From an uncultured Methanobrevibacter sp. (GTDB lineage Archaea > Methanobacteriota > Methanobacteria > Methanobacteriales > Methanobacteriaceae): a DNA stretch of 63,877 nt. Positions within the stretch are counted from its first letter, which is position 1. Each line of letters opens with the position of its first letter. The notes beneath the pieces are model-generated. The model saw nothing but the letters and a program-made list of their open reading frames with translations, did not search any database and was not told where the DNA came from. The stretch spans positions 1 to 63,877 of the forward strand of contig NZ_CACWVY010000006.1 in NCBI RefSeq assembly GCF_902764455.1, in the 5' to 3' direction. The position numbers and the translations under genes were made by a program. Shown in pieces: positions 1-63,877 of the stretch.

Positions 1-95
1 TGATAAATTCTTAAAGGATAGTACACTAAAATACAATTTAATATTTTCATAATACTGATTTAAAGTATTATAATGAAATTCTTAAATTGACGGCA

Positions 96-130
96 TTGAA
101 AAAATATTTGAAAAAAAGTATAAAAAAAAG
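96..130 (-). terminator. T-rich terminator after rps8e
   Basis: Read on the minus strand, the sequence just past the S8e stop has two T tracts of seven to eight bases separated by a few bases. Oligo-T tracts are the usual archaeal termination signal. No convincing stem precedes them. Confidence 0.4.
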
Positions 131-157
131 AGAGAATTAAATATATGTCAAATATAT

Positions 158-532
158 TTAAATTAAAATTCCGTTAATAACACCGTCTTGACCAGGTCTT
201 GATGTTACTTTAGCATTACCTTCAGGAGTTTCTACAATAGCCCCTTTAGTAATGATGTTCCTTCTAACGTAGTTAGGGTTTGCAGTGTTTTCAATTACAC
301 CGAGAATGTCAACTACTTGAGTTTTACCGTTAGCATCAGTAACGTTGATTTTATTACCAGTAGCTAATCTGAGTTTTTCATTTCCGCCACGGGTTCTGAT
401 TTTTCTTAATTTTTTCTCATCTAACCTAGTTTCAGCTGGGTCTCTTCCTAATTCTGATTTCCTTTTTCCACGGTTTGCAACATTTCTTGCACCAGATGGA
501 CTTCTTGTTGATTTTCCTTGAGAAATTGCCAT
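158..532 (-). CDS. rps8e: 30S ribosomal protein S8e
   Basis: Archaeal/eukaryotic-type small-subunit ribosomal protein, 124 residues, the normal archaeal length. The N terminus is basic (MAISQGKSTRSPSGARN), followed by the KRKSELGRDPAETRL segment and a C-terminal KGAIVETPEG-NAKVTSRPGQDG region typical of S8e. The reading frame runs 36 codons further upstream, but I start at the ATG at 530-532: AGGTGA sits just in front of it and the extra residues are hydrophobic and unlike S8e. AT-rich TATA-like sequence lies around 550-575. It is monocistronic here and ends in T tracts. Confidence 0.95.
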   Translation of the reverse strand: MAISQGKSTRSPSGARNVANRGKRKSELGRDPAETRLDEKKLRKIRTRGGNEKLRLATGNKINVTDANGKTQVVDILGVIENTANPNYVRRNIITKGAIVETPEGNAKVTSRPGQDGVINGILI

Positions 533-646
533 TATTTCACCTAAATAAATATAATATATAATATAATAATCGCAGTCTATAAGTCTCTTTCCAATTAAAA
601 CTATTTGCAAGATAAATAATAGCTTAATTTTTGAGAGCAAAAAAGA

Positions 647-712
647 GCCTTAAAGAATAATGATAATTAAATATTAATTTATCATTATATATAAATGTTT
701 TATTTTTAAGGC
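647..712 (-). terminator. Nested inverted repeat with T tract (terminator-like)
   Basis: GCCTTAAA (647-654) pairs with TTTAAGGC (705-712). Inside it ATAATGATAA (657-666) pairs with TTATCATTAT (679-688). On the minus strand the outer stem is followed by CTCTTTTTT. This lies directly downstream of the small acidic gene ending at 727, so it probably terminates that transcript before rps8e starts its own. Confidence 0.55.
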
Positions 713-726
713 AAAAATAGTAAAAA

Positions 727-963
727 TTAGGATTTGTGATTTAAAATAAAATCATCCAATAAATCATCAAATTCCTCTTCTGAAATCTTATCATCAGAAG
801 CCGCTTTTAATATTTTTTGAATTTCCTCTTCTGAAACTTTATCTCCAAGCAAATCCAATAATAATTCTCTTAAATCTCCATCATCAATGTACGCTTCACC
901 ATTTTCAGACATTATGTGAGATTTTTCTTCATCATCATAAACATAATAAGGAATTTCATCCAC
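727..963 (-). CDS. Small acidic hypothetical protein, EF-hand-like helices
   Basis: About 78 residues, not recognised. It is strongly acidic, with two helix-loop-helix-like stretches (DLRELLLDLLGDKVSEEEIQ and a segment around DDKISEEEFDDLL) that resemble EF-hand spacing, though no canonical calcium loop of full quality is visible. I prefer the GTG at 961-963 because AGGTGA lies five bases upstream; a GTG three codons earlier (970-972) overlaps that site. It follows another acidic gene by a few bases, so the two are probably co-transcribed and end at the hairpin at 647-712. Confidence 0.6.
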   Translation of the reverse strand: MDEIPYYVYDDEEKSHIMSENGEAYIDDGDLRELLLDLLGDKVSEEEIQKILKAASDDKISEEEFDDLLDDFILNHKS

Positions 964-972
964 AGGACTCAC

Positions 973-1248
973 CTAATCAAAATCAGGGAATTCATAATAA
1001 ACGATTTCATAAGGATCATCATCAAAATACCATTCATTAGGTTCCATCATTTCATCGTCATCATCATCCTCAATTATGAAATCATCTGCTTCTTCACCTT
1101 CAATTTGAAAAACAATATTAACATCATCGCCTAAAGCTTCTAAATCTATACCTAATTCATCTAAATCAATGACTATTTCATCATCATCACTTTCAGGTAC
1201 AACAATAACAATCTCATCGCCAGGATTAATATTTATTTTTTCATCCAT
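973..1248 (-). CDS. Very acidic hypothetical protein
   Basis: About 91 residues, extremely rich in Asp and Glu (runs such as DDDDDE) with hydrophobic beta-like stretches (DEIVIVVP, NIVFQIEGEE) and a Tyr/Phe/Asp-rich C terminus. No known domain is recognised. I start at the ATG at 1246-1248 behind GGTGAT; a TTG four codons upstream is possible. It is the first gene of a two-gene unit of acidic proteins. The composition would suit a partner of basic proteins, but that is only inference. Confidence 0.6.
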   Translation of the reverse strand: MDEKININPGDEIVIVVPESDDDEIVIDLDELGIDLEALGDDVNIVFQIEGEEADDFIIEDDDDDEMMEPNEWYFDDDPYEIVYYEFPDFD

Positions 1249-1315
1249 ATTATCACCCAATGATTAAATCTAATATAACTATTAAAATTAACCTATATAA
1301 AAATATGGATTGTAA

Positions 1316-1663
1316 TTATATGTTACAATCCATTATACATTCCAAATCAGGAATTCCAAAATCGTTTTTGCATCTAAGAGAACAGATTTCAGAATTTTCA
1401 ACAAACATCATAAAATAAAGACAGCTTTCATTGCAGTCAATACCTATTTTAATGTTTGCACTTTCTAAACATTTTTTTGAAACATTGAAAACTTCAGATG
1501 CATTATTTATCATGACTGAAGCAGGAAGGTTATTTTTGTCAATGTTTAAAAAAATTCCTTCTGAAATACCATAATTGGCACTGTATCCATTCTTACCATC
1601 TATCTTACCAACAAATGTATCGTTTATCTCATCATAACTTGAAATCAATCTTTCTGTTTTCAT
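1316..1663 (-). CDS. Hypothetical protein, DUF2283-like with C-terminal cysteines
   Basis: 115 residues. The N-terminal part (SSYDEINDTFVGKIDG, then GIFLNIDKNNLPASVMI) has the beta-strand pattern of the small DUF2283/YuzE-type fold. The C-terminal half carries six cysteines (KKCLES, IDCNESC, ICSLRCKND, LECIMDCNI), which suggests metal or disulfide binding. The function is unknown. It is divergent from the DNA polymerase gene at 1856, with a 190-base AT-rich spacer between them. Confidence 0.6.
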   Translation of the reverse strand: MKTERLISSYDEINDTFVGKIDGKNGYSANYGISEGIFLNIDKNNLPASVMINNASEVFNVSKKCLESANIKIGIDCNESCLYFMMFVENSEICSLRCKNDFGIPDLECIMDCNI

Positions 1664-1855
1664 GTTATCAACTCCATACTATACTATATAGGACATACAA
1701 TATATCCAAAGTCCAAGAGCATTTGATAAGTAATATCCAGTATTTTTAAGCTAAATAAAACCCAATTAAGACAATAAAATTGCAATGACAATGTAAAATT
1801 GACTTCAAAAAAGAATATTAACACCATCCAATATATAATAACATAGGTGTAAAAA

Positions 1856-2539
1856 TTGATTGAAGAAAGCCCAGAACAATTAGCTCTTGAAGCTGAAATC
1901 AAAGCGCAAGCTCAAAAATTCATCACTTATCTCAATTCAACCCTTCCGGAAAGCATGGAACTTGAATATGAAGGTTTTTACAGAAGAGGATTTTTTGTAA
2001 GCAAAAAAAGATATGCTGTTATTGAAGATGGAGAGATAATAGCTAAAGGATTGGAGTTAGTCAGAAGAGACTGGGCACCGATTGTTAAAAAAACACAAGA
2101 AGAAATTTTAATGTCTATTTTAAAGGAAGGAAATTCCGACAAGGCCATTAAATCCGTTAAAAAAGTCATGAAAAGAATTAAAAAGGGCGAAGTTGAAAAC
2201 AAAGAACTGATTATTCACACCCAAATCACCAAACCTCTTGACCAATACAAACAGGTAGGCCCCCATGTTGTTGCTGCAAAGAGAATTGAAGAGCACGGCA
2301 TTAAAGTGACAAGAGGAACCATTATCCAGTACATTATCGTTAAGGGAAAAGGCTCCATCAGCCAGAGAGCTGTTCCTTATGAATATAGCGAAGGATATAA
2401 ATATGACAAGGATTATTATATCAACAACCAGTTGATTCCTGCAGTTGAAAGAATTATGTATGCCTTCGGATATACAAAAAAAGACCTGGAAGATATGGCA
2501 CGCGGAGAAGTCCAACAAAGTTTAGATGCATTTTTCTAA
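1856..2539 (+). CDS. polB2: DNA polymerase B, split C-terminal subunit (PolB2)
   Basis: 227 residues matching only the C-terminal palm/thumb part of an archaeal family B polymerase. It includes the KKRYA motif (GFFVSKKRYAVIEDG, about residues 48-62), GLELVRRDWAP, and the thumb region ending DLEDMARGEVQQSLDAFF. Methanothermobacter has its family B polymerase split into PolB1 (exonuclease plus most of the polymerase) and a short PolB2 (MTH208, 223 residues); this gene fits PolB2 in length and content. The start is a TTG at 1856-1858 with AGGTG six bases upstream, and no ATG alternative exists. The partner polB1 is not in the window. Confidence 0.9.
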   Translation: MIEESPEQLALEAEIKAQAQKFITYLNSTLPESMELEYEGFYRRGFFVSKKRYAVIEDGEIIAKGLELVRRDWAPIVKKTQEEILMSILKEGNSDKAIKSVKKVMKRIKKGEVENKELIIHTQITKPLDQYKQVGPHVVAAKRIEEHGIKVTRGTIIQYIIVKGKGSISQRAVPYEYSEGYKYDKDYYINNQLIPAVERIMYAFGYTKKDLEDMARGEVQQSLDAFF

Positions 2540-2577
2540 AAAAATTTAAATAATTCTAAAATTAAAATAACAATTAT

Positions 2578-3270
2578 ATGATGGAATATGATGACCGTGT
2601 GGTTTTCTTTGATATAGATGGTACACTGATGGACACCACTGATTTCGCTGAAACTGCAAGAAAAGCAGCTATAGGTCTAATGGTAGACAACGGATTACCT
2701 CTAGATAAAGATGAAGCATATGGAGTTTTAAAAACTATTATTCGTGAAAAAGGATCTAATTATGGTAAGCACTTTAATATGCTAACTCAAGTTGTTTTAG
2801 GCCACGAAGATCCCATGCTTGTAGCGCTTGGAATGACTACCTACCATAACGTTAAAATGGCACTTTTAAGACCATTTTCCGAAACTATCAATACATTAAT
2901 CTATTTAAAAAGTCAAGGATACCGTTTAGCCGTTATTTCAAATGGAATTACCATCAAACAATGGGAAAAACTTGTTAGACTCAACATTTATCCGTTTTTC
3001 GATGAAGTAATTACATCCGAAGAGGTAGGTATGGAAAAACCTAACAGATTAATCTTTGATGTTGCACTTAGAAAAATGAATGGAAACCCTGAAAAATCAG
3101 TGATGATTGGAAATAAATTTAAAGCAGATGCATTAGGTGCTGTTAATGCAGGATTAAGTGCAATTTTGGTAAATTCCGATGTTACAGAAGAAGACAGGGA
3201 ATATATTAAAAAAGAAAAATTAGATATTACAATTGTTGAAGATATTGGTGATGTTGATACTATTTTATAA
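2578..3270 (+). CDS. HAD-superfamily hydrolase
   Basis: 230 residues. Motif I is FFDIDGTL with nucleophile Asp12 and acid/base Asp14; motif II lies in LAVISNGI; the conserved lysine is in GMEKPNRLIF; the motif IV region reads GNKFKADALGAVNAG, where the first Asp usually seen (GD) is Asn. The family is phosphatase or dehalogenase-like (L-2-haloacid dehalogenase type); the substrate is unknown. There is no Shine-Dalgarno sequence before the ATG, and a TATA-like AAATTTAAATA sits about 30 bases upstream, so the mRNA is probably leaderless. It lies between polB2 and the ExoIII gene, as I recall from Methanothermobacter. Confidence 0.85.
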   Translation: MMEYDDRVVFFDIDGTLMDTTDFAETARKAAIGLMVDNGLPLDKDEAYGVLKTIIREKGSNYGKHFNMLTQVVLGHEDPMLVALGMTTYHNVKMALLRPFSETINTLIYLKSQGYRLAVISNGITIKQWEKLVRLNIYPFFDEVITSEEVGMEKPNRLIFDVALRKMNGNPEKSVMIGNKFKADALGAVNAGLSAILVNSDVTEEDREYIKKEKLDITIVEDIGDVDTIL

Positions 3271-3291
3271 TCACCAAAAATTCACTATTTT

Positions 3292-4065
3292 TTAAAATTC
3301 AAGTTCCAAAGTTACAGGACAGTGATCGGAACCATATATTTCAGATAATATTTCTGCTGATTTTACATTATCCTTAATTTCTTCATTAACATAGAAATAA
3401 TCCAATCTCCAACCAGCATTCCTTTCACGTGCGCGAGTTCTGTAACTCCACCATGTAAAGTTGTTTTCACCCTCATCAAACATTCTAAAAGTATCAATGA
3501 AGCCGGCCTTTTCAAGTTCATCAAGCCAGGCACGCTCTTCAGGAAGATAACCGGATTTTCCTTCACAGTTTTTAGGGTTGTAAACATCAATCGGATTGTG
3601 GGCAATGTTATAATCTCCAGTAATAACCAGGTTTTTGCCCTGACTTTTAAGCTCAACGAGTTCATCCAGCAATGCATTACAGAAAGCGATCTTGAAATCA
3701 AGACGCTTAGCTTCCATACCACTGTTTGGGAAGTAAATGTTGTATAAAATGAAGTTAGGATACTCAATTTTTAATACTCTTCCTTCTTTGTCAAGCTCTT
3801 CAACACCAAGCCCGCATGTTACATTAACAGGCTCAATTTTGGAGTATGTTCCAACTCCACTGTAACCTTTCTTTTCAGCTTCATTGAAGTGCTGGTGGAA
3901 TCCATCAACATCTGCTAATTTCTTAGGAATCTTATCCTGAGTTGCTCTTACCTCTTGAAAATTAATAATATCAGCATCAGTTTGACTAAACCAGTCCCAA
4001 AATTCATCTTTTTTGGAAACTGCTCTAATTCCATTGACATTCCAAGAAACTAGCTTTATTGACAT
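3292..4065 (-). CDS. xth: Exodeoxyribonuclease III / AP endonuclease
   Basis: 257 residues, full length for the ExoIII family and the same length as Methanothermobacter Mth212. Metal and catalytic motifs: SWNVNGIRA at the N terminus, NFQEVRATQDKIP, GDYNIAHNPID, RLDYFYVN and the C-terminal SDHCPVTLEL. The family cleaves 5' of abasic sites; Mth212 also acts at uracil in DNA, so uracil repair is a reasonable but untested role. Its ATG shares one base with the pheS stop codon, so translation is coupled. Confidence 0.93.
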   Translation of the reverse strand: MSIKLVSWNVNGIRAVSKKDEFWDWFSQTDADIINFQEVRATQDKIPKKLADVDGFHQHFNEAEKKGYSGVGTYSKIEPVNVTCGLGVEELDKEGRVLKIEYPNFILYNIYFPNSGMEAKRLDFKIAFCNALLDELVELKSQGKNLVITGDYNIAHNPIDVYNPKNCEGKSGYLPEERAWLDELEKAGFIDTFRMFDEGENNFTWWSYRTRARERNAGWRLDYFYVNEEIKDNVKSAEILSEIYGSDHCPVTLELEF

Positions 4066-5606
4066 TATAATTCAACACCTTGTGAAATAGGCAATTCTCT
4101 AAGCCATTTAATGTCACTTTTATAAAGCATACGAATGTCTTCCACATCATATCTGATCATGGCAAGCCTTTCAATACCCAAACCGAAAGCTAGTGCAGGC
4201 TGGTTAATACCCAATGGTTTTAATACTTCAGGTCTAAACATTCCGGCACCACCAAGTTCAATCCAACTTTCCTTTTCTTCAAGATAAATTTCAGTTTCAG
4301 TAGATAAATAAGTATAAGGGAAGTAAGCAGGTCTGAATCTGACTTCAAAACCTAATTTTTTATAAAACTCTTTTAAAGTACCTAAAAGATTTTGATAACT
4401 GATTTTTTCATCACAAACCAATCCTTCCACTTGGTGGAATTCAGGCAAGTGCTTGTAGTCGAAAGTCTCTCTTCTAAATACTCTTCCAACAGAAAACATT
4501 TTAATTGGAGGTTCATGTTCAAATAAGTGTTTTGTAGATATTCCAGTAGTGTGAGTTCTTAAAACACTTTGACGAGCAATATCTTCACTCCAATCATATT
4601 GCCATCCAACTGAACCGGTATCCGCACCGTTTTCGTGAGTTTCAGCAGTAAGTTTTACCAAATCCATATCTGGTAAGTCACAGGTTAATGGATTTTTAAG
4701 ATAGAATGTGTCCTGCATTTCACGGGCTGCATGGTCCTGTGGCTGGAAAAGAGAATCAAAGTTCCAAAATGCAGATTCAACATACTCCCCATTGTCTTCT
4801 GAAAAACCCATATTTAAAAAGATTTCTCTAATTTCATCAATGATTACTCTTAACGGGTGTTTTTTACCTGAAAAGATAACAGGAGCTTCTGCATTAATAT
4901 CATATGGACGATATTCCAAACTTTTCCATTCTCCATCTTTTAGATGTTCATGAGTTAATTGAGTAGCTTGTTCTTTAATTGTAAATCCTATTTTAAGGAT
5001 TTCTTCACCTTTAGGTAAGATTTTAAATGAATGTGAGGTTTCTTTTTTAATGTTTAAAATGTTTTTCCTACCGGTTAGCTTTAAAAATCCATCTCTTAAA
5101 TCATCTGTGAAGAGTTTTACACCTTCGGCATTAACTTTAAGATATTCCAATACCCTTTCATCAACATCAGGTTTGTGTGAAAATTCTTTACCCATATCTG
5201 TAATGTTGATTTTACCTTTATCAATTTGAGCCCAGTTTTTTTGACGTAACCATCCAAGAGCAATTCCTGTTTCTTTTTTATCAATGCCTGCTTCATTAGC
5301 CAAGTCTTTCATTGGAATCTCATTTTTTTTAGCTAAAACTTCCAATATTTTACGTTCCGGAAGTCCGTGTTCTGCATATTCACGGCCGTCATCAGTTAAG
5401 GAATATGTTTCCTGAACCTTTTTATCAACTTCAATTATATCCTTTGAAGCAAGAGAACCTGCAGCACTCATAACTGATTTAATGTTCATGCCTGTATTTT
5501 CTGCAATTTGCTCAGGATTTGCATTGGGATTAGCTTCCAGTTCTTTTAAAAGTTTCTTCTCATAAATATGTAATTCACTAATGGTTTTTTCAATATCCTC
5601 ACTCAT
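4065..5606 (-). CDS. pheS: Phenylalanyl-tRNA synthetase alpha subunit
   Basis: 513 residues, the usual archaeal length. The N-terminal region has winged-helix repeats ([39 protein letters not shown]) for tRNA contact. The catalytic class II core has motif 2 around [16 protein letters not shown] and motif 3 in [15 protein letters not shown]. It charges tRNA-Phe together with PheT, which is not in the window. It is the first gene of a pheS-xth unit with a one-base overlap. A clear ATG lies at 5604-5606. Confidence 0.96.
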
Positions 5607-5673
5607 TTAAACACCATAATTTAAAGATTAATAATATATTAAAATATGTTTAAAGACATTAATAAAATTAATG

Positions 5674-6708
5674 TTAATCATCAATTACAAAAACCTCATC
5701 AAAAACAGATAATGAATCAGGGTCAAGTTTTACAGCCTTTTTAAAGCATATTTCCGATTCATCATCCATTCCCAATTCACTCAACGCTATAGATTTATAC
5801 ATCCATGATAAGGCGAAATCTTCATAAATTTCCAAAGACTTGTCCAAATATTGAATTGATTTTTTAAATTCACCTTTATTAATCAGATGCTTTGCCATTT
5901 CAACAAGATATGTGAAATCATTACTGTCCAGTTTACATGCTATTTGAAAGTATTCGTCAGCCAATTTAAACTGACCCAGTTCAGAGTATATGCTGGCTTT
6001 GTTGATAACTGAACTGATATTTAAAGGATCTAATTTAAGAGCCTCATCATAACAATTTAAAGCCTTGACAAATTCCCCTTCCCTATAATATACTGTTCCC
6101 TTATTAGACCACGAATCAACATTAGGCTCCAATTCAATGGCTCTGTCAAATGCTTTGATTGCCTTTGAGGGATAGTTCTGTTCAAGCAGAAATGCTCCCT
6201 TGTTATTCCAATATGAAGAATTATCGGGATCAATTTTTATAGCCTTATTGATTAGCTTTATTGCCTTTTTATACTTATGGAGAAATCCGAAGGATATTGC
6301 CTTAAAATTTAATGCCTCACTTTGGTCAGGTTTAATTTTTAAAGACAAATCCAGATACTTAATGGCATTTTGAAAATCGTTGAAAATATAAATCATGTTC
6401 AAAGCAAAGAGAAAAAAATCTTCAGAATTATCCAGATTTCCAAATGCAGGACTGTAATTAGAATTACCAAATTCCATTGTTAAAGCCTGCTGAAAAATTT
6501 CAAAAGATTTTTCTTCATCATCGAAATAAACTGCCAGGGATTTTCTATATAATGCTTTTGAATAATCTTTATGACCTTTAGGAATTGTTTCTAAAAGTTT
6601 TATTGCTTCATCTATTTTGGACTGACCAATTAGTTCATTATAGTCCTCAAATAAGTTTTTATAATCACTGGATTCAATATCTATTAATTGCCCTAACTTT
6701 TCGTTCAT
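5674..6708 (-). CDS. Tetratricopeptide repeat protein
   Basis: About 344 residues made mostly of TPR units (for example NFKAISFGFLHKYKKAIKLI, NNKGAFLLEQNYPSKAIKAF, SNKGTVYYREGEFVKALNCY, INKASIYSELGQFKLADEYF). These give a superhelical protein-interaction scaffold. No signal peptide or enzyme domain is seen. I start at the ATG at 6706-6708 because GGTGGT ends six bases before it; a longer frame reaches 6786 without support. TPR proteins of this kind are abundant in Methanobrevibacter and the partner cannot be inferred. Confidence 0.85.
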   Translation of the reverse strand: MNEKLGQLIDIESSDYKNLFEDYNELIGQSKIDEAIKLLETIPKGHKDYSKALYRKSLAVYFDDEEKSFEIFQQALTMEFGNSNYSPAFGNLDNSEDFFLFALNMIYIFNDFQNAIKYLDLSLKIKPDQSEALNFKAISFGFLHKYKKAIKLINKAIKIDPDNSSYWNNKGAFLLEQNYPSKAIKAFDRAIELEPNVDSWSNKGTVYYREGEFVKALNCYDEALKLDPLNISSVINKASIYSELGQFKLADEYFQIACKLDSNDFTYLVEMAKHLINKGEFKKSIQYLDKSLEIYEDFALSWMYKSIALSELGMDDESEICFKKAVKLDPDSLSVFDEVFVIDD

Positions 6709-6820
6709 GTTCATACCACCTAATAATTCGTGTATGAACATATCATCTGAAAAAGTAATAAAATTAAGGCAAGTGCGAAAAATCACAAAAACACAAAGGC
6801 ACTAAAAAGAAAAAGAAGAG

Positions 6821-7699
6821 TTATTCGAAGTTTGATTTCAAATAACTTACAAAAATAGAAGCTGCAGTTAAATCAGCTGTTGTTCCAGGATTATATTTAT
6901 TTTTAAATAAATAATCATCGAATTCCTGAAGTCTTTCATGAAAATCAGGAGAATCCTTCATTTTAAGCAGATCCCTTGTCATCAGGGAAACCTTCAAAGC
7001 TTCATCATTATCATATTTTCTTGAAATTAAAGTATCCGGAACATGAGATAAAATAGTTAAAAATGTTAAAATACAGGATTCATTTTGAGATTTCTCCTGA
7101 ATAAGTTTATGATATGTAGGATATCCCAATTCAAAAACTGCAGGCATATCTGAGGTCATCTCACGGGCAAGCATGTCCCATGGTGCAGATATCTTCAAAA
7201 CATCATACATTGTCTGATTATTATCCCTCAGCTCCTGTTTTGCATTTTCGCTGGCCACATCATATTCATCCTGGTCACCCATTCCCCCGGCGTCTGCAAT
7301 GTTGATTGCATCGTACAAATCGCATGCATCGTCAACAGAGGTATTTGCCATGACCAATTTAACATTTTCCCTGATATCATCAAATGAATCACTGACGGCA
7401 GCTGCAACTGCAATAGGAGTTATCATCATGACAATTCCCAAGTTAGTGTTATTTTGAATCCATTTGTCGGTTTCAGCTACTGCCTGCAGGATGTATTTAC
7501 CAAGTTTCGGATTTTCAACATCAACGTCGCTACATGCTTCACGGATTGTATCTCCAATGACGATTCCACTTATTATAAAATCTTCAAAAACCATGTCATC
7601 ATAATCACGAGTTCTGTGAACATTTCCCGGCTTTGGATATCCGCTTACTTCAAGTGCTGATGCAATTTGTGCCAGTTTTGCTATTTCTGACGGATTCAT
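6821..7699 (-). CDS. CitG-like triphosphoribosyl-dephospho-CoA synthase family protein
   Basis: 292 residues of the CitG/MdcB family: N-terminal ASALEVSGYPKPGNVHRTRDYDD, a central VMANTSVDDACDLYDAI and a C-terminal KYNPGTTADLTAASIF. Bacterial CitG makes the prosthetic-group precursor of citrate lyase. Methanogens lack that enzyme, so the archaeal branch probably acts on another nucleotide or cofactor, which is unknown. The start overlaps the hemB stop by one base, so the two are co-translated; HemB feeds heme, siroheme and F430 synthesis. Confidence 0.8.
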   Translation of the reverse strand: MNPSEIAKLAQIASALEVSGYPKPGNVHRTRDYDDMVFEDFIISGIVIGDTIREACSDVDVENPKLGKYILQAVAETDKWIQNNTNLGIVMMITPIAVAAAVSDSFDDIRENVKLVMANTSVDDACDLYDAINIADAGGMGDQDEYDVASENAKQELRDNNQTMYDVLKISAPWDMLAREMTSDMPAVFELGYPTYHKLIQEKSQNESCILTFLTILSHVPDTLISRKYDNDEALKVSLMTRDLLKMKDSPDFHERLQEFDDYLFKNKYNPGTTADLTAASIFVSYLKSNFE

Positions 7700-8700
7700 T
7701 ATATCATCTCATTTAATAGTAAATATGGTGCGAAATTAGTGATAATCAAGTCTGCTCCAGCTCTTTTAATTGAAAGAAGTGATTCTAAAATTGCGCGTTC
7801 AGTTAAAAATCCCTTTTCGATAGCAGCCATGAGCATTGCATATTCCCCGCTTACATTATACGCCACCAAAGGCAACATAAATTCATCACGAACCATTCTT
7901 ACAACATCCAAGTAAGGAAGTGCAGGTTTAACCATTAAAAAATCACATCCTTCAATAACGTCCAGTTCACATTCACGGATTGCTTCAACCGCATTGGCAG
8001 GATCCATCTGATAGGATTTTCTATCTCCTGCATGAGGGGATGAACAGGCCGCAACCCTGAACGGTTCATAAAATGCAGAGGCATATTTTGCTGAATAAGA
8101 CATTATCATTACATTGGTGTAACCGTTTTCATCCAGACATTGTCGAATTGCACCAACTCTTCCGTCCATCATGTCTGAAGGTGCAACAATATCGGCACCG
8201 GCTTCAGCATGAGAAAGGGCAACTTTTGCAATGTATGGGAGTGATTCATCATTCAATATTTCAATTCCATCATCAGTATCATCATTATCCACTATCATTC
8301 CGCAATGTCCGTGTGAAGTATATTGGCACAAACACACGTCTGTAATTACAACAAGATTTGTTTCCTTTTTAAGTTTTCTTACAGCTTTTTGAACAATACC
8401 TGTTGCTGAGTAATCCGGAGTTGCAATCTCATCTTTAGTATCCTCAGCAGGTATTCCAAATACAATGATTGATTTCAATCCTTTTTCTTCAAGCTGTTTT
8501 GCAAACTCAACACCTGCATTTAAGGAGAATCGAAATTCCCCCGGAAGTGATGAAATTTCTTCCTTTTCCATGTCATTAAGTTCTTCTTTAAAATAAATCG
8601 GATAAATCAAATCCTCTTTTTCAAGTTTGGTTTCACGAACTATATCTCTAATTTTAGCATTTTTTCTTAATCTTCTCATTCTTGTTGTCGGGAACTGCAT
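7699..8700 (-). CDS. hemB: Porphobilinogen synthase (delta-aminolevulinate dehydratase)
   Basis: 333 residues. It condenses two 5-aminolevulinate molecules to porphobilinogen, the entry to coenzyme F430, siroheme and cobamide synthesis. The zinc cysteines are in [14 protein letters not shown], so this is the Zn-dependent type. The Schiff-base lysines are in [15 protein letters not shown] and [13 protein letters not shown] use the ATG at 8698-8700 behind AGTGAT; a GTG three codons earlier is less likely. It is followed with a one-base overlap by the CitG-like gene. Confidence 0.95.
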
Positions 8701-8861
8701 AATTATCACTTGGTTAATAATTTTGATTTGAAATTATATAAAAATTTAGTAACTGAAGATATCTAAATTAAATTGAAACAAGTTTTCAGTCAATGCAAAA
8801 ATTCAAACATTTAATAACATTAATTAACAAACATTACACCAATTACTTAAAGAGGCTTAAC

Positions 8862-9962
8862 ATGTCAAATTCAATCGGAGAAAAATTCAGAATAACAAGT
8901 TTCGGTGCAAGTCATGGTGTTGGTGTAGGTGCTATTGTTGACGGATGTCCTGCAAATCTTGAATTAAGTGCAGAAGACATTCAAAAAGAACTGAATAAAA
9001 GAAAACCTGGAACAAGTAGTGTTACAACACCTAGAAAAGAATCCGATGAAATACAAATATTATCCGGAATATTTGAAGGTAAAACTGATGGAACACCAAT
9101 CACAGGAGTTATCTTTAATAAAAATCAGCATTCTAAAGATTATTCCATGTTTAAAAACACTCCACGCCCATCCCATGGAGATTACGGATGGATGATGAAA
9201 TACGGTAATTATGACTATAACGGAGGAGGAAGAGGAAGCGGTAGAGTTACCATAGGACATGTAATTGGGGGAGCAATAGCTAAAAAACTTTTAAAAACTC
9301 AAAATATTGAAATTATATCCCACGTTACCCAAATAGGAAATGTTAAAGCCGAATCTCAGGATTTTGAAACCATCAAAGAAAATATTGAAAAAAATCCAAT
9401 TAGATGTGCAGACCCTAAAGCTGCCAAAAAAATGGAAGAATTAATTCTATCTAAAAAACAGGAAGGTGATTCAGTTGGAGGAATTGTTGAGACAATTGCC
9501 GTTGGAGTGCCTCAAGGTCTTGGAGAACCTGTTTTTGAGAGACTTGATGGAGACCTTGCAAGAATATTGATGAATATCGGTGCGGTTAAGGGAGTTGAAA
9601 TTGGACTTGGATTTGATGTTGCCAACCATACTGCATCAGAAATTAATGACGAATACCAAATTGATAACGGCAAAGTCACCACAAAAACAAATAATTCCGG
9701 AGGAATTATTGGTGGAATGAGCAACGGAATGCCAATCGTTTCAAGAATTGCTGTAAAACCAACCCCCTCCATTTCAAAATGTCAGAATTCTGTCAATTTA
9801 GAAAAACAGGAAAACGAAAAAATAGAAATTAAAGGAAGGCATGATCCATGCATCTGTCCAAGAGTGACAGTAGTGGCTGAATCAAGCACTGCAATTGTCC
9901 TTGCAGACCACATGATTCGCTCAGGATTCATCCATCCTACCAATTTAGAAAAACAACATTAA
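8862..9962 (+). CDS. aroC: Chorismate synthase
   Basis: 366 residues. It converts EPSP to chorismate using reduced flavin, the last step of the shikimate pathway. Signatures: [20 protein letters not shown] at the N terminus, the [14 protein letters not shown] loop, [20 protein letters not shown] and the C-terminal [10 protein letters not shown]. The frame is open 23 codons further upstream, but AGAGG precedes the ATG at 8862 at normal spacing and the alignment-like start [10 protein letters not shown] is typical. Its stop overlaps the end of the convergent gene by four bases. Confidence 0.96.
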
Positions 9963-10882
9963 TTTTTTTTCATAAAGGATACTTCATCAAACTCGTTATT
10001 CTTAAAGGCAATTTGATAAGTATTCTTTCTTTCATTGTTGAATAGGTTATGAGATGTGCTGTGAGCTGATGATTCAACATCCTTAAGAGATATTAGTCTA
10101 AACCTTTTAGGATTATTATAATTTACATTAAAAGATAAACCATCATAAGCAGCAATTGTTTTAATTCCGGTTTGCTTTGAAACCTTTTTAGCCTCAGTTA
10201 CAGGATTACTGGATATCATTTTAAGACCCAAATGAGTCATGACCGCAACTTTTGGCTGAACTTCACTAATCAAATCAATGAAATTGCGGGTGCACATATG
10301 TCCGTTAATTGTTCTGTTTCCAGGTCTCAATACACTGGCTATTAAAATATCAGCACCTTCATGTTCTTTAGCTAAACCATCAAAATAACCTGTATCAGAA
10401 GTATATGAAATTTTAAATCCATTATAGTCAATTTGGAAACCTGCACCTGTAGGATCACCATGCTGGGTTCTAGTACCCTTAACTTTAATATTGTCAACAT
10501 GCTTAAATTCATCAGGTTTCAAAATGACCTTATCGGACTGGGACTGATGATATCTGGAAATACAAGGACCCCATTTATCAAATCCCTTTAAAACACTTTC
10601 ACATCCGAAGATAGTACCGTATCTTCGTGTCATACCCTTGGTCATGGATTCAATGAGAATCTCGGCATCATTATAATGGTCAGTATGTGCATGGGATACA
10701 AAAACACCGCTTAAGTTACGCGGATCAAATCCAAACTGATATGTCCTTACAAGAGCACCAGGACCCGGATCAATATGATAATTTTTTCCACCCAAATTAT
10801 CAATCCTAAATCCTCCAGTCATTCTTCGTTGTGAAATAGCGGAAAACCTTCCACCACCACTGCCAAAAAATGTTATTTTCAT
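9959..10882 (-). CDS. Metallo-beta-lactamase-fold hydrolase
   Basis: 307 residues. The N terminus [19 protein letters not shown] is followed by the metal motif [10 protein letters not shown] (about residues 64-73), further His in [11 protein letters not shown], the metal Asp region [11 protein letters not shown], and MTHLGLKM. This is the pattern of RNase Z/PhnP-like MBL hydrolases that act on phosphodiesters; the exact substrate is unknown. It lies 11 bases after the DUF2121-type gene and converges on aroC with a four-base overlap. Confidence 0.82.
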
Positions 10883-10893
10883 TTAAATCCCCA

Positions 10894-11814
10894 TCACAAA
10901 GAACATAATATTATATCACATTTGAGAGATGACTTATCTTTTTTAAGGCATAAGTCTTCATCTTCAATAACGACTTTATCTCCTATTTTGACATCATTAC
11001 TATCGCTGAACATTAAAACATTTTGACCCGGACCTGCCAATTGTTTCCAATTTCCATCCATTGCCTGTGTCTTGTCATTTAACTGAACATAAATCATGTT
11101 TCCGTCAACTGAAACGACTTTACCTACTTCACCTTTGTCAATGATTTTATTGGCCATGTCAATAGCTATGCTTTGCTGAACCAGCTGTTCAGTCAAGTCC
11201 TGTCTAAACTTAATCAATACTTTAATATCATGGTCAATAGTAATGTTAAGATGCTTTTGAGCTTCAGAAGTATTGTATTTAGGCTGCTGAATTAATGTAT
11301 CGAAATGGGAACCCACAGTAGGAGTTTTGGAAGAGACTTCTCTCATAATATCTTCAAATACTTCACCCATATATTTCAGACTTTGGGAGGCCTTCCATTT
11401 CTTCTGAATAAGGTCCTGAGCCATATGTTTTGCGTAATTATTTCCAAAAATGATTATTCCTTTCTCACCGGCATTACGTGACAGTGTTTCAGAACCCAAT
11501 AATTCCACAATTTGATAACCATTTGTAGTTCCGTAGATTCTTCTACGTTTTGTTTCCATGGTCCCTTTTGTACTTACTTCTCCACGAACACAGTTACCGA
11601 CAATTTTTAGTTTGTTTGCATCATCGGTAATTTTAATAGAAATACCCAATTCATCAGCACGTTTTGAAAACTCATCATCTGTTTTAATTTTACCTGAATA
11701 TAAATCTGATTCTAATTCCTCTAATCTAGCCTTATCACCGAAATATCCTATCTTTCTCTTATCTCCAGTCATCACACATCCTTTTTTACCAATGTATGCT
11801 ATAATTAAGCTCAT
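10894..11814 (-). CDS. DUF2121-type methanogen protein
   Basis: 306 residues. The N terminus MSLIIAYIGKKGCVMTGDKR recalls Ntn-hydrolase/proteasome-like folds. Further on there is a helical middle (LTEQLVQQSIAIDMANKIID) and a small beta-rich C-terminal domain (GKVVSVDGNMIYVQL, GDKVVIEDEDLC). I assign DUF2121, a methanogen-restricted family of unknown function, from memory and with moderate confidence. GGGAT precedes the ATG. It is probably co-transcribed with the MBL-fold gene. Confidence 0.7.
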   Translation of the reverse strand: MSLIIAYIGKKGCVMTGDKRKIGYFGDKARLEELESDLYSGKIKTDDEFSKRADELGISIKITDDANKLKIVGNCVRGEVSTKGTMETKRRRIYGTTNGYQIVELLGSETLSRNAGEKGIIIFGNNYAKHMAQDLIQKKWKASQSLKYMGEVFEDIMREVSSKTPTVGSHFDTLIQQPKYNTSEAQKHLNITIDHDIKVLIKFRQDLTEQLVQQSIAIDMANKIIDKGEVGKVVSVDGNMIYVQLNDKTQAMDGNWKQLAGPGQNVLMFSDSNDVKIGDKVVIEDEDLCLKKDKSSLKCDIILCSL

Positions 11815-12144
11815 AATATCCCTTTAATTAGATATTTTACATTTTAGAAAATATCAAAAATTTATTATTTATATCTATTTATATTCATCATATAATAAAT
11901 AGTTTAAGCGAAAACACATGAAAAATAATAATTCTAAAAATTAATTTTCAAAAATAAAAATAACATTTTTCTAAATCATGCAAAAAAAGAATAAAGACTC
12001 CATAAAATTATATACTAAGAATTACACGATGTTTAACAATATATTTAAATAGGAATATAACATAAATTATATTATAATAATTCTTAATTATTTATCATTA
12101 TAAATGCAATGATGATAAATAAGAAAAATTATAGGAGAAAAAGT
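11815..12144 (+). promoter_or_regulatory. Intergenic promoter region before the acyl-CoA synthetase gene
   Basis: 330 bases without a gene, very AT-rich. A TATA-box candidate ATATTTAAAT lies at 12041-12050, giving a transcript start near 12070 and a leader of about 75 bases that ends with AGGAG (12133-12137) before the ATG at 12145. The left part drives the divergent DUF2121-type gene. I see no other element. Confidence 0.55.
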
Positions 12145-14241
12145 ATGAAAGATCTCAATAAAATGTTTAAACCTGAATCCGTGGCAGTTATTGGTGCTTC
12201 CAATACTCCTGGAAAAGTTGGATATATCATTGTAGATAATCTCATAAATGATGGATTTGAAGGCAAAATATATCCTGTAAACCCTAAAGGTGGAGAGATT
12301 TTAGGCAAAAAAGCATATGCTAACATAAAAGACATTCCTGAAAAAGTAGACTTGGCAATAATTACCATACCTGTTGCATTTGTTAACCCAACAGTTAAAG
12401 AATGTGGAGAAGCAGGTGTAGAAAACATGGTAGTTATCACTGCAGGTTTCAAAGAAGTAGGAGAAGAAGGTGCTAAATTAGAAGCAGAATTAACAGCACT
12501 TGGTGAAGAATATGGTATAAACATTATTGGACCAAACAGTTTAGGAATAACTGATTCACACACTCCTTTAAATGGTTCATTTTCACAAATGATGCCTCCA
12601 ACCGGAAACATGGCTTTCATTTCCCAAAGTGGAGCTATGATGGTAGCTATTATCGATTGGAGTGTAACTTCTGGAATTGGATTCAGTAAAGTTATTAGTC
12701 TAGGAAACAAAGCTGGAGTAACTGAAATCGAATTATTACAGTACTTGGCTGAAGATGATGAAACCAACGTAATCATTTGTTACTTAGAATCCATTTCCGA
12801 TGATGAAGACTTCGTAAGAACCATGAGAGAAACTGCACATAAAAAACCGATTATTGTACTTAAATCTGGTTCAAGTTCCGCTGGAGCAGCAGCTGCATCC
12901 TCACATACAGGAGCACTTGCAGGCAGTGATTTAGCATTTGATACCGCATTTAGGCAATCTGGAATTATGCGTGTAGAAACCATGGCAGAGTTATTTGACT
13001 TAGGTTTAGCATTCTCCAAAGCACCACTTCCAAAAGGTGACAATGTAGCTATCATTACCAATGCAGGTGGTGGAGGAGTACTTACCGTAGATGCAATGGA
13101 AAAAGCAGGATTACAACTCGTTCAATTTGATGAAGAAACAACTGCAAGATTAAAAGAATGTGTTACTGAAGAAGGTAGTGCTAAAAACCCTATTGATGTA
13201 TTAGGTGATGCACCAGTAAGCAGATACAAAGAATCACTGGAAATTGTATTAAGTCAAGATGAAGTTGACAGTTTAATCGTTATGGTTTGTCCTACTGCAT
13301 CAGCAGATCCTGATGGAATTGCAAATGCTATTTTAGAAGAAAGAAAAGAATTTGACAAACCGATCATTGTTGTCAACATGGGAGGACCCTCCTTTGAAGC
13401 TGCAAACGATGCTTTAAGAGAAAATGGAGTACCAACCTACGTATTCCCTGAAACTGCAGTAACCGCACTTGAAGCAATGACAAGATATGCCAGATTAGAA
13501 AACAGAGTATATGACGATGTTGTCGAAAAAGTTGACGACGTTGACAAAGACGCTGTCAAAACAATATTCGAAAAGGTCAAAGCTGATGGAAGAGACACAT
13601 TACTCGGTAGTGAAGCTTACGCAGTAGCTGAAGCGTATGGAATTTCAGCAGCACCTATCAAATTATCCACAAGTGCTGATGAAGCAGCAAGCCTTGCAGA
13701 AGAAATGGAATTCCCTGTTGTGCTCAAGATTGCATCCGATAAAATTTTACACAAATCCGATATCGGAGGTGTAAAAGTAGGAATAAGCAGTGCTGAAGAA
13801 GCAAAAGCAACATTTGATGAAATTATTGCAAATGCTAAAGCAGCTCACCCAGATATTGTTCCTGACGGAGTAGAAGTGCAAAAAATGATGGATTCCGGTG
13901 AAGAAGTCATTGTCGGTATGATTCGTGACAAACAATTCGGTCCTATGATTGCATTCGGTATGGGAGGAATCTATGTAAACCTCATTGAAGACGTATCATT
14001 CAACCTCGCAAAAGGAATGAGTTCACAAGAAATTGATGAACAAATCGATTCAACTAAAGTATCCAAACTACTTGCAGGATACAGAGGAGAAGCACCTTGT
14101 GATGTTGAAGAAGTTAAAGAAGCTATCAAAAGAGTAGCCAGATTAACTTTAGACTTCCCAGAAATATCCGAGTTAGACATCAACCCAATCTTCGTATACG
14201 AAGAAGGTTCAAGTGCACTCGATATTAAAATTAAATTATAA
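12145..14241 (+). CDS. Acetate/acyl-CoA ligase (ADP-forming), fused alpha-beta
   Basis: 698 residues. It couples acyl-CoA hydrolysis to ATP synthesis (acyl-CoA + ADP + Pi to acid + ATP + CoA) or runs in reverse for acid activation. N-terminal CoA-binding domain (VAVIGASNTPGKVGY), CoA ligase domains (ISQSGAMMVAIIDW, phospho-His region SSHTGALAGSD), then a C-terminal ATP-grasp beta domain (FPVVLKIASDKILHKSDIGG, VGMIRDKQFGPM). In many archaea these are two subunits; here they form one chain, as in other methanogens. AGGAG lies eight bases before the chosen ATG; an upstream ATG pair at 12109 lacks this. It is monocistronic, ending at a hairpin. Confidence 0.92.
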   Translation: MKDLNKMFKPESVAVIGASNTPGKVGYIIVDNLINDGFEGKIYPVNPKGGEILGKKAYANIKDIPEKVDLAIITIPVAFVNPTVKECGEAGVENMVVITAGFKEVGEEGAKLEAELTALGEEYGINIIGPNSLGITDSHTPLNGSFSQMMPPTGNMAFISQSGAMMVAIIDWSVTSGIGFSKVISLGNKAGVTEIELLQYLAEDDETNVIICYLESISDDEDFVRTMRETAHKKPIIVLKSGSSSAGAAAASSHTGALAGSDLAFDTAFRQSGIMRVETMAELFDLGLAFSKAPLPKGDNVAIITNAGGGGVLTVDAMEKAGLQLVQFDEETTARLKECVTEEGSAKNPIDVLGDAPVSRYKESLEIVLSQDEVDSLIVMVCPTASADPDGIANAILEERKEFDKPIIVVNMGGPSFEAANDALRENGVPTYVFPETAVTALEAMTRYARLENRVYDDVVEKVDDVDKDAVKTIFEKVKADGRDTLLGSEAYAVAEAYGISAAPIKLSTSADEAASLAEEMEFPVVLKIASDKILHKSDIGGVKVGISSAEEAKATFDEIIANAKAAHPDIVPDGVEVQKMMDSGEEVIVGMIRDKQFGPMIAFGMGGIYVNLIEDVSFNLAKGMSSQEIDEQIDSTKVSKLLAGYRGEAPCDVEEVKEAIKRVARLTLDFPEISELDINPIFVYEEGSSALDIKIKL

Positions 14242-14275
14242 TTTCTCTTAGGAGAAATTACTCTTTTTTTCTTTT
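14240..14275 (+). terminator. Intrinsic-type hairpin terminator
   Basis: AATTTCTC (14240-14247) and GAGAAATT (14252-14259) form a perfect 8-bp stem with loop TTAG, followed by CTCTTTTTTTCTTTTT. It starts at the last bases of the acyl-CoA synthetase stop codon. Confidence 0.8.
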
Positions 14276-14294
14276 TATTTTAAAATTTGATATT

Positions 14295-14651
14295 ATGTAT
14301 GGTGAAATTGATTTAGAACTATATACTCTTTCTATAATAAGATTAAATACTGCTTTTGAAAAATTGAAAAGTAAAAACGACATTAATGAAATTAAAACAA
14401 TGTTTAAAGAGAGTTATAGTGATTTGGACAAATTATACAAAGATATTGTTGAAGATTTAAACCGAAAAGAAGTAAATCTGAATGAATATTATATGTTTTT
14501 CTCAAATGGAAAACAGACATTTCCTCTATATATTAAAATTCTTCAGGAAATTGAAAATGATGAGCTTGAAGAGGAAATTTCATCATTGATTAATGTATTT
14601 GAAAATTTAAACAAAATTGCAGAACCCTTTTCCACAGAGATGATAAAATGA
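14295..14651 (+). CDS. Hypothetical helical protein
   Basis: 118 residues, not recognised. It is almost wholly alpha-helical by composition (long Leu/Lys/Glu/Ile stretches such as AFEKLKSKNDINEIKTMFKE) with no cysteine motif and no signal or membrane segment. Its stop overlaps the next start as ATGA, so it is translationally coupled to the DUF447 flavoprotein and may be its partner. No Shine-Dalgarno sequence is seen before the ATG; the transcript may be leaderless. Confidence 0.65.
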   Translation: MYGEIDLELYTLSIIRLNTAFEKLKSKNDINEIKTMFKESYSDLDKLYKDIVEDLNRKEVNLNEYYMFFSNGKQTFPLYIKILQEIENDELEEEISSLINVFENLNKIAEPFSTEMIK

Positions 14652-15274
14652 AATATGATTTAAAAAAATTCGGTATCGAAAAGGACCTGCAGTATGAATG
14701 CATCACAACCACATTAAGTAAAGACGGAATAAAAAATGCAGGTGCTTTTGCATTCAAATATCTTGGAGACGGCAAAGTATTCTGCAACATATTCGAAGGA
14801 TCAAAAACACTGCAGAACATACTGGATACTAATGAATATGTAGTTAACATTACACAAGATCCTCTTGTTTTCACATATGCCACACTAAATTGTTTAGGCG
14901 ATGAATATTATACCAGCGACAGTGACATAGCCCTCATTAAAAACACTCCAGTTTACATTATTGTGGATGTTGAAGATGTTGAGATTAAAACTCCTGAAAA
15001 TTTTCCGATTAAACGTGACAATAACATTTACTTCATAACAGGGAAAATCAGAGATGTTGTTGTTAATGATGAAAACATCCAGGCATTTAACAGAGGCCTT
15101 CCTGCACTTATAGAATGCCTTGTTAACTTTTCAAGATATAAAATAGTCGATGAAGAAAAAAGAAAAGTCTATATGGACAAAGTCATTGAAAACGAAAGAA
15201 TCATAAACAAAGTTTCAGATGAAAAGACTAAAAAAGCAATGGCAGGTTTGAAATCTGAATATGAAAAAAATTAA
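14648..15274 (+). CDS. DUF447 family protein (FMN-binding split-barrel type)
   Basis: 208 residues. The N-terminal half (YECITTTLSKDGIKNAGAFA, then VFCNIFEGSKTLQNIL, EYVVNITQDPLVFTYA) has the order of strands of DUF447, a methanogen family related to flavin reductase-like split barrels. It probably binds a flavin or F420-type cofactor, but no substrate is known. It is the second gene of a two-gene unit, with a four-base overlap with the upstream gene. Confidence 0.78.
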   Translation: MKYDLKKFGIEKDLQYECITTTLSKDGIKNAGAFAFKYLGDGKVFCNIFEGSKTLQNILDTNEYVVNITQDPLVFTYATLNCLGDEYYTSDSDIALIKNTPVYIIVDVEDVEIKTPENFPIKRDNNIYFITGKIRDVVVNDENIQAFNRGLPALIECLVNFSRYKIVDEEKRKVYMDKVIENERIINKVSDEKTKKAMAGLKSEYEKN

Positions 15275-15303
15275 AAAAAAGCATAGTAAATGAAACTATG
15301 CTT
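15271..15303 (-). terminator. Hairpin terminator of the substrate-binding protein gene
   Basis: AAGCATAG (15279-15286) pairs with CTATGCTT (15296-15303) across a nine-base loop. On the minus strand a run of eight T follows. The stem includes the stop codon of the gene at 15296. Confidence 0.7.
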
Positions 15304-16267
15304 CCCAGTACAATTTATCATGAGGTATAGTACTGTTTAAAATACCAATATCCACTTCAAGTTTTTGGAATGCGTCTACATCAGCTTTGAAAGTATTGTC
15401 AATACCTGAAATAAATGGGAAACTTTTCAATGAAAGAGCTTCTATATCAGAATTGGACACAATGTCTTTAGGTAACAGTTCAACAACTTTATTTGCACTA
15501 CCATTTTTAACGTTTTCATTAATGAAGTTGGTAGCATTTGCATGAATAGCTACAATATCTTTTGCAGTATTTTCATGGTTTTTGATAAAGTCATCTGATG
15601 CAACAACAACACAACATGGGTGGTTTGGTAAAATAATTTTACTGTCTGCTAAAACCTTATTTCCACTGTCATTTGCAGCGATACTTACATAAGGTTGGAA
15701 AGTAATAATACCGTCAATTTGTTTTGTTTTTAAAGCATCATTCATTGAAGGAACTTTCATAGCTGAAACATTTAAATCCTTAATAGACATTCCATTTTGT
15801 TTTAAATAGTATGAAAGCAATACATGTTGAATGGATGCTTCACCAGGAGTTGCAATAGATTTACCTTTTAAATCAGCAGCAGAGTTAATTCCAGAATCTT
15901 GAGTTACAACAATTCCACTACCTTCAGTTTGAGCGGATGAAATAACTTTAACTGGAACTCCTTTTGCAACAGAAGATAAAACAGGAGCAATTCCAACATA
16001 ACCAACATCGACTTCACCACTAGCCATAGCAGTCATTAAGTCTCCACCATTGTTAAATTGGACAAGTTTAGTAGTAATGTTTTTTTCAGCATATTTACCT
16101 TGAGCATCAGCCACAAATAATGCAGCGTCGTGGTCTGAAGGCAAATAACCTATTTTTACAGTGTTGTCTCCTCCCCCTAAAAAGTCGAAGAGCCCAGCAC
16201 TAGCCGCTCCCATTACTAAAAACGCAGCAAGTGCTAACACTAAAACAAAAGTTATCTTTTTATTCAT
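15296..16267 (-). CDS. ABC transporter substrate-binding protein, SsuA/TauA/NrtA type
   Basis: 323 residues, exported: KK at the N terminus, a hydrophobic core (FVLVLALAAFLVMGA) and a small-residue cleavage region ASAGLF. The mature part is a type 2 periplasmic-binding fold of the NMT1/nitrate-sulfonate class (VKIGYLPSDHDAALFVADAQ, GGDLMTAMASGEVDVGYVG, LKGKSIATPGEASIQHVLL). Ligands in this class include taurine, alkanesulfonates, nitrate and thiamine precursors. No permease or ATPase gene lies nearby, so it is an orphan here. A TAACWATTGTTATAT site lies 80 bases upstream, which places it with the sulfur-related cluster. Confidence 0.85.
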   Translation of the reverse strand: MNKKITFVLVLALAAFLVMGAASAGLFDFLGGGDNTVKIGYLPSDHDAALFVADAQGKYAEKNITTKLVQFNNGGDLMTAMASGEVDVGYVGIAPVLSSVAKGVPVKVISSAQTEGSGIVVTQDSGINSAADLKGKSIATPGEASIQHVLLSYYLKQNGMSIKDLNVSAMKVPSMNDALKTKQIDGIITFQPYVSIAANDSGNKVLADSKIILPNHPCCVVVASDDFIKNHENTAKDIVAIHANATNFINENVKNGSANKVVELLPKDIVSNSDIEALSLKSFPFISGIDNTFKADVDAFQKLEVDIGILNSTIPHDKLYWEA

Positions 16268-16347
16268 TTATTTTCACCATTAATTAATTTAAATTAACTA
16301 CAATTATTAATATTATGAATGTAGTATAAATATATATACATTAAAAT

Positions 16348-16362
16348 TAACAATTGTTATAT
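16348..16362 (-). promoter_or_regulatory. Operator-like site 1 (TAACAATTGTTATAT)
   Basis: The perfect 12-bp palindrome TAACAATTGTTA plus TAT, between the ThiS-like stop and the substrate-binding protein start. Read on the minus strand it begins ATATAAC, so it may overlap the TATA element. One of five such sites within 8.3 kb. Confidence 0.75.
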
Positions 16363-16412
16363 TGAACCCCTTAATAAAGTATCATATTCAGAGATATATA
16401 AATTTTTCTAAA

Positions 16413-16616
16413 TTATCCCCCATAAATAATCTGAACCAATTTTATTTCGTCACCATCATTTATTACGCTTTCTTCAACTGTTAACTCGCCGTTTTGCTTT
16501 GCAACAACCGTTTGAGAAGACAGGTTCAGATCATTTAACAAATCATTTATTGTATAATTTTCATTTTTTAATTCTCTAATTTCATCAATATCCTTAAATT
16601 TTAAATTAAAACTCAT
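16413..16616 (-). CDS. ThiS/MoaD-type ubiquitin-fold sulfur carrier
   Basis: 67 residues ending in the diagnostic Gly-Gly (VQIIYGG). The pattern TVVAKQNGELTVEESVINDGDEIKLVQIIYGG-like (segments QTVVAKQNGEL, INDGDEIKLV) is that of ThiS and MoaD, whose C-terminal glycine is adenylated by a ThiF/MoeB-type E1 and converted to a thiocarboxylate. A suitable E1 lies 2.7 kb away in the same regulated cluster. It sits nine bases behind the GMC-type gene and is co-transcribed with it. Whether it serves thiamine, molybdopterin or another sulfur product is not evident. Confidence 0.88.
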   Translation of the reverse strand: MSFNLKFKDIDEIRELKNENYTINDLLNDLNLSSQTVVAKQNGELTVEESVINDGDEIKLVQIIYGG

Positions 16617-16625
16617 AATATCACT

Positions 16626-17948
16626 TTAAATTATTTGATTAACAATTTTTGCTACTTTTTTGGCTATTGCAACTATAGTCAATATTGGAGGTCTTCCGGG
16701 AGCTTCAGGAATCACACTTGCATCACAAACATATAATCCTCCTATTTTGCTTTCGAAATTATTGTCAACAACTTCACCTACGGCAGCAGTTCCGCCGGGA
16801 TGTGCTCCTTTAAGAGAAGTTGCAACAATAGATTCACCAGGAACCCCAAGTTTCAATAAGATATCTATTGCTTTTTTATAACCCTCTTTAATTAAATCAA
16901 CATCGACTTTAGTTAGTGTTTTTTCAATATTTCCATTATTATCAATTGTTCCAATGCATGTATCAGCAAATTTAAGCATTAATCCGATGACATCTTCTTC
17001 ATTAGCATCAATTCCTTTTTTATTCATTAATGGTAGCAATTGCATCGAATAATGTGGAGATAAAAAATATGGTCCGAATTCTGCTTTAACACCCATCATC
17101 AGCTCATTTTTTAAATTTGCATCCTTAAGATATCCTCCGATTGTTGTGAATATATCAAAAAATATCTGATTTCCCACATTTTCAATTCCTGAATTTTTAA
17201 GTATAATTGGAGTATTAAGTGCCCCTGCGCTAAGAATAACTTTTTTTGCCCTGAAAATTTGCTTTTCATTATTTGAGTTTAATGCTGCAACACCTATAAC
17301 CTGACTGTTTTCATGTAAAATTTCAAAAACATTCATGTCTTCAATTAATTCAGCACCATATTCCAAAGCTTCATCAATAAAATAAGTGCCGTCCCATTTT
17401 GCATCAAAAAGACATCCATTAACGCACTTCCCACATAATCTGCATTTTTCAAAATTGATGAATTTAGGCATCGGTTCGACAATGTAACCCAATTCCCCTC
17501 CTGCCTGTGCAATCAACTCTGTTGAGTGTCCCCATATCTTTTTTGGAAAATATCTTACATTCAACTCACCACTAGCTTCAAGAAGCTCTTCAAATATATC
17601 CAATTTTTTATCTTCAAACTGCTGCATTATGGAGTTTGAATAACATCCGCTACATGAAAAACATGCATTGCCTATTGATGATGTGGTTGTTCCTCCAATT
17701 TCTTCAATATTAGTTAATTCCAAAGGCAATGTTAAAAATTCATAGTTTTTCATGTCTTCTTCAGTCAGATTATTATTTAAGTAAATCTTTTTAGTTTTCA
17801 TGTGACTTACATAACTGCCAAGTTTTTGCCTGCATCCTTTCTCCAGAATCAGAACTTTCCTCCCAGCTAAAGACAGATCCTTTGCTACAGTTGATCCGCC
17901 AGCACCGGTTCCAACAACTATTACATCATAAATATTTAACACCACCAA
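16626..17948 (-). CDS. GMC-type FAD oxidoreductase with ferredoxin-like cysteine cluster
   Basis: About 440 residues. Rossmann FAD motif YDVIVVGTGAGGSTVAKDL (residues 7-25), a GMC middle part (LSAGALNTPIILKNSGI) and a C-terminal GMC signature (CDASVIPEAPGRPP). Unusual are two cysteine groups: C96-x2-C99-x2-C102, and C169-x2-C172-x2-C175-x3-C179, the latter a [4Fe-4S] ferredoxin spacing. It probably moves electrons between an alcohol- or thiol-type substrate and ferredoxin. The start is uncertain (TTG 17948, GTG 17945 or 17942). The operator-like site at 17953 is so close that the mRNA may be leaderless. Confidence 0.83.
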   Translation of the reverse strand: MVVLNIYDVIVVGTGAGGSTVAKDLSLAGRKVLILEKGCRQKLGSYVSHMKTKKIYLNNNLTEEDMKNYEFLTLPLELTNIEEIGGTTTSSIGNACFSCSGCYSNSIMQQFEDKKLDIFEELLEASGELNVRYFPKKIWGHSTELIAQAGGELGYIVEPMPKFINFEKCRLCGKCVNGCLFDAKWDGTYFIDEALEYGAELIEDMNVFEILHENSQVIGVAALNSNNEKQIFRAKKVILSAGALNTPIILKNSGIENVGNQIFFDIFTTIGGYLKDANLKNELMMGVKAEFGPYFLSPHYSMQLLPLMNKKGIDANEEDVIGLMLKFADTCIGTIDNNGNIEKTLTKVDVDLIKEGYKKAIDILLKLGVPGESIVATSLKGAHPGGTAAVGEVVDNNFESKIGGLYVCDASVIPEAPGRPPILTIVAIAKKVAKIVNQII

Positions 17949-17952
17949 AAAT

Positions 17953-17967
17953 TAACAATTGTTATAT
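17953..17967 (-). promoter_or_regulatory. Operator-like site 2 (TAACAATTGTTATAT)
   Basis: Identical 15-mer to site 1, only five bases upstream of the GMC-type reading frame. The TATA-like AATAATATAAC abuts it on the minus strand, so a bound regulator would block initiation. Confidence 0.78.
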
Positions 17968-18303
17968 TATTTAGAGTATAATATAAATCTTTCTATGAAA
18001 AATTTAAAAAATCAATTAGAAAATAAGATTATGTTTAATATGGATATTTCAAATATGATTATAATCAAATTTTATACCATGAAAAATATAAAAACATTTA
18101 TATAATATAGTACACTATCTGTATTTATGGAAAAAAATAACTATTGTTATATAGTTATATTTTCGAAGGGATTTGCTTTTTCCATGAAGAGGTTTTATAA
18201 AATATTTTGTTTTTAAATCTCCAAAACTAAATATTATAAAAAACATAAATAGAACATGAGTTTAAACTCATTTTAAAGAATAACAACCTATTAATGGGAT
18301 ATA
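17968..18303 (+). promoter_or_regulatory. Divergent control region between the GMC and LarE-like genes
   Basis: No gene lies in this AT-rich stretch. It holds a good TATA candidate TTTATATAATATAG (18097-18110), the third operator-like site (18138-18152) just past the expected transcript start, a 16-bp perfect palindrome ATGAGTTTAAACTCAT (18256-18271) and GGGAT before the ATG at 18304. The LarE-like leader would be about 170 bases, long for this genome. Confidence 0.6.
18138..18152 (+). promoter_or_regulatory. Operator-like site 3 (TAACTATTGTTATAT)
   Basis: Same site with one change (CAATTG to CTATTG). It is followed by AGTTATA, which makes a second overlapping dyad. It lies downstream of the TATA candidate at 18097-18110 on the plus strand. 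Confidence 0.72.
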
Positions 18304-19311
18304 ATGATTATTGAAGATAAAATTAATATTGTAAAAGACATTTTAAAAGATAAGAAAGTAGCTATTGGTTTTTCTGGAGGTGCAGATTCAACATTGATGG
18401 CTTACTTATCTTCAAAAGTTGCATCAGACACATTAGCAATTACAATTGATAATCATTTATTTCCAAATGGGTTCATTGAACATACAAAAAACATGTCACA
18501 GTCTTTTGCAATATCTCATGAGATTATTGATATTGATTTTTACAATGACAAAGAGTTTTTATCTAATTTACCGAGTAGATGTTATACCTGTAGAAACTTA
18601 ATGTATGCTCAAATTAAGCAATTGGCACTTGAAAAAGGATTTGATTTTATCTGTGACGGCAATAATATTAGTGATTTAGTTAATGACCGGCCAGGGATAC
18701 TCATAACATATAAAAATAATTTTAAAACTCCTCTGATTGAAGCCAAATTAACTTCAAAGGAAATTCATGAGTATCTGAATAGAAACAACATTCCATATTC
18801 AAGGTCCACTACATGCCTTGCTACAAGGATTCCGACAAATACTCAGACTACTCATGAAAAAATTGAAAGAATCAGTGCATGTGAAGATTATATTTTAGCA
18901 AACACAAAGTGTGAAATAGCTAAAGTTAGAGATTTTGGAGAAACCAGTATAGTTGAAGTGGATAATATAAATCAGATTTTTTCTGAGAACAAATATAATC
19001 AAATCAATGATGAATTAAAAAGGCAAGGTTATAAGAAAGTTGCACTAAATTTATCGCAAATTGATGATGATGAAAGCATTAGCATTGACTACAAAGACAA
19101 GTCATTTCAATATCAACTTCCATACACAATAAACCTCAAAAATACAAGAAAACAAATCCAAAGTATAATTTCTGATGATGAAGAAAAAATAGAATTGGAC
19201 AAAATAACCATTTACAAAAATGGATTAATAAAAGGTCATGATTTAGAAAGTCGTGAACTTGCACTAGATACATTTATGGAAATCTTACCAAAATTAAGAA
19301 GAAATATTTAG
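18304..19311 (+). CDS. LarE-like ATP-dependent sulfur transferase (PP-loop)
   Basis: 335 residues. The PP-loop SGGADST is at residues 24-30 (VAIGFSGGADSTLMAYL). Three conserved cysteines, C93 and C96 (SRCYTCRNLMY) and C171 (RSTTCLATRIP), match the [4Fe-4S]-type LarE variants known from some methanogens, whereas single-Cys LarE proteins sacrifice a cysteine sulfur. LarE sulfurates the nickel-pincer nucleotide precursor, but LarB and LarC are absent here, so another adenylated substrate is possible. It is co-transcribed with the E1-like gene nine bases downstream and sits under operator-like site 3. Confidence 0.86.
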   Translation: MIIEDKINIVKDILKDKKVAIGFSGGADSTLMAYLSSKVASDTLAITIDNHLFPNGFIEHTKNMSQSFAISHEIIDIDFYNDKEFLSNLPSRCYTCRNLMYAQIKQLALEKGFDFICDGNNISDLVNDRPGILITYKNNFKTPLIEAKLTSKEIHEYLNRNNIPYSRSTTCLATRIPTNTQTTHEKIERISACEDYILANTKCEIAKVRDFGETSIVEVDNINQIFSENKYNQINDELKRQGYKKVALNLSQIDDDESISIDYKDKSFQYQLPYTINLKNTRKQIQSIISDDEEKIELDKITIYKNGLIKGHDLESRELALDTFMEILPKLRRNI

Positions 19312-19319
19312 GTGAAAAA

Positions 19320-20075
19320 ATGCCAACAAGATACATAGGTGATGGATATTGGGAAATTGCTTCCCGTCAAATGAGTATTGTAACAAGAAGCGAACAACAA
19401 AGATTCAAAGATGCTAAAATCACAGTTATTGGTTGTGGAGGAATCGGTGGAGAAACCATTGAAATGCTTGCAAGAATGGGAATTGGCGAGCTGGTTTTAG
19501 TCGATAAAGACGCATTTGATTTATCTAATTTAAATAGACAGACTTTAGCATCAATAGCAGATTTAGGGCTTGAAAAAAGCTCAGTTGCTGCAGAAAAAGT
19601 GAGATTAATCAACCCTTATGTTAAAACAACCATCTTTAACGAACACATCGATCAGACAAACATCGATAAAGTCATTGGAGACTCCGATATTGTTATTGAC
19701 GCTTTAGATAATGTCCTAACAAGAGTAATTGTTTCCAGAAAAGCCCGTGAGAAAAAAATTCCATATATCCATGGTGCCATTCATGGAACAATGGGTCAAA
19801 TTACTGTATTTTTACCCAACAGTGACAAAACCTATGAAGAAATGTTCAATTTACCATCATTAGGTAAAGAATTAGATGATGAAACAATTGAAGCATTAAA
19901 AAATGTAACTTCCGGTGTTCCACCAGTTATCGGACCAACTCCAAATTTAATTGGATGTTTAGAAGCATTTGAAGCATATAAAATAATAACTGGAGTCGGA
20001 AAAGTTACCGTTGCTCCAAAAATATTAACATTTGATTTGCTTGATTTAGCTTCATTTAGCCTAGAAGAAATTTAA
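19320..20075 (+). CDS. HesA/MoeB/ThiF-type E1 adenylyltransferase
   Basis: 251 residues. Nucleotide-binding motif VIGCGGIGGETIEMLARMG (about residues 36-54), LVDKDAFDLSNLNRQ, DIVIDALDNVLTR, and the C-terminal IGPTPNLIGCLEAFEAYKII. These are the marks of the E1-like enzymes that adenylate the C-terminal glycine of ThiS/MoaD. The paired CxxC zinc motifs usual in MoeB and ThiF are missing, and there is no rhodanese domain. AGGTG precedes the ATG. Its likely partner is the 67-residue carrier at 16413. A hairpin terminator begins at its stop codon. Confidence 0.88.
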   Translation: MPTRYIGDGYWEIASRQMSIVTRSEQQRFKDAKITVIGCGGIGGETIEMLARMGIGELVLVDKDAFDLSNLNRQTLASIADLGLEKSSVAAEKVRLINPYVKTTIFNEHIDQTNIDKVIGDSDIVIDALDNVLTRVIVSRKAREKKIPYIHGAIHGTMGQITVFLPNSDKTYEEMFNLPSLGKELDDETIEALKNVTSGVPPVIGPTPNLIGCLEAFEAYKIITGVGKVTVAPKILTFDLLDLASFSLEEI

Positions 20076-20110
20076 ATAGATGTGAAAACATCTATTAAAC
20101 TTTATTTTTT
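20075..20110 (+). terminator. Hairpin terminator with GAAA loop
   Basis: AATAGATGT (20075-20083) and ACATCTATT (20088-20096) form a perfect 9-bp stem closed by the tetraloop GAAA, followed by TTTATTTTTT. The A-rich sequence on the far side may let it work for the convergent fdhD transcript too. Confidence 0.8.
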
Positions 20111-20119
20111 AAAAAAAAA

Positions 20120-20950
20120 CTATTTTTCCAAATTTACACGTTCCGGTGCAGTAAAAATAGTAAATCTGTTACCTCTTACAAAACCAACCATAGTAATATT
20201 ACCTGCACGAGCCACATCAATACCTGATGATGCAGGAGCTGCATTTGAAATAATTATTGGAATTCCAACCCTTATAACTTTTATTAACATATCTGCAGGC
20301 ATTCTTCCACTATATGAAATATAACATTTACTAAAATCATAGCCTTCCCTTGAAGCTGCACCAATAACCTTATCAACCGCAACATGGCGGCTTACATCCT
20401 CCCTGATGATGATTTTATCTTCAAATTTTAGTTGTGCTACATGAACCCCTGCAGTTTTCTGCCAGATTTTAGCCTCATCAGTTAGATGTTTGATATCTTT
20501 AATTATTTGGGTTGCATTAATTTTTAAATCAGAAGTATTTGGTTCTATTGTTTTTAACTCAGAGCGTATTCCACCAGCATTATCAGAATTAACTCCCTGA
20601 TATTCAAGCAGTCTGCAAACACATGCATGTTCACAGTTTCCCTTTCTCTCCTGAACAATGCCCTCCTGTTCCAAATCTTCTTCCGGATCATGATTCAGAT
20701 TTGTAGAGACCAAAACATTTGTCCCATCCAAAGTTATTGACTCAATATCCGAATAATCCTTTATTAATCCTTCACCAAGACAGTATCCTATTGCAAAATC
20801 CTCCAAATCTTTTGGATATGTTGAAAACTTACGCGGAGGTAGATAATCAATGAATAAATAAGTATATTCGTCATCTACACTGTTTTCTTTAATTGTTTCA
20901 TATTTACCATCTTCCCATCGTATTACATCAGTTTGTCTTAGAAAATCCAT
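20120..20950 (-). CDS. fdhD: Formate dehydrogenase accessory sulfurtransferase FdhD
   Basis: 276 residues. FdhD passes sulfur from a cysteine desulfurase to the Mo/W-bis-pterin cofactor of formate dehydrogenase. Family signatures: DFAIGYCLGEGLI, KTAGVHVAQL, EDVSRHVAVDKVIGAA, YSGRMPADMLIKVIRVGIP, SNAAPASSGIDVA. The sulfur-relay cysteines normally form CxxC; here they read C-x3-C-x-C (NCEHACVCRLLE, about residues 106-112), which is unusual. I choose the ATG at 20948-20950 behind GGGGTG. Operator-like site 4 lies 14 bases upstream. Confidence 0.9.
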   Translation of the reverse strand: MDFLRQTDVIRWEDGKYETIKENSVDDEYTYLFIDYLPPRKFSTYPKDLEDFAIGYCLGEGLIKDYSDIESITLDGTNVLVSTNLNHDPEEDLEQEGIVQERKGNCEHACVCRLLEYQGVNSDNAGGIRSELKTIEPNTSDLKINATQIIKDIKHLTDEAKIWQKTAGVHVAQLKFEDKIIIREDVSRHVAVDKVIGAASREGYDFSKCYISYSGRMPADMLIKVIRVGIPIIISNAAPASSGIDVARAGNITMVGFVRGNRFTIFTAPERVNLEK

Positions 20951-20963
20951 CAAAACACCCCAT

Positions 20964-20978
20964 TAACAATTGTTATAT
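20964..20978 (-). promoter_or_regulatory. Operator-like site 4 (TAACAATTGTTATAT)
   Basis: Same 15-mer as sites 1 and 2. It sits between a TATA candidate (about 20976-20990, minus strand) and the fdhD Shine-Dalgarno sequence, so it would cover the transcript start. Confidence 0.78.
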
Positions 20979-20999
20979 ATTATATTAAAAAAATTTAAT

Positions 21000-22388
21000 T
21001 TAATTTTTAACCAAAGCAATGTCTGCATACTTTTTAACTCTTTCATATTCTTTGGAATCTATTTTTTTCAGGTTATTAATGCTTGTTTTCTTGTTATTTT
21101 TAGATAAATCCCTGTGGGCATTAATATAACCCTCTTCCTCAATGATTTTTAAAAGTCTTTTTCCATAGGTCAAATCAGGATTTGAAACACGACCAAGCAT
21201 CAAAGTCAATGTATCAAATTCATCAAATCCCACAACTTCACACATTCCAAACATTTCATTGATAATCTCGGAAGCCCAGCTTTTAAGAGTAACTTCCCTG
21301 CCATCTCTCAATAGTCTCATCGAATCAACATATGCTTTCTCAGCAGTATTTTCCTCATTGATTTTAGCTTCCTTCTGCCAATCGTCATAATCTGATTCCT
21401 CTTTAATCAACATGTATATTAAAAATAAATGCAAAAATTTCATGTCATGCTTTACAAGACCACACTGATAAAACGGGTTAATATCCAATGTTCTTATCTC
21501 AATATATTCAATTCCATCAGTATTTAGTGAATTCAATAAATCTTGAGGATTTTTTGGTTTTAATCTGATTTGAGTATATAACTCCTTTGCCTCAGACAAA
21601 TCGCCATTTTCAATGAAAGAATTAACATCCCTTGAAAACTCTTCAACAGAATTATAAGAAGGGTACAGGTCTTTTAGATTCTTATATCCGCAAGATGCAT
21701 TTCTAAATGAGGGTCCTTTTGTAGAATAATAGCTGCCGAAATCATCACGAGCATCCATTAAATGAATACACTCATTGGAAAATGTTTTATGAGACCCGAT
21801 TGAACAGCCGGTCAAATAAATAATTAACCAACAATATCTTAGGTAATTCCTAGTTATTTTTAAATAAACATTGTTTTTGAACTCTTTAAAACTCAAATCA
21901 CTACCTTCCATAGCGTATAAATCTTTTAAGAAATCATCTGAAAATGAAAAATTAAAATGAACTCCAGAAATCATCTGCTTTTTAACACCATATTTTTTAG
22001 CCAAATCCTCACGATACTTTTGAGAAGATGCTCCTTCATCGGAATATTGAGCTATAGGAATCTGATCCCAATACGGCAAAATACATGGAATGGATTGAAA
22101 CCAGAGATATTCATCATGCGGAAGGGATGCATTCACCAAATCAGCAATCAGAGAAAATGTATCAAATGCCTTATCAATTGTATTAAATGTAGGAGTGATA
22201 ATTTCAATCTGACTTTCTGAAAAATCAGTAGTAACTAAAGGATTAGTCAATTTATCCCCAAATACTTCAGGATGAGGGGATAATGATAATTCACCATCAC
22301 CTTTGGCTCTCAAGCTCTCCCATTCAATTCCAAATGAACCTGACAAAATTTCATCCAAAGATAATTTGGATAAGCTTAATAATTTCAT
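21000..22388 (-). CDS. Glutamate-cysteine ligase, GshA/GshF-type
   Basis: 462 residues. The N-terminal signature GIEWESLRAKGDGELSLSPH and the TTDFSESQIEIITP segment match proteobacterial-type GshA, which joins the gamma-carboxyl of Glu to Cys with ATP. Further parts (SGVHFNFSFSD, YLTGCSIGSHKTF, IEYIEIRTLDINPF) follow the GshA order. No C-terminal ATP-grasp GshB domain is present. Methanogens are not known as glutathione producers, so this gene is unexpected and may be acquired from bacteria. GGAGG lies five bases before the ATG at 22386-22388; the frame continues upstream into the preceding gene. It is the last of three genes in a unit. Confidence 0.82.
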   Translation of the reverse strand: MKLLSLSKLSLDEILSGSFGIEWESLRAKGDGELSLSPHPEVFGDKLTNPLVTTDFSESQIEIITPTFNTIDKAFDTFSLIADLVNASLPHDEYLWFQSIPCILPYWDQIPIAQYSDEGASSQKYREDLAKKYGVKKQMISGVHFNFSFSDDFLKDLYAMEGSDLSFKEFKNNVYLKITRNYLRYCWLIIYLTGCSIGSHKTFSNECIHLMDARDDFGSYYSTKGPSFRNASCGYKNLKDLYPSYNSVEEFSRDVNSFIENGDLSEAKELYTQIRLKPKNPQDLLNSLNTDGIEYIEIRTLDINPFYQCGLVKHDMKFLHLFLIYMLIKEESDYDDWQKEAKINEENTAEKAYVDSMRLLRDGREVTLKSWASEIINEMFGMCEVVGFDEFDTLTLMLGRVSNPDLTYGKRLLKIIEEEGYINAHRDLSKNNKKTSINNLKKIDSKEYERVKKYADIALVKN

Positions 22389-22401
22389 TTGAACCTCCAA
22401 A

Positions 22402-23799
22402 TTAAATCTCACACGGTTTGCTATACTCTTCAATAATCTTTTCTATATTTACATTTCTATTCAATGAATTAATTAAATCTTTTCCCGGATTTGTATGATT
22501 TTTTATACGTTCGAATAATGGATTTAAAAATATTTCTTCACCAAATCCTCTTTCTTTAAGTCCAAGACTTGCCAAATCAACAATATCCTTGCATAACCTA
22601 CACAATTCTCTTTTATTTACAAAGATAGGAAGTTCATCCCGAATGAACAATTTTCTAAGTTCATTAGCCGTATACCCCTTATTGTATATCACATCATCAT
22701 TTGAAATTAACTCATCCAAATCATCCAGCTTATCATTTAAACCCAAATGAAATGCTGCAACAGACATTGAATCCCTAATAGGTTGGGTACATACACTTCT
22801 AAATTCAACAGTTCCTCTGAATGTCAAATTAATAAATTTAAAAGGCCTTAAATATTGAATATCATCTAAGGAAGGTTTTACATCTATACTTTGGTATTTT
22901 CCACCACAAAAAACTTCACCAGAAACGCTTTCCCGATTGAAATAATCCAGAACATTCATTGATGGAAAATTAATATAGACCCCATTACGCATTACACAAT
23001 ACATATTCAGAGATTCAAGATAAGCCTGAAGCCCATCAAGGTCATTGAAATCAACATCATACATTCCAATATTATGAGGATTTACTCCATGAGTCGAATA
23101 TTCCCACAGTATATCTCTAAAACAAGTTAAATGAGGATTTTCTTCATATAAAACTGAATTAGAAAATAATAATGCCTTAATTGGTTCAATTTTAGAAAAT
23201 ACATTAATTGTTTTAACTAAGTCTTCCCTATACACATCCAACTGCACTTGAGAAGCAGATGAAAACATTCCATATTCAGGGTATTGATGAAAAGGAAATG
23301 TTAAATCATCATAATTTTCAAATGATTGCAAATGATGATAAAGCATCAAATACCTCTCAGAAGGAATTGGAATATGATTATTATATTTCCTATAAGGATT
23401 AATACCCATTCCAGTTAATGTATGATTATACTCATTGAAAGATTCTTTTATAAATGAATAATACTCACAAAAACGATCATTAATAGTAAACAAATCTTTT
23501 TCACGACCCATTGCAAATTCAATATTATTGTATGAACAGTCATAACAGACAATATCATCTGTTTTAGGGTTTTTTAAAGAAAATATATTCCCGTCATAAT
23601 CTATACCGTCAGCTTTAAAATCAGAAAACTGATTTTTGAATTTATCAGTTATTTTGTGAACAACATTAAAATCAACAGCTTCTTTATTAAGATTAACAAT
23701 AGGAATTTCAATTTCAATACCAATAAAATTCTTTTTTTGATTAGTTGGTTTTATAAACTCATCATACAATTTATTCTTTACCAAATCCTCATTAATCAT
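22402..23799 (-). CDS. GCS2/EgtA-like glutamate-cysteine ligase homologue
   Basis: About 465 residues. The N-terminal strand FIGIEIEIPIVNL and the late motif GTVEFRSVCTQPI are typical of the second class of glutamate-cysteine ligases (plant-type/EgtA/GCS2 superfamily). It is clearly different in sequence from the GshA-type gene beside it, so the pair is not a tandem duplication. It could form a different gamma-glutamyl or amide bond. I use the ATG at 23797-23799, preceded by GGGATGA; it overlaps the upstream stop by eight bases, so the two are translationally coupled. Confidence 0.72.
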   Translation of the reverse strand: MINEDLVKNKLYDEFIKPTNQKKNFIGIEIEIPIVNLNKEAVDFNVVHKITDKFKNQFSDFKADGIDYDGNIFSLKNPKTDDIVCYDCSYNNIEFAMGREKDLFTINDRFCEYYSFIKESFNEYNHTLTGMGINPYRKYNNHIPIPSERYLMLYHHLQSFENYDDLTFPFHQYPEYGMFSSASQVQLDVYREDLVKTINVFSKIEPIKALLFSNSVLYEENPHLTCFRDILWEYSTHGVNPHNIGMYDVDFNDLDGLQAYLESLNMYCVMRNGVYINFPSMNVLDYFNRESVSGEVFCGGKYQSIDVKPSLDDIQYLRPFKFINLTFRGTVEFRSVCTQPIRDSMSVAAFHLGLNDKLDDLDELISNDDVIYNKGYTANELRKLFIRDELPIFVNKRELCRLCKDIVDLASLGLKERGFGEEIFLNPLFERIKNHTNPGKDLINSLNRNVNIEKIIEEYSKPCEI

Positions 23800-24589
23800 T
23801 AATGTCATCCCGATTTATTGATTTTAAAAACCCTTCAATGGCTTTTTCATGTTCTTCTGTTAATATAAATTCATTTTCATGCTCTTCACTTTCAAAAATG
23901 ATATTACCATCAATTAATCCGAATAATTTATTCAACTCCACAGGTTTCCAATTTTCATCATCAGTTAATGGAGTTGAAGCAACCAGAAAGCTTTCATCAT
24001 CTTTGAGATAATATAATGAATCCCTCATGTTAGAGTGAATGTAAGTTAAATCACCATCATAAAACATCAAATTAAGTTTATTATTTTTAGACAAATCAGC
24101 TACAATATCAGTTAATAAATTAAAACGTTCTTTAATTGTTGATAATCTGCCTTTATCTCTTTCAAATTCATTGACTTTATCGATAATATATAGGAGTATT
24201 CGCTCAGAATCTGTATTGCCTTTTTCCTTTTTAATATAGTCATTTAGTTTAGGATAATCAAAGATGGTTCCGTTATGGATTAACATCCAAGACCTATTGT
24301 TATCATCAGCTTCTGTAAATGGGTGACAATTGGGAGATATAATCTCACCCATAGTGGCTAACCGAATATGAGCGAATACATTTTTTCCAATAACAGGATT
24401 AGATAATATATTTTTTAAGTGTTCACTACATGATGCTTTCATAGGCTCTTTATCTATAACAAATTCATTTGATTGCATATTAGCTAATCCCCATCCATGC
24501 GGATGATCTTCAGAGTGATTATAAAAACATTCAAGACATTCATTTACTTGTTTTGGCGTATTAGAATTAAAACAAAAAATTTCACACAT
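23792..24589 (-). CDS. Class II glutamine amidotransferase-like protein (EgtC/YafJ type)
   Basis: 265 residues. The N-terminal nucleophile is Cys2 (MCEIFCF), followed by PHGWGLANM, FAHIRLATMGE, CHPF, IHNGTIFDYP and GNTDSERILLY, the order of class II amidotransferase domains. No synthase domain follows, as in EgtC, which removes the glutamyl group from gamma-glutamyl intermediates in ergothioneine synthesis. Linkage to two glutamate-cysteine-ligase-like genes makes a gamma-glutamyl hydrolase role attractive, but EgtB and EgtD are absent from the window. It is the first gene of the three-gene unit, with GGGGGGAT before the ATG and operator-like site 5 upstream. Confidence 0.82.
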   Translation of the reverse strand: MCEIFCFNSNTPKQVNECLECFYNHSEDHPHGWGLANMQSNEFVIDKEPMKASCSEHLKNILSNPVIGKNVFAHIRLATMGEIISPNCHPFTEADDNNRSWMLIHNGTIFDYPKLNDYIKKEKGNTDSERILLYIIDKVNEFERDKGRLSTIKERFNLLTDIVADLSKNNKLNLMFYDGDLTYIHSNMRDSLYYLKDDESFLVASTPLTDDENWKPVELNKLFGLIDGNIIFESEEHENEFILTEEHEKAIEGFLKSINRDDIND

Positions 24590-24610
24590 ACACTATCCCC
24601 CCATTATTGA

Positions 24611-24637
24611 TTATTACAATTGAGTAAATTGTAATAA
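24611..24637. promoter_or_regulatory. 11-bp inverted repeat in the leader of the EgtC-like unit
   Basis: TTATTACAATT (24611-24621) and AATTGTAATAA (24627-24637) are perfect inverted arms with a five-base spacer. The half-site resembles the TAACAATTGTTA operator with TTACAATT in place of TAACAATT, so it may be a second binding site for the same regulator. It overlaps site 5 by three bases. Confidence 0.55.
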
Positions 24638-24649
24638 CTATTGTTATAT
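24635..24649 (-). promoter_or_regulatory. Operator-like site 5 (TAACTATTGTTATAT)
   Basis: Same sequence as site 3. On the minus strand it lies just after TATA-like TTTATATAAC and GTTATATAAC elements and 46 bases before the EgtC-like ATG. Confidence 0.75.
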
Positions 24650-24740
24650 AACTTATGTTATATAAATTTTTTTGAAAATAAGGCAGACCAAAAAATCAAA
24701 AAAAAAAAATAATAAAATCATGAAATTTAATTACAAACTG

Positions 24741-27203
24741 TTAAAACAATACTTTTTCACTTAAATATTTACCTGTCAAACTCTTTTTAGAGCTGATAAC
24801 ATCCTCTAAAGTTCCGCAGGCCAATATTTCACCGCCCCAGTAATCATCATCAATGCCAATGTCAATAATATAATCAGCATTGGCAATTAAATCCAAATCA
24901 TGTTCAATAACAATTATAGTAGCTCCTTTGTCAATTAAATGGTCGAATACATCAATTAATACTTTAACGTCCAATGGATGAAGACCAATTGTCGGCTCAT
25001 CGAAGACAAATACTGAATTTTTCTGGGACTTTCCAATCTCTGAAGCCAATTTCAGCCTTTGAGCTTCACCACCAGACAGACTAGGGGTTGCTTCACCTAA
25101 AGTCAGATAACCTAAACCCAAATCCGATAACTTCTGCAATTTAGAAGTAACTTTAGAAAGCTCAAATAACTCTTCAATAGCTTCATCAACTGTCAAGCTC
25201 ATTATATCTGCAATGGAAAGTCCATTGAATTTAATTTCTTCTACTTTTTTATCATATCTAAGCCCATTACAATCAGGACAGGCCATTTCAACATCGGGCA
25301 AGAACTGCACATCCATTGAAACATTGCCTGTTCCGTTACATGTCCCACATCTCAGTTTTCCAGTATTGTATGAAAAATCAGCCATTTTATACTCATCAGT
25401 CAATTTGGCAAATTCATGCCTTAAATCATCAAGGACTTTAGAATATGTCGCCACAGTACTTCTTACATTTTTACCAATTGGAACACTATCAATCAAATCT
25501 ATTTTTTTAATGCCATCGCAATCCAAATCCTTAATGAATGCAGGCAAATCTTCACCGTTAATGTGAGCTTTAACTGCAGGATAGAGTGCTTCTAAAAGTA
25601 AAGTTGTTTTTCCACTTCCTGAAACCCCAGTAACTACTGTTAACTTTCCTTTCGGTATTTCAACGTTCATTTCTTTCACATTATGAATCCTTGAAGTTTT
25701 AATTGATATTTCACCATTCTCAAAGATTTCACCAGATTTATCCCTTATGATGATTTTTTCTGAATTTGAGAGAAATGGGGCAATTTGTGAGGAGTTATTA
25801 TTAATGATTTCATCCAAGGATCCCTTTGCAATAATATTTCCACCATCAGCACCTGCAGTTGGACCCAATTCAATCATATAATCAGCAATATTTAACATTT
25901 TAACATCATGATCAACCAAAATAATAGAATTTCCATCATCCACCAGCCTCCGGATAACATTAATCAAGCCGTCAACATTATTCGGATGAAGACCGATTGA
26001 AGGCTCATCCAAAACATATAATACTCCTGTTGTGTGATTTTTCAATGTTTTAGCAATCTGCACTCTTTGAAGCTCACCAGTGGATAATGTGTTTGAAGGC
26101 CTGTCAAGTGAAATGTAGCTTAAACCCAAATCAAGCAGAATATTTGCATCATCCATAAACTCATCTGCAATATCTTCTGCCATTTGTCTAACACCTTCCG
26201 GCAAAGCGTTAATGACTTCAGGAATCCATAAAACCAATTCCTTTAAGTTCATTTTGCAGGCTTCAGCAAGATTAATTCCACCTAAAAGAGTTTCACGAGC
26301 TTTTGAATTAATTCGAGTTCCTTCACAATCACTGCAGACCTTCGTTTTTAAAAATTTATTAATTTTTGTTAGTCCTTTTTCGGTTTTTGCATTTTTTAAG
26401 GCTTCTTCAATGGCCCTGTGAGCATTTCTATACTCTGCATTCAACTCAAATAACTTACCGTTTTTAGAGGGAATGTTAATGTATTTTTTAACTGCAGGAC
26501 CATTATAAACAATGTCTTTTTCTTTTTCAGATAAATCTTTAAATGGAACATCCAGTCTGACTCCCAGCTCTCCTGCCACATGATACATCCATGAAATACC
26601 AAACTGATTCCATGCATCGACAGCACCTTCTTCAATTGTTTTTGTATCATCTAAAACAAGTTTGGAATCATCGACATCACGCATAAATCCTGTACCTGCA
26701 CATGTCGGACAGGCACCATCAGAATTGAATGCATATTCTTCAGCCCCAAGACCATAGAACTCTTCACCACATTCATGGCATTTCAATGGAATTTCACGAG
26801 CCACATTTAGTGTTGGCTCCTGCATATGTCCATTTGGGCAAAAGTAGTTTCCACATCTTGAATATAATAATCTCAAAGAGTTTAAAAGTTCTGTTGAAGT
26901 TCCAAAAGTAGATCTGATATTTGGAATATTCGGCCTTTGGTGAAGAGCCAGTGCTGCCGGAACATACTGAATTAAATCAACCTGAGCTTTTTGGGATTGA
27001 GTTATTCTTCGGCGAGTATAGGTAGACAGAGCATCAAGATATCTGCGAGACCCTTCTGAATACAATACTCCTAGAGCCAGAGAAGATTTTCCGCTTCCTG
27101 AAACTCCACTAATAGCTACAATTTTTCCAAGGGGAATATCAATGTCAATATTTTTTAGATTATGAACTTTAGCTCCTCGAACGATTATCATATCATTATA
27201 CAT
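24741..27203 (-). CDS. UvrA-like ABC ATPase lacking the UvrB-binding domain
   Basis: 820 residues against about 940 for repair UvrA. Two ABC modules: Walker A ISGVSGSGKSSLALG near the N terminus with signature LSTGELQRVQIAKTL, then VTGVSGSGKTTLLLE with LSGGEAQRLKLASEIG. Zinc motifs CHECGEE-CPTCAGTG and CGTCNGTGN-CPDCNG are kept. After the first Walker A the chain goes from GHMQEPTLNV straight to the first zinc module, so the UvrB-binding insert is missing. This is the UvrA2/DrrC-like class, implicated in tolerance of DNA-binding drugs. No Shine-Dalgarno sequence is seen, and a TATA element near 27230 suggests a leaderless mRNA. Confidence 0.88.
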   Translation of the reverse strand: MYNDMIIVRGAKVHNLKNIDIDIPLGKIVAISGVSGSGKSSLALGVLYSEGSRRYLDALSTYTRRRITQSQKAQVDLIQYVPAALALHQRPNIPNIRSTFGTSTELLNSLRLLYSRCGNYFCPNGHMQEPTLNVAREIPLKCHECGEEFYGLGAEEYAFNSDGACPTCAGTGFMRDVDDSKLVLDDTKTIEEGAVDAWNQFGISWMYHVAGELGVRLDVPFKDLSEKEKDIVYNGPAVKKYINIPSKNGKLFELNAEYRNAHRAIEEALKNAKTEKGLTKINKFLKTKVCSDCEGTRINSKARETLLGGINLAEACKMNLKELVLWIPEVINALPEGVRQMAEDIADEFMDDANILLDLGLSYISLDRPSNTLSTGELQRVQIAKTLKNHTTGVLYVLDEPSIGLHPNNVDGLINVIRRLVDDGNSIILVDHDVKMLNIADYMIELGPTAGADGGNIIAKGSLDEIINNNSSQIAPFLSNSEKIIIRDKSGEIFENGEISIKTSRIHNVKEMNVEIPKGKLTVVTGVSGSGKTTLLLEALYPAVKAHINGEDLPAFIKDLDCDGIKKIDLIDSVPIGKNVRSTVATYSKVLDDLRHEFAKLTDEYKMADFSYNTGKLRCGTCNGTGNVSMDVQFLPDVEMACPDCNGLRYDKKVEEIKFNGLSIADIMSLTVDEAIEELFELSKVTSKLQKLSDLGLGYLTLGEATPSLSGGEAQRLKLASEIGKSQKNSVFVFDEPTIGLHPLDVKVLIDVFDHLIDKGATIIVIEHDLDLIANADYIIDIGIDDDYWGGEILACGTLEDVISSKKSLTGKYLSEKVLF

Positions 27204-27290
27204 GATATATTATTTGAAAATATACTATAATAAAAATTAGGGATAAATCAATGAAAGAGTTAATTAAAAAAAAAATAGAGCGAAAAAGAA

Positions 27291-28310
27291 TTATAATAAT
27301 TCTTTTCTTAAATCAATTGTGTCTTTTAAATCAGGCCCTGTAGAAATAATAGTTACAGGAACACCTGTTTCAGTTTGAATATCTTCAATGAAAGCTTTGG
27401 TTTCAGCTGACAACTCATCATAGTTTTGTACACGAGCACAATCAAACAATCTGTCAACACAAGTTAAAGCAATTTGTGTTGCACCATTGATTCTGCATGA
27501 TTCTTTTGCCAGTTCCATGTCAAAGTAACCGATTCTTCTACGTCTTCCGGTTACAACACCATATTCTTCAAGCCCTTTGCTTTCAGCTTCTTCCTGAGTC
27601 ATTTCAGTTGGGAAAGGACCTTCACCAACACGTGAAATATAAGCTTTAAATACGTTAATAACTTCATCAACCTTAGTTGGTCCAACACCAACATCTGCAG
27701 CAAATGTTGATGCAGTAGTATCTTTACTGGTTACATACGGATATGAACCGTAATAAAGAGAAAGAGCAAAACCTTGAGAACCTTCAATGAATACGTCATC
27801 ACCGTTATCAATAGATTCATTTACTTCAAGTGACACATCAGTAATGTATTCTTCAAGTTCAGGCACATCCTTTGCCAAACCAATTGTTCTTAATACACGG
27901 TCTGAATTTGCAGGACCGCATCCTGAACCAGTACTGCCTATTTTTTTAGACAAGTGTTCAGATTTTTTATCTCTAGACATGTGATCTTCGGTAATTATAG
28001 CACATCTAGGATCAACACACATTCTTTCTTTAACATTATATTTTTTTAAGTTTTCAAATTCTGAAAATAGTACATCAGGATTTACTAAAACTCCCGCACC
28101 AATCATGAGTTTAGCATCAGTATGTACAAAACCTGATGGGGTTAATCTTAAACCGTATTTTTCTCCATTGAATTCAACAGAGTGGCCCGCATTTGGTCCT
28201 ACACCTGCACGAGCAATTATTTGTGGTTTATCTGCATCACAAAGGTAAGTAATACATTTTCCTTTACCTTCATCTCCCCATGCTCCACCAACTAAAATAC
28301 TACAAGTCAT
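27291..28310 (-). CDS. purA: Adenylosuccinate synthetase
   Basis: 339 residues, the short archaeal form (bacterial PurA is about 430). It makes adenylosuccinate from IMP, Asp and GTP. Motifs: [16 protein letters not shown] (P-loop), [47 protein letters not shown] and [16 protein letters not shown] precedes the ATG. It is monocistronic; T-rich sequence at 27262-27275 on the minus strand probably ends it. It is divergent from the histidine kinase operon. Confidence 0.95.
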
Positions 28311-28485
28311 TTAATAACATCCTTAATATTAATTTTGAAAATATGTAAAATTTCAACCATTAATATTATATTTTTACTGATTAAAAAGCTTTTGGAAAAA
28401 TAATCTTCAAAAATTTTCATAATAATATAAATATTATATTAAATATAAATCTTATATACTATTTAAAAAATTTAAGGTAATTCGC

Positions 28486-30393
28486 ATGCATGTTGAAAGA
28501 CAGTACAAGGAACTAGAAAAAATCGAAGAGGTTCGGGTTTATAATCTTAACCGAGACGATACATATCAAAAGGCTCCTCAAGTGAAAAAACCCAAAAATG
28601 TTCGTTTAAGTAATGTTATGAAACACGTGCCCTCCGATATAAATGTATTCCAACCAATTGACAACGGTGAAGATTTTCTAATTGAAAGAATTGGTTGGAA
28701 TTTACTGGAAAGAAATAACACCACTTTAGAAGAAGTTGAAGGCCGAAAATTAAGCCAAATCTCTCCATTTTACTATGACCTTTTAAAAGACACATTTAAA
28801 GAGGTTTTAGAAACTGGAAAAATGAAATCTATGAGAATATTTTATTATATTAGTGACAGAATTAGAACCCTCGCAAATATAAATATTATTTCTGATGAAG
28901 GCGAAATTTATGTAATTTCTGATTTAAGAAATACATTTAATGAAGTTAAAACCGAAGAAGAACAAAAAGAAGAAGAAGAGGAACATAAAGCTAATCTAAT
29001 TGAATATTTTTCACAAACCGGAAGTTATTACAAAACAAGGAATGAATATGCATGGACTCCCGGCATTTATAATATTCTAAATCGTCCAAAGGAAGCTGGA
29101 GATGCATACCATAATATCATTTTTGATTTAGTAATACCTGAAGACCGTCCGTTAGTAGAAGAACTGATTCAAACAATGAGCCCCGAAACAGACACCTACG
29201 AAAACATAATTCGTATCCAAATTCCCGGAGGATCTATTAAATATCTAGATACATATCTTTATTCTAAATTTGATGAAAATGGCGAGGAAATTAGTAATTA
29301 CGGTTTGTTTAAAGATGTAAGTATTGATTCGCACAAACACATGACAAGACCAGTAGACTTTATGTTAAACGGATTTAATCACAATTCAAAGCTGTCACTT
29401 CTTGTTGAACCATTAAGTAAAAGATATGAATTCAGTGAAGGATTTTATAAAATTATCGAAGTTGAAAAAGAGAAATATGTCCACGGACTCGACATAATTG
29501 AAAATATTGTTGAAGAGAATATTAAGGAGGATTTTTATAAATTAGTTAAAGGTGAAATTGAAGAATTGAACTGTGTGCTAACTTATAAAGTGCATGGAGA
29601 CGATAGTGATTTAAAAATATGCGAATTATTTATTGAAAGGTTTGATTATGGAAATAAAAATCACAGTATTGGATTTTTAACAGACATTACATATGCACGC
29701 AAAAAACAAAAAGAACTGATAGAATCAAATGCAACAAAAAACATTTTGATTAAAGAAGTTCACCACAGAGTAAAAAACAACCTGCAGGTATTGAGTAGTT
29801 TCTTAAATCTTGAGAGAAGAGCATATAAAAATAACTCTGAAAACATTTTAGACAATATGCAAGCACGTTTAACATCACTTGCTCTACTTCACGAAAAAAC
29901 ATACAACACCGATGATTTTATCAACATTAATCTTGAAGATTATATGAAAGACCAAGATTCTACATTACATTCATTATTCGGAACAAAAGACATCAATTTT
30001 GTATCTGAAGTTAACCCGGATATTCATTTATCCATGGATGTAATTACACCATTACTATTAATTGTTGATGAACTTACAATGAACGCAATAAAACACGCAT
30101 TCCCTGATCCAGATATGCCTGATAAGACAATATTTAAAAAAATCGACTATATTGATGATGACAAACATGTATGTGAATTTATACTTAGAGATAATGGAGT
30201 TGGACTTGAAAGCCCTGAATCCTTAATTAATCATAACTTAGGATGGGAAATAATAAACAATTTAACAAGACAAATCAATGGAAAACTAGAAATTTTAGAC
30301 TGCGAAGTTGGAACAGGATTTAAAATCATTTTCCCTGTAAACTTCGACCACACGCTTGAATATCACCTTAATGACACGGAGGTGAGCAAATGA
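28486..30393 (+). CDS. Sensor histidine kinase 1 (HisKA_2 type)
   Basis: 635 residues, no membrane segment, so cytosolic sensing. The N-terminal part (about residues 1-410) contains PAS-like regions including SQTGSYYKTRNEYAWTPGIY. Then the dimerisation/phosphoacceptor box KEVHHRVKNNLQVLSSFLNL with phospho-acceptor His426, and a HATPase domain (DELTMNAIKHAFP as N box, LRDNGVGLESP as G1, EVGTGFKIIFP). This is the HisKA_2 family common in Methanobacteriales. AGGTAAT precedes the ATG. It overlaps the next kinase by four bases (ATGA) and starts an operon with two receivers and a glycosyltransferase. Confidence 0.9.
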   Translation: MHVERQYKELEKIEEVRVYNLNRDDTYQKAPQVKKPKNVRLSNVMKHVPSDINVFQPIDNGEDFLIERIGWNLLERNNTTLEEVEGRKLSQISPFYYDLLKDTFKEVLETGKMKSMRIFYYISDRIRTLANINIISDEGEIYVISDLRNTFNEVKTEEEQKEEEEEHKANLIEYFSQTGSYYKTRNEYAWTPGIYNILNRPKEAGDAYHNIIFDLVIPEDRPLVEELIQTMSPETDTYENIIRIQIPGGSIKYLDTYLYSKFDENGEEISNYGLFKDVSIDSHKHMTRPVDFMLNGFNHNSKLSLLVEPLSKRYEFSEGFYKIIEVEKEKYVHGLDIIENIVEENIKEDFYKLVKGEIEELNCVLTYKVHGDDSDLKICELFIERFDYGNKNHSIGFLTDITYARKKQKELIESNATKNILIKEVHHRVKNNLQVLSSFLNLERRAYKNNSENILDNMQARLTSLALLHEKTYNTDDFININLEDYMKDQDSTLHSLFGTKDINFVSEVNPDIHLSMDVITPLLLIVDELTMNAIKHAFPDPDMPDKTIFKKIDYIDDDKHVCEFILRDNGVGLESPESLINHNLGWEIINNLTRQINGKLEILDCEVGTGFKIIFPVNFDHTLEYHLNDTEVSK

Positions 30394-32258
30394 GAATAGA
30401 AAAAACATACAGACAATTAGAAAGTATAGAAGAGGTCCATATCTATGATATTACTGAAAGCGATTTATTTAGATCTGTTCCACAAGAATTTGAGATACCT
30501 CCTATGCCTTTCGAAAAAACATTAAATGCAATTTCAAATGATTTAGATATGTTTCTTGCATATGATGAGGGTAAAGACTTCATTATCGGTAGATTAGGAT
30601 TAGGTGCTTTAACAAGAGGAGATATTACACAAAAAGACGTTATAGGACGTTTACTTAGTAAAACATCCCCAGGTTATTTTAAAGTTTTGTCAGAACCTTT
30701 AAGAGAAGTTTATCAAACCCATGAAACTAAAAAAATGATGTTTTATTATCATTTTAATGAAAAACTAGCAAGATTTTCAAATGTTAAAATCATTTATGAC
30801 ATGGGCAAACTTATTTTAATTTCAGATCACAGAGACAATCAGGAAACTCAATTATATACACCTGATGATACTAATGATGAAAAAGCTAATCTGATTGAGT
30901 ATTTCTCACAAACCGGAAGTTACTATAAAATTAAAGACCGATACACCTGGACTCAAGGTATTTATAATATCATAAATCGTACAAGAGAAGAAAATGACGA
31001 ATATTATAATATTGTCTTTGATTTGATTATCCCTGAAGATAAACCAGTACTCGAAAAAATGCTTAGGGAGTTAGATGCTGGAAAAACAACATACGAATCG
31101 ATTATCCGAATTAGAACGCACGATGATATTTTAAAATATGTTGAAGTAAATCTTTATTCCACATTCGATAAAGAGGGACAACTATTAAACAGATATGGTC
31201 TAATGAAAGATGTCAGTACAGATACTGACAGAAAAATGAAAAGACCTGTTGATTTTTTACTTAAAGGATTTAAAAGCAGCAAAAAATTAGCATTATTAAT
31301 TGATCCATTGAATGTGAAACATTATGAATTCTCTGAAGGTTTCTACCATCTGATTGAAATACCTCCTGAAGAGTATAGGCACAAACGTGAGATTGTTGAT
31401 TATATTGTTGAAGAAAACGTGAAGTCTCAACTGATAGAACTTATGGAAGGAAAAATTGATGAACTCCAAGTTTCATTCACATACAATGTGCATGGTGATG
31501 AAAACAACCAAAAAATGTGTGAATTATATCTTGAAAGGTTTGAATTTGGAGAAAGCACTCACAGTATTGGATTTTTAACTGATGTTACTGAAGAAAAAGA
31601 AAAACAAAATGAACTCGTTGAAGCTAACGAACATCAAAAAGTATTAATTAAAGAAGTCCACCATAGAGTGAAAAACAACCTGCAAGTTCTGAACAGTTTC
31701 TTAAACTTAGAAAAAAGAGCCTATAAAGATAAACCACATGTAATTATTGACCATATGCAATCAAGACTATCTTCATTAGCTATTCTTCATGAAAAAACAT
31801 ATAACACTACAGATTTCAAAAATATTAATCTGAAAGATTATATTGTTGATCAGGATAGTCAAATGAGTAGTTTAATTGGTTTAAGAGATGGAATTGAATT
31901 TAAGTCAGATGTTGATGATGACATTAACTTAACAATTGAGGTCATAACTCCTCTTTTACTGGTTATCGATGAACTAACTATGAATGCGATAAAACACGCA
32001 TTCCCGGATAAAAGTGTTTCAAATAAAGTTATCTATAAGAAAATTAGTAAAATCAATAATGAAACTGGTGAACTAATTCTTAAAGATAATGGAATTGGTA
32101 TTGAAGATCCGTCTAAAATTTCTAAAAACCTTGGTTGTGAAATTATCAAAAATCTCACAAAACAACTTGATGGACACATTGAATTGTACCAGCATGAAAA
32201 CGGAACCGGATATAGGCTAACTTTCCCACTCGATATGGAACATACAATCGAAGGATAA
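30390..32258 (+). CDS. Sensor histidine kinase 2 (paralogue of kinase 1)
   Basis: 622 residues with the same domain order as the preceding kinase: N-terminal LESIEEVHIYDI like LEKIEEVRVYNL in kinase 1, a central SQTGSYYKIKDRYTWTQGIY PAS-like part, phosphoacceptor box KEVHHRVKNNLQVLNSF with His424, and ATP-binding DELTMNAIKHAFP and LKDNGIGIEDP. It arose by tandem duplication. The sensor halves differ more than the kinase cores, which suggests separate inputs or heterodimers. GGAGGTGA gives a strong ribosome binding site; the start is inside the previous stop (ATGA). Confidence 0.9.
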   Translation: MRIEKTYRQLESIEEVHIYDITESDLFRSVPQEFEIPPMPFEKTLNAISNDLDMFLAYDEGKDFIIGRLGLGALTRGDITQKDVIGRLLSKTSPGYFKVLSEPLREVYQTHETKKMMFYYHFNEKLARFSNVKIIYDMGKLILISDHRDNQETQLYTPDDTNDEKANLIEYFSQTGSYYKIKDRYTWTQGIYNIINRTREENDEYYNIVFDLIIPEDKPVLEKMLRELDAGKTTYESIIRIRTHDDILKYVEVNLYSTFDKEGQLLNRYGLMKDVSTDTDRKMKRPVDFLLKGFKSSKKLALLIDPLNVKHYEFSEGFYHLIEIPPEEYRHKREIVDYIVEENVKSQLIELMEGKIDELQVSFTYNVHGDENNQKMCELYLERFEFGESTHSIGFLTDVTEEKEKQNELVEANEHQKVLIKEVHHRVKNNLQVLNSFLNLEKRAYKDKPHVIIDHMQSRLSSLAILHEKTYNTTDFKNINLKDYIVDQDSQMSSLIGLRDGIEFKSDVDDDINLTIEVITPLLLVIDELTMNAIKHAFPDKSVSNKVIYKKISKINNETGELILKDNGIGIEDPSKISKNLGCEIIKNLTKQLDGHIELYQHENGTGYRLTFPLDMEHTIEG

Positions 32259-32337
32259 AATTTAAATAAATAAAATGAAGTATTAAGATTTAAATAAAAT
32301 GAACAATAAAATTTTAACATTATAATGGGGTAATAAA

Positions 32338-32748
32338 ATGAATGAAAGAATATTAATTGTAGAAGATGAAGCAATTACTGCACTTGATTTGAAATATAGT
32401 TTAGAAGAATTAGGTTATGAAATTGTCGATACAGTTGATACCGGACAAGATGCTATTGATACTGCTGCAGAAACCGTACCTGATGTGGTATTAATGGATA
32501 TTAAATTAAAAGGAGACATGGAAGGTATAGAAGCAGCAGAAGTTATTTCAGAATTAAGAATACCAATCATATACCTAACAGCAAACACCGATACAGACAC
32601 ATTTGAAAAATCAAATGTTAAAGGATCCTACGGATTTGTTTCAAAACCATACGATATTCAAAAATTAGACAAAACTCTTAAAATTACCATTAATAGAGCA
32701 AAACTAGAAGAAAAGAAAATAAATCAAGCTAGTGGTTTTACAGAATAA
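32338..32748 (+). CDS. Single-domain response regulator (CheY-like)
   Basis: 136 residues: one receiver domain with a short tail. Acidic pair Glu9-Asp10 (ILIVEDEAI), phospho-acceptor Asp54 (VVLMDIKLKG), Thr81 (IIYLTANT) and Lys103 (GFVSKPYD) are all present, so it should be phosphorylated. There is no output domain, so it signals by protein contact, perhaps to the receiver-glycosyltransferase ten bases downstream. GGGG precedes the ATG. The 79-base gap behind kinase 2 contains GATTTAAATA and could hold an extra promoter. Confidence 0.93.
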   Translation: MNERILIVEDEAITALDLKYSLEELGYEIVDTVDTGQDAIDTAAETVPDVVLMDIKLKGDMEGIEAAEVISELRIPIIYLTANTDTDTFEKSNVKGSYGFVSKPYDIQKLDKTLKITINRAKLEEKKINQASGFTE

Positions 32749-32757
32749 TGGTGTGAT

Positions 32758-34527
32758 ATGACTGAATTTGAATTAATTGAAGGAAAACCAAAAATATTCG
32801 CAATTAGTCAGGATAAAGACTTATTATCACAAATCCAAAAATATGTTGATAACTACGATTATGATTTTGTAGGCTCAGCATCTGAAAAAGCAGATATATT
32901 TAGAGAAGTGGAAGAGTTATCTGTTAATCTGATATTTTTAGATTCTGAAATTGAAAACATTGACTTAATTGAACTGACAGATGATTTAGAAATTTTCAAT
33001 ATTCCTATCATAATCATAATTGGAGATTTGTTTAATGAAACCATTGATACATTATTAATGAGTAATCCTTTTGGTTATCTGATTAAACCGATTGATGAAG
33101 AGGAACTTCAAAGAGCAATGGCGGTAGCTCTCAGAAAACATGAACAAAACGTTCAAAACATACTAGAAGCACAATCAAAACTTCAGGAAAAAAGTAATGA
33201 ACTTTTAATCGAAAAATCTGATTCAAGTTTTCTTTTAATTCTTTGTCTATCCCTAATCATTATCGCTGTTTTATCAAGAAATGCTACTTGGCTTCAATGG
33301 GTTCTCTTAATACCAACATTAGCTATGCTTATAAACTCAATCGTGAGTTTGAAAAAACAGAAAAAACCAGAGCCTCTTGACGAAAAAGATTTTCCATTTG
33401 TAAGTATTTTTATTCCAGCTCACAATGAAGAAAACACTATTGAAGATACAGTGAGAAGCGTATGTCAGGTTGATTATCATAAGGAACCTGAAGAAGAAGA
33501 TGAAAAAAGGGAACCTCAATATGAATTAATTGTTGTAAATGACGGTTCAACTGATAGAACTGGAGAAATTTTATCAAAGCTAAAAGAGGAATATCCTCAA
33601 GTAAAAATTGTTACAAGACACCCTCCACGATCAGGAAAAGGAAAAGGATTTGTTTTAAATGATGCATTAACATTATCAAGAGGAGAAATAATTGGAGTAT
33701 TTGATGCAGATACACAAATCAAAACGGATTATTTAAAAACAGTCATACCTTATCTTAATGGAGACATTGATGGTGTACAAACAAGAGTTAAAATGTTTAA
33801 TAAAAATGAGAATTTTTTAGCTCGTATGCAACATGTGGAATTTACCACATTCGGAAATACTTTAATTGCTAAAGATAATTTAGACCATACCGGATTTTTA
33901 GGTGGAAATGGTCAATTTGTTAAAAAACAAGCCATTATCGAATCTGGAAGATGGGACGGATTTGCTGTAACTGAAGATTTAAATTTAGCTATAAAAATTA
34001 TTCTAAATGGTGGAAAAATTAGTTATTGTGGAGATTGCGCAGTATATCAAGAAGCCGTAACAGACTGGAAAGCATTCTTTAGACAAAGAACTAGATGGGC
34101 TATTGGAAACTTTGAAACACTATTTGTTTATCTTCCTTTAATCGTAAGATCAAAAATATCCCTTCTAAAAAAATTTAATGTTCTCGAACATATTTCATTT
34201 TATAGTTTTAATTTATTGATCTTCTTTGGATTCATTATTACTATTATTAATGCTATTTCATGGTTCTTTTTCCATAATGTAACCTTAATTAAAATGGAAG
34301 CTCCCCTAATTGTAGGTATATTATCTGCAGTTGCATTTTTCCCAGGACTTATATTTTCTCTTATGAGGGATAAATTGGGAGTAATCGAAATGATTAAAGA
34401 TATGGTAAAATATTATATTTATTGTTTCCACCTAATTCCATTGTTTTTCTTAACTATGCATACCATGATGAGTAGAAAAGAAAGAAAATGGTCAAAAACT
34501 GTTCATAAAGGAGGAAAAGAAACATGA
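32758..34527 (+). CDS. Receiver domain fused to membrane GT2 glycosyltransferase
   Basis: 589 residues. Residues about 10-130 form a receiver-like domain: Asp62 (IFLDSEIE) and the lysine in GYLIKPID are kept, but the usual acidic pair is replaced (FAISQDKD), so phosphorylation is doubtful. Two membrane helices follow (about 156-200). The GT2 catalytic domain has VSIFIPAHNEENTIEDT, NDGSTDRTGE, FDADTQIKTD, AVTEDLNLA and the processive-synthase motif RQRTRW. Three C-terminal helices end the chain. This is the architecture of PgaC/cellulose-synthase-like enzymes with an added regulatory domain. GGTGTGAT precedes the ATG. Confidence 0.88.
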   Translation: MTEFELIEGKPKIFAISQDKDLLSQIQKYVDNYDYDFVGSASEKADIFREVEELSVNLIFLDSEIENIDLIELTDDLEIFNIPIIIIIGDLFNETIDTLLMSNPFGYLIKPIDEEELQRAMAVALRKHEQNVQNILEAQSKLQEKSNELLIEKSDSSFLLILCLSLIIIAVLSRNATWLQWVLLIPTLAMLINSIVSLKKQKKPEPLDEKDFPFVSIFIPAHNEENTIEDTVRSVCQVDYHKEPEEEDEKREPQYELIVVNDGSTDRTGEILSKLKEEYPQVKIVTRHPPRSGKGKGFVLNDALTLSRGEIIGVFDADTQIKTDYLKTVIPYLNGDIDGVQTRVKMFNKNENFLARMQHVEFTTFGNTLIAKDNLDHTGFLGGNGQFVKKQAIIESGRWDGFAVTEDLNLAIKIILNGGKISYCGDCAVYQEAVTDWKAFFRQRTRWAIGNFETLFVYLPLIVRSKISLLKKFNVLEHISFYSFNLLIFFGFIITIINAISWFFFHNVTLIKMEAPLIVGILSAVAFFPGLIFSLMRDKLGVIEMIKDMVKYYIYCFHLIPLFFLTMHTMMSRKERKWSKTVHKGGKET

Positions 34528-35147
34528 GAAAACAAGATGTTCTACGTTCAATAATAATTATTATTTTAATCATATTTATTGCAGTTAATATCAATGGAAT
34601 TAATAGTTTTTTAAGTTTCAAAACTGATAAAACCGTGGAATTTGGTCACAGTATAACTGTTGTACCGCAAGCCTGGAATACAACAGATGAAGTAAATTTA
34701 ACAAACCAATCCAAAACTCATGATGCTATAACTAATAAGTATGTCTTCATAGACCATTGGGACGACTGGCCAGAAGACCATATAACGTCCATATCGGAGG
34801 CCAAATTTAAATCAATGGAAAATGGAAGTTATAAAGTTCTTAAAAATGAAAACAGTACTTTATCTGGAGTACCAGTTTCAAAACAATACTTTACAAATCC
34901 TTCAAGAAATAATGATCATGTTTGGAGTCCTATTGGAGTAAACTACGTATTTTCAAAAGAGGACACTAACTATGCAATACAAGTTCATTACTTCACAACT
35001 CAGGACTATAACAATACCACATTCATCAAAGAAATAGATAAGTGTATTGAAGATGACATGAGTAATATTCATAACCATGAATACAACGGATATGTATCTG
35101 GCGTTCGTGACATATTCAATTTCATAACCGGCCATATCCCACATTGA
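34524..35147 (+). CDS. Membrane-anchored extracellular hypothetical protein
   Basis: 207 residues. One N-terminal hydrophobic segment (SIIIIILIIFIAVNI) acts as a signal anchor; the rest is polar, rich in Asn, Thr and aromatics, and carries several NxS/T sequons (NTT, NLT, NQS, NST), as expected outside the cell. No family is recognised. It overlaps the glycosyltransferase by four bases with GGAGG upstream, so it is probably an accessory part of the polysaccharide machinery. Confidence 0.72.
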   Translation: MRKQDVLRSIIIIILIIFIAVNINGINSFLSFKTDKTVEFGHSITVVPQAWNTTDEVNLTNQSKTHDAITNKYVFIDHWDDWPEDHITSISEAKFKSMENGSYKVLKNENSTLSGVPVSKQYFTNPSRNNDHVWSPIGVNYVFSKEDTNYAIQVHYFTTQDYNNTTFIKEIDKCIEDDMSNIHNHEYNGYVSGVRDIFNFITGHIPH

Positions 35148-35180
35148 AGTTAATGTTAAATTAAAATAAGCGTTAATAAT

Positions 35181-35233
35181 TTTAATAGATATTGAAAAGA
35201 AATTAAATAAAATATCTATTAAACTAATTTTTT
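35181..35233 (+). terminator. Hairpin terminator of the kinase-glycosyltransferase operon
   Basis: TTTAATAGATATT (35181-35193) and AATATCTATTAAA (35211-35223) are perfect 13-base arms with a 17-base loop, followed by TTTTTT at 35228-35233. Confidence 0.75.
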
Positions 35234-35261
35234 AAAAGTATTTAATAAAAATAGAATAAAA

Positions 35262-35855
35262 TTATTTTTTGGTATACATCAAAGGATGATTTTCATATAT
35301 TGGGTTTTTAATAATGTTTCTTTTCAAATGATATTTTAAAAATGAAAGCATCCATTGATTAGACAATTCCCTTAAGGAATCATCATCCAACCTTTCAAAT
35401 TTGGTGAAGAAATCCATTTGATTTCCTCCAACCACAATTGCAATCTCTTTTGTTTCAATAAGCATGAAAAAATCATTGCGGATATTGTGAATATCAAAGT
35501 CTTCAACAACAGAAATTGTTTTTTCTTTTTTATAATTATAGAAAAATGTATTAAGGTATTCGAAATCAATGAATTTGACTTCAACAACATCATACAATAC
35601 TTCTTCACTTAATAACTGATTTTTAAAATTATATTTTGCTAAAAAATCAATATCCCATATATTGTTATAAAAAACAGTGAAAAATGATTCAGATGCAAAA
35701 CGAACTATTAAAGGAAAATCTTCACTTTCTTTAGGAACACCAAGCTCAACATCTTTAAACTCAAGATATATGGAGTCCTGAGATATTTCTACAGAAGTTA
35801 ATATACCAGAGTTAGTCATTACCTCTCTAATTAATTTTAGTGAACGAACATTCAT
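35262..35855 (-). CDS. Hypothetical protein
   Basis: 197 residues, not recognised. Mixed alpha/beta, no signal peptide or membrane helix, many aromatic residues (FFTVFYNNIWDIDFLAKYNF). Segments such as LYDVVEVKFIDFEYLNTFFYN and EIAIVVGGNQMDFF look like a small structural domain. It is the last gene of the dapL-DUF6882-DUF6891 unit, and its start overlaps the previous stop (ATGA), so it probably works with the two preceding proteins. Confidence 0.65.
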   Translation of the reverse strand: MNVRSLKLIREVMTNSGILTSVEISQDSIYLEFKDVELGVPKESEDFPLIVRFASESFFTVFYNNIWDIDFLAKYNFKNQLLSEEVLYDVVEVKFIDFEYLNTFFYNYKKEKTISVVEDFDIHNIRNDFFMLIETKEIAIVVGGNQMDFFTKFERLDDDSLRELSNQWMLSFLKYHLKRNIIKNPIYENHPLMYTKK

Positions 35856-36448
35856 TTTAGCACCCCTTTTTTAACAAAGCAATTATAAGCTCCTTCTATT
35901 TCATATTCTTTATCACTGTCAAATGATTTATCCCATTTAAGTGGATTAATCTCAATCTGGTTGTTAATAGTTTCATCCCAAAGAATAGAAAATCCTTCGG
36001 ATTTTAAGTTTTCTGCAACAATTTCACCAATTTTTAATGCTTTCTTTTCATTATTTTCAAAATCACCAAATGTAATTTTTAATTTTTCATCCCAAATAGC
36101 TTCCTCTACATCCTCAAAAGTGTAAAAACAAAAACCAATTGGATTGAATTTATTATTCATAAGATGAACCTGAAGTTCAAAGGCATCAGCTACACCTTCT
36201 TCAATATCATAACCGCAGTTATGAACAGCAACAATATCCTCTTTCACTAATGAATCAAAAGCATTCTCAAGTTTTGTGAAATTGACATTATCAAAATCGT
36301 TTAAAGAAATATTGAATTGAGAAAAATCAATATCTTCCTCAATAAATTGATCTTCCAATATTTCCATGATTTCATCGACATTGAAAAATCCGGATCTAGT
36401 TAAAACTTCAATCATATATTCAACTTCTTCAACCAAATCCTGATTCAT
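35852..36448 (-). CDS. DUF6891-like hypothetical protein
   Basis: About 198 residues. The segment VAVHNCGYDIEEGVADAFE, then GFCFYTFEDVEEAI and LKITFGDFE resembles DUF6891 proteins known mostly from bacteria; assigned from memory. There is no catalytic signature. I use the ATG at 36446-36448 with AGGGAT upstream; an earlier pair of ATGs would overlap the previous gene. It is coupled to the next gene by a four-base overlap. Confidence 0.62.
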   Translation of the reverse strand: MNQDLVEEVEYMIEVLTRSGFFNVDEIMEILEDQFIEEDIDFSQFNISLNDFDNVNFTKLENAFDSLVKEDIVAVHNCGYDIEEGVADAFELQVHLMNNKFNPIGFCFYTFEDVEEAIWDEKLKITFGDFENNEKKALKIGEIVAENLKSEGFSILWDETINNQIEINPLKWDKSFDSDKEYEIEGAYNCFVKKGVLK

Positions 36449-36455
36449 AATATCC

Positions 36456-37157
36456 CTATTCTTCTTCATCATACATTAATATACGAGTTACGTTGCCTCT
36501 TTCAGTGAATCCGACAATTATTCTACTATCTCTAATTTTAGCAACTGCAAAATCATCATGTGGCTTAAAACCATATCCTTTAAGCTTAGTATAGGATTCA
36601 AATGCAATTTTTGGATAAATTTTAAAATTCTTTTGGAAAGTATAAAATGTATTTCTAAACTTCTCTAAAGAATTATTTTCTTTAATCAAATCTGATTCCA
36701 ATGCAACGTAAATATCCAATCCCTCTTCGGAAACCGCATAATATGCATCCATATTTAAAATAGCTACTGTTGACATTGATAATGTGTGGCAATCATTAAC
36801 ATCTGCATTGATAACAGGGGTTTTAAATTCAGGAATATCAAATTCATCACCAATAGCTTTCATTTGGATAGCTGATTTGATTAAATCCTTACCGAAGATA
36901 TCTTCATTATCCCATGCCCATGACCATTGTTTCAACTCTTCATCATGAAATCCAATGATTTGGACAGGCATTGTAATATTTTCAAAAGTGATTGTCCCAT
37001 TTTCAATGTCTAAATCACCAACAGAATCACCAATTAATTCTGACAGATTTTCTTGTTTGTCCAGTGCTAATGCACCATATTTAGATAAAACTACTTTAAA
37101 AGAGTCACCATCTTCAATTTGCACAGGTTTTTCAAATTTTGCTTTCAAATTAAACAC
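36456..37157 (-). CDS. DUF6882-like hypothetical protein
   Basis: About 233 residues. FHDEELKQWSWAWDNEDIF and LSMSTVAILNMDAYY resemble the DUF6882 family, found mostly in bacteria and of unknown function. The frame begins right after the dapL stop with a GTG; a TTG at 37148 has AGGTG at six bases and may be the true start. It forms a unit with the DUF6891-like gene, an association that suggests a common role. Confidence 0.62.
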   Translation of the reverse strand: MFNLKAKFEKPVQIEDGDSFKVVLSKYGALALDKQENLSELIGDSVGDLDIENGTITFENITMPVQIIGFHDEELKQWSWAWDNEDIFGKDLIKSAIQMKAIGDEFDIPEFKTPVINADVNDCHTLSMSTVAILNMDAYYAVSEEGLDIYVALESDLIKENNSLEKFRNTFYTFQKNFKIYPKIAFESYTKLKGYGFKPHDDFAVAKIRDSRIIVGFTERGNVTRILMYDEEE

Positions 37158-38393
37158 CTAAAATTCTAATTTGGATATCCTATCCATAGCTTCTTTAGTA
37201 TTTTCCAAAGTATTAAATGCAGTAAGCCTTAAATAACCTTCACCACTAGGACCAAATCCAGAACCAGGAGTTCCAACAACATTAGCCTCATTTAATAATA
37301 AATCAAAGAAATCCCATGAATCCATATTATTAGGAGTTTTTACCCAAATATAAGGTGAACTTACTCCACCATAAACCTGTAAACCTAAATCAGATAAGCT
37401 TTCTCTGATTACTTTAGCATTTGCCATATAATACTCTATAACCTCATTGATTTCTTTTTTACCTTCAGGTGAGTAAACTGCTTCAGCAGCTTTTTGTACA
37501 GGATAAGATGCACCATTGAATTTGGTGGTTTGTCTTCTATTCCATAACTGATTTACGTCAACAGCATTTCCTTCACTGTCATATGCTTTTAGCTCTTTTG
37601 GTACAACAGTGAATGCACAACGGGTTCCTGTAAATCCTGCTGTTTTTGAAAAGCTTCTAAATTCAATTGCAACTTCTTTTGCACCTTCAATTTCATAAAT
37701 ACTGTGAGGAACATTATCTTCATTTATAAATTTTTCATAAGCTGCATCGAATAAAATAATGGCATTATTTTCTATTGCATAATCTACAAATACTTTTAAT
37801 TGGTCTTTTGTAAGTGTAGTACCTGTAGGATTATTTGGATAACATAAATAAATTAAATCAACAGGTTCGGATGGAAGTTCTGGAACAAAATCATTTTCTG
37901 CATTACATTGAAGATATGTTAAACCTTCATACATCCCATCATCACCCATTTCACCAGTTCTACCTGCCATAACGTTAGTATCAACATATACAGTATAAAC
38001 TGGATCAGTTACTGCAATCTTATTGTCAATGCCGAAAATTTCCTGAATGTTCCCAGTATCACATTTAGCTCCGTCACTAATGAATACCTCACTTGTGTCC
38101 AATGAAACACCTAACGGTTTATAATCATTTTCAATGATTGCTTCTGCTAAGAACCCGTAACCTTGTTCAGGACCATATCCCATGAAAGTGTCAGCGTTAC
38201 TCATTTCATCTACAGCATCTTTAAATGCTTTTATAACTGCTGGAACTAATGGTTTTGTTACATCTCCGATACCCATTTTAATAATATCTGCATCAGGATG
38301 ATTTTTTCTAAATTCTGCTTCCCTTCTTGCAACTTCTACGAAAAGATAGCTGCTTTTTAATTTAAGATAGTTTTCGTTAATTTTAACAACCAT
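37158..38393 (-). CDS. dapL: LL-diaminopimelate aminotransferase
   Basis: 411 residues. It converts tetrahydrodipicolinate directly to LL-diaminopimelate for lysine synthesis, the route used by Methanobacteriales (MTH52 in Methanothermobacter). The PLP lysine is in [15 protein letters not shown]; other class I aminotransferase motifs are [23 protein letters not shown] and [14 protein letters not shown] lies eight bases before the ATG, and a TATA candidate ATTTATATAT lies at 38441-38450 on the minus strand. It is the first gene of the unit with the three uncharacterised genes. Confidence 0.95.
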
Positions 38394-38717
38394 GATTAAT
38401 TCCTCATTAATATTAATCTAATTTATATTATATTTTAAAAATATATAAATTGAATGCATAGTTAAAAATGTCAATTTTTAGTAAAAATTAATAAAAAAAT
38501 ATTAAAAAATAAAATCCCCTAAAAAAAGAAGAGATATATGTGATTTATGAAAAAATAAAACATGGAAAATATTTTTTTGCCATATCAAGATTTATAGCGC
38601 ATTTTTTTCAAATTAAACAATAAACTAACTCACTTTAAAAACTTATGAAAATATTTAAATTAAGTATTTTACATATTATAATATAATAAAAAATTAAATG
38701 ATAACGTTGGGAAAAAA
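38394..38717. promoter_or_regulatory. Divergent promoter region dapL / acidic membrane protein
   Basis: 324 bases without a gene. TATA candidates: ATTTATATAT (38441-38450, minus) for dapL and AATATTTAAATT (about 38650-38661, plus) for the gene at 38718. The middle is simple A/T-rich sequence with no dyad or repeat that I could see. Confidence 0.45.
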
Positions 38718-40394
38718 ATGAACGGAATTACAATAATACTTTGGATAATAATTTTTGTAGTAGGTGCGGTTGCAATAGTATTTGTTAAATCGCATTTTAA
38801 AGAGGATAAACTTGAAAATAGTGAAAAATCAATGATTTCCAAAGAGCGGATTACTAATTTTATATCAAATCGCAATAATATCGAACCTAAAACATCCCTT
38901 CATAAAGATAGTTCCCATCATAATCAAAATCGTTTTATTAGTCAGACAGAATCATATGCTCAAGAGGACTATAGTATTTCTTATGCACCCGAAGTTGAAA
39001 ACAACAACAATAAAAATACAGAATATGAATCTCAAAATCAAATACTTATAAATTATGAAAATGAAGTTAAAAAAACTCAAGAACCAATGAACGATTACCA
39101 GGTTGAAATTATGACTCAAGATAATGAAAAACATGAATTAAAAGATTTATTTACTATTGATGAATTAATCAAAGAATCTAAAAGGAAAGATAGTGAAAGA
39201 GAAAAAGAAGCTCAACAGGTTAAAGGTGAAGATGACAAAGAATTAACTGAACTTAAAGAAAGTATCAAAAAACAAAAAGAAGCTAAAGAAGTTGATGATA
39301 AACTTATTGATGAAATTTTAGCTGATGAAGAAATCGGAAAAATCTTAGAAAGCGATTCTGTTGAGGAAACTGCTGAAGAAACTCCAGCAGAAGAAACCAT
39401 AGCAGACATAATAAACACAGAAAAACCACCTGCAGAAGAAACCATAGCAGACATAATAAACACAGAAAAACCACCTGCAGAAGAAACCATAGCAGACATA
39501 ATAAACACAGAAGAAACATCAGAAGAAAGTGTTCAAGATGTTTTAGATGTTGAAACCCCTGAAGAAAGTACTAAAGAAGTTAGTGCAGACATAAAAGAAG
39601 AAACAGAAACACCTGAAATTGAAAATCAATCTGTTGCAACACAAAAAGACATTGAGGAAGCTATAAACACTGCATCCCAAGAAATCGAAGAAAAAGAAAT
39701 TGAAAGTATTTCAGAAAGAGAGAACATTACTGATGCATTATTAAACTCAGAAGAGGAAATTAAAGAACCTGCTTTAAAATCCCCAACTAAAATCAGTGAA
39801 ACTGAAAGTGTTGAAACACCAATAGACGACTCTTATTTATCTTCTGATGAACCTGCAAATGAACTAGATTACAGAAATGATTTAAACAAAATTAAAAATA
39901 CAATTAGAGGTTCTAAATTATTCCAAGACGTTAAAGAAAAATTAAGACCTGAAACTCCAGAATATGAGCCTATTAATGATTTAGAAGAAACATACATAAG
40001 AAATGTCAATGAATATGAAGATGAATATGCTCCAATCATTAATGAAACTCATGATGAATTTGGAGAATATTATGAACCGGATTATGATGAAGCAATAAGA
40101 CAAGAAAATACTCGAAAGTTATTTGAAACAACTACCATTACTCCTGAAAAACCTAAAATTGAAAAAACAGAACCAAAAGCTAATGTTATTAAATCTAAAC
40201 CATCAAGAGACAATATTAAAATTCAAATGGGTAATACTGAAGTTGTACTTAAAAAAGGAGATGAAATCATATTTAAACATGACGGAGAAACTTATTCAAG
40301 TCAAGTTTATGCAATCAACGGTGATGAAATCTCTGTAAGGTACAGACGTAAAGACATTAAAATCAAACCAGAAGATGTGAAAAAGGTATATTAA
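38718..40394 (+). CDS. Membrane-anchored acidic repeat protein
   Basis: 558 residues. One N-terminal membrane helix (TIILWIIIFVVGAVAIVFV) is followed by a long, Glu/Lys/Thr-rich and probably disordered region that includes three near-identical 15-residue repeats (core EETIADIINTEKPPA). A compact basic C-terminal domain of about 55 residues follows (IKIQMGNTEVVLKKGDEIIF to the end), which looks like a small beta barrel. The tail faces the cytosol if the positive-inside rule holds (KSHFKEDK after the helix). The function is unknown; a membrane tether holding a small binding domain is a reasonable picture. Weak GGG before the ATG. Confidence 0.75.
   Translation: MNGITIILWIIIFVVGAVAIVFVKSHFKEDKLENSEKSMISKERITNFISNRNNIEPKTSLHKDSSHHNQNRFISQTESYAQEDYSISYAPEVENNNNKNTEYESQNQILINYENEVKKTQEPMNDYQVEIMTQDNEKHELKDLFTIDELIKESKRKDSEREKEAQQVKGEDDKELTELKESIKKQKEAKEVDDKLIDEILADEEIGKILESDSVEETAEETPAEETIADIINTEKPPAEETIADIINTEKPPAEETIADIINTEETSEESVQDVLDVETPEESTKEVSADIKEETETPEIENQSVATQKDIEEAINTASQEIEEKEIESISERENITDALLNSEEEIKEPALKSPTKISETESVETPIDDSYLSSDEPANELDYRNDLNKIKNTIRGSKLFQDVKEKLRPETPEYEPINDLEETYIRNVNEYEDEYAPIINETHDEFGEYYEPDYDEAIRQENTRKLFETTTITPEKPKIEKTEPKANVIKSKPSRDNIKIQMGNTEVVLKKGDEIIFKHDGETYSSQVYAINGDEISVRYRRKDIKIKPEDVKKVY
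39387..39511 (+). repeat. Three in-frame 45-bp tandem repeats
   Basis: Units begin at 39387, 39432 and 39477. The first two are complete and identical, and the third is the same for about 35 bases before diverging. Each starts GCAGAAGAAACCATAGCAGA and encodes 15 residues. The lack of silent changes points to recent expansion. Confidence 0.9.
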
Positions 40395-40457
40395 ATATCT
40401 TTTTTACCAACACCACTATTTAACATCACTATTATTATTTTTTATTAAAAAAAAGAT

Positions 40458-40940
40458 TTAAGAAGAATTAGAGGATTCTTCTTTGTTTAATTTATAACTT
40501 CCGTTTTCAACAATATATTTTGGAACAATAATCTTTAAAGAGCGGATAATATTTAAATAAAAATCATCCAATTCCCGATCTGCATAGGGATATGTGAATT
40601 CAAAAATGTATAGATTATCATCTTCCACATATAAAAATTCATTACGCCTAATCTGATTTTCACCGTCATTAAATGAAGAAACAACCATATAATATAGAGA
40701 TTCATTAATTACAATGAAATCTGAAGTAATCAATTCAATTTTACCATTGTCTTTTAAATTCTCTTCAATGCCGTTCATTATTTCTGGAAGTCCTGATAAT
40801 GTAGGTGTTGTTGAAAACTTAATGGACATTGGAATTTTGGTATTTACCAAATATAAATCAGTGAATTCATCTTTAGGAGGAATCTGCTGAAAATCCTCAG
40901 GCATCTGAAGTGTTGAAAATCCATTTGAAAACATTACCAT
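40458..40940 (-). CDS. Hypothetical protein, possible DcrB/PsbP-like fold
   Basis: 160 residues without a signal peptide. The pattern of an amphipathic N-terminal strand (FSTLQMPEDFQQIP), a middle LITSDFIVINESLYYMVVSSF and late LYIFEFTYPYADRELDDFYL-type segments recalls the DcrB/PsbP-type fold, but this is a weak resemblance. AGGTGA lies five bases before the ATG. It follows gltX by eight bases and is probably co-transcribed with it. Confidence 0.6.
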   Translation of the reverse strand: MVMFSNGFSTLQMPEDFQQIPPKDEFTDLYLVNTKIPMSIKFSTTPTLSGLPEIMNGIEENLKDNGKIELITSDFIVINESLYYMVVSSFNDGENQIRRNEFLYVEDDNLYIFEFTYPYADRELDDFYLNIIRSLKIIVPKYIVENGSYKLNKEESSNSS

Positions 40941-40948
40941 TAAATCAC

Positions 40949-42619
40949 CTATTTATGAGCAAAGTAGAAAATCAATTCATCATCTGCAATTTCATCTAGG
41001 CGAGCAAATCCTACTCTTTCAAACTGAACTATATCTCCAACTTCTAAATCACGAAGTGCACCTTCACCAAGACCTGTTTTAGTTGATGCATCATCCATAA
41101 CTATTTTAACATTAACATTATCATTTACAGGAACCCATTGAATAATTCTTGCTTTAATTTCCCTTGCCTCTTCAAAAGAAGTAGAATGATATGTAATTTC
41201 GCTGCCGTTAATGTTAACATTGACTGCATCCATCAATCTGAACAATCCATCGTTAATGTCACTTTCAGCTAAATAAGCTTTCCCATCGAAAGGTAAAATC
41301 CTATTTCCCCTGTCCATATGGTCTGCATGAAGTGGCCTTTCAATATCTACACTGCCTCCTTCATAACCTTCAACAGTAATTTCAACAGGGTTTTCACAGA
41401 AGAAATATCTATTTGCCACAGGTTCTAGGAAGTTACGGTTCAGTCCGTAAATCTTTTTCCAGCTAATTGCAGAATCTGCCATTTTAACTCCAATTTCAGT
41501 AATTAGATTGTAAATTGTTCTTGGGTCAATTCCACGTCTTGCAATAGCTCTTAAAGTTCCAAGTCTTGGATCATCCCATCCGCTATAAGTTCCATCTTCA
41601 ATTCCTGCCATTGCCTTTGAGGTACTTAAAGCAATATCTTCCATTTTTAATCTACCATAGTGGATATATTCTGGCACGTCCCAACCCATATGGTCATATA
41701 AGTATTTTTGTTTTTCAGTATTTGCCAAATGGTCTTTTCCTCTTAAAACATGAGTTAATCCCATTAAATGGTCATCCACTGCAACTGAGAAGTTCATCAT
41801 TGGATAAATTCTATATTTAGTGCCTAAACGAGGGTGTTCCTCATCAACCAATCTCATTGCTACCCAATCACGTATAGCAGGGTTTTTATGTGCAATATCG
41901 GTTTTTACCCTGAGTACTGCTTCACCTGCGTCCATTGTATCGAATTTTTCCCATAATTCAAGATTTTCTTCAACAGAGTTGTCTCTGCATGGACATGGCT
42001 TACAGTTATCTTTAAGCTCTTTGAATGTTGCTCCGTCACAGGTACACATGTAAGCAGCACCTTTTTCGATTAACTGACGGGCAAGGTCATAATAAATTTC
42101 AAATCTGTCAGACTGATAAATCACTTCATCCGCTTTAATTCCTAACCATTCCAAATCTTCAGGAATCATCTCATAAGCAGGTTCGTATACTCTTTTCGGG
42201 TCAGTATCTTCAATTCTTAAAATCAATTTTCCATTATGTCTTTTTACATATTCTGCATTTGGAACTGCTGCTCTTGAGTGGCCGATATGAAGAGGCCCGC
42301 TAGGATTTGGAGCGAATCTTAAAACTATATTTTCATGAGTTCCAGGAAGTTCTTGAAGTCCGGTTTCTTTTGCTTTAGGTTTTTTCTCCTGAACTTCAAC
42401 ACCTAATTTTTCCATTTCCACTTTTTGTTCTTCTGGAGATAAAGCGTTTACTTTTGCTACAATTTTACCAGACATTGGTCCAATTTCTTTAGCTTTACTT
42501 CTGAGTTCAGGTTCGTTGGACATGATTGAACCCATTACAGCACCAGGATTTGCATTTCCTTTATGTTTAGCTGCATTGAGCAAAGCATGTTTATAGATAA
42601 TTTCTTCTAAATCATTCAT
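40949..42619 (-). CDS. gltX: Glutamyl-tRNA synthetase (archaeal, non-discriminating type)
   Basis: 556 residues. Class I synthetase with HIGH-type motif PNPSGPLHIGHSRAA and KMSKS-type variant ALSTSKAM. A cysteine-rich insert (CTCDGATF, CKPCPC) may bind zinc. The C-terminal beta-barrel anticodon domain is of the archaeal/GlnRS type. In archaea this enzyme charges both tRNA-Glu and tRNA-Gln, the latter corrected by GatDE. The start ATG at 42617-42619 follows GTGATGAT. It keeps company with dapL, as in Methanothermobacter (I recall MTH51/MTH52). Confidence 0.95.
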   Translation of the reverse strand: MNDLEEIIYKHALLNAAKHKGNANPGAVMGSIMSNEPELRSKAKEIGPMSGKIVAKVNALSPEEQKVEMEKLGVEVQEKKPKAKETGLQELPGTHENIVLRFAPNPSGPLHIGHSRAAVPNAEYVKRHNGKLILRIEDTDPKRVYEPAYEMIPEDLEWLGIKADEVIYQSDRFEIYYDLARQLIEKGAAYMCTCDGATFKELKDNCKPCPCRDNSVEENLELWEKFDTMDAGEAVLRVKTDIAHKNPAIRDWVAMRLVDEEHPRLGTKYRIYPMMNFSVAVDDHLMGLTHVLRGKDHLANTEKQKYLYDHMGWDVPEYIHYGRLKMEDIALSTSKAMAGIEDGTYSGWDDPRLGTLRAIARRGIDPRTIYNLITEIGVKMADSAISWKKIYGLNRNFLEPVANRYFFCENPVEITVEGYEGGSVDIERPLHADHMDRGNRILPFDGKAYLAESDINDGLFRLMDAVNVNINGSEITYHSTSFEEAREIKARIIQWVPVNDNVNVKIVMDDASTKTGLGEGALRDLEVGDIVQFERVGFARLDEIADDELIFYFAHK

Positions 42620-42719
42620 TTAATCATCACAATCAATAATTTAATTAATAAAAATAAGTAATATTATTTATCTAATTGAAGATATATAAACATTAAGAAT
42701 TATGGGGAATTGAGATAAG

Positions 42720-43730
42720 ATGAGGCTCGGAAAAACTAACCTTGAAGTTAATAAAAATGGATTTGGTGCTCTGCCAATCCAAAGATGCAATATGGATGAA
42801 GCAGTTGAAATACTTAAAAAAGCATATGATAATGGAATAAACTTTTATGATACTGCTCATTTTTATTCAGACAGTGAAGAAAAAATGGGAAATGCATTTG
42901 AAGACATTCCACGTGAAAATATTTATCTTGCAAGTAAAACTGGAGCTGAAACTCCACAGGATTTTTGGAGTGATTTAAAAACTTCCCTTAAAAGCTTAAA
43001 AACAGATTATTTGGATTTATATCAATTCCACAATATTTCATTCGTACCTAAAGAGGACGATGAACTATTCCATGCAATGCTTGAAGCAAAAGAAAAAGGA
43101 ATGATTAGACATATTGGAATAACCACACATAAAATCACATTTGCACATGACTCCATTGAAAGTGGGCTTTATGAAACCCTCCAATACCCATTTTCCTATT
43201 TGAGCGGAGATGAAGAAATAGAACTTGTTAAAAAATGTGAAAAATTCGACGTTGGTTTTATTGCAATGAAAGCTATGGGAGGAGGATTAATTAATAATTC
43301 AAAAGCCAGTTTTGCATTTTTAAATCAATTTGATAATGTTCTGCCAATTTGGGGAATTCAAAAAATTTCAGAACTTGACGAGTTTTTATCATATGATGAA
43401 AATACTGTTTTGGATGATGATTTAAAATCTTCAATTGAAAGTGATAAAAAAGAACTTGGAGAGAATTTCTGCAGAGGATGCGGATACTGCATGCCTTGTC
43501 CTGAAGAAATTAACATAAGCCTATGTGCCAGAATGTCTCTCTGGATTAGAAGATTTCCAGCTGAGCCATACCTAACTGAAGAATATCAGGAAATGATGAA
43601 TCAGACATTGAACTGTATGGAATGCTATGCATGTGTTGACAACTGCCCCTACGAACTGGACATTCCGGAACTCTTAAAGGAAAACTACGAAGATTTCCAA
43701 AACGTATTATCCGGAAAAACCAAGGTGTAA
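42720..43730 (+). CDS. Aldo/keto reductase with C-terminal ferredoxin motifs
   Basis: 336 residues. N-terminal aldo/keto reductase barrel with the catalytic set in FYDTAHFYSDSE (Asp, Tyr), LASKTG (Lys) and YQFHNI (His). The C-terminal part has CRGCGYCMPCPEEI and CMECYACVDNCPY, a two-cluster ferredoxin-like arrangement, as in the clostridial/archaeal predicted oxidoreductases of this class. It probably links a carbonyl substrate with ferredoxin; the substrate is unknown. It lies two bases before a methyltransferase gene, so the two form an operon. Confidence 0.88.
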   Translation: MRLGKTNLEVNKNGFGALPIQRCNMDEAVEILKKAYDNGINFYDTAHFYSDSEEKMGNAFEDIPRENIYLASKTGAETPQDFWSDLKTSLKSLKTDYLDLYQFHNISFVPKEDDELFHAMLEAKEKGMIRHIGITTHKITFAHDSIESGLYETLQYPFSYLSGDEEIELVKKCEKFDVGFIAMKAMGGGLINNSKASFAFLNQFDNVLPIWGIQKISELDEFLSYDENTVLDDDLKSSIESDKKELGENFCRGCGYCMPCPEEINISLCARMSLWIRRFPAEPYLTEEYQEMMNQTLNCMECYACVDNCPYELDIPELLKENYEDFQNVLSGKTKV

Positions 43731-43732
43731 CC

Positions 43733-44545
43733 ATGAAACAGTGCATTGAAAATCCGAATGATGTAAACTGGCCAGCTTATTGGGCTGAAAGACTGGAAGG
43801 TAAAACTAATAAAGATTGGGACAAAGCTGCTCAGGGATTCTTTAAAAGAACACGAAAAGACGATTACAACGATGCATTATTTGACATGTTAATCCTCAGT
43901 GAAAATGATACCGTCTTAGATGTGGGCTGCGGTGAAGGATCAATAACCATACCCCTGTCAAAAAAAGTAAAAAATGTAATTGGATTAGATTCCTCACCCA
44001 AAATGCTAGAATATTTGGAAAAACGAGCTCATGAAAATAATGCAGACAATATTGAAACAATATTAAAACCAATTGAAGAGATAAAATATGAAGAGATTGG
44101 AAATGTTGATGTTGTTGTGTGTTCAAGGTCTTTGAATGGAATAATACCTATCGAAGATGTTTTATGTGAATTAGATAAGATTGCTAACAAATATGTGTTC
44201 ATAACAATTTTTGGACCGGAAAATAAAAAAATCGAAAAGGACTTTGAAAAAGAGCTTGGTAAAAAAACCGAAGATTTTCCTGATTACAACTACTTCTTTA
44301 ACATATTGTTTAATATGGGAATTTATGCCAATGTTCAGCGCTTTGATTTGAATAACTACCGTGAATATGACAGCATTGCAGAAGCAATGGACAACGGTAA
44401 ATTTAGACTTGATTTATACAATGATAAAGAAAAAGAGCTTTTAAAAGAGTATCTGGAAAGAATATTAACATATGATAGTAAAACTGAAAAATATTATAAC
44501 GTTAAAGACAAAGCAGACTGGATAATGGTTTGGTGGAAAAAATAA
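43733..44545 (+). CDS. Class I SAM-dependent methyltransferase
   Basis: 270 residues. Motif I VLDVGCGEGSITIPLS (about residues 62-77), acidic loop VIGLDSSPKMLEYLEKRA and motif IV-like NVDVVVCSRSLNG are seen. The N terminus has conserved-looking NWPAYWAERLEGKTNKDWDK, known from a methanogen subfamily. The target is unknown; coupling to the Fe-S aldo/keto reductase suggests a small molecule. AAGGTG lies five bases upstream of the ATG. Confidence 0.87.
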   Translation: MKQCIENPNDVNWPAYWAERLEGKTNKDWDKAAQGFFKRTRKDDYNDALFDMLILSENDTVLDVGCGEGSITIPLSKKVKNVIGLDSSPKMLEYLEKRAHENNADNIETILKPIEEIKYEEIGNVDVVVCSRSLNGIIPIEDVLCELDKIANKYVFITIFGPENKKIEKDFEKELGKKTEDFPDYNYFFNILFNMGIYANVQRFDLNNYREYDSIAEAMDNGKFRLDLYNDKEKELLKEYLERILTYDSKTEKYYNVKDKADWIMVWWKK

Positions 44546-44585
44546 TTTATCAGTAAAAATTTAAAAAAAAAGAAATAAAATGAAA

Positions 44586-44915
44586 TTAATCACTTTTAAT
44601 CATGGTTAAAATCATTTTATATGGACTGTTTTCAGCTTGAAGAGCATGAGGTTCATTTGCAGGCATGATAATTATTTGACCTGCTTTAACAGTTTTTTTT
44701 ACACCAGAAATTGTTATTTCAGCTTCACCGTCAATTACCTGAACCATCGCATCAAATGGTGCTGAATGCTCTGATAGGCCTTGACCTTGATCAAAAGCAA
44801 AAAATGTAACAGTCCCCAATTCTTTTTTAATTATTTCACGACTGACTACACTATCTTTTTGATAATCAAGCAAAAACTGAATATCCAAAGGTTTTGCTTT
44901 TAGATCTTCACTCAC
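44586..44915 (-). CDS. Cupin-domain protein
   Basis: 109 residues forming one cupin barrel. Motif 1 region GQGLSEHSAPFDAMVQVIDGEAE and motif 2 region KAGQIIIMPANEPHALQA carry the metal-binding His and Glu positions, though motif 1 has only one His. It starts at a GTG just behind the hcp stop and is co-transcribed with it. A small metal-binding protein next to hybrid cluster protein may be part of the nitrosative or oxidative stress response. Confidence 0.82.
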   Translation of the reverse strand: MSEDLKAKPLDIQFLLDYQKDSVVSREIIKKELGTVTFFAFDQGQGLSEHSAPFDAMVQVIDGEAEITISGVKKTVKAGQIIIMPANEPHALQAENSPYKMILTMIKSD

Positions 44916-44917
44916 AC

Positions 44918-46225
44918 CTATTCCCCCATAATTGTTTTAATATCAGCTATTGCATCACCGGAAGTTGGTGTTAAGTTGTAGTTTCCAACTAAGACATTTA
45001 AAATGTCTTCGTTACACCATGCAGGAAGCACAGGTCCAATCCACATATCAGTTTTACCAAGATATAGTAATGCCCAGAGTACTGCTGCTGCTTTTTGTTC
45101 CATCCATGAAAGAACAATAGTTAACGGCAATTCATTTAATTCCATGTCAAATAATTCACATAAAGCTACAGCCACATCAACTGCAACAATTGTATCATTA
45201 CATTGACCTACATCCAACAATCTTGGAATTCCTTCAATATCTCCTAAATCCAAATCATTGAATTTATATTTTCCGCATGCTAATGTCAATATAACTGTAT
45301 CTTGTGGCAGATTTTGTACGAATTCACGGTAATAGTCATTGTGTTTTGCTGCTTTGTCACATCCACCAACAACAAAGAATCTTCTGATTTTTCCTTCTTC
45401 AACTAATTTTTTAATTGCATCTGCATGTTCTACAATAGCTCCTGCACTCCAACCTGTAGTGATAGTGGTTAATTCTTCTGCTTCCAATCCTCCTAAGGAT
45501 TTTGCACATTCTATTACTTCTGAGAAATCATAATCCTCTACAGTTTTAACACCTTCAAGTTTTGCAACATCCATAGTAAACATTCTTTCTTTGTAGGAAT
45601 CAAGTGCAGGTAAGACACAGTTACTGGTTCCAACAATTGCAGCATTGTATTTTTTAAAGATTGTTCTTTGATCATGCCATGCTCCACCTAACTGACCTGC
45701 CAGGTTTTTGTATTTATTAAGTCCAGGATATCCGTGAGCAGGCAACATTTCAGAGTGAGTGTAAACTTTAATATCAGTTCCTTCCACTTGTTTTAATAAC
45801 TCTTCCAATGCTTTTAGGTCATGACCTGTTACGATAATTGCCGGACCTTCCTGTGCTCCAACTTTAACTTCCACAGGTTGTGGTTCGCCGTAAGCTTCGA
45901 TGTGTGCGTCTTTGAGCAATCTCATTACTGCTACACTTTTTTCACCAGCTTCTAAAGCTAATCCAACTAAATCTTCCACATCAAAGTTAACGTTGGTTAA
46001 AGTAGTGTATAATCCTTTGGTTAAAAATGCATCGATTTCCGGATCATTTTTGCCTAAAACATTTGCATTGTAGTTGTATGCACTTATACCTTTCATAGTA
46101 AAGATTAAATTATCTTGTAATCTTGCTACGGTTGGTTTTTTACCACAAACTCCACTTACTGTACAACCAGTACCTTTAGCAGTCTGGGAACATTGATAAC
46201 AAAACATATCTAAACCTTCTGACAT
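44918..46225 (-). CDS. hcp: Hybrid cluster protein (hydroxylamine reductase type)
   Basis: 435 residues, the short archaeal class. N-terminal cluster motif [20 protein letters not shown] and the hybrid-cluster ligands later in [33 protein letters not shown] and DVGQCND. The protein is linked to NO and hydroxylamine detoxification and protein S-nitrosylation. GAGGTAATT precedes the ATG. It forms a unit with the cupin and is divergent from a TrmB-type regulator 119 bases away, a likely controller. Confidence 0.92.
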
Positions 46226-46344
46226 AATAATTACCTCTTTTGAGTCGTTAATTAAGATTATATTTGAAAAGCTTATAAAGATTTTGTCACTATTTAAGGG
46301 TTAAAAGTAGTAAACTTAAATATCACTTCAAACATACTACAATC

Positions 46345-47145
46345 ATGGACGAGAATATATCTGTATTAAAAGGATTAGGACTTACAATGTATGAAGCTCA
46401 AGCATATTTAACACTCACCTCATTAATTTCATCAACAGCAAGTGAAGTGGCTGAAAAATCAGGCATCCCTCGCAGTAAAATATATGATGTGTTGAAGGGA
46501 TTAATCAAGAAAAATTACATTGATGTTGAAGATGGAAGACCTCTGACCTACAATGTTAAATCCCCAGTCGAAGTGTTGGGCCGTGAAAAAGAAAAAATTG
46601 ACTCACAAATTGACGATACAATAACAAGACTAACTAACATATATGAAAACGGAATGAGTCAAGTTCAAGCACCAATATGGAGGATATATGGCGTTGAAAA
46701 AATCATCAGCCAAGAAATAGAAATCATAAAAAGAGCAAAAAACACAGTTAACATGAGAATTGGATTTTTATTTGAAGGAGAAGGCGAGGCCCTAATTAAG
46801 GCATTTAAGAAAAAACGTGGTTTGAAAGTGAATATACTATCTTCACCTACATGTTACATTAATGAAAATGAAGTTAATATCATTAAAATGTTTAAGGACA
46901 GTAATATTAATGTTCAAAAGGCAGATATTCCATTTGTAAAGGTTCTGATTTCCGATTCAAAAGAAATGATGCATACCTATACCAAGTTTTCAGAAGATAA
47001 ACGTTATGTAATACCTGAAACTGCAATTGGAATCTGGAACAAATACGAAGACGTTGCAAGAAACTATGACGAAAGGTTTATGAATCAATTAGAAAAAATC
47101 AAAAGAAAACAAAAAATAGATATGGAAAAAAATAAAAAGAAGTAA
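46345..47145 (+). CDS. TrmB-family transcriptional regulator
   Basis: 266 residues. N-terminal winged helix of TrmB type (LKGLGLTMYEAQAYLTL, SEVAEKSGIPRSKIYDVLKGL), then a coiled linker (EKIDSQIDDTITRL) and a C-terminal PLD-like effector region with AIGIWNK near its end. No cysteine-rich sensor is evident (one Cys). It is divergent from hcp-cupin, so it may control those genes and itself. GTAGTA (46307-46312) and TACTAC (46335-46340) flank its promoter as a possible dyad. Confidence 0.85.
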   Translation: MDENISVLKGLGLTMYEAQAYLTLTSLISSTASEVAEKSGIPRSKIYDVLKGLIKKNYIDVEDGRPLTYNVKSPVEVLGREKEKIDSQIDDTITRLTNIYENGMSQVQAPIWRIYGVEKIISQEIEIIKRAKNTVNMRIGFLFEGEGEALIKAFKKKRGLKVNILSSPTCYINENEVNIIKMFKDSNINVQKADIPFVKVLISDSKEMMHTYTKFSEDKRYVIPETAIGIWNKYEDVARNYDERFMNQLEKIKRKQKIDMEKNKKK

Positions 47146-47151
47146 TGCAAC

Positions 47152-47208
47152 CTACTTAACAACAAATTTAGCTTTCACATTTTTTGCATTATAATACTTA
47201 CTTCCAGT
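47152..47208 (-). pseudogene. Possible C-terminal remnant of an adhesin-like protein
   Basis: Read on the minus strand right behind the DUF6056-like stop but in another frame, the sequence encodes STGSKYYNAKNVKAKFVVK followed by TAG. This resembles the extreme C terminus of Methanobrevibacter adhesin-like proteins. No start codon or upstream domain is present, so it would be a leftover from deletion or recombination. The assignment rests on a 19-residue resemblance. Confidence 0.4.
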
Positions 47209-47210
47209 AC

Positions 47211-48647
47211 TTAAAAAATTCCATATTTCATGAATGAAATTGCAAATACTATCAGATAATTTAAAACTGCAATTACAAGCAGTGTTTTTTCTAAAATAAA
47301 CTGCCACTTATCAGGAATTCTATTTTCATCATATAAATTTTTAATAAGCATTAAAGTTATTGCTATTAATGCAAAATACAAAAAGATTGTAACTCTTGCA
47401 CCTGAAGGAAATATCACAGGAGAAAATCCAACAATAAATCTAGAAAGGAATCCTCCAAGGAATATGAACAGAGGGAATAAATTTTTAGGAAATGCTTTGA
47501 CAATCATTGCACAGCTGCTAATCAGGAAATACAATGATATTATTACAATAGCAATTGAGTTTATACCAACCTTTGGAAGGCCTTCATAGGTAAACAGCTT
47601 TAATGTATCTGTGATGAACGGAACTATATTGACAATCTGTTTGAATATCTGCGGAATCAACATTAATGGAGAACTTTTAATAACATTCGGAACACTTCCA
47701 AGAGATTTTAGAGAAGTTTCTAAAACGGAAATGTCAATGAATGTATTGAATATTGTTATGAACAATACAAAGACAATGTTAAAGTAACAGAAGTATTTGA
47801 AGTATTTGTTTTGTGAACGAATCAATGCACCGACACTTAAAATAATATAAAATAACGGAAATATGACCTTTTGCTCAATCAGGTTTCCAAATGTTGTAAC
47901 AAGACCCAGATATGATTTTTGAAGGATTGTGAAATTTGCAAATTCAGGATACCAGTATGAAACTTCCTGTGCAAATCTTATGCTGTTTCCAGGACATGTT
48001 AATACAAAAATCAGTGCCACTGCAGATATTACTGTTGCAAGCAGATTAAATTTGTTTATTCCTTTTTTGTTGATTACAGAGTATAACAGATACAACAGGT
48101 TAAATCCAAATATTAATGCACCGCTCTGCTCCTGGTTTGTAGCGTATAAAAGTGCCAAAAATGAAACTATGTATACATATTTATTTACTTTTTCACCATG
48201 ATACTCATAGATTAGGGGAATAAATGAAATCATTCCAAATGCAAAACACCAAGAATAGTTAAGAGTTGTTGAAATCCATCCAGCACTTGCCATTTCATAA
48301 AACGGATACATCAAAAACAAGAGAACTCCCAAATAGGCAATCTTTTTTGAATAGTTTTTATTTACTAATTTAATAAGATAGTAAACTCCACATGTGTAAA
48401 TCACAATATCCAAGATTTTCCAGATAATCATGTTTTGACGGGCTAAAATTGCCAAAACAGTATCTATAATTATTCTGGAAGACCAGTTATAATATCTAAA
48501 ATTAACATAATCTATTAAAGTCTGATTATTTAGGATTTTAGCATATTTAATATCATCCCCATTAAACCCCATAATCAAATGCAATATAAACATTAACGCA
48601 ACAAAAAGGATTATTGGAGAATATTTTTTAAAATTGTAATTCATCAT
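47211..48647 (-). CDS. Polytopic membrane protein, DUF6056-like
   Basis: 478 residues with roughly eleven hydrophobic segments (for example ILFVALMFILHLIMGF, VYIVSFLALLYATN, FIFLGGFLSRFIVGF). The Asp pair after the first helix (FNGDDIKYAKIL) and the overall plan resemble DUF6056 and other polyprenyl-sugar-dependent glycosyltransferases of the GT-C fold, so it may act in envelope glycan assembly. No Shine-Dalgarno sequence; TATA-like ATATATATAG lies about 27 bases before the start, so it is probably leaderless. Confidence 0.75.
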   Translation of the reverse strand: MMNYNFKKYSPIILFVALMFILHLIMGFNGDDIKYAKILNNQTLIDYVNFRYYNWSSRIIIDTVLAILARQNMIIWKILDIVIYTCGVYYLIKLVNKNYSKKIAYLGVLLFLMYPFYEMASAGWISTTLNYSWCFAFGMISFIPLIYEYHGEKVNKYVYIVSFLALLYATNQEQSGALIFGFNLLYLLYSVINKKGINKFNLLATVISAVALIFVLTCPGNSIRFAQEVSYWYPEFANFTILQKSYLGLVTTFGNLIEQKVIFPLFYIILSVGALIRSQNKYFKYFCYFNIVFVLFITIFNTFIDISVLETSLKSLGSVPNVIKSSPLMLIPQIFKQIVNIVPFITDTLKLFTYEGLPKVGINSIAIVIISLYFLISSCAMIVKAFPKNLFPLFIFLGGFLSRFIVGFSPVIFPSGARVTIFLYFALIAITLMLIKNLYDENRIPDKWQFILEKTLLVIAVLNYLIVFAISFMKYGIF

Positions 48648-48835
48648 TCATATTTAAGTTTTTTAAACTATATATATGTGGATTAAAAACAAAAATTTTA
48701 GAAAATTTGGCCATTATTTCAAATAAAAATTTTTAATTTTAAAACATAGAGTTATTTATTAATTTTTTAAAATAAACCCCTCAACGTTATTTTTTTAATA
48801 TCCCCGATGAAAGTTAGCGCTTACATTCGAAAAAC

Positions 48836-48845
48836 TATTTATATA
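48836..48845 (+). promoter_or_regulatory. Strong archaeal promoter (BRE/TATA)
   Basis: CGAAAAAC followed by TATTTATATA is a near-ideal BRE plus TATA box. The expected start, about 25 bases downstream, falls at 48868-48870, exactly on the ATG of a 16-codon ORF. Confidence 0.7.
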
Positions 48846-48869
48846 CTTTAAATCAATTAATAAACAAGT

Positions 48870-48920
48870 ATGACAAGTTCAATTGAAGTTAGAACACACA
48901 TTACTAATTATTTAAAATAA
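48870..48920 (+). CDS. Possible leaderless 16-residue leader peptide
   Basis: ATG to TAA encodes MTSSIEVRTHITNYLK. It starts at the predicted transcription start and stops a few bases before the AGGAG of the next small gene, as a leader peptide would. It could also be chance sequence. Confidence 0.35.
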   Translation: MTSSIEVRTHITNYLK

Positions 48921-48938
48921 TAAGTAGGAGAGATACAA

Positions 48939-49085
48939 ATGAAAAAATTACTTAAAATACATGGAAACTGCAAAAACTACAAATTTAACAAGAATTTAAT
49001 TGGAAACGGCATTTGTATGAACTGTTACGCATCAGAAGGATTATCTCCTGCTGATGACGGATGTGATTTTTTCAACAGCAAATAA
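48939..49085 (+). CDS. Small cysteine-containing protein (48 residues)
   Basis: 48 residues, MKKLLKIHGNCKNYKF at the start, then a CMNC-like pair (GICMNCYASEG) and a final DGCDFF: four cysteines at residues 11, 26, 29 and 42, possibly a small zinc or Fe-S site. AGGAGA lies seven bases before the ATG and a strong promoter lies upstream, so it is very probably expressed. No family is recognised. Confidence 0.65.
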   Translation: MKKLLKIHGNCKNYKFNKNLIGNGICMNCYASEGLSPADDGCDFFNSK

Positions 49086-49097
49086 TCAGGTGATATA

Positions 49098-49196
49098 ATG
49101 AATATTGAAACATACATATCAAAATATACAATGGTTTGTAAGGAAAATTATAGAAAATTAGAAAAAATGTGGATTCCGGATATGGAAAACTACTGA
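49098..49196 (+). CDS. Tiny hypothetical protein (32 residues)
   Basis: 32 codons from the ATG at 49098 (MNIETYISKYTMVCKENYRK and on to ENY), with AGGTGAT four bases upstream and 12 bases behind the 48-residue gene. The ribosome binding site makes translation likely, but it may be the truncated start of a longer lost gene. Confidence 0.5.
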   Translation: MNIETYISKYTMVCKENYRKLEKMWIPDMENY

Positions 49197-49224
49197 TAGA
49201 AAATGCAGACAAAGAAGAAAAATT

Positions 49225-50007
49225 TCATAATTTTTCTTCAAAATCAATGAAAACATTTAGCAAATCATAATCCAGTCGATGAATTGCTTTATATGCAATA
49301 TTTTTAGGAATATCATAGTACGCTCCGGCAATAGAACCTGCAATAGCTGCCTGAGTATCTGCATCACCACCCAAAGAGACTGCATTTCTAATTGTGTCCT
49401 CAAAATCTTTTGCATCTAAAAAACAGATTATGGATTCTGGAACGCTTCCGGCACATGACACATCAAACGAGTAAAAAGGTCTTATTTCATCCACACTACG
49501 ATTTAAATCATAATCATATCTAACTTCAATGTGTTCCCTAATCTCATCTTTATTTGCACCAATTCTTGCCAAATAAATAGCATCAGATGTTGCAAGAGCT
49601 CCTTTTATCCCTTCAAGATGATCATGAGTAACTATAGCAGATTTATATGCCAAATCATTAGCTTCCTCCAAGGATTCTGCCACCCATGCACAAGGAGATA
49701 CCCTCATTGCAGAACCATTAGCCCAGCTGCCATATGGCTCTGGAGAATCATCAATAAGCCATCCGGCAAACCTTCCCCCATAGCCTGCATTAGGATATTT
49801 ATTTCCAAAATATTTTAAATTTTTAATTAAAACGTCTTTTGAATCCTTATCTTCACATAACCATTTAGCAATAGCCAGCGTCATTATTGTATCATCAGTA
49901 AATGTAGATTTTTTAGTATATAACTTAAAATCTTTTGTTTTTATAGGATTGAACTCCCTGGTTGATCCTATAATATCTCCGCAAATTGCACCAATAATTC
50001 CTTTCAT
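49225..50007 (-). CDS. ADP-ribosylglycohydrolase
   Basis: 260 residues. Magnesium-site motifs TFTDDTIMTLAIAKWL (N-terminal third) and SLGGDADTQAAIAGSIAG (C-terminal) mark the ADP-ribosylglycohydrolase (DraG/ARH) family, which removes ADP-ribose from proteins. I start at the ATG at 50005-50007 (MKGIIGAICGDIIGS), the typical N terminus; the 22 upstream codons are hydrophobic and unlike the family. No Shine-Dalgarno sequence is seen. No ADP-ribosyltransferase lies in the window. Confidence 0.9.
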   Translation of the reverse strand: MKGIIGAICGDIIGSTREFNPIKTKDFKLYTKKSTFTDDTIMTLAIAKWLCEDKDSKDVLIKNLKYFGNKYPNAGYGGRFAGWLIDDSPEPYGSWANGSAMRVSPCAWVAESLEEANDLAYKSAIVTHDHLEGIKGALATSDAIYLARIGANKDEIREHIEVRYDYDLNRSVDEIRPFYSFDVSCAGSVPESIICFLDAKDFEDTIRNAVSLGGDADTQAAIAGSIAGAYYDIPKNIAYKAIHRLDYDLLNVFIDFEEKL

Positions 50008-50152
50008 GATAATATATTGTGTAAAAACAATTAATAAAATTATTGATTGCAACATGCAAAATTGTTGTGACACATTATAATTGTAGTAACTTAGTAGAAT
50101 TGTTTTAGTTTCAAAGAAAAAAGTTATATATGGCCTTAAATATAATTATATT

Positions 50153-50173
50153 TGATAATAGGCCCTATTATCA
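50153..50173. promoter_or_regulatory. 21-bp palindrome
   Basis: TGATAATAGG, one C, then CCTATTATCA: perfect 10-base arms. It lies about 25 bases downstream of a TATA-like element, where a plus-strand transcript would begin. Confidence 0.5.
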
Positions 50174-50178
50174 TAAAC

Positions 50179-50275
50179 TTTGAAATTTCTATTACTGGGA
50201 TTTATAAAAAATTTCTTAACCCACTCCTTGAATAAATTCATACATTATTGTTACTAAAAAAATAGAAATTTCAAA
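50179..50275. ncRNA. Candidate structured RNA closed by a 15-bp stem
   Basis: TTTGAAATTTCTATT (50179-50193) is the exact reverse complement of 50261-50275. The 67-base loop contains TGGG and CCCA, which could form an inner stem. It would start just after the 21-bp palindrome. No known RNA family was recognised. Confidence 0.35.
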
Positions 50276-50599
50276 ACAAAACCAAAACTAACAAAGGTTG
50301 CATAATATGCAAAAATGATTCCGGAGAAATCTGGAATCATTAAAAAAAAATTACTTCTAAAATAAATATAAAAAATAGATAGCTATCAAAGTAAAATTAA
50401 CTTCAATAGCTATTGTAGACAGTTAAAGAAACCTACATAAATTTTATTTATATAAATCTCTCTTTTTTAATTAATAATTCTATATCGATGGAGAAAAATA
50501 ATAATTAATATAATAAATACTAATTATCGGCTAATGATGAATTTATCTATATAGAATTAATTAATCTGAAAAATAATCAAATATTCACTATTTAACTAT

Positions 50600-50636
50600 C
50601 TTTCTAACATTAGTAAAAAATACCAATGTTAGAAAG
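50600..50636 (-). terminator. 12-bp hairpin downstream of the mvhD unit
   Basis: CTTTCTAACATT (50600-50611) and AATGTTAGAAAG (50625-50636) pair perfectly across 13 bases that can add a GTA/TAC pair. It lies 55 bases past the mvhD stop on the minus strand. There is no T tract, so it may stabilise the 3' end rather than terminate. Confidence 0.5.
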
Positions 50637-50690
50637 ACAATTAATAAGGTAAATAGCCATTAATAGCTATTCACCCAAATATTCATCCAA

Positions 50691-51095
50691 TTATTCTAAT
50701 TCTAATGGACCGAGTTTTGAAAGAGTTTTATGGAATTCTTCCATAGTTGTTTTGAATTTTTCTCCTTCAGATGCGGAAATCCATTCATGGCGGAATCTTT
50801 CTTTTTCTATTCCAAATTCTTCAAGAATGTCTTCTACGATTTTTGATCTTCTAGACCATTTGTAGTTTCCTGCATCATAGTGGCAGTCTCCTATGTGGCA
50901 TCCTCCTACAAATACTCCATCTGCACCTTCTTGGAATGCTTTGAAAATCATTGAAGGGCTAATTCTTCCAGAACACATTACACGAATGATTCTTACATTT
51001 GGTGGGTATTGCATACGTGCAGTTCCTGCGGTATCTGCACCACCGTAACAACACCAGTTACATAATAATCCTACTATTTTTAAATCTTCAGACAT
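50691..51095 (-). CDS. mvhD: MvhD-type hydrogenase iron-sulfur (delta) subunit
   Basis: 134 residues. Cysteine motifs [19 protein letters not shown] and GCHIGDCHY are the FeS ligands of MvhD, the subunit that passes electrons from hydrogenase or formate dehydrogenase to heterodisulfide reductase (HdrA) for flavin-based bifurcation. I use the ATG at 51093-51095 behind GAGGTGG. It is the third gene of a unit with FdhB and a mini FdhA-like protein, so here it probably serves a formate dehydrogenase-like complex rather than the Mvh hydrogenase, whose genes are absent. Confidence 0.9.
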
Positions 51096-51104
51096 CAAAC
51101 CACC

Positions 51105-52244
51105 TCATAATTCAGTTTTTTCTGGACTGTATAACGGAGGTTTTACATCATCTGAAACTCCAGCTACATAGCCAGTTCTATTATAGTATTTTTTCTGCAA
51201 TTTATCAAAGATTAATGAAACAGGAATGTCCATTGGACATACATCATCACACTGACCACAGTCTACGCAGCTGAAACTCATGTGTGATAACCTTACACCT
51301 TGGAATGCAATAGGGCTTGGCGGTACGTTTTGTGCATCTTTAAAGAATGGCTTGTTTAATTCACAGTTTTCATAACACCAGCAGATAGGACAAACATCAC
51401 GGCAAGCATAACAACTAATGCATCTATTCCAATCGTCCATTTCATTGACTGTAGGATACATTTTATCCTGAATCTTATTAGCCATCTTAATCATGATGCC
51501 TTCGACTTTTTTCCTGCCTTCAATTGCAGGTTCAGCTGGATTTTTAGTTTCTAAAATTCCTGCCTTTTTTGCACCATCAATCATTTCTTGGCCTTTTTCA
51601 TCATTGATTTCAATGAAAGTCCATCCATCTTCTGCTCCCCAGTTTCCACAGGCAATGTTTGCTTTTCTTGGGATTTTTACATCACATCTTTGACAGTTGG
51701 TACGACGTCCGTATCCTTCATTTTCAAGGTCGTGTATTTTGACTGCTTCTTCTGAACCGTCTGCAAGTTCTATGATAAATTGACCTTTATCAATTTCTTC
51801 ACTTACAACATCATCAGGGTCTGCTTCATAGAACAAGTCAATCATTTTTCTACCTGCAACAGGAGGAACAGTTCCACCACAGTTTAAACCAATGACATAA
51901 ATATTGTCTTTATTGATTTTGTGTCTTGTAATAAGCTCTTCAATAGCCCTCATATCACAAGGTTTTGCTGTAACTGCAACTTTTTTGTCAAACAAGTATT
52001 TTTGAACAAGGTCTCCAATCATTGTAGGTGCACAGTGATAAGAACCAGCAGTTTTCATTAAATCCTCAGAGTTGGTTACAAAAGTTGGTATACCATCATA
52101 TACGTCATCACAAGGACTTATTGCTAAAACTCCATCTACAATTTCTTCATCAAGCAAATATTTAAGAATACTGGTTACAGCTCCCCCACATTCACCTGCT
52201 TTATGTATTTCATCATTTTGAGATTTTGCTAAAACATAACTCAT
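51105..52244 (-). CDS. fdhB: F420-dependent formate dehydrogenase beta subunit-like protein
   Basis: 379 residues. N-terminal FdhB/FrhB-type part (CGGAVTSILKYLLDEE, AVTAKPCDMRAIEEL, GLNCGGTVPP) that binds F420 and flavin, then two ferredoxin-like clusters, CISCYACRDVCPICWC and CVDCGQCDDVCPMDIP. AGGTGA precedes the ATG at 52242-52244. It lies between the mini FdhA-like gene and mvhD, so F420, the FeS clusters and Hdr would be linked. This resembles the flp (fdh-like) genes beside mvh in Methanothermobacter. Confidence 0.9.
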   Translation of the reverse strand: MSYVLAKSQNDEIHKAGECGGAVTSILKYLLDEEIVDGVLAISPCDDVYDGIPTFVTNSEDLMKTAGSYHCAPTMIGDLVQKYLFDKKVAVTAKPCDMRAIEELITRHKINKDNIYVIGLNCGGTVPPVAGRKMIDLFYEADPDDVVSEEIDKGQFIIELADGSEEAVKIHDLENEGYGRRTNCQRCDVKIPRKANIACGNWGAEDGWTFIEINDEKGQEMIDGAKKAGILETKNPAEPAIEGRKKVEGIMIKMANKIQDKMYPTVNEMDDWNRCISCYACRDVCPICWCYENCELNKPFFKDAQNVPPSPIAFQGVRLSHMSFSCVDCGQCDDVCPMDIPVSLIFDKLQKKYYNRTGYVAGVSDDVKPPLYSPEKTEL

Positions 52245-52257
52245 AATAATCACCTGC

Positions 52258-53265
52258 TTATCCGTTTAATTTTTCAATTACCTCAATTTCACTTAAAACA
52301 TCAGATTCAACTGCAGCATTGAAAGATTGGGTTTCACCCATTGCATTTACAAATGATCCATCTTTTTCAAGCCATGTTTTAATTGGAACAACAATATCTG
52401 AAATTTCAGTTGTTTTATTTGCACATGGAGCAAAACTGATTATTTTGGATATTTTTGAAAAATCATATTCCAATTCATCAGCAATATCATCATCAAATAC
52501 CAGTAATAATTTAGTATTATCCAATAATTCAAACATTTCTTCTTTTGATTTAGGTTCTAAAATGCTTAAAGCACCTTTTGAATTAGATTTACTGAATACC
52601 GGTAACAATTTACAGCCAAGTGCATCAATTTTTTCCAAATCCCCAGCATTGTCGATTTGATTGAATATCAATACTGAAGATTCATCAACATTATCTTTAA
52701 CAGCATCTAAAAATTCGGCAACAGAGTCATTAAAGCATTCATCTGCAATATTAAATGTTACTGAAGCTTCAGAGTTTACAAATGCAGAAATTTTAGCTCC
52801 GTTTTGTTTTGCATGGACAATTCTTCTTCCAATCAATGGATTTTCGTATAAAAGATCGCCAATTACAAAAACCTTTTCCGCATTTTCAATATCTTCATAA
52901 GAAGCAACTTCATCATAATTTTTTAAATTATCTGCATAAAATCCAATGTTATACCCATTAGATTCTGCAAATTCTTTTATTGCTTCAATTTCATCAATAC
53001 TACTGTTACCAGAACAAATTACAGTGACGTCAGAAGCAGATTTTAATTCTTTTGAAACATCACCAATTAAACTGTCTACATTTACATCATCAAACTTGTT
53101 TTTATAACAGTCAATGGAATTTCTTCCATTCAAACAATTTTTACCCGCATTTACAGGGTGTCTTTTATAAGGAAAAGTCCCTACTATTTCACCATCATTT
53201 AAAACAACATTAATGCCGCAACCTACACTGCAGGATGGACATAATGTGTGCTTAATCTCCAACAT
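52258..53265 (-). CDS. Truncated molybdopterin-oxidoreductase-like subunit (mini FdhA, Flp type)
   Basis: 335 residues, less than half of a normal FdhA. The N-terminal [4Fe-4S] motif is intact (CPSCSVGCGINV with the fourth Cys in GKNCLNG). The rest matches NuoG/FdhA-like Rossmann parts (KVFVIGDLLYENPLIGRR, AKQNGAKISAF) and the late SDIVVPIKTWLEKDGSFVNA segment. The catalytic Cys/Sec region and most pterin-binding domains are missing, so formate oxidation is unlikely. It may be a structural electron-transfer subunit. It has GGAGATGA before the ATG, is first in the operon, and its frame is intact. Confidence 0.78.
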   Translation of the reverse strand: MLEIKHTLCPSCSVGCGINVVLNDGEIVGTFPYKRHPVNAGKNCLNGRNSIDCYKNKFDDVNVDSLIGDVSKELKSASDVTVICSGNSSIDEIEAIKEFAESNGYNIGFYADNLKNYDEVASYEDIENAEKVFVIGDLLYENPLIGRRIVHAKQNGAKISAFVNSEASVTFNIADECFNDSVAEFLDAVKDNVDESSVLIFNQIDNAGDLEKIDALGCKLLPVFSKSNSKGALSILEPKSKEEMFELLDNTKLLLVFDDDIADELEYDFSKISKIISFAPCANKTTEISDIVVPIKTWLEKDGSFVNAMGETQSFNAAVESDVLSEIEVIEKLNG

Positions 53266-53795
53266 AATTCATCTCCAAAATTAGTCTAAAAAGTATTAGA
53301 AATTTTCATGACCAAAATATTAAAGCTCACTATACAGCTATTTTGTTCAAACATATACGAATAAATTATCTATTACTCCTCTAACCATTTTATTAAAACA
53401 ATAATTTAAATTACTCGATTAAAAAAAATCCATTAATCAAATAATCCAATTAATTGTATTATCGTTCTAACATATAAATCTTACCATAATATCTGAGCCC
53501 TATAAATCATTTAAAATTAATATAACAATTCATATAAACTTTAAATAATATAAAATAAATTATTTATTTTTAAAATAAAATTTAAAACTATTAAATTATT
53601 TATTTAAAGAAAATAAGAGCAAATATTAGAAAAATAAAAAACTTAATAATCATGATTAATTATTACAAATATGAATTAAAAATAAAAGAATATTACTAAT
53701 TGAAAAAAAATGACATGACACCCATTTTTGACAAAATCTATTCAAAATTTTCAAAAGATACTATAAAAAAATTTAAAAAAAAGTTTAAAAAAAAT
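53266..53795. promoter_or_regulatory. Intergenic region upstream of the mini-FdhA operon
   Basis: About 530 bases without a credible gene, extremely AT-rich. It should hold the promoter for the minus-strand operon, but several TATA-like stretches make the choice arbitrary. I see no tRNA and no strong dyad before the terminator at the right end. Confidence 0.4.
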
Positions 53796-53818
53796 GAGAG
53801 AAATTATGAACTTCTCTC
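53787..53818 (-). terminator. Hairpin terminator of the ribosomal/isoprenoid block
   Basis: GAGAGAA (53796-53802) pairs with TTCTCTC (53812-53818); the idsA stop codon lies in the loop. On the minus strand T tracts of eight and more bases follow at once. Confidence 0.72.
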
Positions 53819-54784
53819 AAGTACAAAATCTGCAATGTTTACAAGTACCTGTTTAAATGAAGAATCAGGCAATATTTCAAGTACTTCTTTTGCTTGGTCA
53901 ACAGATTCTAGTGCCAAATTGCGAGCATATTCAATGGCACCACAATTTGTTAAAATTTCAATCGCTTCATCTATATCATCCTGAGAATTATTTTCAGATT
54001 TTAAGATTTCAAGCAATCTGTCATCATCAACACTGGCCAAACCTTTAATTGCAATGATGGTCATTTTACCTTTTCCAATGTCTGAACCAATTGGCTTACC
54101 CAATGTTTCTTCATCAGAAGCAATGTCCAGATAATCATCCTGAATCTGGAAGGCAAGTCCTATCAAACGGCCATATTCATACATTGAATCAATGACTTCT
54201 TCTGATGCACCACCCATTATAGCTCCTGATTTTGTTGCTGCAGCTATCAATGCACCAGTTTTTTTGAAAATCATTTCCATATATTCCTCTTCTGAAACGT
54301 CAAACCTGTCTTCAAATCCCATATCTAAAGCCTGACCTTCACAAATTTTAACACATGCATCAGCAACAGTAGCTAAAGTCATGTTGTTTTGCATGGAACT
54401 TGTTCCTTCAGACCCAACAATTATTTCAAATGCTTTTGAAAATAGAGTGTCTCCCGCAAGAATTGCAACATCGTCTCCCCATACTTTATGGACAGAAGGC
54501 ATTCCCCTTCTCATATCATCTTGATCCATGATATCATCATGAATTAATGAAAATGTATGAATCAATTCAATTGCAGCTCCCGCTTTAAGAGCATTTTCTT
54601 TTTTCCCACCAACAGCTTCAGCAGTGATTAAAGTTAATGCTGGCCTGAGCATTTTTCCTCCAGCTCTTGTGAGATAAACTGATGCCTCTGCAAGATTTTC
54701 TGGAGTAATTTTAGCTAATTCTTCTTCAATAGTTTTAGTAATGTCAGTTGAATAACTTCCAAGTACCTCTTTTACATCACTCAT
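53804..54784 (-). CDS. idsA: Short-chain isoprenyl diphosphate synthase (FPP/GGPP)
   Basis: 326 residues. The first aspartate-rich motif is in LIHDDIMDQDDMRRG and the second in FQIQDDYLDIASDEETLGK. It builds farnesyl and geranylgeranyl diphosphate for archaeal ether lipids. I use the ATG at 54782-54784 (MSDVKEVLGSY) behind GAGGGAT; the frame extends 14 codons into the end of the RNase J gene. It is the last gene of the block and uses IPP/DMAPP made by the Mvk, Ipk and Fni proteins encoded upstream. Confidence 0.94.
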   Translation of the reverse strand: MSDVKEVLGSYSTDITKTIEEELAKITPENLAEASVYLTRAGGKMLRPALTLITAEAVGGKKENALKAGAAIELIHTFSLIHDDIMDQDDMRRGMPSVHKVWGDDVAILAGDTLFSKAFEIIVGSEGTSSMQNNMTLATVADACVKICEGQALDMGFEDRFDVSEEEYMEMIFKKTGALIAAATKSGAIMGGASEEVIDSMYEYGRLIGLAFQIQDDYLDIASDEETLGKPIGSDIGKGKMTIIAIKGLASVDDDRLLEILKSENNSQDDIDEAIEILTNCGAIEYARNLALESVDQAKEVLEILPDSSFKQVLVNIADFVLERSS

Positions 54785-54797
54785 TATAATCCCTCTT

Positions 54798-56141
54798 TTA
54801 ACTTTTAAAAACTTGTGCTTGAGCATTTCTTAAAATATGAATATCATACCCTATTCTATATCCTTCTTCTTCTGCAAGTTCTGCATAAGCTGCAAGCATT
54901 GATAAATCTCCGTGAGCCGGTATAATATGTTGAGGTCTTAACATACGTAAGAATTCCCTGTGGTCTTCTCTTCCAGCGTGTCCGGAAACGTGAGCATTAG
55001 GATAGATTCTTGCACCTTTTGTTTTTAACCTTCTTTCCATAATGTGCCTATTTGCGGCATTGGTTGGATTTGGAATAATCGGTGCTGAAATGATTACATT
55101 ATCCCCTTTCTTAATATTGAATGGAGTTCTGCCATTTGCAATTCTAGGCAGCAATGCATCAGGTTCACCCTGGTGACCTGTTGTTACTAAAAGATAATTT
55201 GCCCGGTCCTCATCAGCTTTCATTAATGCTTTATTTACTGCTTTAGGAGAGCCATAAATACTGGCATTTTTAGGCAATTTTAAAATTCCCAATTTTTGGG
55301 CAATACCACAGAATCTTTCCATTGATCTTCCAAGGAAAAATATTTCTCTATGACTTTTTTTGGCTATATCTGCAATTGCCTGAACTCTCTCAACATGAGA
55401 TGAAAATGTAGTTACAATCATCCCAGTACTTTCTTGAAGAGGTCCTTTCATTACATCTTCGAGAATATTTTTTGCAATTCTTTCTGAATGAGTTTTTACT
55501 TCATTATAATTTTTAGCATTTGTTGTCTCCACAATCAATGTGAGAACTCCTTTTCTTCCAAGTTCTCTTAATCTCTTATAATCCGGCGGTGGAGAAACTT
55601 TCTGATGGTTATCAAATTTAAAGTCCAATGCATATACAATTACTCCTTCTGGAGTATGTAATACTGGAAATACCGCCTGAGGGATACTGTGTGTTGATTG
55701 GACAAACTCCAAAGTAATATCCTTGGATAATTTTAATTTGCTTCCAGGATTTAAAGGCCTGATGGGGTTTGTTACTTTAAATTTACGTTCCCCTTTAATT
55801 TGTTTTTCAATTAAAGCAGCAGTATATGGTGTTCCTATTAACGGTGCATCATATCTATGTGCCAATTTGGCGACTGCACCAATATGGTCCAAGTGTCCGT
55901 GAGAGAAAATTATTCCCTTTACTTTACCGTCAACATCTTTCATTAATGTATCATCTGGAATAACTCCTCTTTCAATTAAATCTAGGCTATGCATCCTATC
56001 GATATCAGTATCCTCGTGCATACTAATTCTATCAAGGTGGATTCCCATATCGAAGATAATTACATCTTCACCAATGCGAACCGCAGTCATGTTTTTCCCG
56101 ACTTCCTGATATCCGCCTATAGCGATTACTTCTACGCTCAT
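54798..56141 (-). CDS. rnj: RNase J family metallo-beta-lactamase ribonuclease
   Basis: 447 residues. MBL/beta-CASP ribonuclease: IGGYQEVGKNMTAVRIG at the N terminus, metal motif FSHGHLDHIGAVA, STHSIPQAVFPVLHTPEG, the CASP region VTTFSSHVERVQAIA and the C-terminal HVSGHAGREDHREFL plus PAHGDLSML. Archaeal RNase J is a 5'-3' exonuclease in mRNA and rRNA decay. AGGAGATGA precedes the ATG, and the start lies three bases after the Fni stop. Confidence 0.93.
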   Translation of the reverse strand: MSVEVIAIGGYQEVGKNMTAVRIGEDVIIFDMGIHLDRISMHEDTDIDRMHSLDLIERGVIPDDTLMKDVDGKVKGIIFSHGHLDHIGAVAKLAHRYDAPLIGTPYTAALIEKQIKGERKFKVTNPIRPLNPGSKLKLSKDITLEFVQSTHSIPQAVFPVLHTPEGVIVYALDFKFDNHQKVSPPPDYKRLRELGRKGVLTLIVETTNAKNYNEVKTHSERIAKNILEDVMKGPLQESTGMIVTTFSSHVERVQAIADIAKKSHREIFFLGRSMERFCGIAQKLGILKLPKNASIYGSPKAVNKALMKADEDRANYLLVTTGHQGEPDALLPRIANGRTPFNIKKGDNVIISAPIIPNPTNAANRHIMERRLKTKGARIYPNAHVSGHAGREDHREFLRMLRPQHIIPAHGDLSMLAAYAELAEEEGYRIGYDIHILRNAQAQVFKS

Positions 56142-56144
56142 GTT

Positions 56145-57191
56145 TCATCTCCTTGAATACTTTTTAGTGTTAATTCCTATTTCATTGAGCCACTCTCTTG
56201 TTTTACCGCGAATAACAAGATTGGCTTGTTTTAATTCTTCAATGTTGTTAGCTCCTACTAAAAACATTGCAATTCTAAGTGAATCATTAAATCTGTTAAT
56301 AAAATCATTTAATTGTTTTTGTGATGTGCAATTCTTTAAAAATGGTAATGCCATACCTACGGCATCAGCTCCAAGTGCAATAGCTTTGGCTGCTTCAAGA
56401 CCGTTTCTAATACCTCCTGATGAAATGACAGGAACATCAACTGCATTGGTTACTTCAGCAGTACTGACTGCAGTAGGAATTCCCCAATCCCAAAATATTT
56501 CACCAAAGTATTTGTCTTCAGCCCTATATGTTTCAACAGCTGCCCAGCTGGTTCCGCCTGCACCTTCAATATCAATATAATCAACACCTGCATCAACCAA
56601 TGTTTTTGCAGAGTCACCAGATATTCCGCAACCTGTTTCCTTTGCAAGGACAGGAATATCTACAGATTCTGTGATTTGTTCTATTAAATTAGTAAAACCT
56701 CTTGCATCCAAATCACCTTCAGGCTGAATTGATTCTTGAAGAGGGTTTAAATGAATTGCCAATATGTCTGCATCTAAAATTTCAACAGCTTTTTCTGCTA
56801 AATTCAACTGAGGCGCACCAATATTTCCTACTAATAGACAGTCGGGAGCATTTTCTCTAACGACAGTATAAGTATCTGCAAGTTCAGGATGTTCACATGC
56901 AGCCCTTTGAGAACCTACACCTAAAGCAATATTATTGTTTTCAGCTGCAATAGCCAATTGTTTATTAATTGATTTTGCAGCAGGATGCCCTCCAGTGATT
57001 GCAGTTATAAATAAGGGAGAGTCTAATTTTTTTCCAAAAACATTAGTTGATAAATCAATTTCATTTTTATCAATTTCAGGCAAGACATTGTGAATTAATT
57101 CTATGTCTTCAAATCCTGTTGTTTTGTTTTTAAACTCTACATCATAATTTTCACAAATTAATAAATGCTCTAATTTTCTATCTGAAATCAT
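56145..57191 (-). CDS. fni: Isopentenyl-diphosphate delta-isomerase, type 2
   Basis: 348 residues. The FMN- and NADPH-dependent isomerase of archaea: [17 protein letters not shown] at the N terminus, [46 protein letters not shown] and the phosphate-binding [20 protein letters not shown]. It interconverts IPP and DMAPP. It sits three bases downstream of the isopentenyl phosphate kinase gene. Confidence 0.95.
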
Positions 57192-57194
57192 ACC

Positions 57195-57995
57195 TTAATT
57201 TCCCCTTGAAATTACTGTTCCTTTCACGTCTTCATTTTCTAATGCTTTGAAAATATTGTCCTTAACTTCAGCATTTATTATTTTAGATTCAATTCCTAAA
57301 TCAGCCAAATATAAAAGTTCTTTAATTTTTCCAACCATTCCACCGGTCACATCCACATTTGTTGTTCCTTCAAGAGTATCCAAATCATCAAGTGATGAAA
57401 ACTTGTCAAAAAATAATGCATCCTCATGTGTTTTAGGATTCTTATTATAAACCCCATCGACATCGGTTCCTAAAATAACTTGAGTCGGATTGAGATTCAT
57501 AGCCAAATACTGTATTAACTGGTCTCCTGAAATAACACAAATTTCCAACTTTGAATCAAGTACAACATCACCGTAAACAACAGGAATAAAACCCTTTTCC
57601 AAATATTTCTTAAAGTAATCCAGATTTCCTTCAGTAATTCTTTTGTTGGTAGCACTCATAAAGCTTGAAGCAGGAATTGCAACAACCGGCAAACCTTCCT
57701 CAATAAATGCCTCACATATCAGCATGTTTAATTTTTTAACTGCATTTTGGGTTTTGCAAAATCCAATCCTTTTTTGAGGATATTCCTCAGCAGAAAATAC
57801 TTCACCAATATTGTACTCTTTAGCCGGCGGATGTCCGAAAGACCCTGCACCATGAACGATAATCAGTTCTTTATCTGAATTATCGAGTGAAGCTTTAATT
57901 TCAGATGCTATTCTTTTTAAAGACACTTCATCTATTTCACTTTTAGATGAGTCCTTATTGGTTAAAATACTTCCGCCAATTTTTAAAATAATCAT
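57195..57995 (-). CDS. ipk: Isopentenyl phosphate kinase
   Basis: 266 residues of the amino acid kinase fold: KIGGSILTNKDSS, the catalytic His in IVHGAGSFGHPPAKEY, ISGDQLIQYLAMNL and the nucleotide loop GTDVDGVYNKNPK. It phosphorylates isopentenyl phosphate, the last step of the alternative archaeal mevalonate route (Methanothermobacter MTH47 is a studied example). The ATG at 57993-57995 follows AAGTGAT, and the gene is four bases from mvk. Confidence 0.94.
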   Translation of the reverse strand: MIILKIGGSILTNKDSSKSEIDEVSLKRIASEIKASLDNSDKELIIVHGAGSFGHPPAKEYNIGEVFSAEEYPQKRIGFCKTQNAVKKLNMLICEAFIEEGLPVVAIPASSFMSATNKRITEGNLDYFKKYLEKGFIPVVYGDVVLDSKLEICVISGDQLIQYLAMNLNPTQVILGTDVDGVYNKNPKTHEDALFFDKFSSLDDLDTLEGTTNVDVTGGMVGKIKELLYLADLGIESKIINAEVKDNIFKALENEDVKGTVISRGN

Positions 57996-57999
57996 AAAA

Positions 58000-58962
58000 T
58001 CACTTGTAAATCCTTGAAGAAACTCCTTTACGAGTGAAACGGATTTTTAAAATATTATCATCACGATCTATAGCTTTTGCAACTTCTTCAACTTTTCCAG
58101 GGCAGAGTGCAATAATACTGCCCCCACCACCTGCACCGGTAGTTTTAGACCCGATGGCTCCGGCTTCTCTTGCATTATATACCATTCTAGATAATTCCAA
58201 AGTATTAACACCAAGGACATCCAGAAATCCGTGATTGATATTCATTAATTCGCCTACTTTAATAAAATCTCTTTTTAAAATAGCCTGTTTTGCATAATTA
58301 GTTAAATTTCCCATAGCAGTTATTACTGGATTAATAATTTTTGGATTTTTATTTTTAAGATTTTTAACATCCTTTACCATCTTTCCAGTATTTCCATGCT
58401 TGGTAGTATACCCAACAACGAAAGGAACATTGAAATTCACATTGAAATGCTCTACTCTCTTATTTCTGGATAAATAAACAAGACCGCCATATGTAGACAC
58501 CAAAGTATCCAGAGGACTTGCTACCCCCTGAACTTCCTGTTCTACCATATGAGCATCATGAGCTAAAGATTTTTTGTTAAAACGAATATTATGATATCTG
58601 TATAATGCAGCCAATGTTGCTACAGTAACTGCAGCAGATGAACCTAGCCCTGAACCAATAGGTACATTTGATGTTAATGTAATATCAATAGGACTATGAT
58701 CGTGAGCTCTATAAACAGATTCTAAAATATATCTAATAATACCTGGTTTTCCTTTTCTTAAAATATATTTTTTTTCTTCAGTGATTAATTCTGCTTCAAA
58801 ACCAATATTAGGTGCCCTAAAAATAGATTTATCACATTCTGATTCTTTTACAGTAATATAAGCTCTTTTATTTACAGCACCCGCAATAGCAGGTTCACCA
58901 TAAACTACAGAATGTTCACCAAATAAAATTGCTTTTGCAGGAGCTGAAGCTTTAGCTATCAT
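58000..58962 (-). CDS. mvk: Mevalonate kinase
   Basis: 320 residues, GHMP kinase family. ATP loop PIGSGLGSSAAVTVATLA, N-terminal KASAPAKAILFGEHSVVYGE and the C-terminal GSKTTGAGGGGSIIAL glycine loop. It makes mevalonate 5-phosphate. I start at the ATG at 58960-58962 with AAGGTG upstream; a GTG two codons earlier is also open. It is followed by ipk and fni, so most of the lower mevalonate branch is clustered here. Confidence 0.95.
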   Translation of the reverse strand: MIAKASAPAKAILFGEHSVVYGEPAIAGAVNKRAYITVKESECDKSIFRAPNIGFEAELITEEKKYILRKGKPGIIRYILESVYRAHDHSPIDITLTSNVPIGSGLGSSAAVTVATLAALYRYHNIRFNKKSLAHDAHMVEQEVQGVASPLDTLVSTYGGLVYLSRNKRVEHFNVNFNVPFVVGYTTKHGNTGKMVKDVKNLKNKNPKIINPVITAMGNLTNYAKQAILKRDFIKVGELMNINHGFLDVLGVNTLELSRMVYNAREAGAIGSKTTGAGGGGSIIALCPGKVEEVAKAIDRDDNILKIRFTRKGVSSRIYK

Positions 58963-58971
58963 ATACACACC

Positions 58972-59820
58972 TTATTTAAAAATACTTGAAGCATAACCTA
59001 CAACAGAAGTAAAGTCTCCAGTAACATCGCCGCTTGTTCCATATGCCAATATTTCACTATTATTTTTATTTGACATTTTTGAGAGATACATGGTCGTTAT
59101 TACCGGACCATAACCACACATCGTGATATTGTATTGGACAACTTCCTCAAAGAGTTTGAATTCATTCATTTCATCAATATCCTCTAAAACAAAATTATCG
59201 ACTTTATTAGCCTTTTCCTGATTATTGAAATGGGATAAATCAGTACTTGCAATAACTGCATAAGACTTATTTAAACTGTTTCCCGCATCAAAAATAGCCT
59301 TTGCCAAATCAGTTGAAGCGGAAAATGATTGGGAACCCATAGTAATGGGAACTATTTTAAAATCATTTGAAAAATATTGCAAGAAAGGCAACTGAACTTC
59401 AATACTGTGTTCTCGAATATGAGCCATGAAATCTGCAGTAGCAATATCCGAATGTGAAATAATGGAGTCTGCAAATTCCTCATCAACTTCAATATTTCCT
59501 AAAGGAGTAATCCATTCTCCCTCGTTGAAAACAGAAATTTCACTACCTAAACCTGTGTGGTTCGGACTTAAAATAATAAATACTTCTGGAAAACCATTTT
59601 GAACTACTTTGCAATAGCCATGACTAGCTATTGCACCTGAATATTGATAACCTGCATGGGGAACCATAATATTGATAGGGTAATCTGTACCATCAAATGA
59701 ATTAAGCATTGGTATTTCACCAACGCCTCTATCATCTAAAAAACAATTCCTAATAGTATCCTTAAGAGTTTCAGGATTATTCGGATAAAATGCTCCGGCA
59801 ACAGCAGGTTTTCTAATCAT
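58972..59820 (-). CDS. MEMO1-like family protein
   Basis: 282 residues. RKPAVAGAFYPNNPETL at the N terminus, MVPHAGYQYSGAIASHGY, EVFIILSPNHTGLGSEIS, HIREHSIEVQLPFLQYF and IASTDLSHFN carry the conserved His/Asp residues of the MEMO fold, which is related to class III extradiol dioxygenases. The function in archaea is unclear; it is a constant neighbour of mevalonate kinase in Methanobacteriales (I recall MTH45). Confidence 0.92.
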   Translation of the reverse strand: MIRKPAVAGAFYPNNPETLKDTIRNCFLDDRGVGEIPMLNSFDGTDYPINIMVPHAGYQYSGAIASHGYCKVVQNGFPEVFIILSPNHTGLGSEISVFNEGEWITPLGNIEVDEEFADSIISHSDIATADFMAHIREHSIEVQLPFLQYFSNDFKIVPITMGSQSFSASTDLAKAIFDAGNSLNKSYAVIASTDLSHFNNQEKANKVDNFVLEDIDEMNEFKLFEEVVQYNITMCGYGPVITTMYLSKMSNKNNSEILAYGTSGDVTGDFTSVVGYASSIFK

Positions 59821-59830
59821 TCAAATCAAT

Positions 59831-60430
59831 TTAGAATTTAAGTTCAAAGTCGCTTGGTTGAATATCTAAGTCACCATCTTCAGGAATGTCGCCTCTTTCT
59901 CTTAAAATTTGTCTTGCAAGTAACCAGTAAACTAATGCAATAGCTTTTCTACCTTTGTTGTTTACAGGTACTGCAATATCAACAAAACTGAGTAAGTTTT
60001 CTGTATCACATAAAGCAATTACAGGAATACCATTTTGTTTGGATTCTAAAATTGCTTGTGAGTCAGACCTTGGGTCAGTTACAACAATAATTTTTGGTTC
60101 AATGAATTTAGCATAATTTGGGTTGGTTAAGGTACCAGGGATGAATCTACCAGGGATAGTTTTTGCACCGGTAAGTTCTCCGAATTTTTTAACAGGAGCT
60201 TGACCATATTGTCTGGTAGCTACTACTAAAATATCTTCTGGGTCGTATTTTGCTAAAAGTTTTGCAATTTGTCTGATTCTTTCATCAGTTTTTTGAATAT
60301 CTAAAACATATAAACCGTCAGATCTTACTCTGAATATATATTTTTCCATGTCACTTGTTTTTTGTTGGGTTCCGATATGTAAACCTGCTGCTAAATAATT
60401 ATCTAAGTCAATTAAAAGTTCGTTAGCCAT
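59831..60430 (-). CDS. rps2: 30S ribosomal protein S2
   Basis: 199 residues, archaeal S2 (uS2) length. Signatures: [56 protein letters not shown] and [24 protein letters not shown] precedes the ATG. It is part of the ribosomal/enolase block, with ferredoxin upstream and the MEMO-like gene downstream. Confidence 0.96.
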
Positions 60431-60455
60431 TAATAATCACCTTTTTTTAATAAAT

Positions 60456-60650
60456 TTAATCTTCATCTTCAATTTTTACACATTCATTAGGACAGACGTC
60501 CATACATACTTCACAATAACTGCAATCTTCAGGATTGTTGATAGTTATTTTATCTCCTTCAAGAACTAAAACTTCCATTGGGCAAACATCAGAACATTCT
60601 GCACAGTCTGCACCATCACATTTATCATAATCGATAGTTACTTTTGCCAT
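60456..60650 (-). CDS. 2[4Fe-4S] ferredoxin
   Basis: 64 residues. Two cluster motifs, CDGADCAECSDVCP and CSYCEVCMDVCP; the first has a longer spacing (C-x4-C-x2-C) than the classical CxxCxxC. It is a small electron carrier of the type found between enolase and S2 in this order in related genomes. GGGAGAGAG precedes the ATG. Confidence 0.93.
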   Translation of the reverse strand: MAKVTIDYDKCDGADCAECSDVCPMEVLVLEGDKITINNPEDCSYCEVCMDVCPNECVKIEDED

Positions 60651-60677
60651 AAAACTCTCTCCCTTATACTATTTAAT

Positions 60678-61922
60678 TTAGAATTTACCCATCTGAGGAT
60701 TCAAAAGTTCCTCTTCTATACGAATAAGTTCATTTAATTTTGCTATTCTTTCACCACCAATAGCTCCGGTTTTAATCATAGGACATGACAGACCAACGGC
60801 TAAATGTGAAATAGTTTCATCAGTAGTTTCACCGGACCTATGAGATACAACAGGCACAATATCATTTTCTTTTGCTAATTTTACAGTAGCATAAGTTTCT
60901 GATAGAGAACCTATCTGATTAGGTTTGATGATAATAGCATTTGCGGCTTTGGTTTCTATTCCCTTAGCTAATAATTCTTTATTAGTTACGAACAAATCAT
61001 CCCCACAAATTAAACATTTATCTCCTACTTTTGAAGTTAATTGAGAAAAACCATCAAAATCGGATTCATCGAATGGGTCTTCTACATAAAACATTTTATA
61101 AGTATCAATGATATCTTTTACGAAATCAATTTGATCTCCGGTGTCTCTTTTAACACCATCTTGAGCATAAACATATTTTTGCTCATCTGCATTCCATAGT
61201 TCAGAAGCTGCCATATCCAAAGAAGGCCTAATCTCAATACCTAATTCATCACCGACTTCTTCGCATGCTTTAGCTTGAATTTCCAAAGCGGCCTCATTAG
61301 TAATATTAGGTACCCATCCCCCTTCGTCACCTTTACCACCAGTAAAATTGGAGTCTTTAGTTTGAATAAATTCTTTTAGTCTTTTGTGAACACTTGCATT
61401 AGCAAAAACTGCTTCAACAACACTAGTTGCACCTGTAGGAACTACTAAAAATTCCTGAATATCCGGCGCATTAACACCAGCGTGTGCTCCACCGTTCATC
61501 ATATTCCCTAAAGGAAATGGTAATTCATTAACTAAGTTTCCACCAATATATTTATATAATGGCATATTGTAAGATTCTGCAGCGGCTTTAGTTACAGCCA
61601 TTGAAATAGCTACGGTTGTATTACCTCCAATACCTGCTAAATTTTCAGTACCGTCAATTTCTTTCAATACTTCATCAATAGTAGCGATATCTTGTGTATC
61701 CATACCTACAAGTTCAGAAGCTATAAAATCTTCCATTTCACGGACAACTACATCAACTCCGCCCTCTGGAAAAGATACAACTTCACGGGAACCTGTACTA
61801 GCTCCACTTGGTGCAGCAGCTCTACCAAACCCACTCCAAGTAATCACATCTACTTCTATAGTTGGGTTTCCTCTGCTATCCAAAATCTTACGAACTTGGA
61901 CATCTTCTATTATACTATCCAA
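60678..61922 (-). CDS. eno: Enolase
   Basis: About 414 residues. It converts 2-phosphoglycerate to phosphoenolpyruvate in gluconeogenesis and glycolysis. Signatures: [63 protein letters not shown] and the enolase signature region with [13 protein letters not shown] prefer a TTG start (61920-61922) because AGGTG lies six bases upstream; a GTG overlapping the AGGTG begins three codons earlier at 61931. A 126-base spacer separates it from rpoK. Confidence 0.95.
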
Positions 61923-62057
61923 AAAAAACACCTCAGTGTCATTTAATTTATTACCATATAATCTATACTCTTTAAAAAATCAGTAAGTTTCTTTATAGAG
62001 TTATGTTGGTATTTTTTATTTTTTTTAAATAAATTTGGGAATAAATAGATAAACTAT

Positions 62058-62240
62058 TTATTCATCTCTAATAACATCTAATGGTAAAACTCCAGCTTTT
62101 AACTCCTCATAAGCTATATCAATCGGATCAAGAGAGTCTTTAATAGGAACTTTAGGTTCTGCTCCCATTGATATTTGAATTGCTCTAGCTCCAAGAAGTC
62201 TAGCTCTTTCAAACCTTGTTAATTTTTTTTCAGCATCCAT
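62058..62240 (-). CDS. rpoK: DNA-directed RNA polymerase subunit K (Rpo6)
   Basis: 60 residues, matching archaeal RpoK/Rpb6. The motif [20 protein letters not shown] is nearly invariant, followed by [20 protein letters not shown] start at the ATG at 62238-62240 (MDAEKKL) with GGAAGT upstream; 12 further codons are open but unlike the family. It lies between rpoN and enolase as usual. Confidence 0.93.
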
Positions 62241-62309
62241 GAATATTACTTCCATTTTAGGCATATAGTTTACCAAGATTATATTTGAAATATAAATTCC
62301 CTAAATTGT

Positions 62310-62606
62310 CTAATCCCATGTTTCAACATGAGAAATCAGCATTCTTCTACAACAGTATCTAGTCAAACCTAATTCGTCTAAAACTTCTTTAGACTTATCA
62401 CTAGAATAATTGCCACGTAAACCTAAGTTAGATAGAATTTCATTAGCTTCTTTTTTCTCAATAGTTAATTGTTCCATAAACTCTTGAACTAAATCACGAT
62501 CTTCTAATTCATGGAATAATTGTTTACCACCAATCATTCTTATTGTGTACTCATCAAAATGAGCTGAAACTGGTTTTCCACAACTTAAGCATCTTATAGG
62601 AATCAT
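62310..62606 (-). CDS. rpoN: DNA-directed RNA polymerase subunit N (Rpo10) with insertion
   Basis: 98 residues, where Rpo10 is normally about 55-65. The zinc site is intact: Cys6 and Cys9 in IRCLSCGKP, Cys85 and Cys86 in TRYCCRRMLISH. The usual EVLDELGLTRYCC end follows an extra stretch of about 40 charged residues (roughly 27-70, with LVQEFMEQLTIEKKEANEIL) between the two halves. The frame is intact and the start is clear, so this is a real expansion and not a frameshift. It sits in the normal place between rps9 and rpoK. Confidence 0.9.
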   Translation of the reverse strand: MIPIRCLSCGKPVSAHFDEYTIRMIGGKQLFHELEDRDLVQEFMEQLTIEKKEANEILSNLGLRGNYSSDKSKEVLDELGLTRYCCRRMLISHVETWD

Positions 62607-62650
62607 TTATATCCCCTTTTTAATTTAAATAAAATATAAAAGTACAGAAT

Positions 62651-63052
62651 TTATCTGTAACTTTTTTGTTTACGTGCTCTTGCTCCAGGACCACCGTATT
62701 TTTTAGGTTCAGAACGTCTTGGGTCACCTACTAACATGGTTCTGTCATATTGAATGAATTTTTCTTTTAAATCCATATCTTGTGACCATTGTACGAGTCC
62801 TTTTGCAATTACCATACGTGCAGCTTCAGCTTGACCCATTACTCCTCCACCAATAACATGGATATTGATATCCACTTCATTAGCTAAGTCTCCAGCTAAA
62901 GTTAATGGTTCTTGTAATTTTAAGTTAGCAAGTTCAGGGGAATAGAGTTCTAAAGGAATTCTGTTAATTCTAACTTTACCAGTTCCTTCTTTAACAGTTC
63001 CTCTTGCGATAGCTGTTTTACGTTTTCCACTTGTATGAATAACTTTAACCAT
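62651..63052 (-). CDS. rps9: 30S ribosomal protein S9
   Basis: 133 residues, the standard archaeal S9 (uS9) length from the ATG at 63050-63052 ([18 protein letters not shown]). It ends with the universal basic tail [21 protein letters not shown]-like (last residues KQKSYR), which reaches the P-site tRNA. A GTG two codons upstream is open, but the ATG gives the family N terminus. Downstream of L13, as in all archaea. Confidence 0.96.
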
Positions 63053-63070
63053 AATCACACATCCATATAT

Positions 63071-63493
63071 CTAAAAGGTAGCTCCTAAAAGTTTGGAGAT
63101 TTCTCCTAATTCAATACCTTTTTTAATGTTTTTGTATTCTGCTTCAGGAACTGCAGTGAGTTCAGCATCTGCGTATTCTGCAGGTACACCGACGAAAGCT
63201 TTTAAGCCTTTGTATGCGGTTTTACCTTTGGATTTTTTGAAAGGTAACATTCCTCTTACAGTTCTTCTAAATATATCATCTGGTCTTCTAGGATATTTTG
63301 GACCTAAGTCACGAGGGTTGGAAATACTTGCCCTGTCAACTCTTTGTTTGTATTTAGCATAAGCCCATTCTTTATTACCAGTTAACATAATTTTTTCAGC
63401 ATTAAGAATTACTACTTCTTCGCCTTCTAAAAGATTTTTACTAGTTATACTAGCCAATCTTCCTAAAACGCATCCTTCTCCATCAATAATCAT
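63071..63493 (-). CDS. rpl13: 50S ribosomal protein L13
   Basis: 140 residues. [20 protein letters not shown] at the N terminus, [34 protein letters not shown] in the middle. uL13 of archaeal length. GGGTGTT precedes the ATG. It is encoded between L18e and S9 in the conserved archaeal order. Confidence 0.96.
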
Positions 63494-63506
63494 AATAACA
63501 CCCTAT

Positions 63507-63872
63507 TTATTCAATGATCCTAATGTTTGATCCTTTAGGATTTGATTCGATTATTTCATCAATTGTGATGCATTCTCCACCAACACTTTCAATTTTTTCT
63601 TGTGCTTTAGCTGAGAATTTTAATGCTACAACATCCACTTTTTCTTCTAAATTACCGTTTGATAAAACTTTACCTGGTACTAAAATAGTTTCACCAGCTT
63701 CAGCATGTCTTGCAATATCAGACAAATTTACTTCAGCAGTTCTTCTATTAGACCTTTCAAGTTTTTGTGCAACATCTTTCCAAATAGCTGCATCTTCATT
63801 TCTTGATTGTTCATAAAGTTTATTAATAAGTTCAATAAGGTTAGGATTTGTTTTTACTACTTTCTTAACCAT
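63507..63872 (-). CDS. rpl18e: 50S ribosomal protein L18e
   Basis: 121 residues. KTNPNLIELINKLYEQSRN, IWKDVAQKLERSNRRTAEVN and TILVPGKVLSNGNL identify the archaeal/eukaryotic L18e (eL18). The ATG is at 63870-63872, five bases from the window edge, so the promoter and any further upstream gene of the operon lie outside. Confidence 0.95.
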   Translation of the reverse strand: MVKKVVKTNPNLIELINKLYEQSRNEDAAIWKDVAQKLERSNRRTAEVNLSDIARHAEAGETILVPGKVLSNGNLEEKVDVVALKFSAKAQEKIESVGGECITIDEIIESNPKGSNIRIIE

Positions 63873-63877
63873 TATTT

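Follow-up and report, generated by a model that had tools for sequence, protein, structure and literature searches.

The window analyzed here is a stretch of 63,877 nucleotides from contig C6 of a gut methanogen (Methanobrevibacter) whose genome measures 2.75 Mb and is 98% complete. It carries a cassette of five co-directed genes on the plus strand, in which two histidine kinases (HK1 and HK2) and a stand-alone receiver (REC) precede a receiver-bearing glycosyltransferase (REC-GT) and a protein with an extracytoplasmic domain (EXP). From sequence comparison, we consider it reasonably probable that the cassette encodes a split, PleD-like switch, in which a receiver and a pseudo-receiver would govern a membrane-embedded processive glycosyltransferase. 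We also lean, by a little, toward a broader proposal: that the whole two-component repertoire of this genome (four HisKA_2 kinases, one intact receiver, and one pseudo-receiver) would control this one synthase post-translationally, and that the switch would have arisen by fission of a REC-REC-enzyme, the free REC now acting in trans on the decayed second receiver.

Gene Organization of the Cassette

The initial annotation had read the locus as a series of kinase, kinase, receiver, receiver-glycosyltransferase, and exported protein, which the coordinates and Pfam matches bear out (Table 1). The cassette is flanked by the adenylosuccinate synthetase gene (27291-28310, minus strand) and, on the other side, by a gene at 35262-35855 (minus strand). 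Gene order and near-identical spacing are repeated in 16-17 congeners, and the closest public relatives of the locus are Methanobrevibacter MAGs, many of them ruminant-derived.

Table 1. Features of the cassette, in window coordinates.
Feature	Coordinates	Strand	Description or basis
HK1	28486..30393	+	Soluble HisKA_2 histidine kinase, PAS-like N-terminus, no TM
HK2	30390..32258	+	Soluble HisKA_2 kinase, tandem paralogue of HK1
HK2/REC gap, 79 bp, TATA-like element tttAAATAAAATga	32259..32337	+	Position kept in 17 congeners
REC, stand-alone receiver	32338..32748	+	Response_reg, five catalytic residues
REC-GT, pseudo-receiver + processive GT2 (likely) + TM helices	32758..34527	+	Response_reg, Glyco_tranf_2_3, motifs, model
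EXP, N-terminal TM helix + PsbP/DcrB-like extracytoplasmic domain	34524..35147	+	Fold comparison
A-U hairpin, 13-bp stem, between convergent genes, possible terminator	35181..35223	+	

The junctions had been described as four-base overlaps or short gaps. Indeed, 4-bp ATGA-type overlaps occur, at just two junctions (HK1/HK2 and GT/EXP), and REC and REC-GT are 9 bp apart; HK2 and REC, however, are separated by 79 bp, a spacing that ranges from 44 to 95 bp among relatives. An alignment of 17 congeners places a TATA-like element, AAATAAAAT, at a fixed distance of about 45-50 bp upstream of the REC start codon. Together, the wide gap and the conserved TATA-like box point to a likely second promoter, so that REC, REC-GT, and EXP would form a unit separate from the kinases and the cassette would comprise two transcription units. 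As for the strong hairpin terminator proposed at the 3' end, the hairpin exists (17-nt loop, z = -2.9), but its stem is composed of A-U pairs only, it is kept in the nearest relatives only, and a scan for GC-type terminators returned no match there.

EXP, described at first as an exported protein, has one N-terminal transmembrane helix followed by an extracytoplasmic domain and is probably membrane-anchored. By sequence it has no PDB or Pfam match, and fold comparison alone was informative: the model (pLDDT 78) bears a weak yet consistent resemblance to the PsbP, DcrB, and LpqN folds (best E 1e-4, TM about 0.35-0.42). No EXP paralogue was found in the window genome, and orthologues were found only beside the synthase or, in G021, beside its remnant.

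Downstream, the gene at 35262-35855 forms a conserved convergent cluster with DUF6891 and DUF6882 (35262-37157), present with or without the cassette, and a gene at 38718-40394 contains near-perfect tandem repeats encoding PPAEETIADIINTEK in several copies.

Receiver Domains and Synthase Core

REC is a protein of 136 aa consisting of a receiver domain alone (Response_reg, 2.1e-21), in which the five catalytic residues are all in place (E9, D10, D54, T81, and K103); the same five are kept by every stand-alone REC adjoining a synthase among all relatives aligned. Moreover, no other protein of the cassette is as conserved as REC (90% mean identity; dN/dS 0.054), whose best NCBIfam subfamily is PhyR (3.9e-22), under the curated cut-off.

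A second receiver domain spans residues 12-125 of REC-GT (Response_reg, 9.3e-9 at residues 14-120), where the catalytic positions are S17, Q18, D62, I88, and K110. The acidic pair and the Thr are therefore missing, while the Asp and the Lys are kept. A domain recognized as a receiver but without at least one of the five catalytic residues is defined as a pseudo-receiver (Bourret et al., 2025), a definition under which this domain falls; a normal phospho-acceptor role is unlikely for it, and residual or unorthodox phosphorylation may occur, given D62 and K110. In every split form where the columns align, this receiver lacks an intact acidic pair and Thr. D62 and K110 are retained across most of the Methanobrevibacter clade, and in a Methanosphaera-like branch the Asp itself is replaced by Ser. 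The domain is still under purifying selection (dN/dS 0.115, and 0.087 for the glycosyltransferase). That it is structurally a receiver, on which the initial annotation had made its reading depend, is confirmed in the AlphaFold model (mean pLDDT 85.5), where it folds as (beta-alpha)5. Its alpha5 is predicted to continue as one 60-residue helix (114-173) into the first transmembrane helix (TM1).

A relay through both receivers does not fit these residues, and phosphate would be expected to stop at REC, because the receiver of REC-GT has neither acidic pair nor Thr. Direct phosphorylation of the fused receiver at D62 by the kinases, with REC as a phosphate sink or second output, would agree with the retention of D62 and K110 in most of the clade and with the two intact receivers of the fused ancestors described below; nevertheless, it is quite unlikely, as the metal-binding acidic pair and the Thr are gone throughout the split clade, Ser replaces the Asp in the Methanosphaera-like branch, and REC leads the set in conservation.

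The remainder of REC-GT matches Glyco_tranf_2_3 (PF13641, 1.8e-25 at residues 215-449) and holds the motifs D262, D316xD318, T405E406D407, and Q443RxR446W447, invariant across all rows of the glycosyltransferase alignment. Transmembrane helices lie on both sides of this GT2 domain, TM1 and TM2 before it and a C-terminal bundle after it, and the best solved-structure matches of the core are BcsA and hyaluronan synthases. Since the catalytic motifs are kept and these are the closest structures, REC-GT is likely a processive membrane polysaccharide synthase with a putative polymer product. In one relative (G088, and apparently also G119; L057:5007-9197 and L078:2147-7638), an N-terminal extension of about 800 residues precedes the pseudo-receiver of the synthase; no confident Pfam domain was found in it, and it is possibly a coiled coil.

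Histidine Kinases and Two-Component Repertoire

HK1 and HK2 gave HisKA_2 matches at E = 1.3e-17 and 9e-17, and both present a C-terminal HisKA_2-HATPase module whose H, N, and G boxes are intact. In HK1 the H-box (HHRVKNN) starts at residue 426 and the N-box is at 528; in HK2 the H-box starts at residue 424 and the N-box is at 527. Transmembrane helices were predicted in neither, denoting soluble kinases, which are 49.5% identical to each other. The window genome encodes two more, one on contig C9 and one on C18, and the four constitute one family (41-56% identity). The best NCBIfam subfamily match of the kinases is PhyK, under the curated cut-off. Beyond these, no other sensor-kinase ATPase was found in the window genome; two extra HATPase_c matches were rejected as sensor kinases, one looking like TopoVI-B (567-aa ORF) and the other like a chance match in an unrelated 576-aa ORF.

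HK4, the kinase on C18 (L166:5784-7652), keeps the phospho-acceptor H-box, whereas its ATP-binding N and G boxes have degenerated (DELTMIAIRNAF and EEIGIG), which marks it as a pseudo-kinase, perhaps serving as a phosphatase or phosphate shuttle. It adjoins two divergent membrane SpoIIE-type phosphatases (L166, i.e., G000:C18:24000-38000, positions 1893-9452) and a MatE transporter that carries an anti-sigma-like HATPase_c_2 domain at its C-terminus, a neighborhood that is possibly an archaeal partner-switching system.

Exactly two receiver domains were detected in the window genome, both in the cassette; hidden receivers elsewhere were absent even at E<=10, and no transcriptional response regulator was found. 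Similarly, in about 25 of 30 synthase-positive congeners every receiver lies within the REC-GT loci, as counted from listed coordinates. As the only receivers of the genome both stand at the synthase, the whole repertoire would feed one enzyme. The direct, non-transcriptional control of the synthase that had been proposed is thus well supported at the level of sequence, more strongly than first claimed, by this receiver count and by kinases and synthase that come and go together.

In this context, we propose that HK1 and HK2, together with HK3 and perhaps HK4, encoded elsewhere, would sense cytoplasmic signals through their PAS-like domains and phosphorylate REC, the sole intact receiver, on D54. 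Phosphorylated REC would then bind the N-terminal pseudo-receiver of the synthase, and the signal would run along the predicted 60-residue helix from the pseudo-receiver to TM1, turning on or off the polymerization and export of a surface polysaccharide. EXP may assist outside the membrane, for instance in chain release or attachment, and no transcription factor would take part in the chain.

The pseudo-receiver could instead be just a docking or dimerization platform bringing REC and kinases to the membrane, or be constitutively "on", with control residing in the kinases or in expression driven by the second promoter. No switch is known for many active pseudo-receivers (PMC12632262), and a separate promoter is likely here; yet the genome has no transcriptional response regulator, and some REC-GT relatives carry two intact catalytic receivers, leaving this reading unlikely. 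Less probable still, and decidedly so, is that REC acts as a general hub, e.g., in partner switching around HK4 and its SpoIIE phosphatases, and stands beside the synthase incidentally. The phosphatases and the MatE-HATPase_c_2 protein adjoining HK4 would suit such a role, but in nearly all synthase-bearing relatives REC either immediately precedes the synthase or is joined to it, and congeners without synthase almost always lack receivers, as they lack HisKA_2 kinases.

Distribution Among Congeners

Most of the compared genomes are MAGs, and the absence counts come from Pfam-level searches. Because the synthase itself holds a receiver, the comparison of 45 receiver-positive with 39 synthase-positive genomes is partly circular, and the HisKA_2 table was therefore used: these kinases were present in 22 of 22 synthase-positive congeners versus 2 of 21 synthase-negative ones. 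The two exceptions are G103, where a contig end cuts the cassette, and G031, with relic kinases and no receiver. A contig end likewise cuts the cassette in G100, and in G104 it is spread over two contigs, with HK1 about 9 kb from adenylosuccinate synthetase (L188, L193, and L194 for these three genomes).

The flanking genes are direct neighbors in about 20 negatives, where the distance from one to the other is usually about 100-300 bp and all five cassette genes are missing from the interval. An assembly artefact was discarded as the cause of absence, since in the clean negatives a single contig holds both adenylosuccinate synthetase and the downstream gene. On a tree of five flanking genes, cassette presence requires 14 changes, at least 12 of them on starred branches, and the unlinked kinases followed the cassette in about eight of nine independent pairs that were informative (sign test, median p 0.039); after tree correction, kinase/cassette co-occurrence across these MAGs is only moderately significant (p about 0.04). 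Repeated horizontal gain of the cassette seems less likely than repeated loss, given that the sister pairs G000-G085, G108-G116, G109-G096, and G061-G082 recur, by eye, in both the glycosyltransferase and the flanking-gene trees. Furthermore, decay of the cassette is visible in progress, as only a 45-codon synthase remnant and EXP remain in G021, and both the synthase and HK1 are broken in G044.

Two genomes, G004 and G055, retain REC and REC-GT and have lost the adjacent kinases, G055 being also without EXP. A glycosyltransferase without kinases in related genomes had been named in advance as an outcome that would tell against the coupling, and taken literally it does occur; even so, the coupling is not refuted by it, since G004 and G055 encode five and about nine other HisKA_2 kinases, respectively. 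The same two genomes offer some room for a chance neighborhood, that is, unrelated kinases and synthase sharing one operon, but the five genes come and go en bloc at one site, in no fewer than 12 changes, accompanied by the unlinked kinases, a co-loss that renders mere chance highly improbable.

Fused and Split Forms

In relatives belonging to several other genera, as well as in a second paralogue within Methanobrevibacter, REC1, REC2, and the glycosyltransferase form one chain of about 720-800 aa (10 proteins), with both receiver sites intact in most. In G016 and G027 the chain is fused and the Asp of REC2 is lost, giving the order REC, pseudo-receiver, enzyme. On the other hand, the REC-GT of G013 has a single, intact receiver, and the pseudo-receiver design is not universal. 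In the tree of glycosyltransferase cores, the fused forms are basal and all separate-REC forms make up a single starred clade (29 rows); we read this, on both grounds, as one gene fission followed by decay of the second receiver. Stand-alone RECs group with the first receivers of the fused proteins in the REC tree, weakly supported, and their genes sit immediately ahead of the GT gene, which hints that REC is the orthologue of that first receiver.

Comparison With Known Systems

In PleD, a phosphorylated receiver signals to a neighboring pseudo-receiver and thereby switches an enzyme (PMC12632262). The order in Caulobacter PleD (receiver, pseudo-receiver, GGDEF) is matched in a single chain by G016 and G027. 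In the window, by contrast, the output is a membrane polysaccharide synthase (GT2) instead of GGDEF, and the phosphorylatable receiver is a separate protein; because receiver and enzyme are separate, the system is better said to work like PleD than to be a PleD. With BcsA, PgaC (IcaA), and hyaluronan synthases, REC-GT shares the processive membrane GT2 core, the D, DxD, TED, and QxxRW motifs, and transmembrane helices on both sides, but it bears an N-terminal receiver, and no PilZ domain, as in c-di-GMP-controlled BcsA, was found in it by Pfam search. The convergence of HisKA_2 kinases on one receiver resembles PhyK-PhyR of the alphaproteobacterial general stress response, although REC has no PhyR sigma-like domain and the output is an enzyme.

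The on/off switching of pseudo-receivers was termed "a mystery" in a 2025 review (PMC12632262). Among close relatives the synthase occurs in three forms: fused with both receivers live, fused with one of them dead, and split, where a free live receiver accompanies a dead one on the enzyme. Since these three coexist in one family, pseudo-receiver switching becomes directly testable, and the fission, if true, would be a natural experiment in it. The system would also offer a two-component network that is minimal and genome-complete, with one enzyme as its only output. It is likewise a candidate surface-polysaccharide switch of gut and rumen methanogens, for which natural presence/absence pairs exist, such as G134 and G126.

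The initial annotation held direct coupling to be notable in archaea, a claim that stands more weakly, since REC-BcsA and REC-REC-BcsA were already listed for Methanobacteriaceae in 2018 (13 proteins, among them MTH_548; Galperin et al., 2018, PMC5847659). These carry one or two N-terminal receivers on a cellulose-synthase-like PF13641 glycosyltransferase, and the window protein, an N-terminal receiver joined to a PF13641 GT2, is of this kind; the fusion itself is not new, having been catalogued there. The main text of that census describes the fusion, and makes no mention of the split REC, the receiver decay, the HisKA_2 partners, the PsbP-like protein, or the dedication of the repertoire; nor were the split, the decay, the whole-repertoire dedication, or the en-bloc loss found in the searchable literature. 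Titles and abstracts yielded no precedent for receiver-controlled glycosyltransferases, and the literature on MTH548 amounts to the 2018 census only.

Full-length matches to REC-GT are restricted to Methanobacteriaceae, the next matches reaching about 30% identity and covering the glycosyltransferase core only. One record titled "uncultured Bacillales bacterium" (L101, CAMOWA010000006.1) carries a locus near-identical to that of the Methanobacteriaceae genome G037, and its label is probably a naming or binning error.
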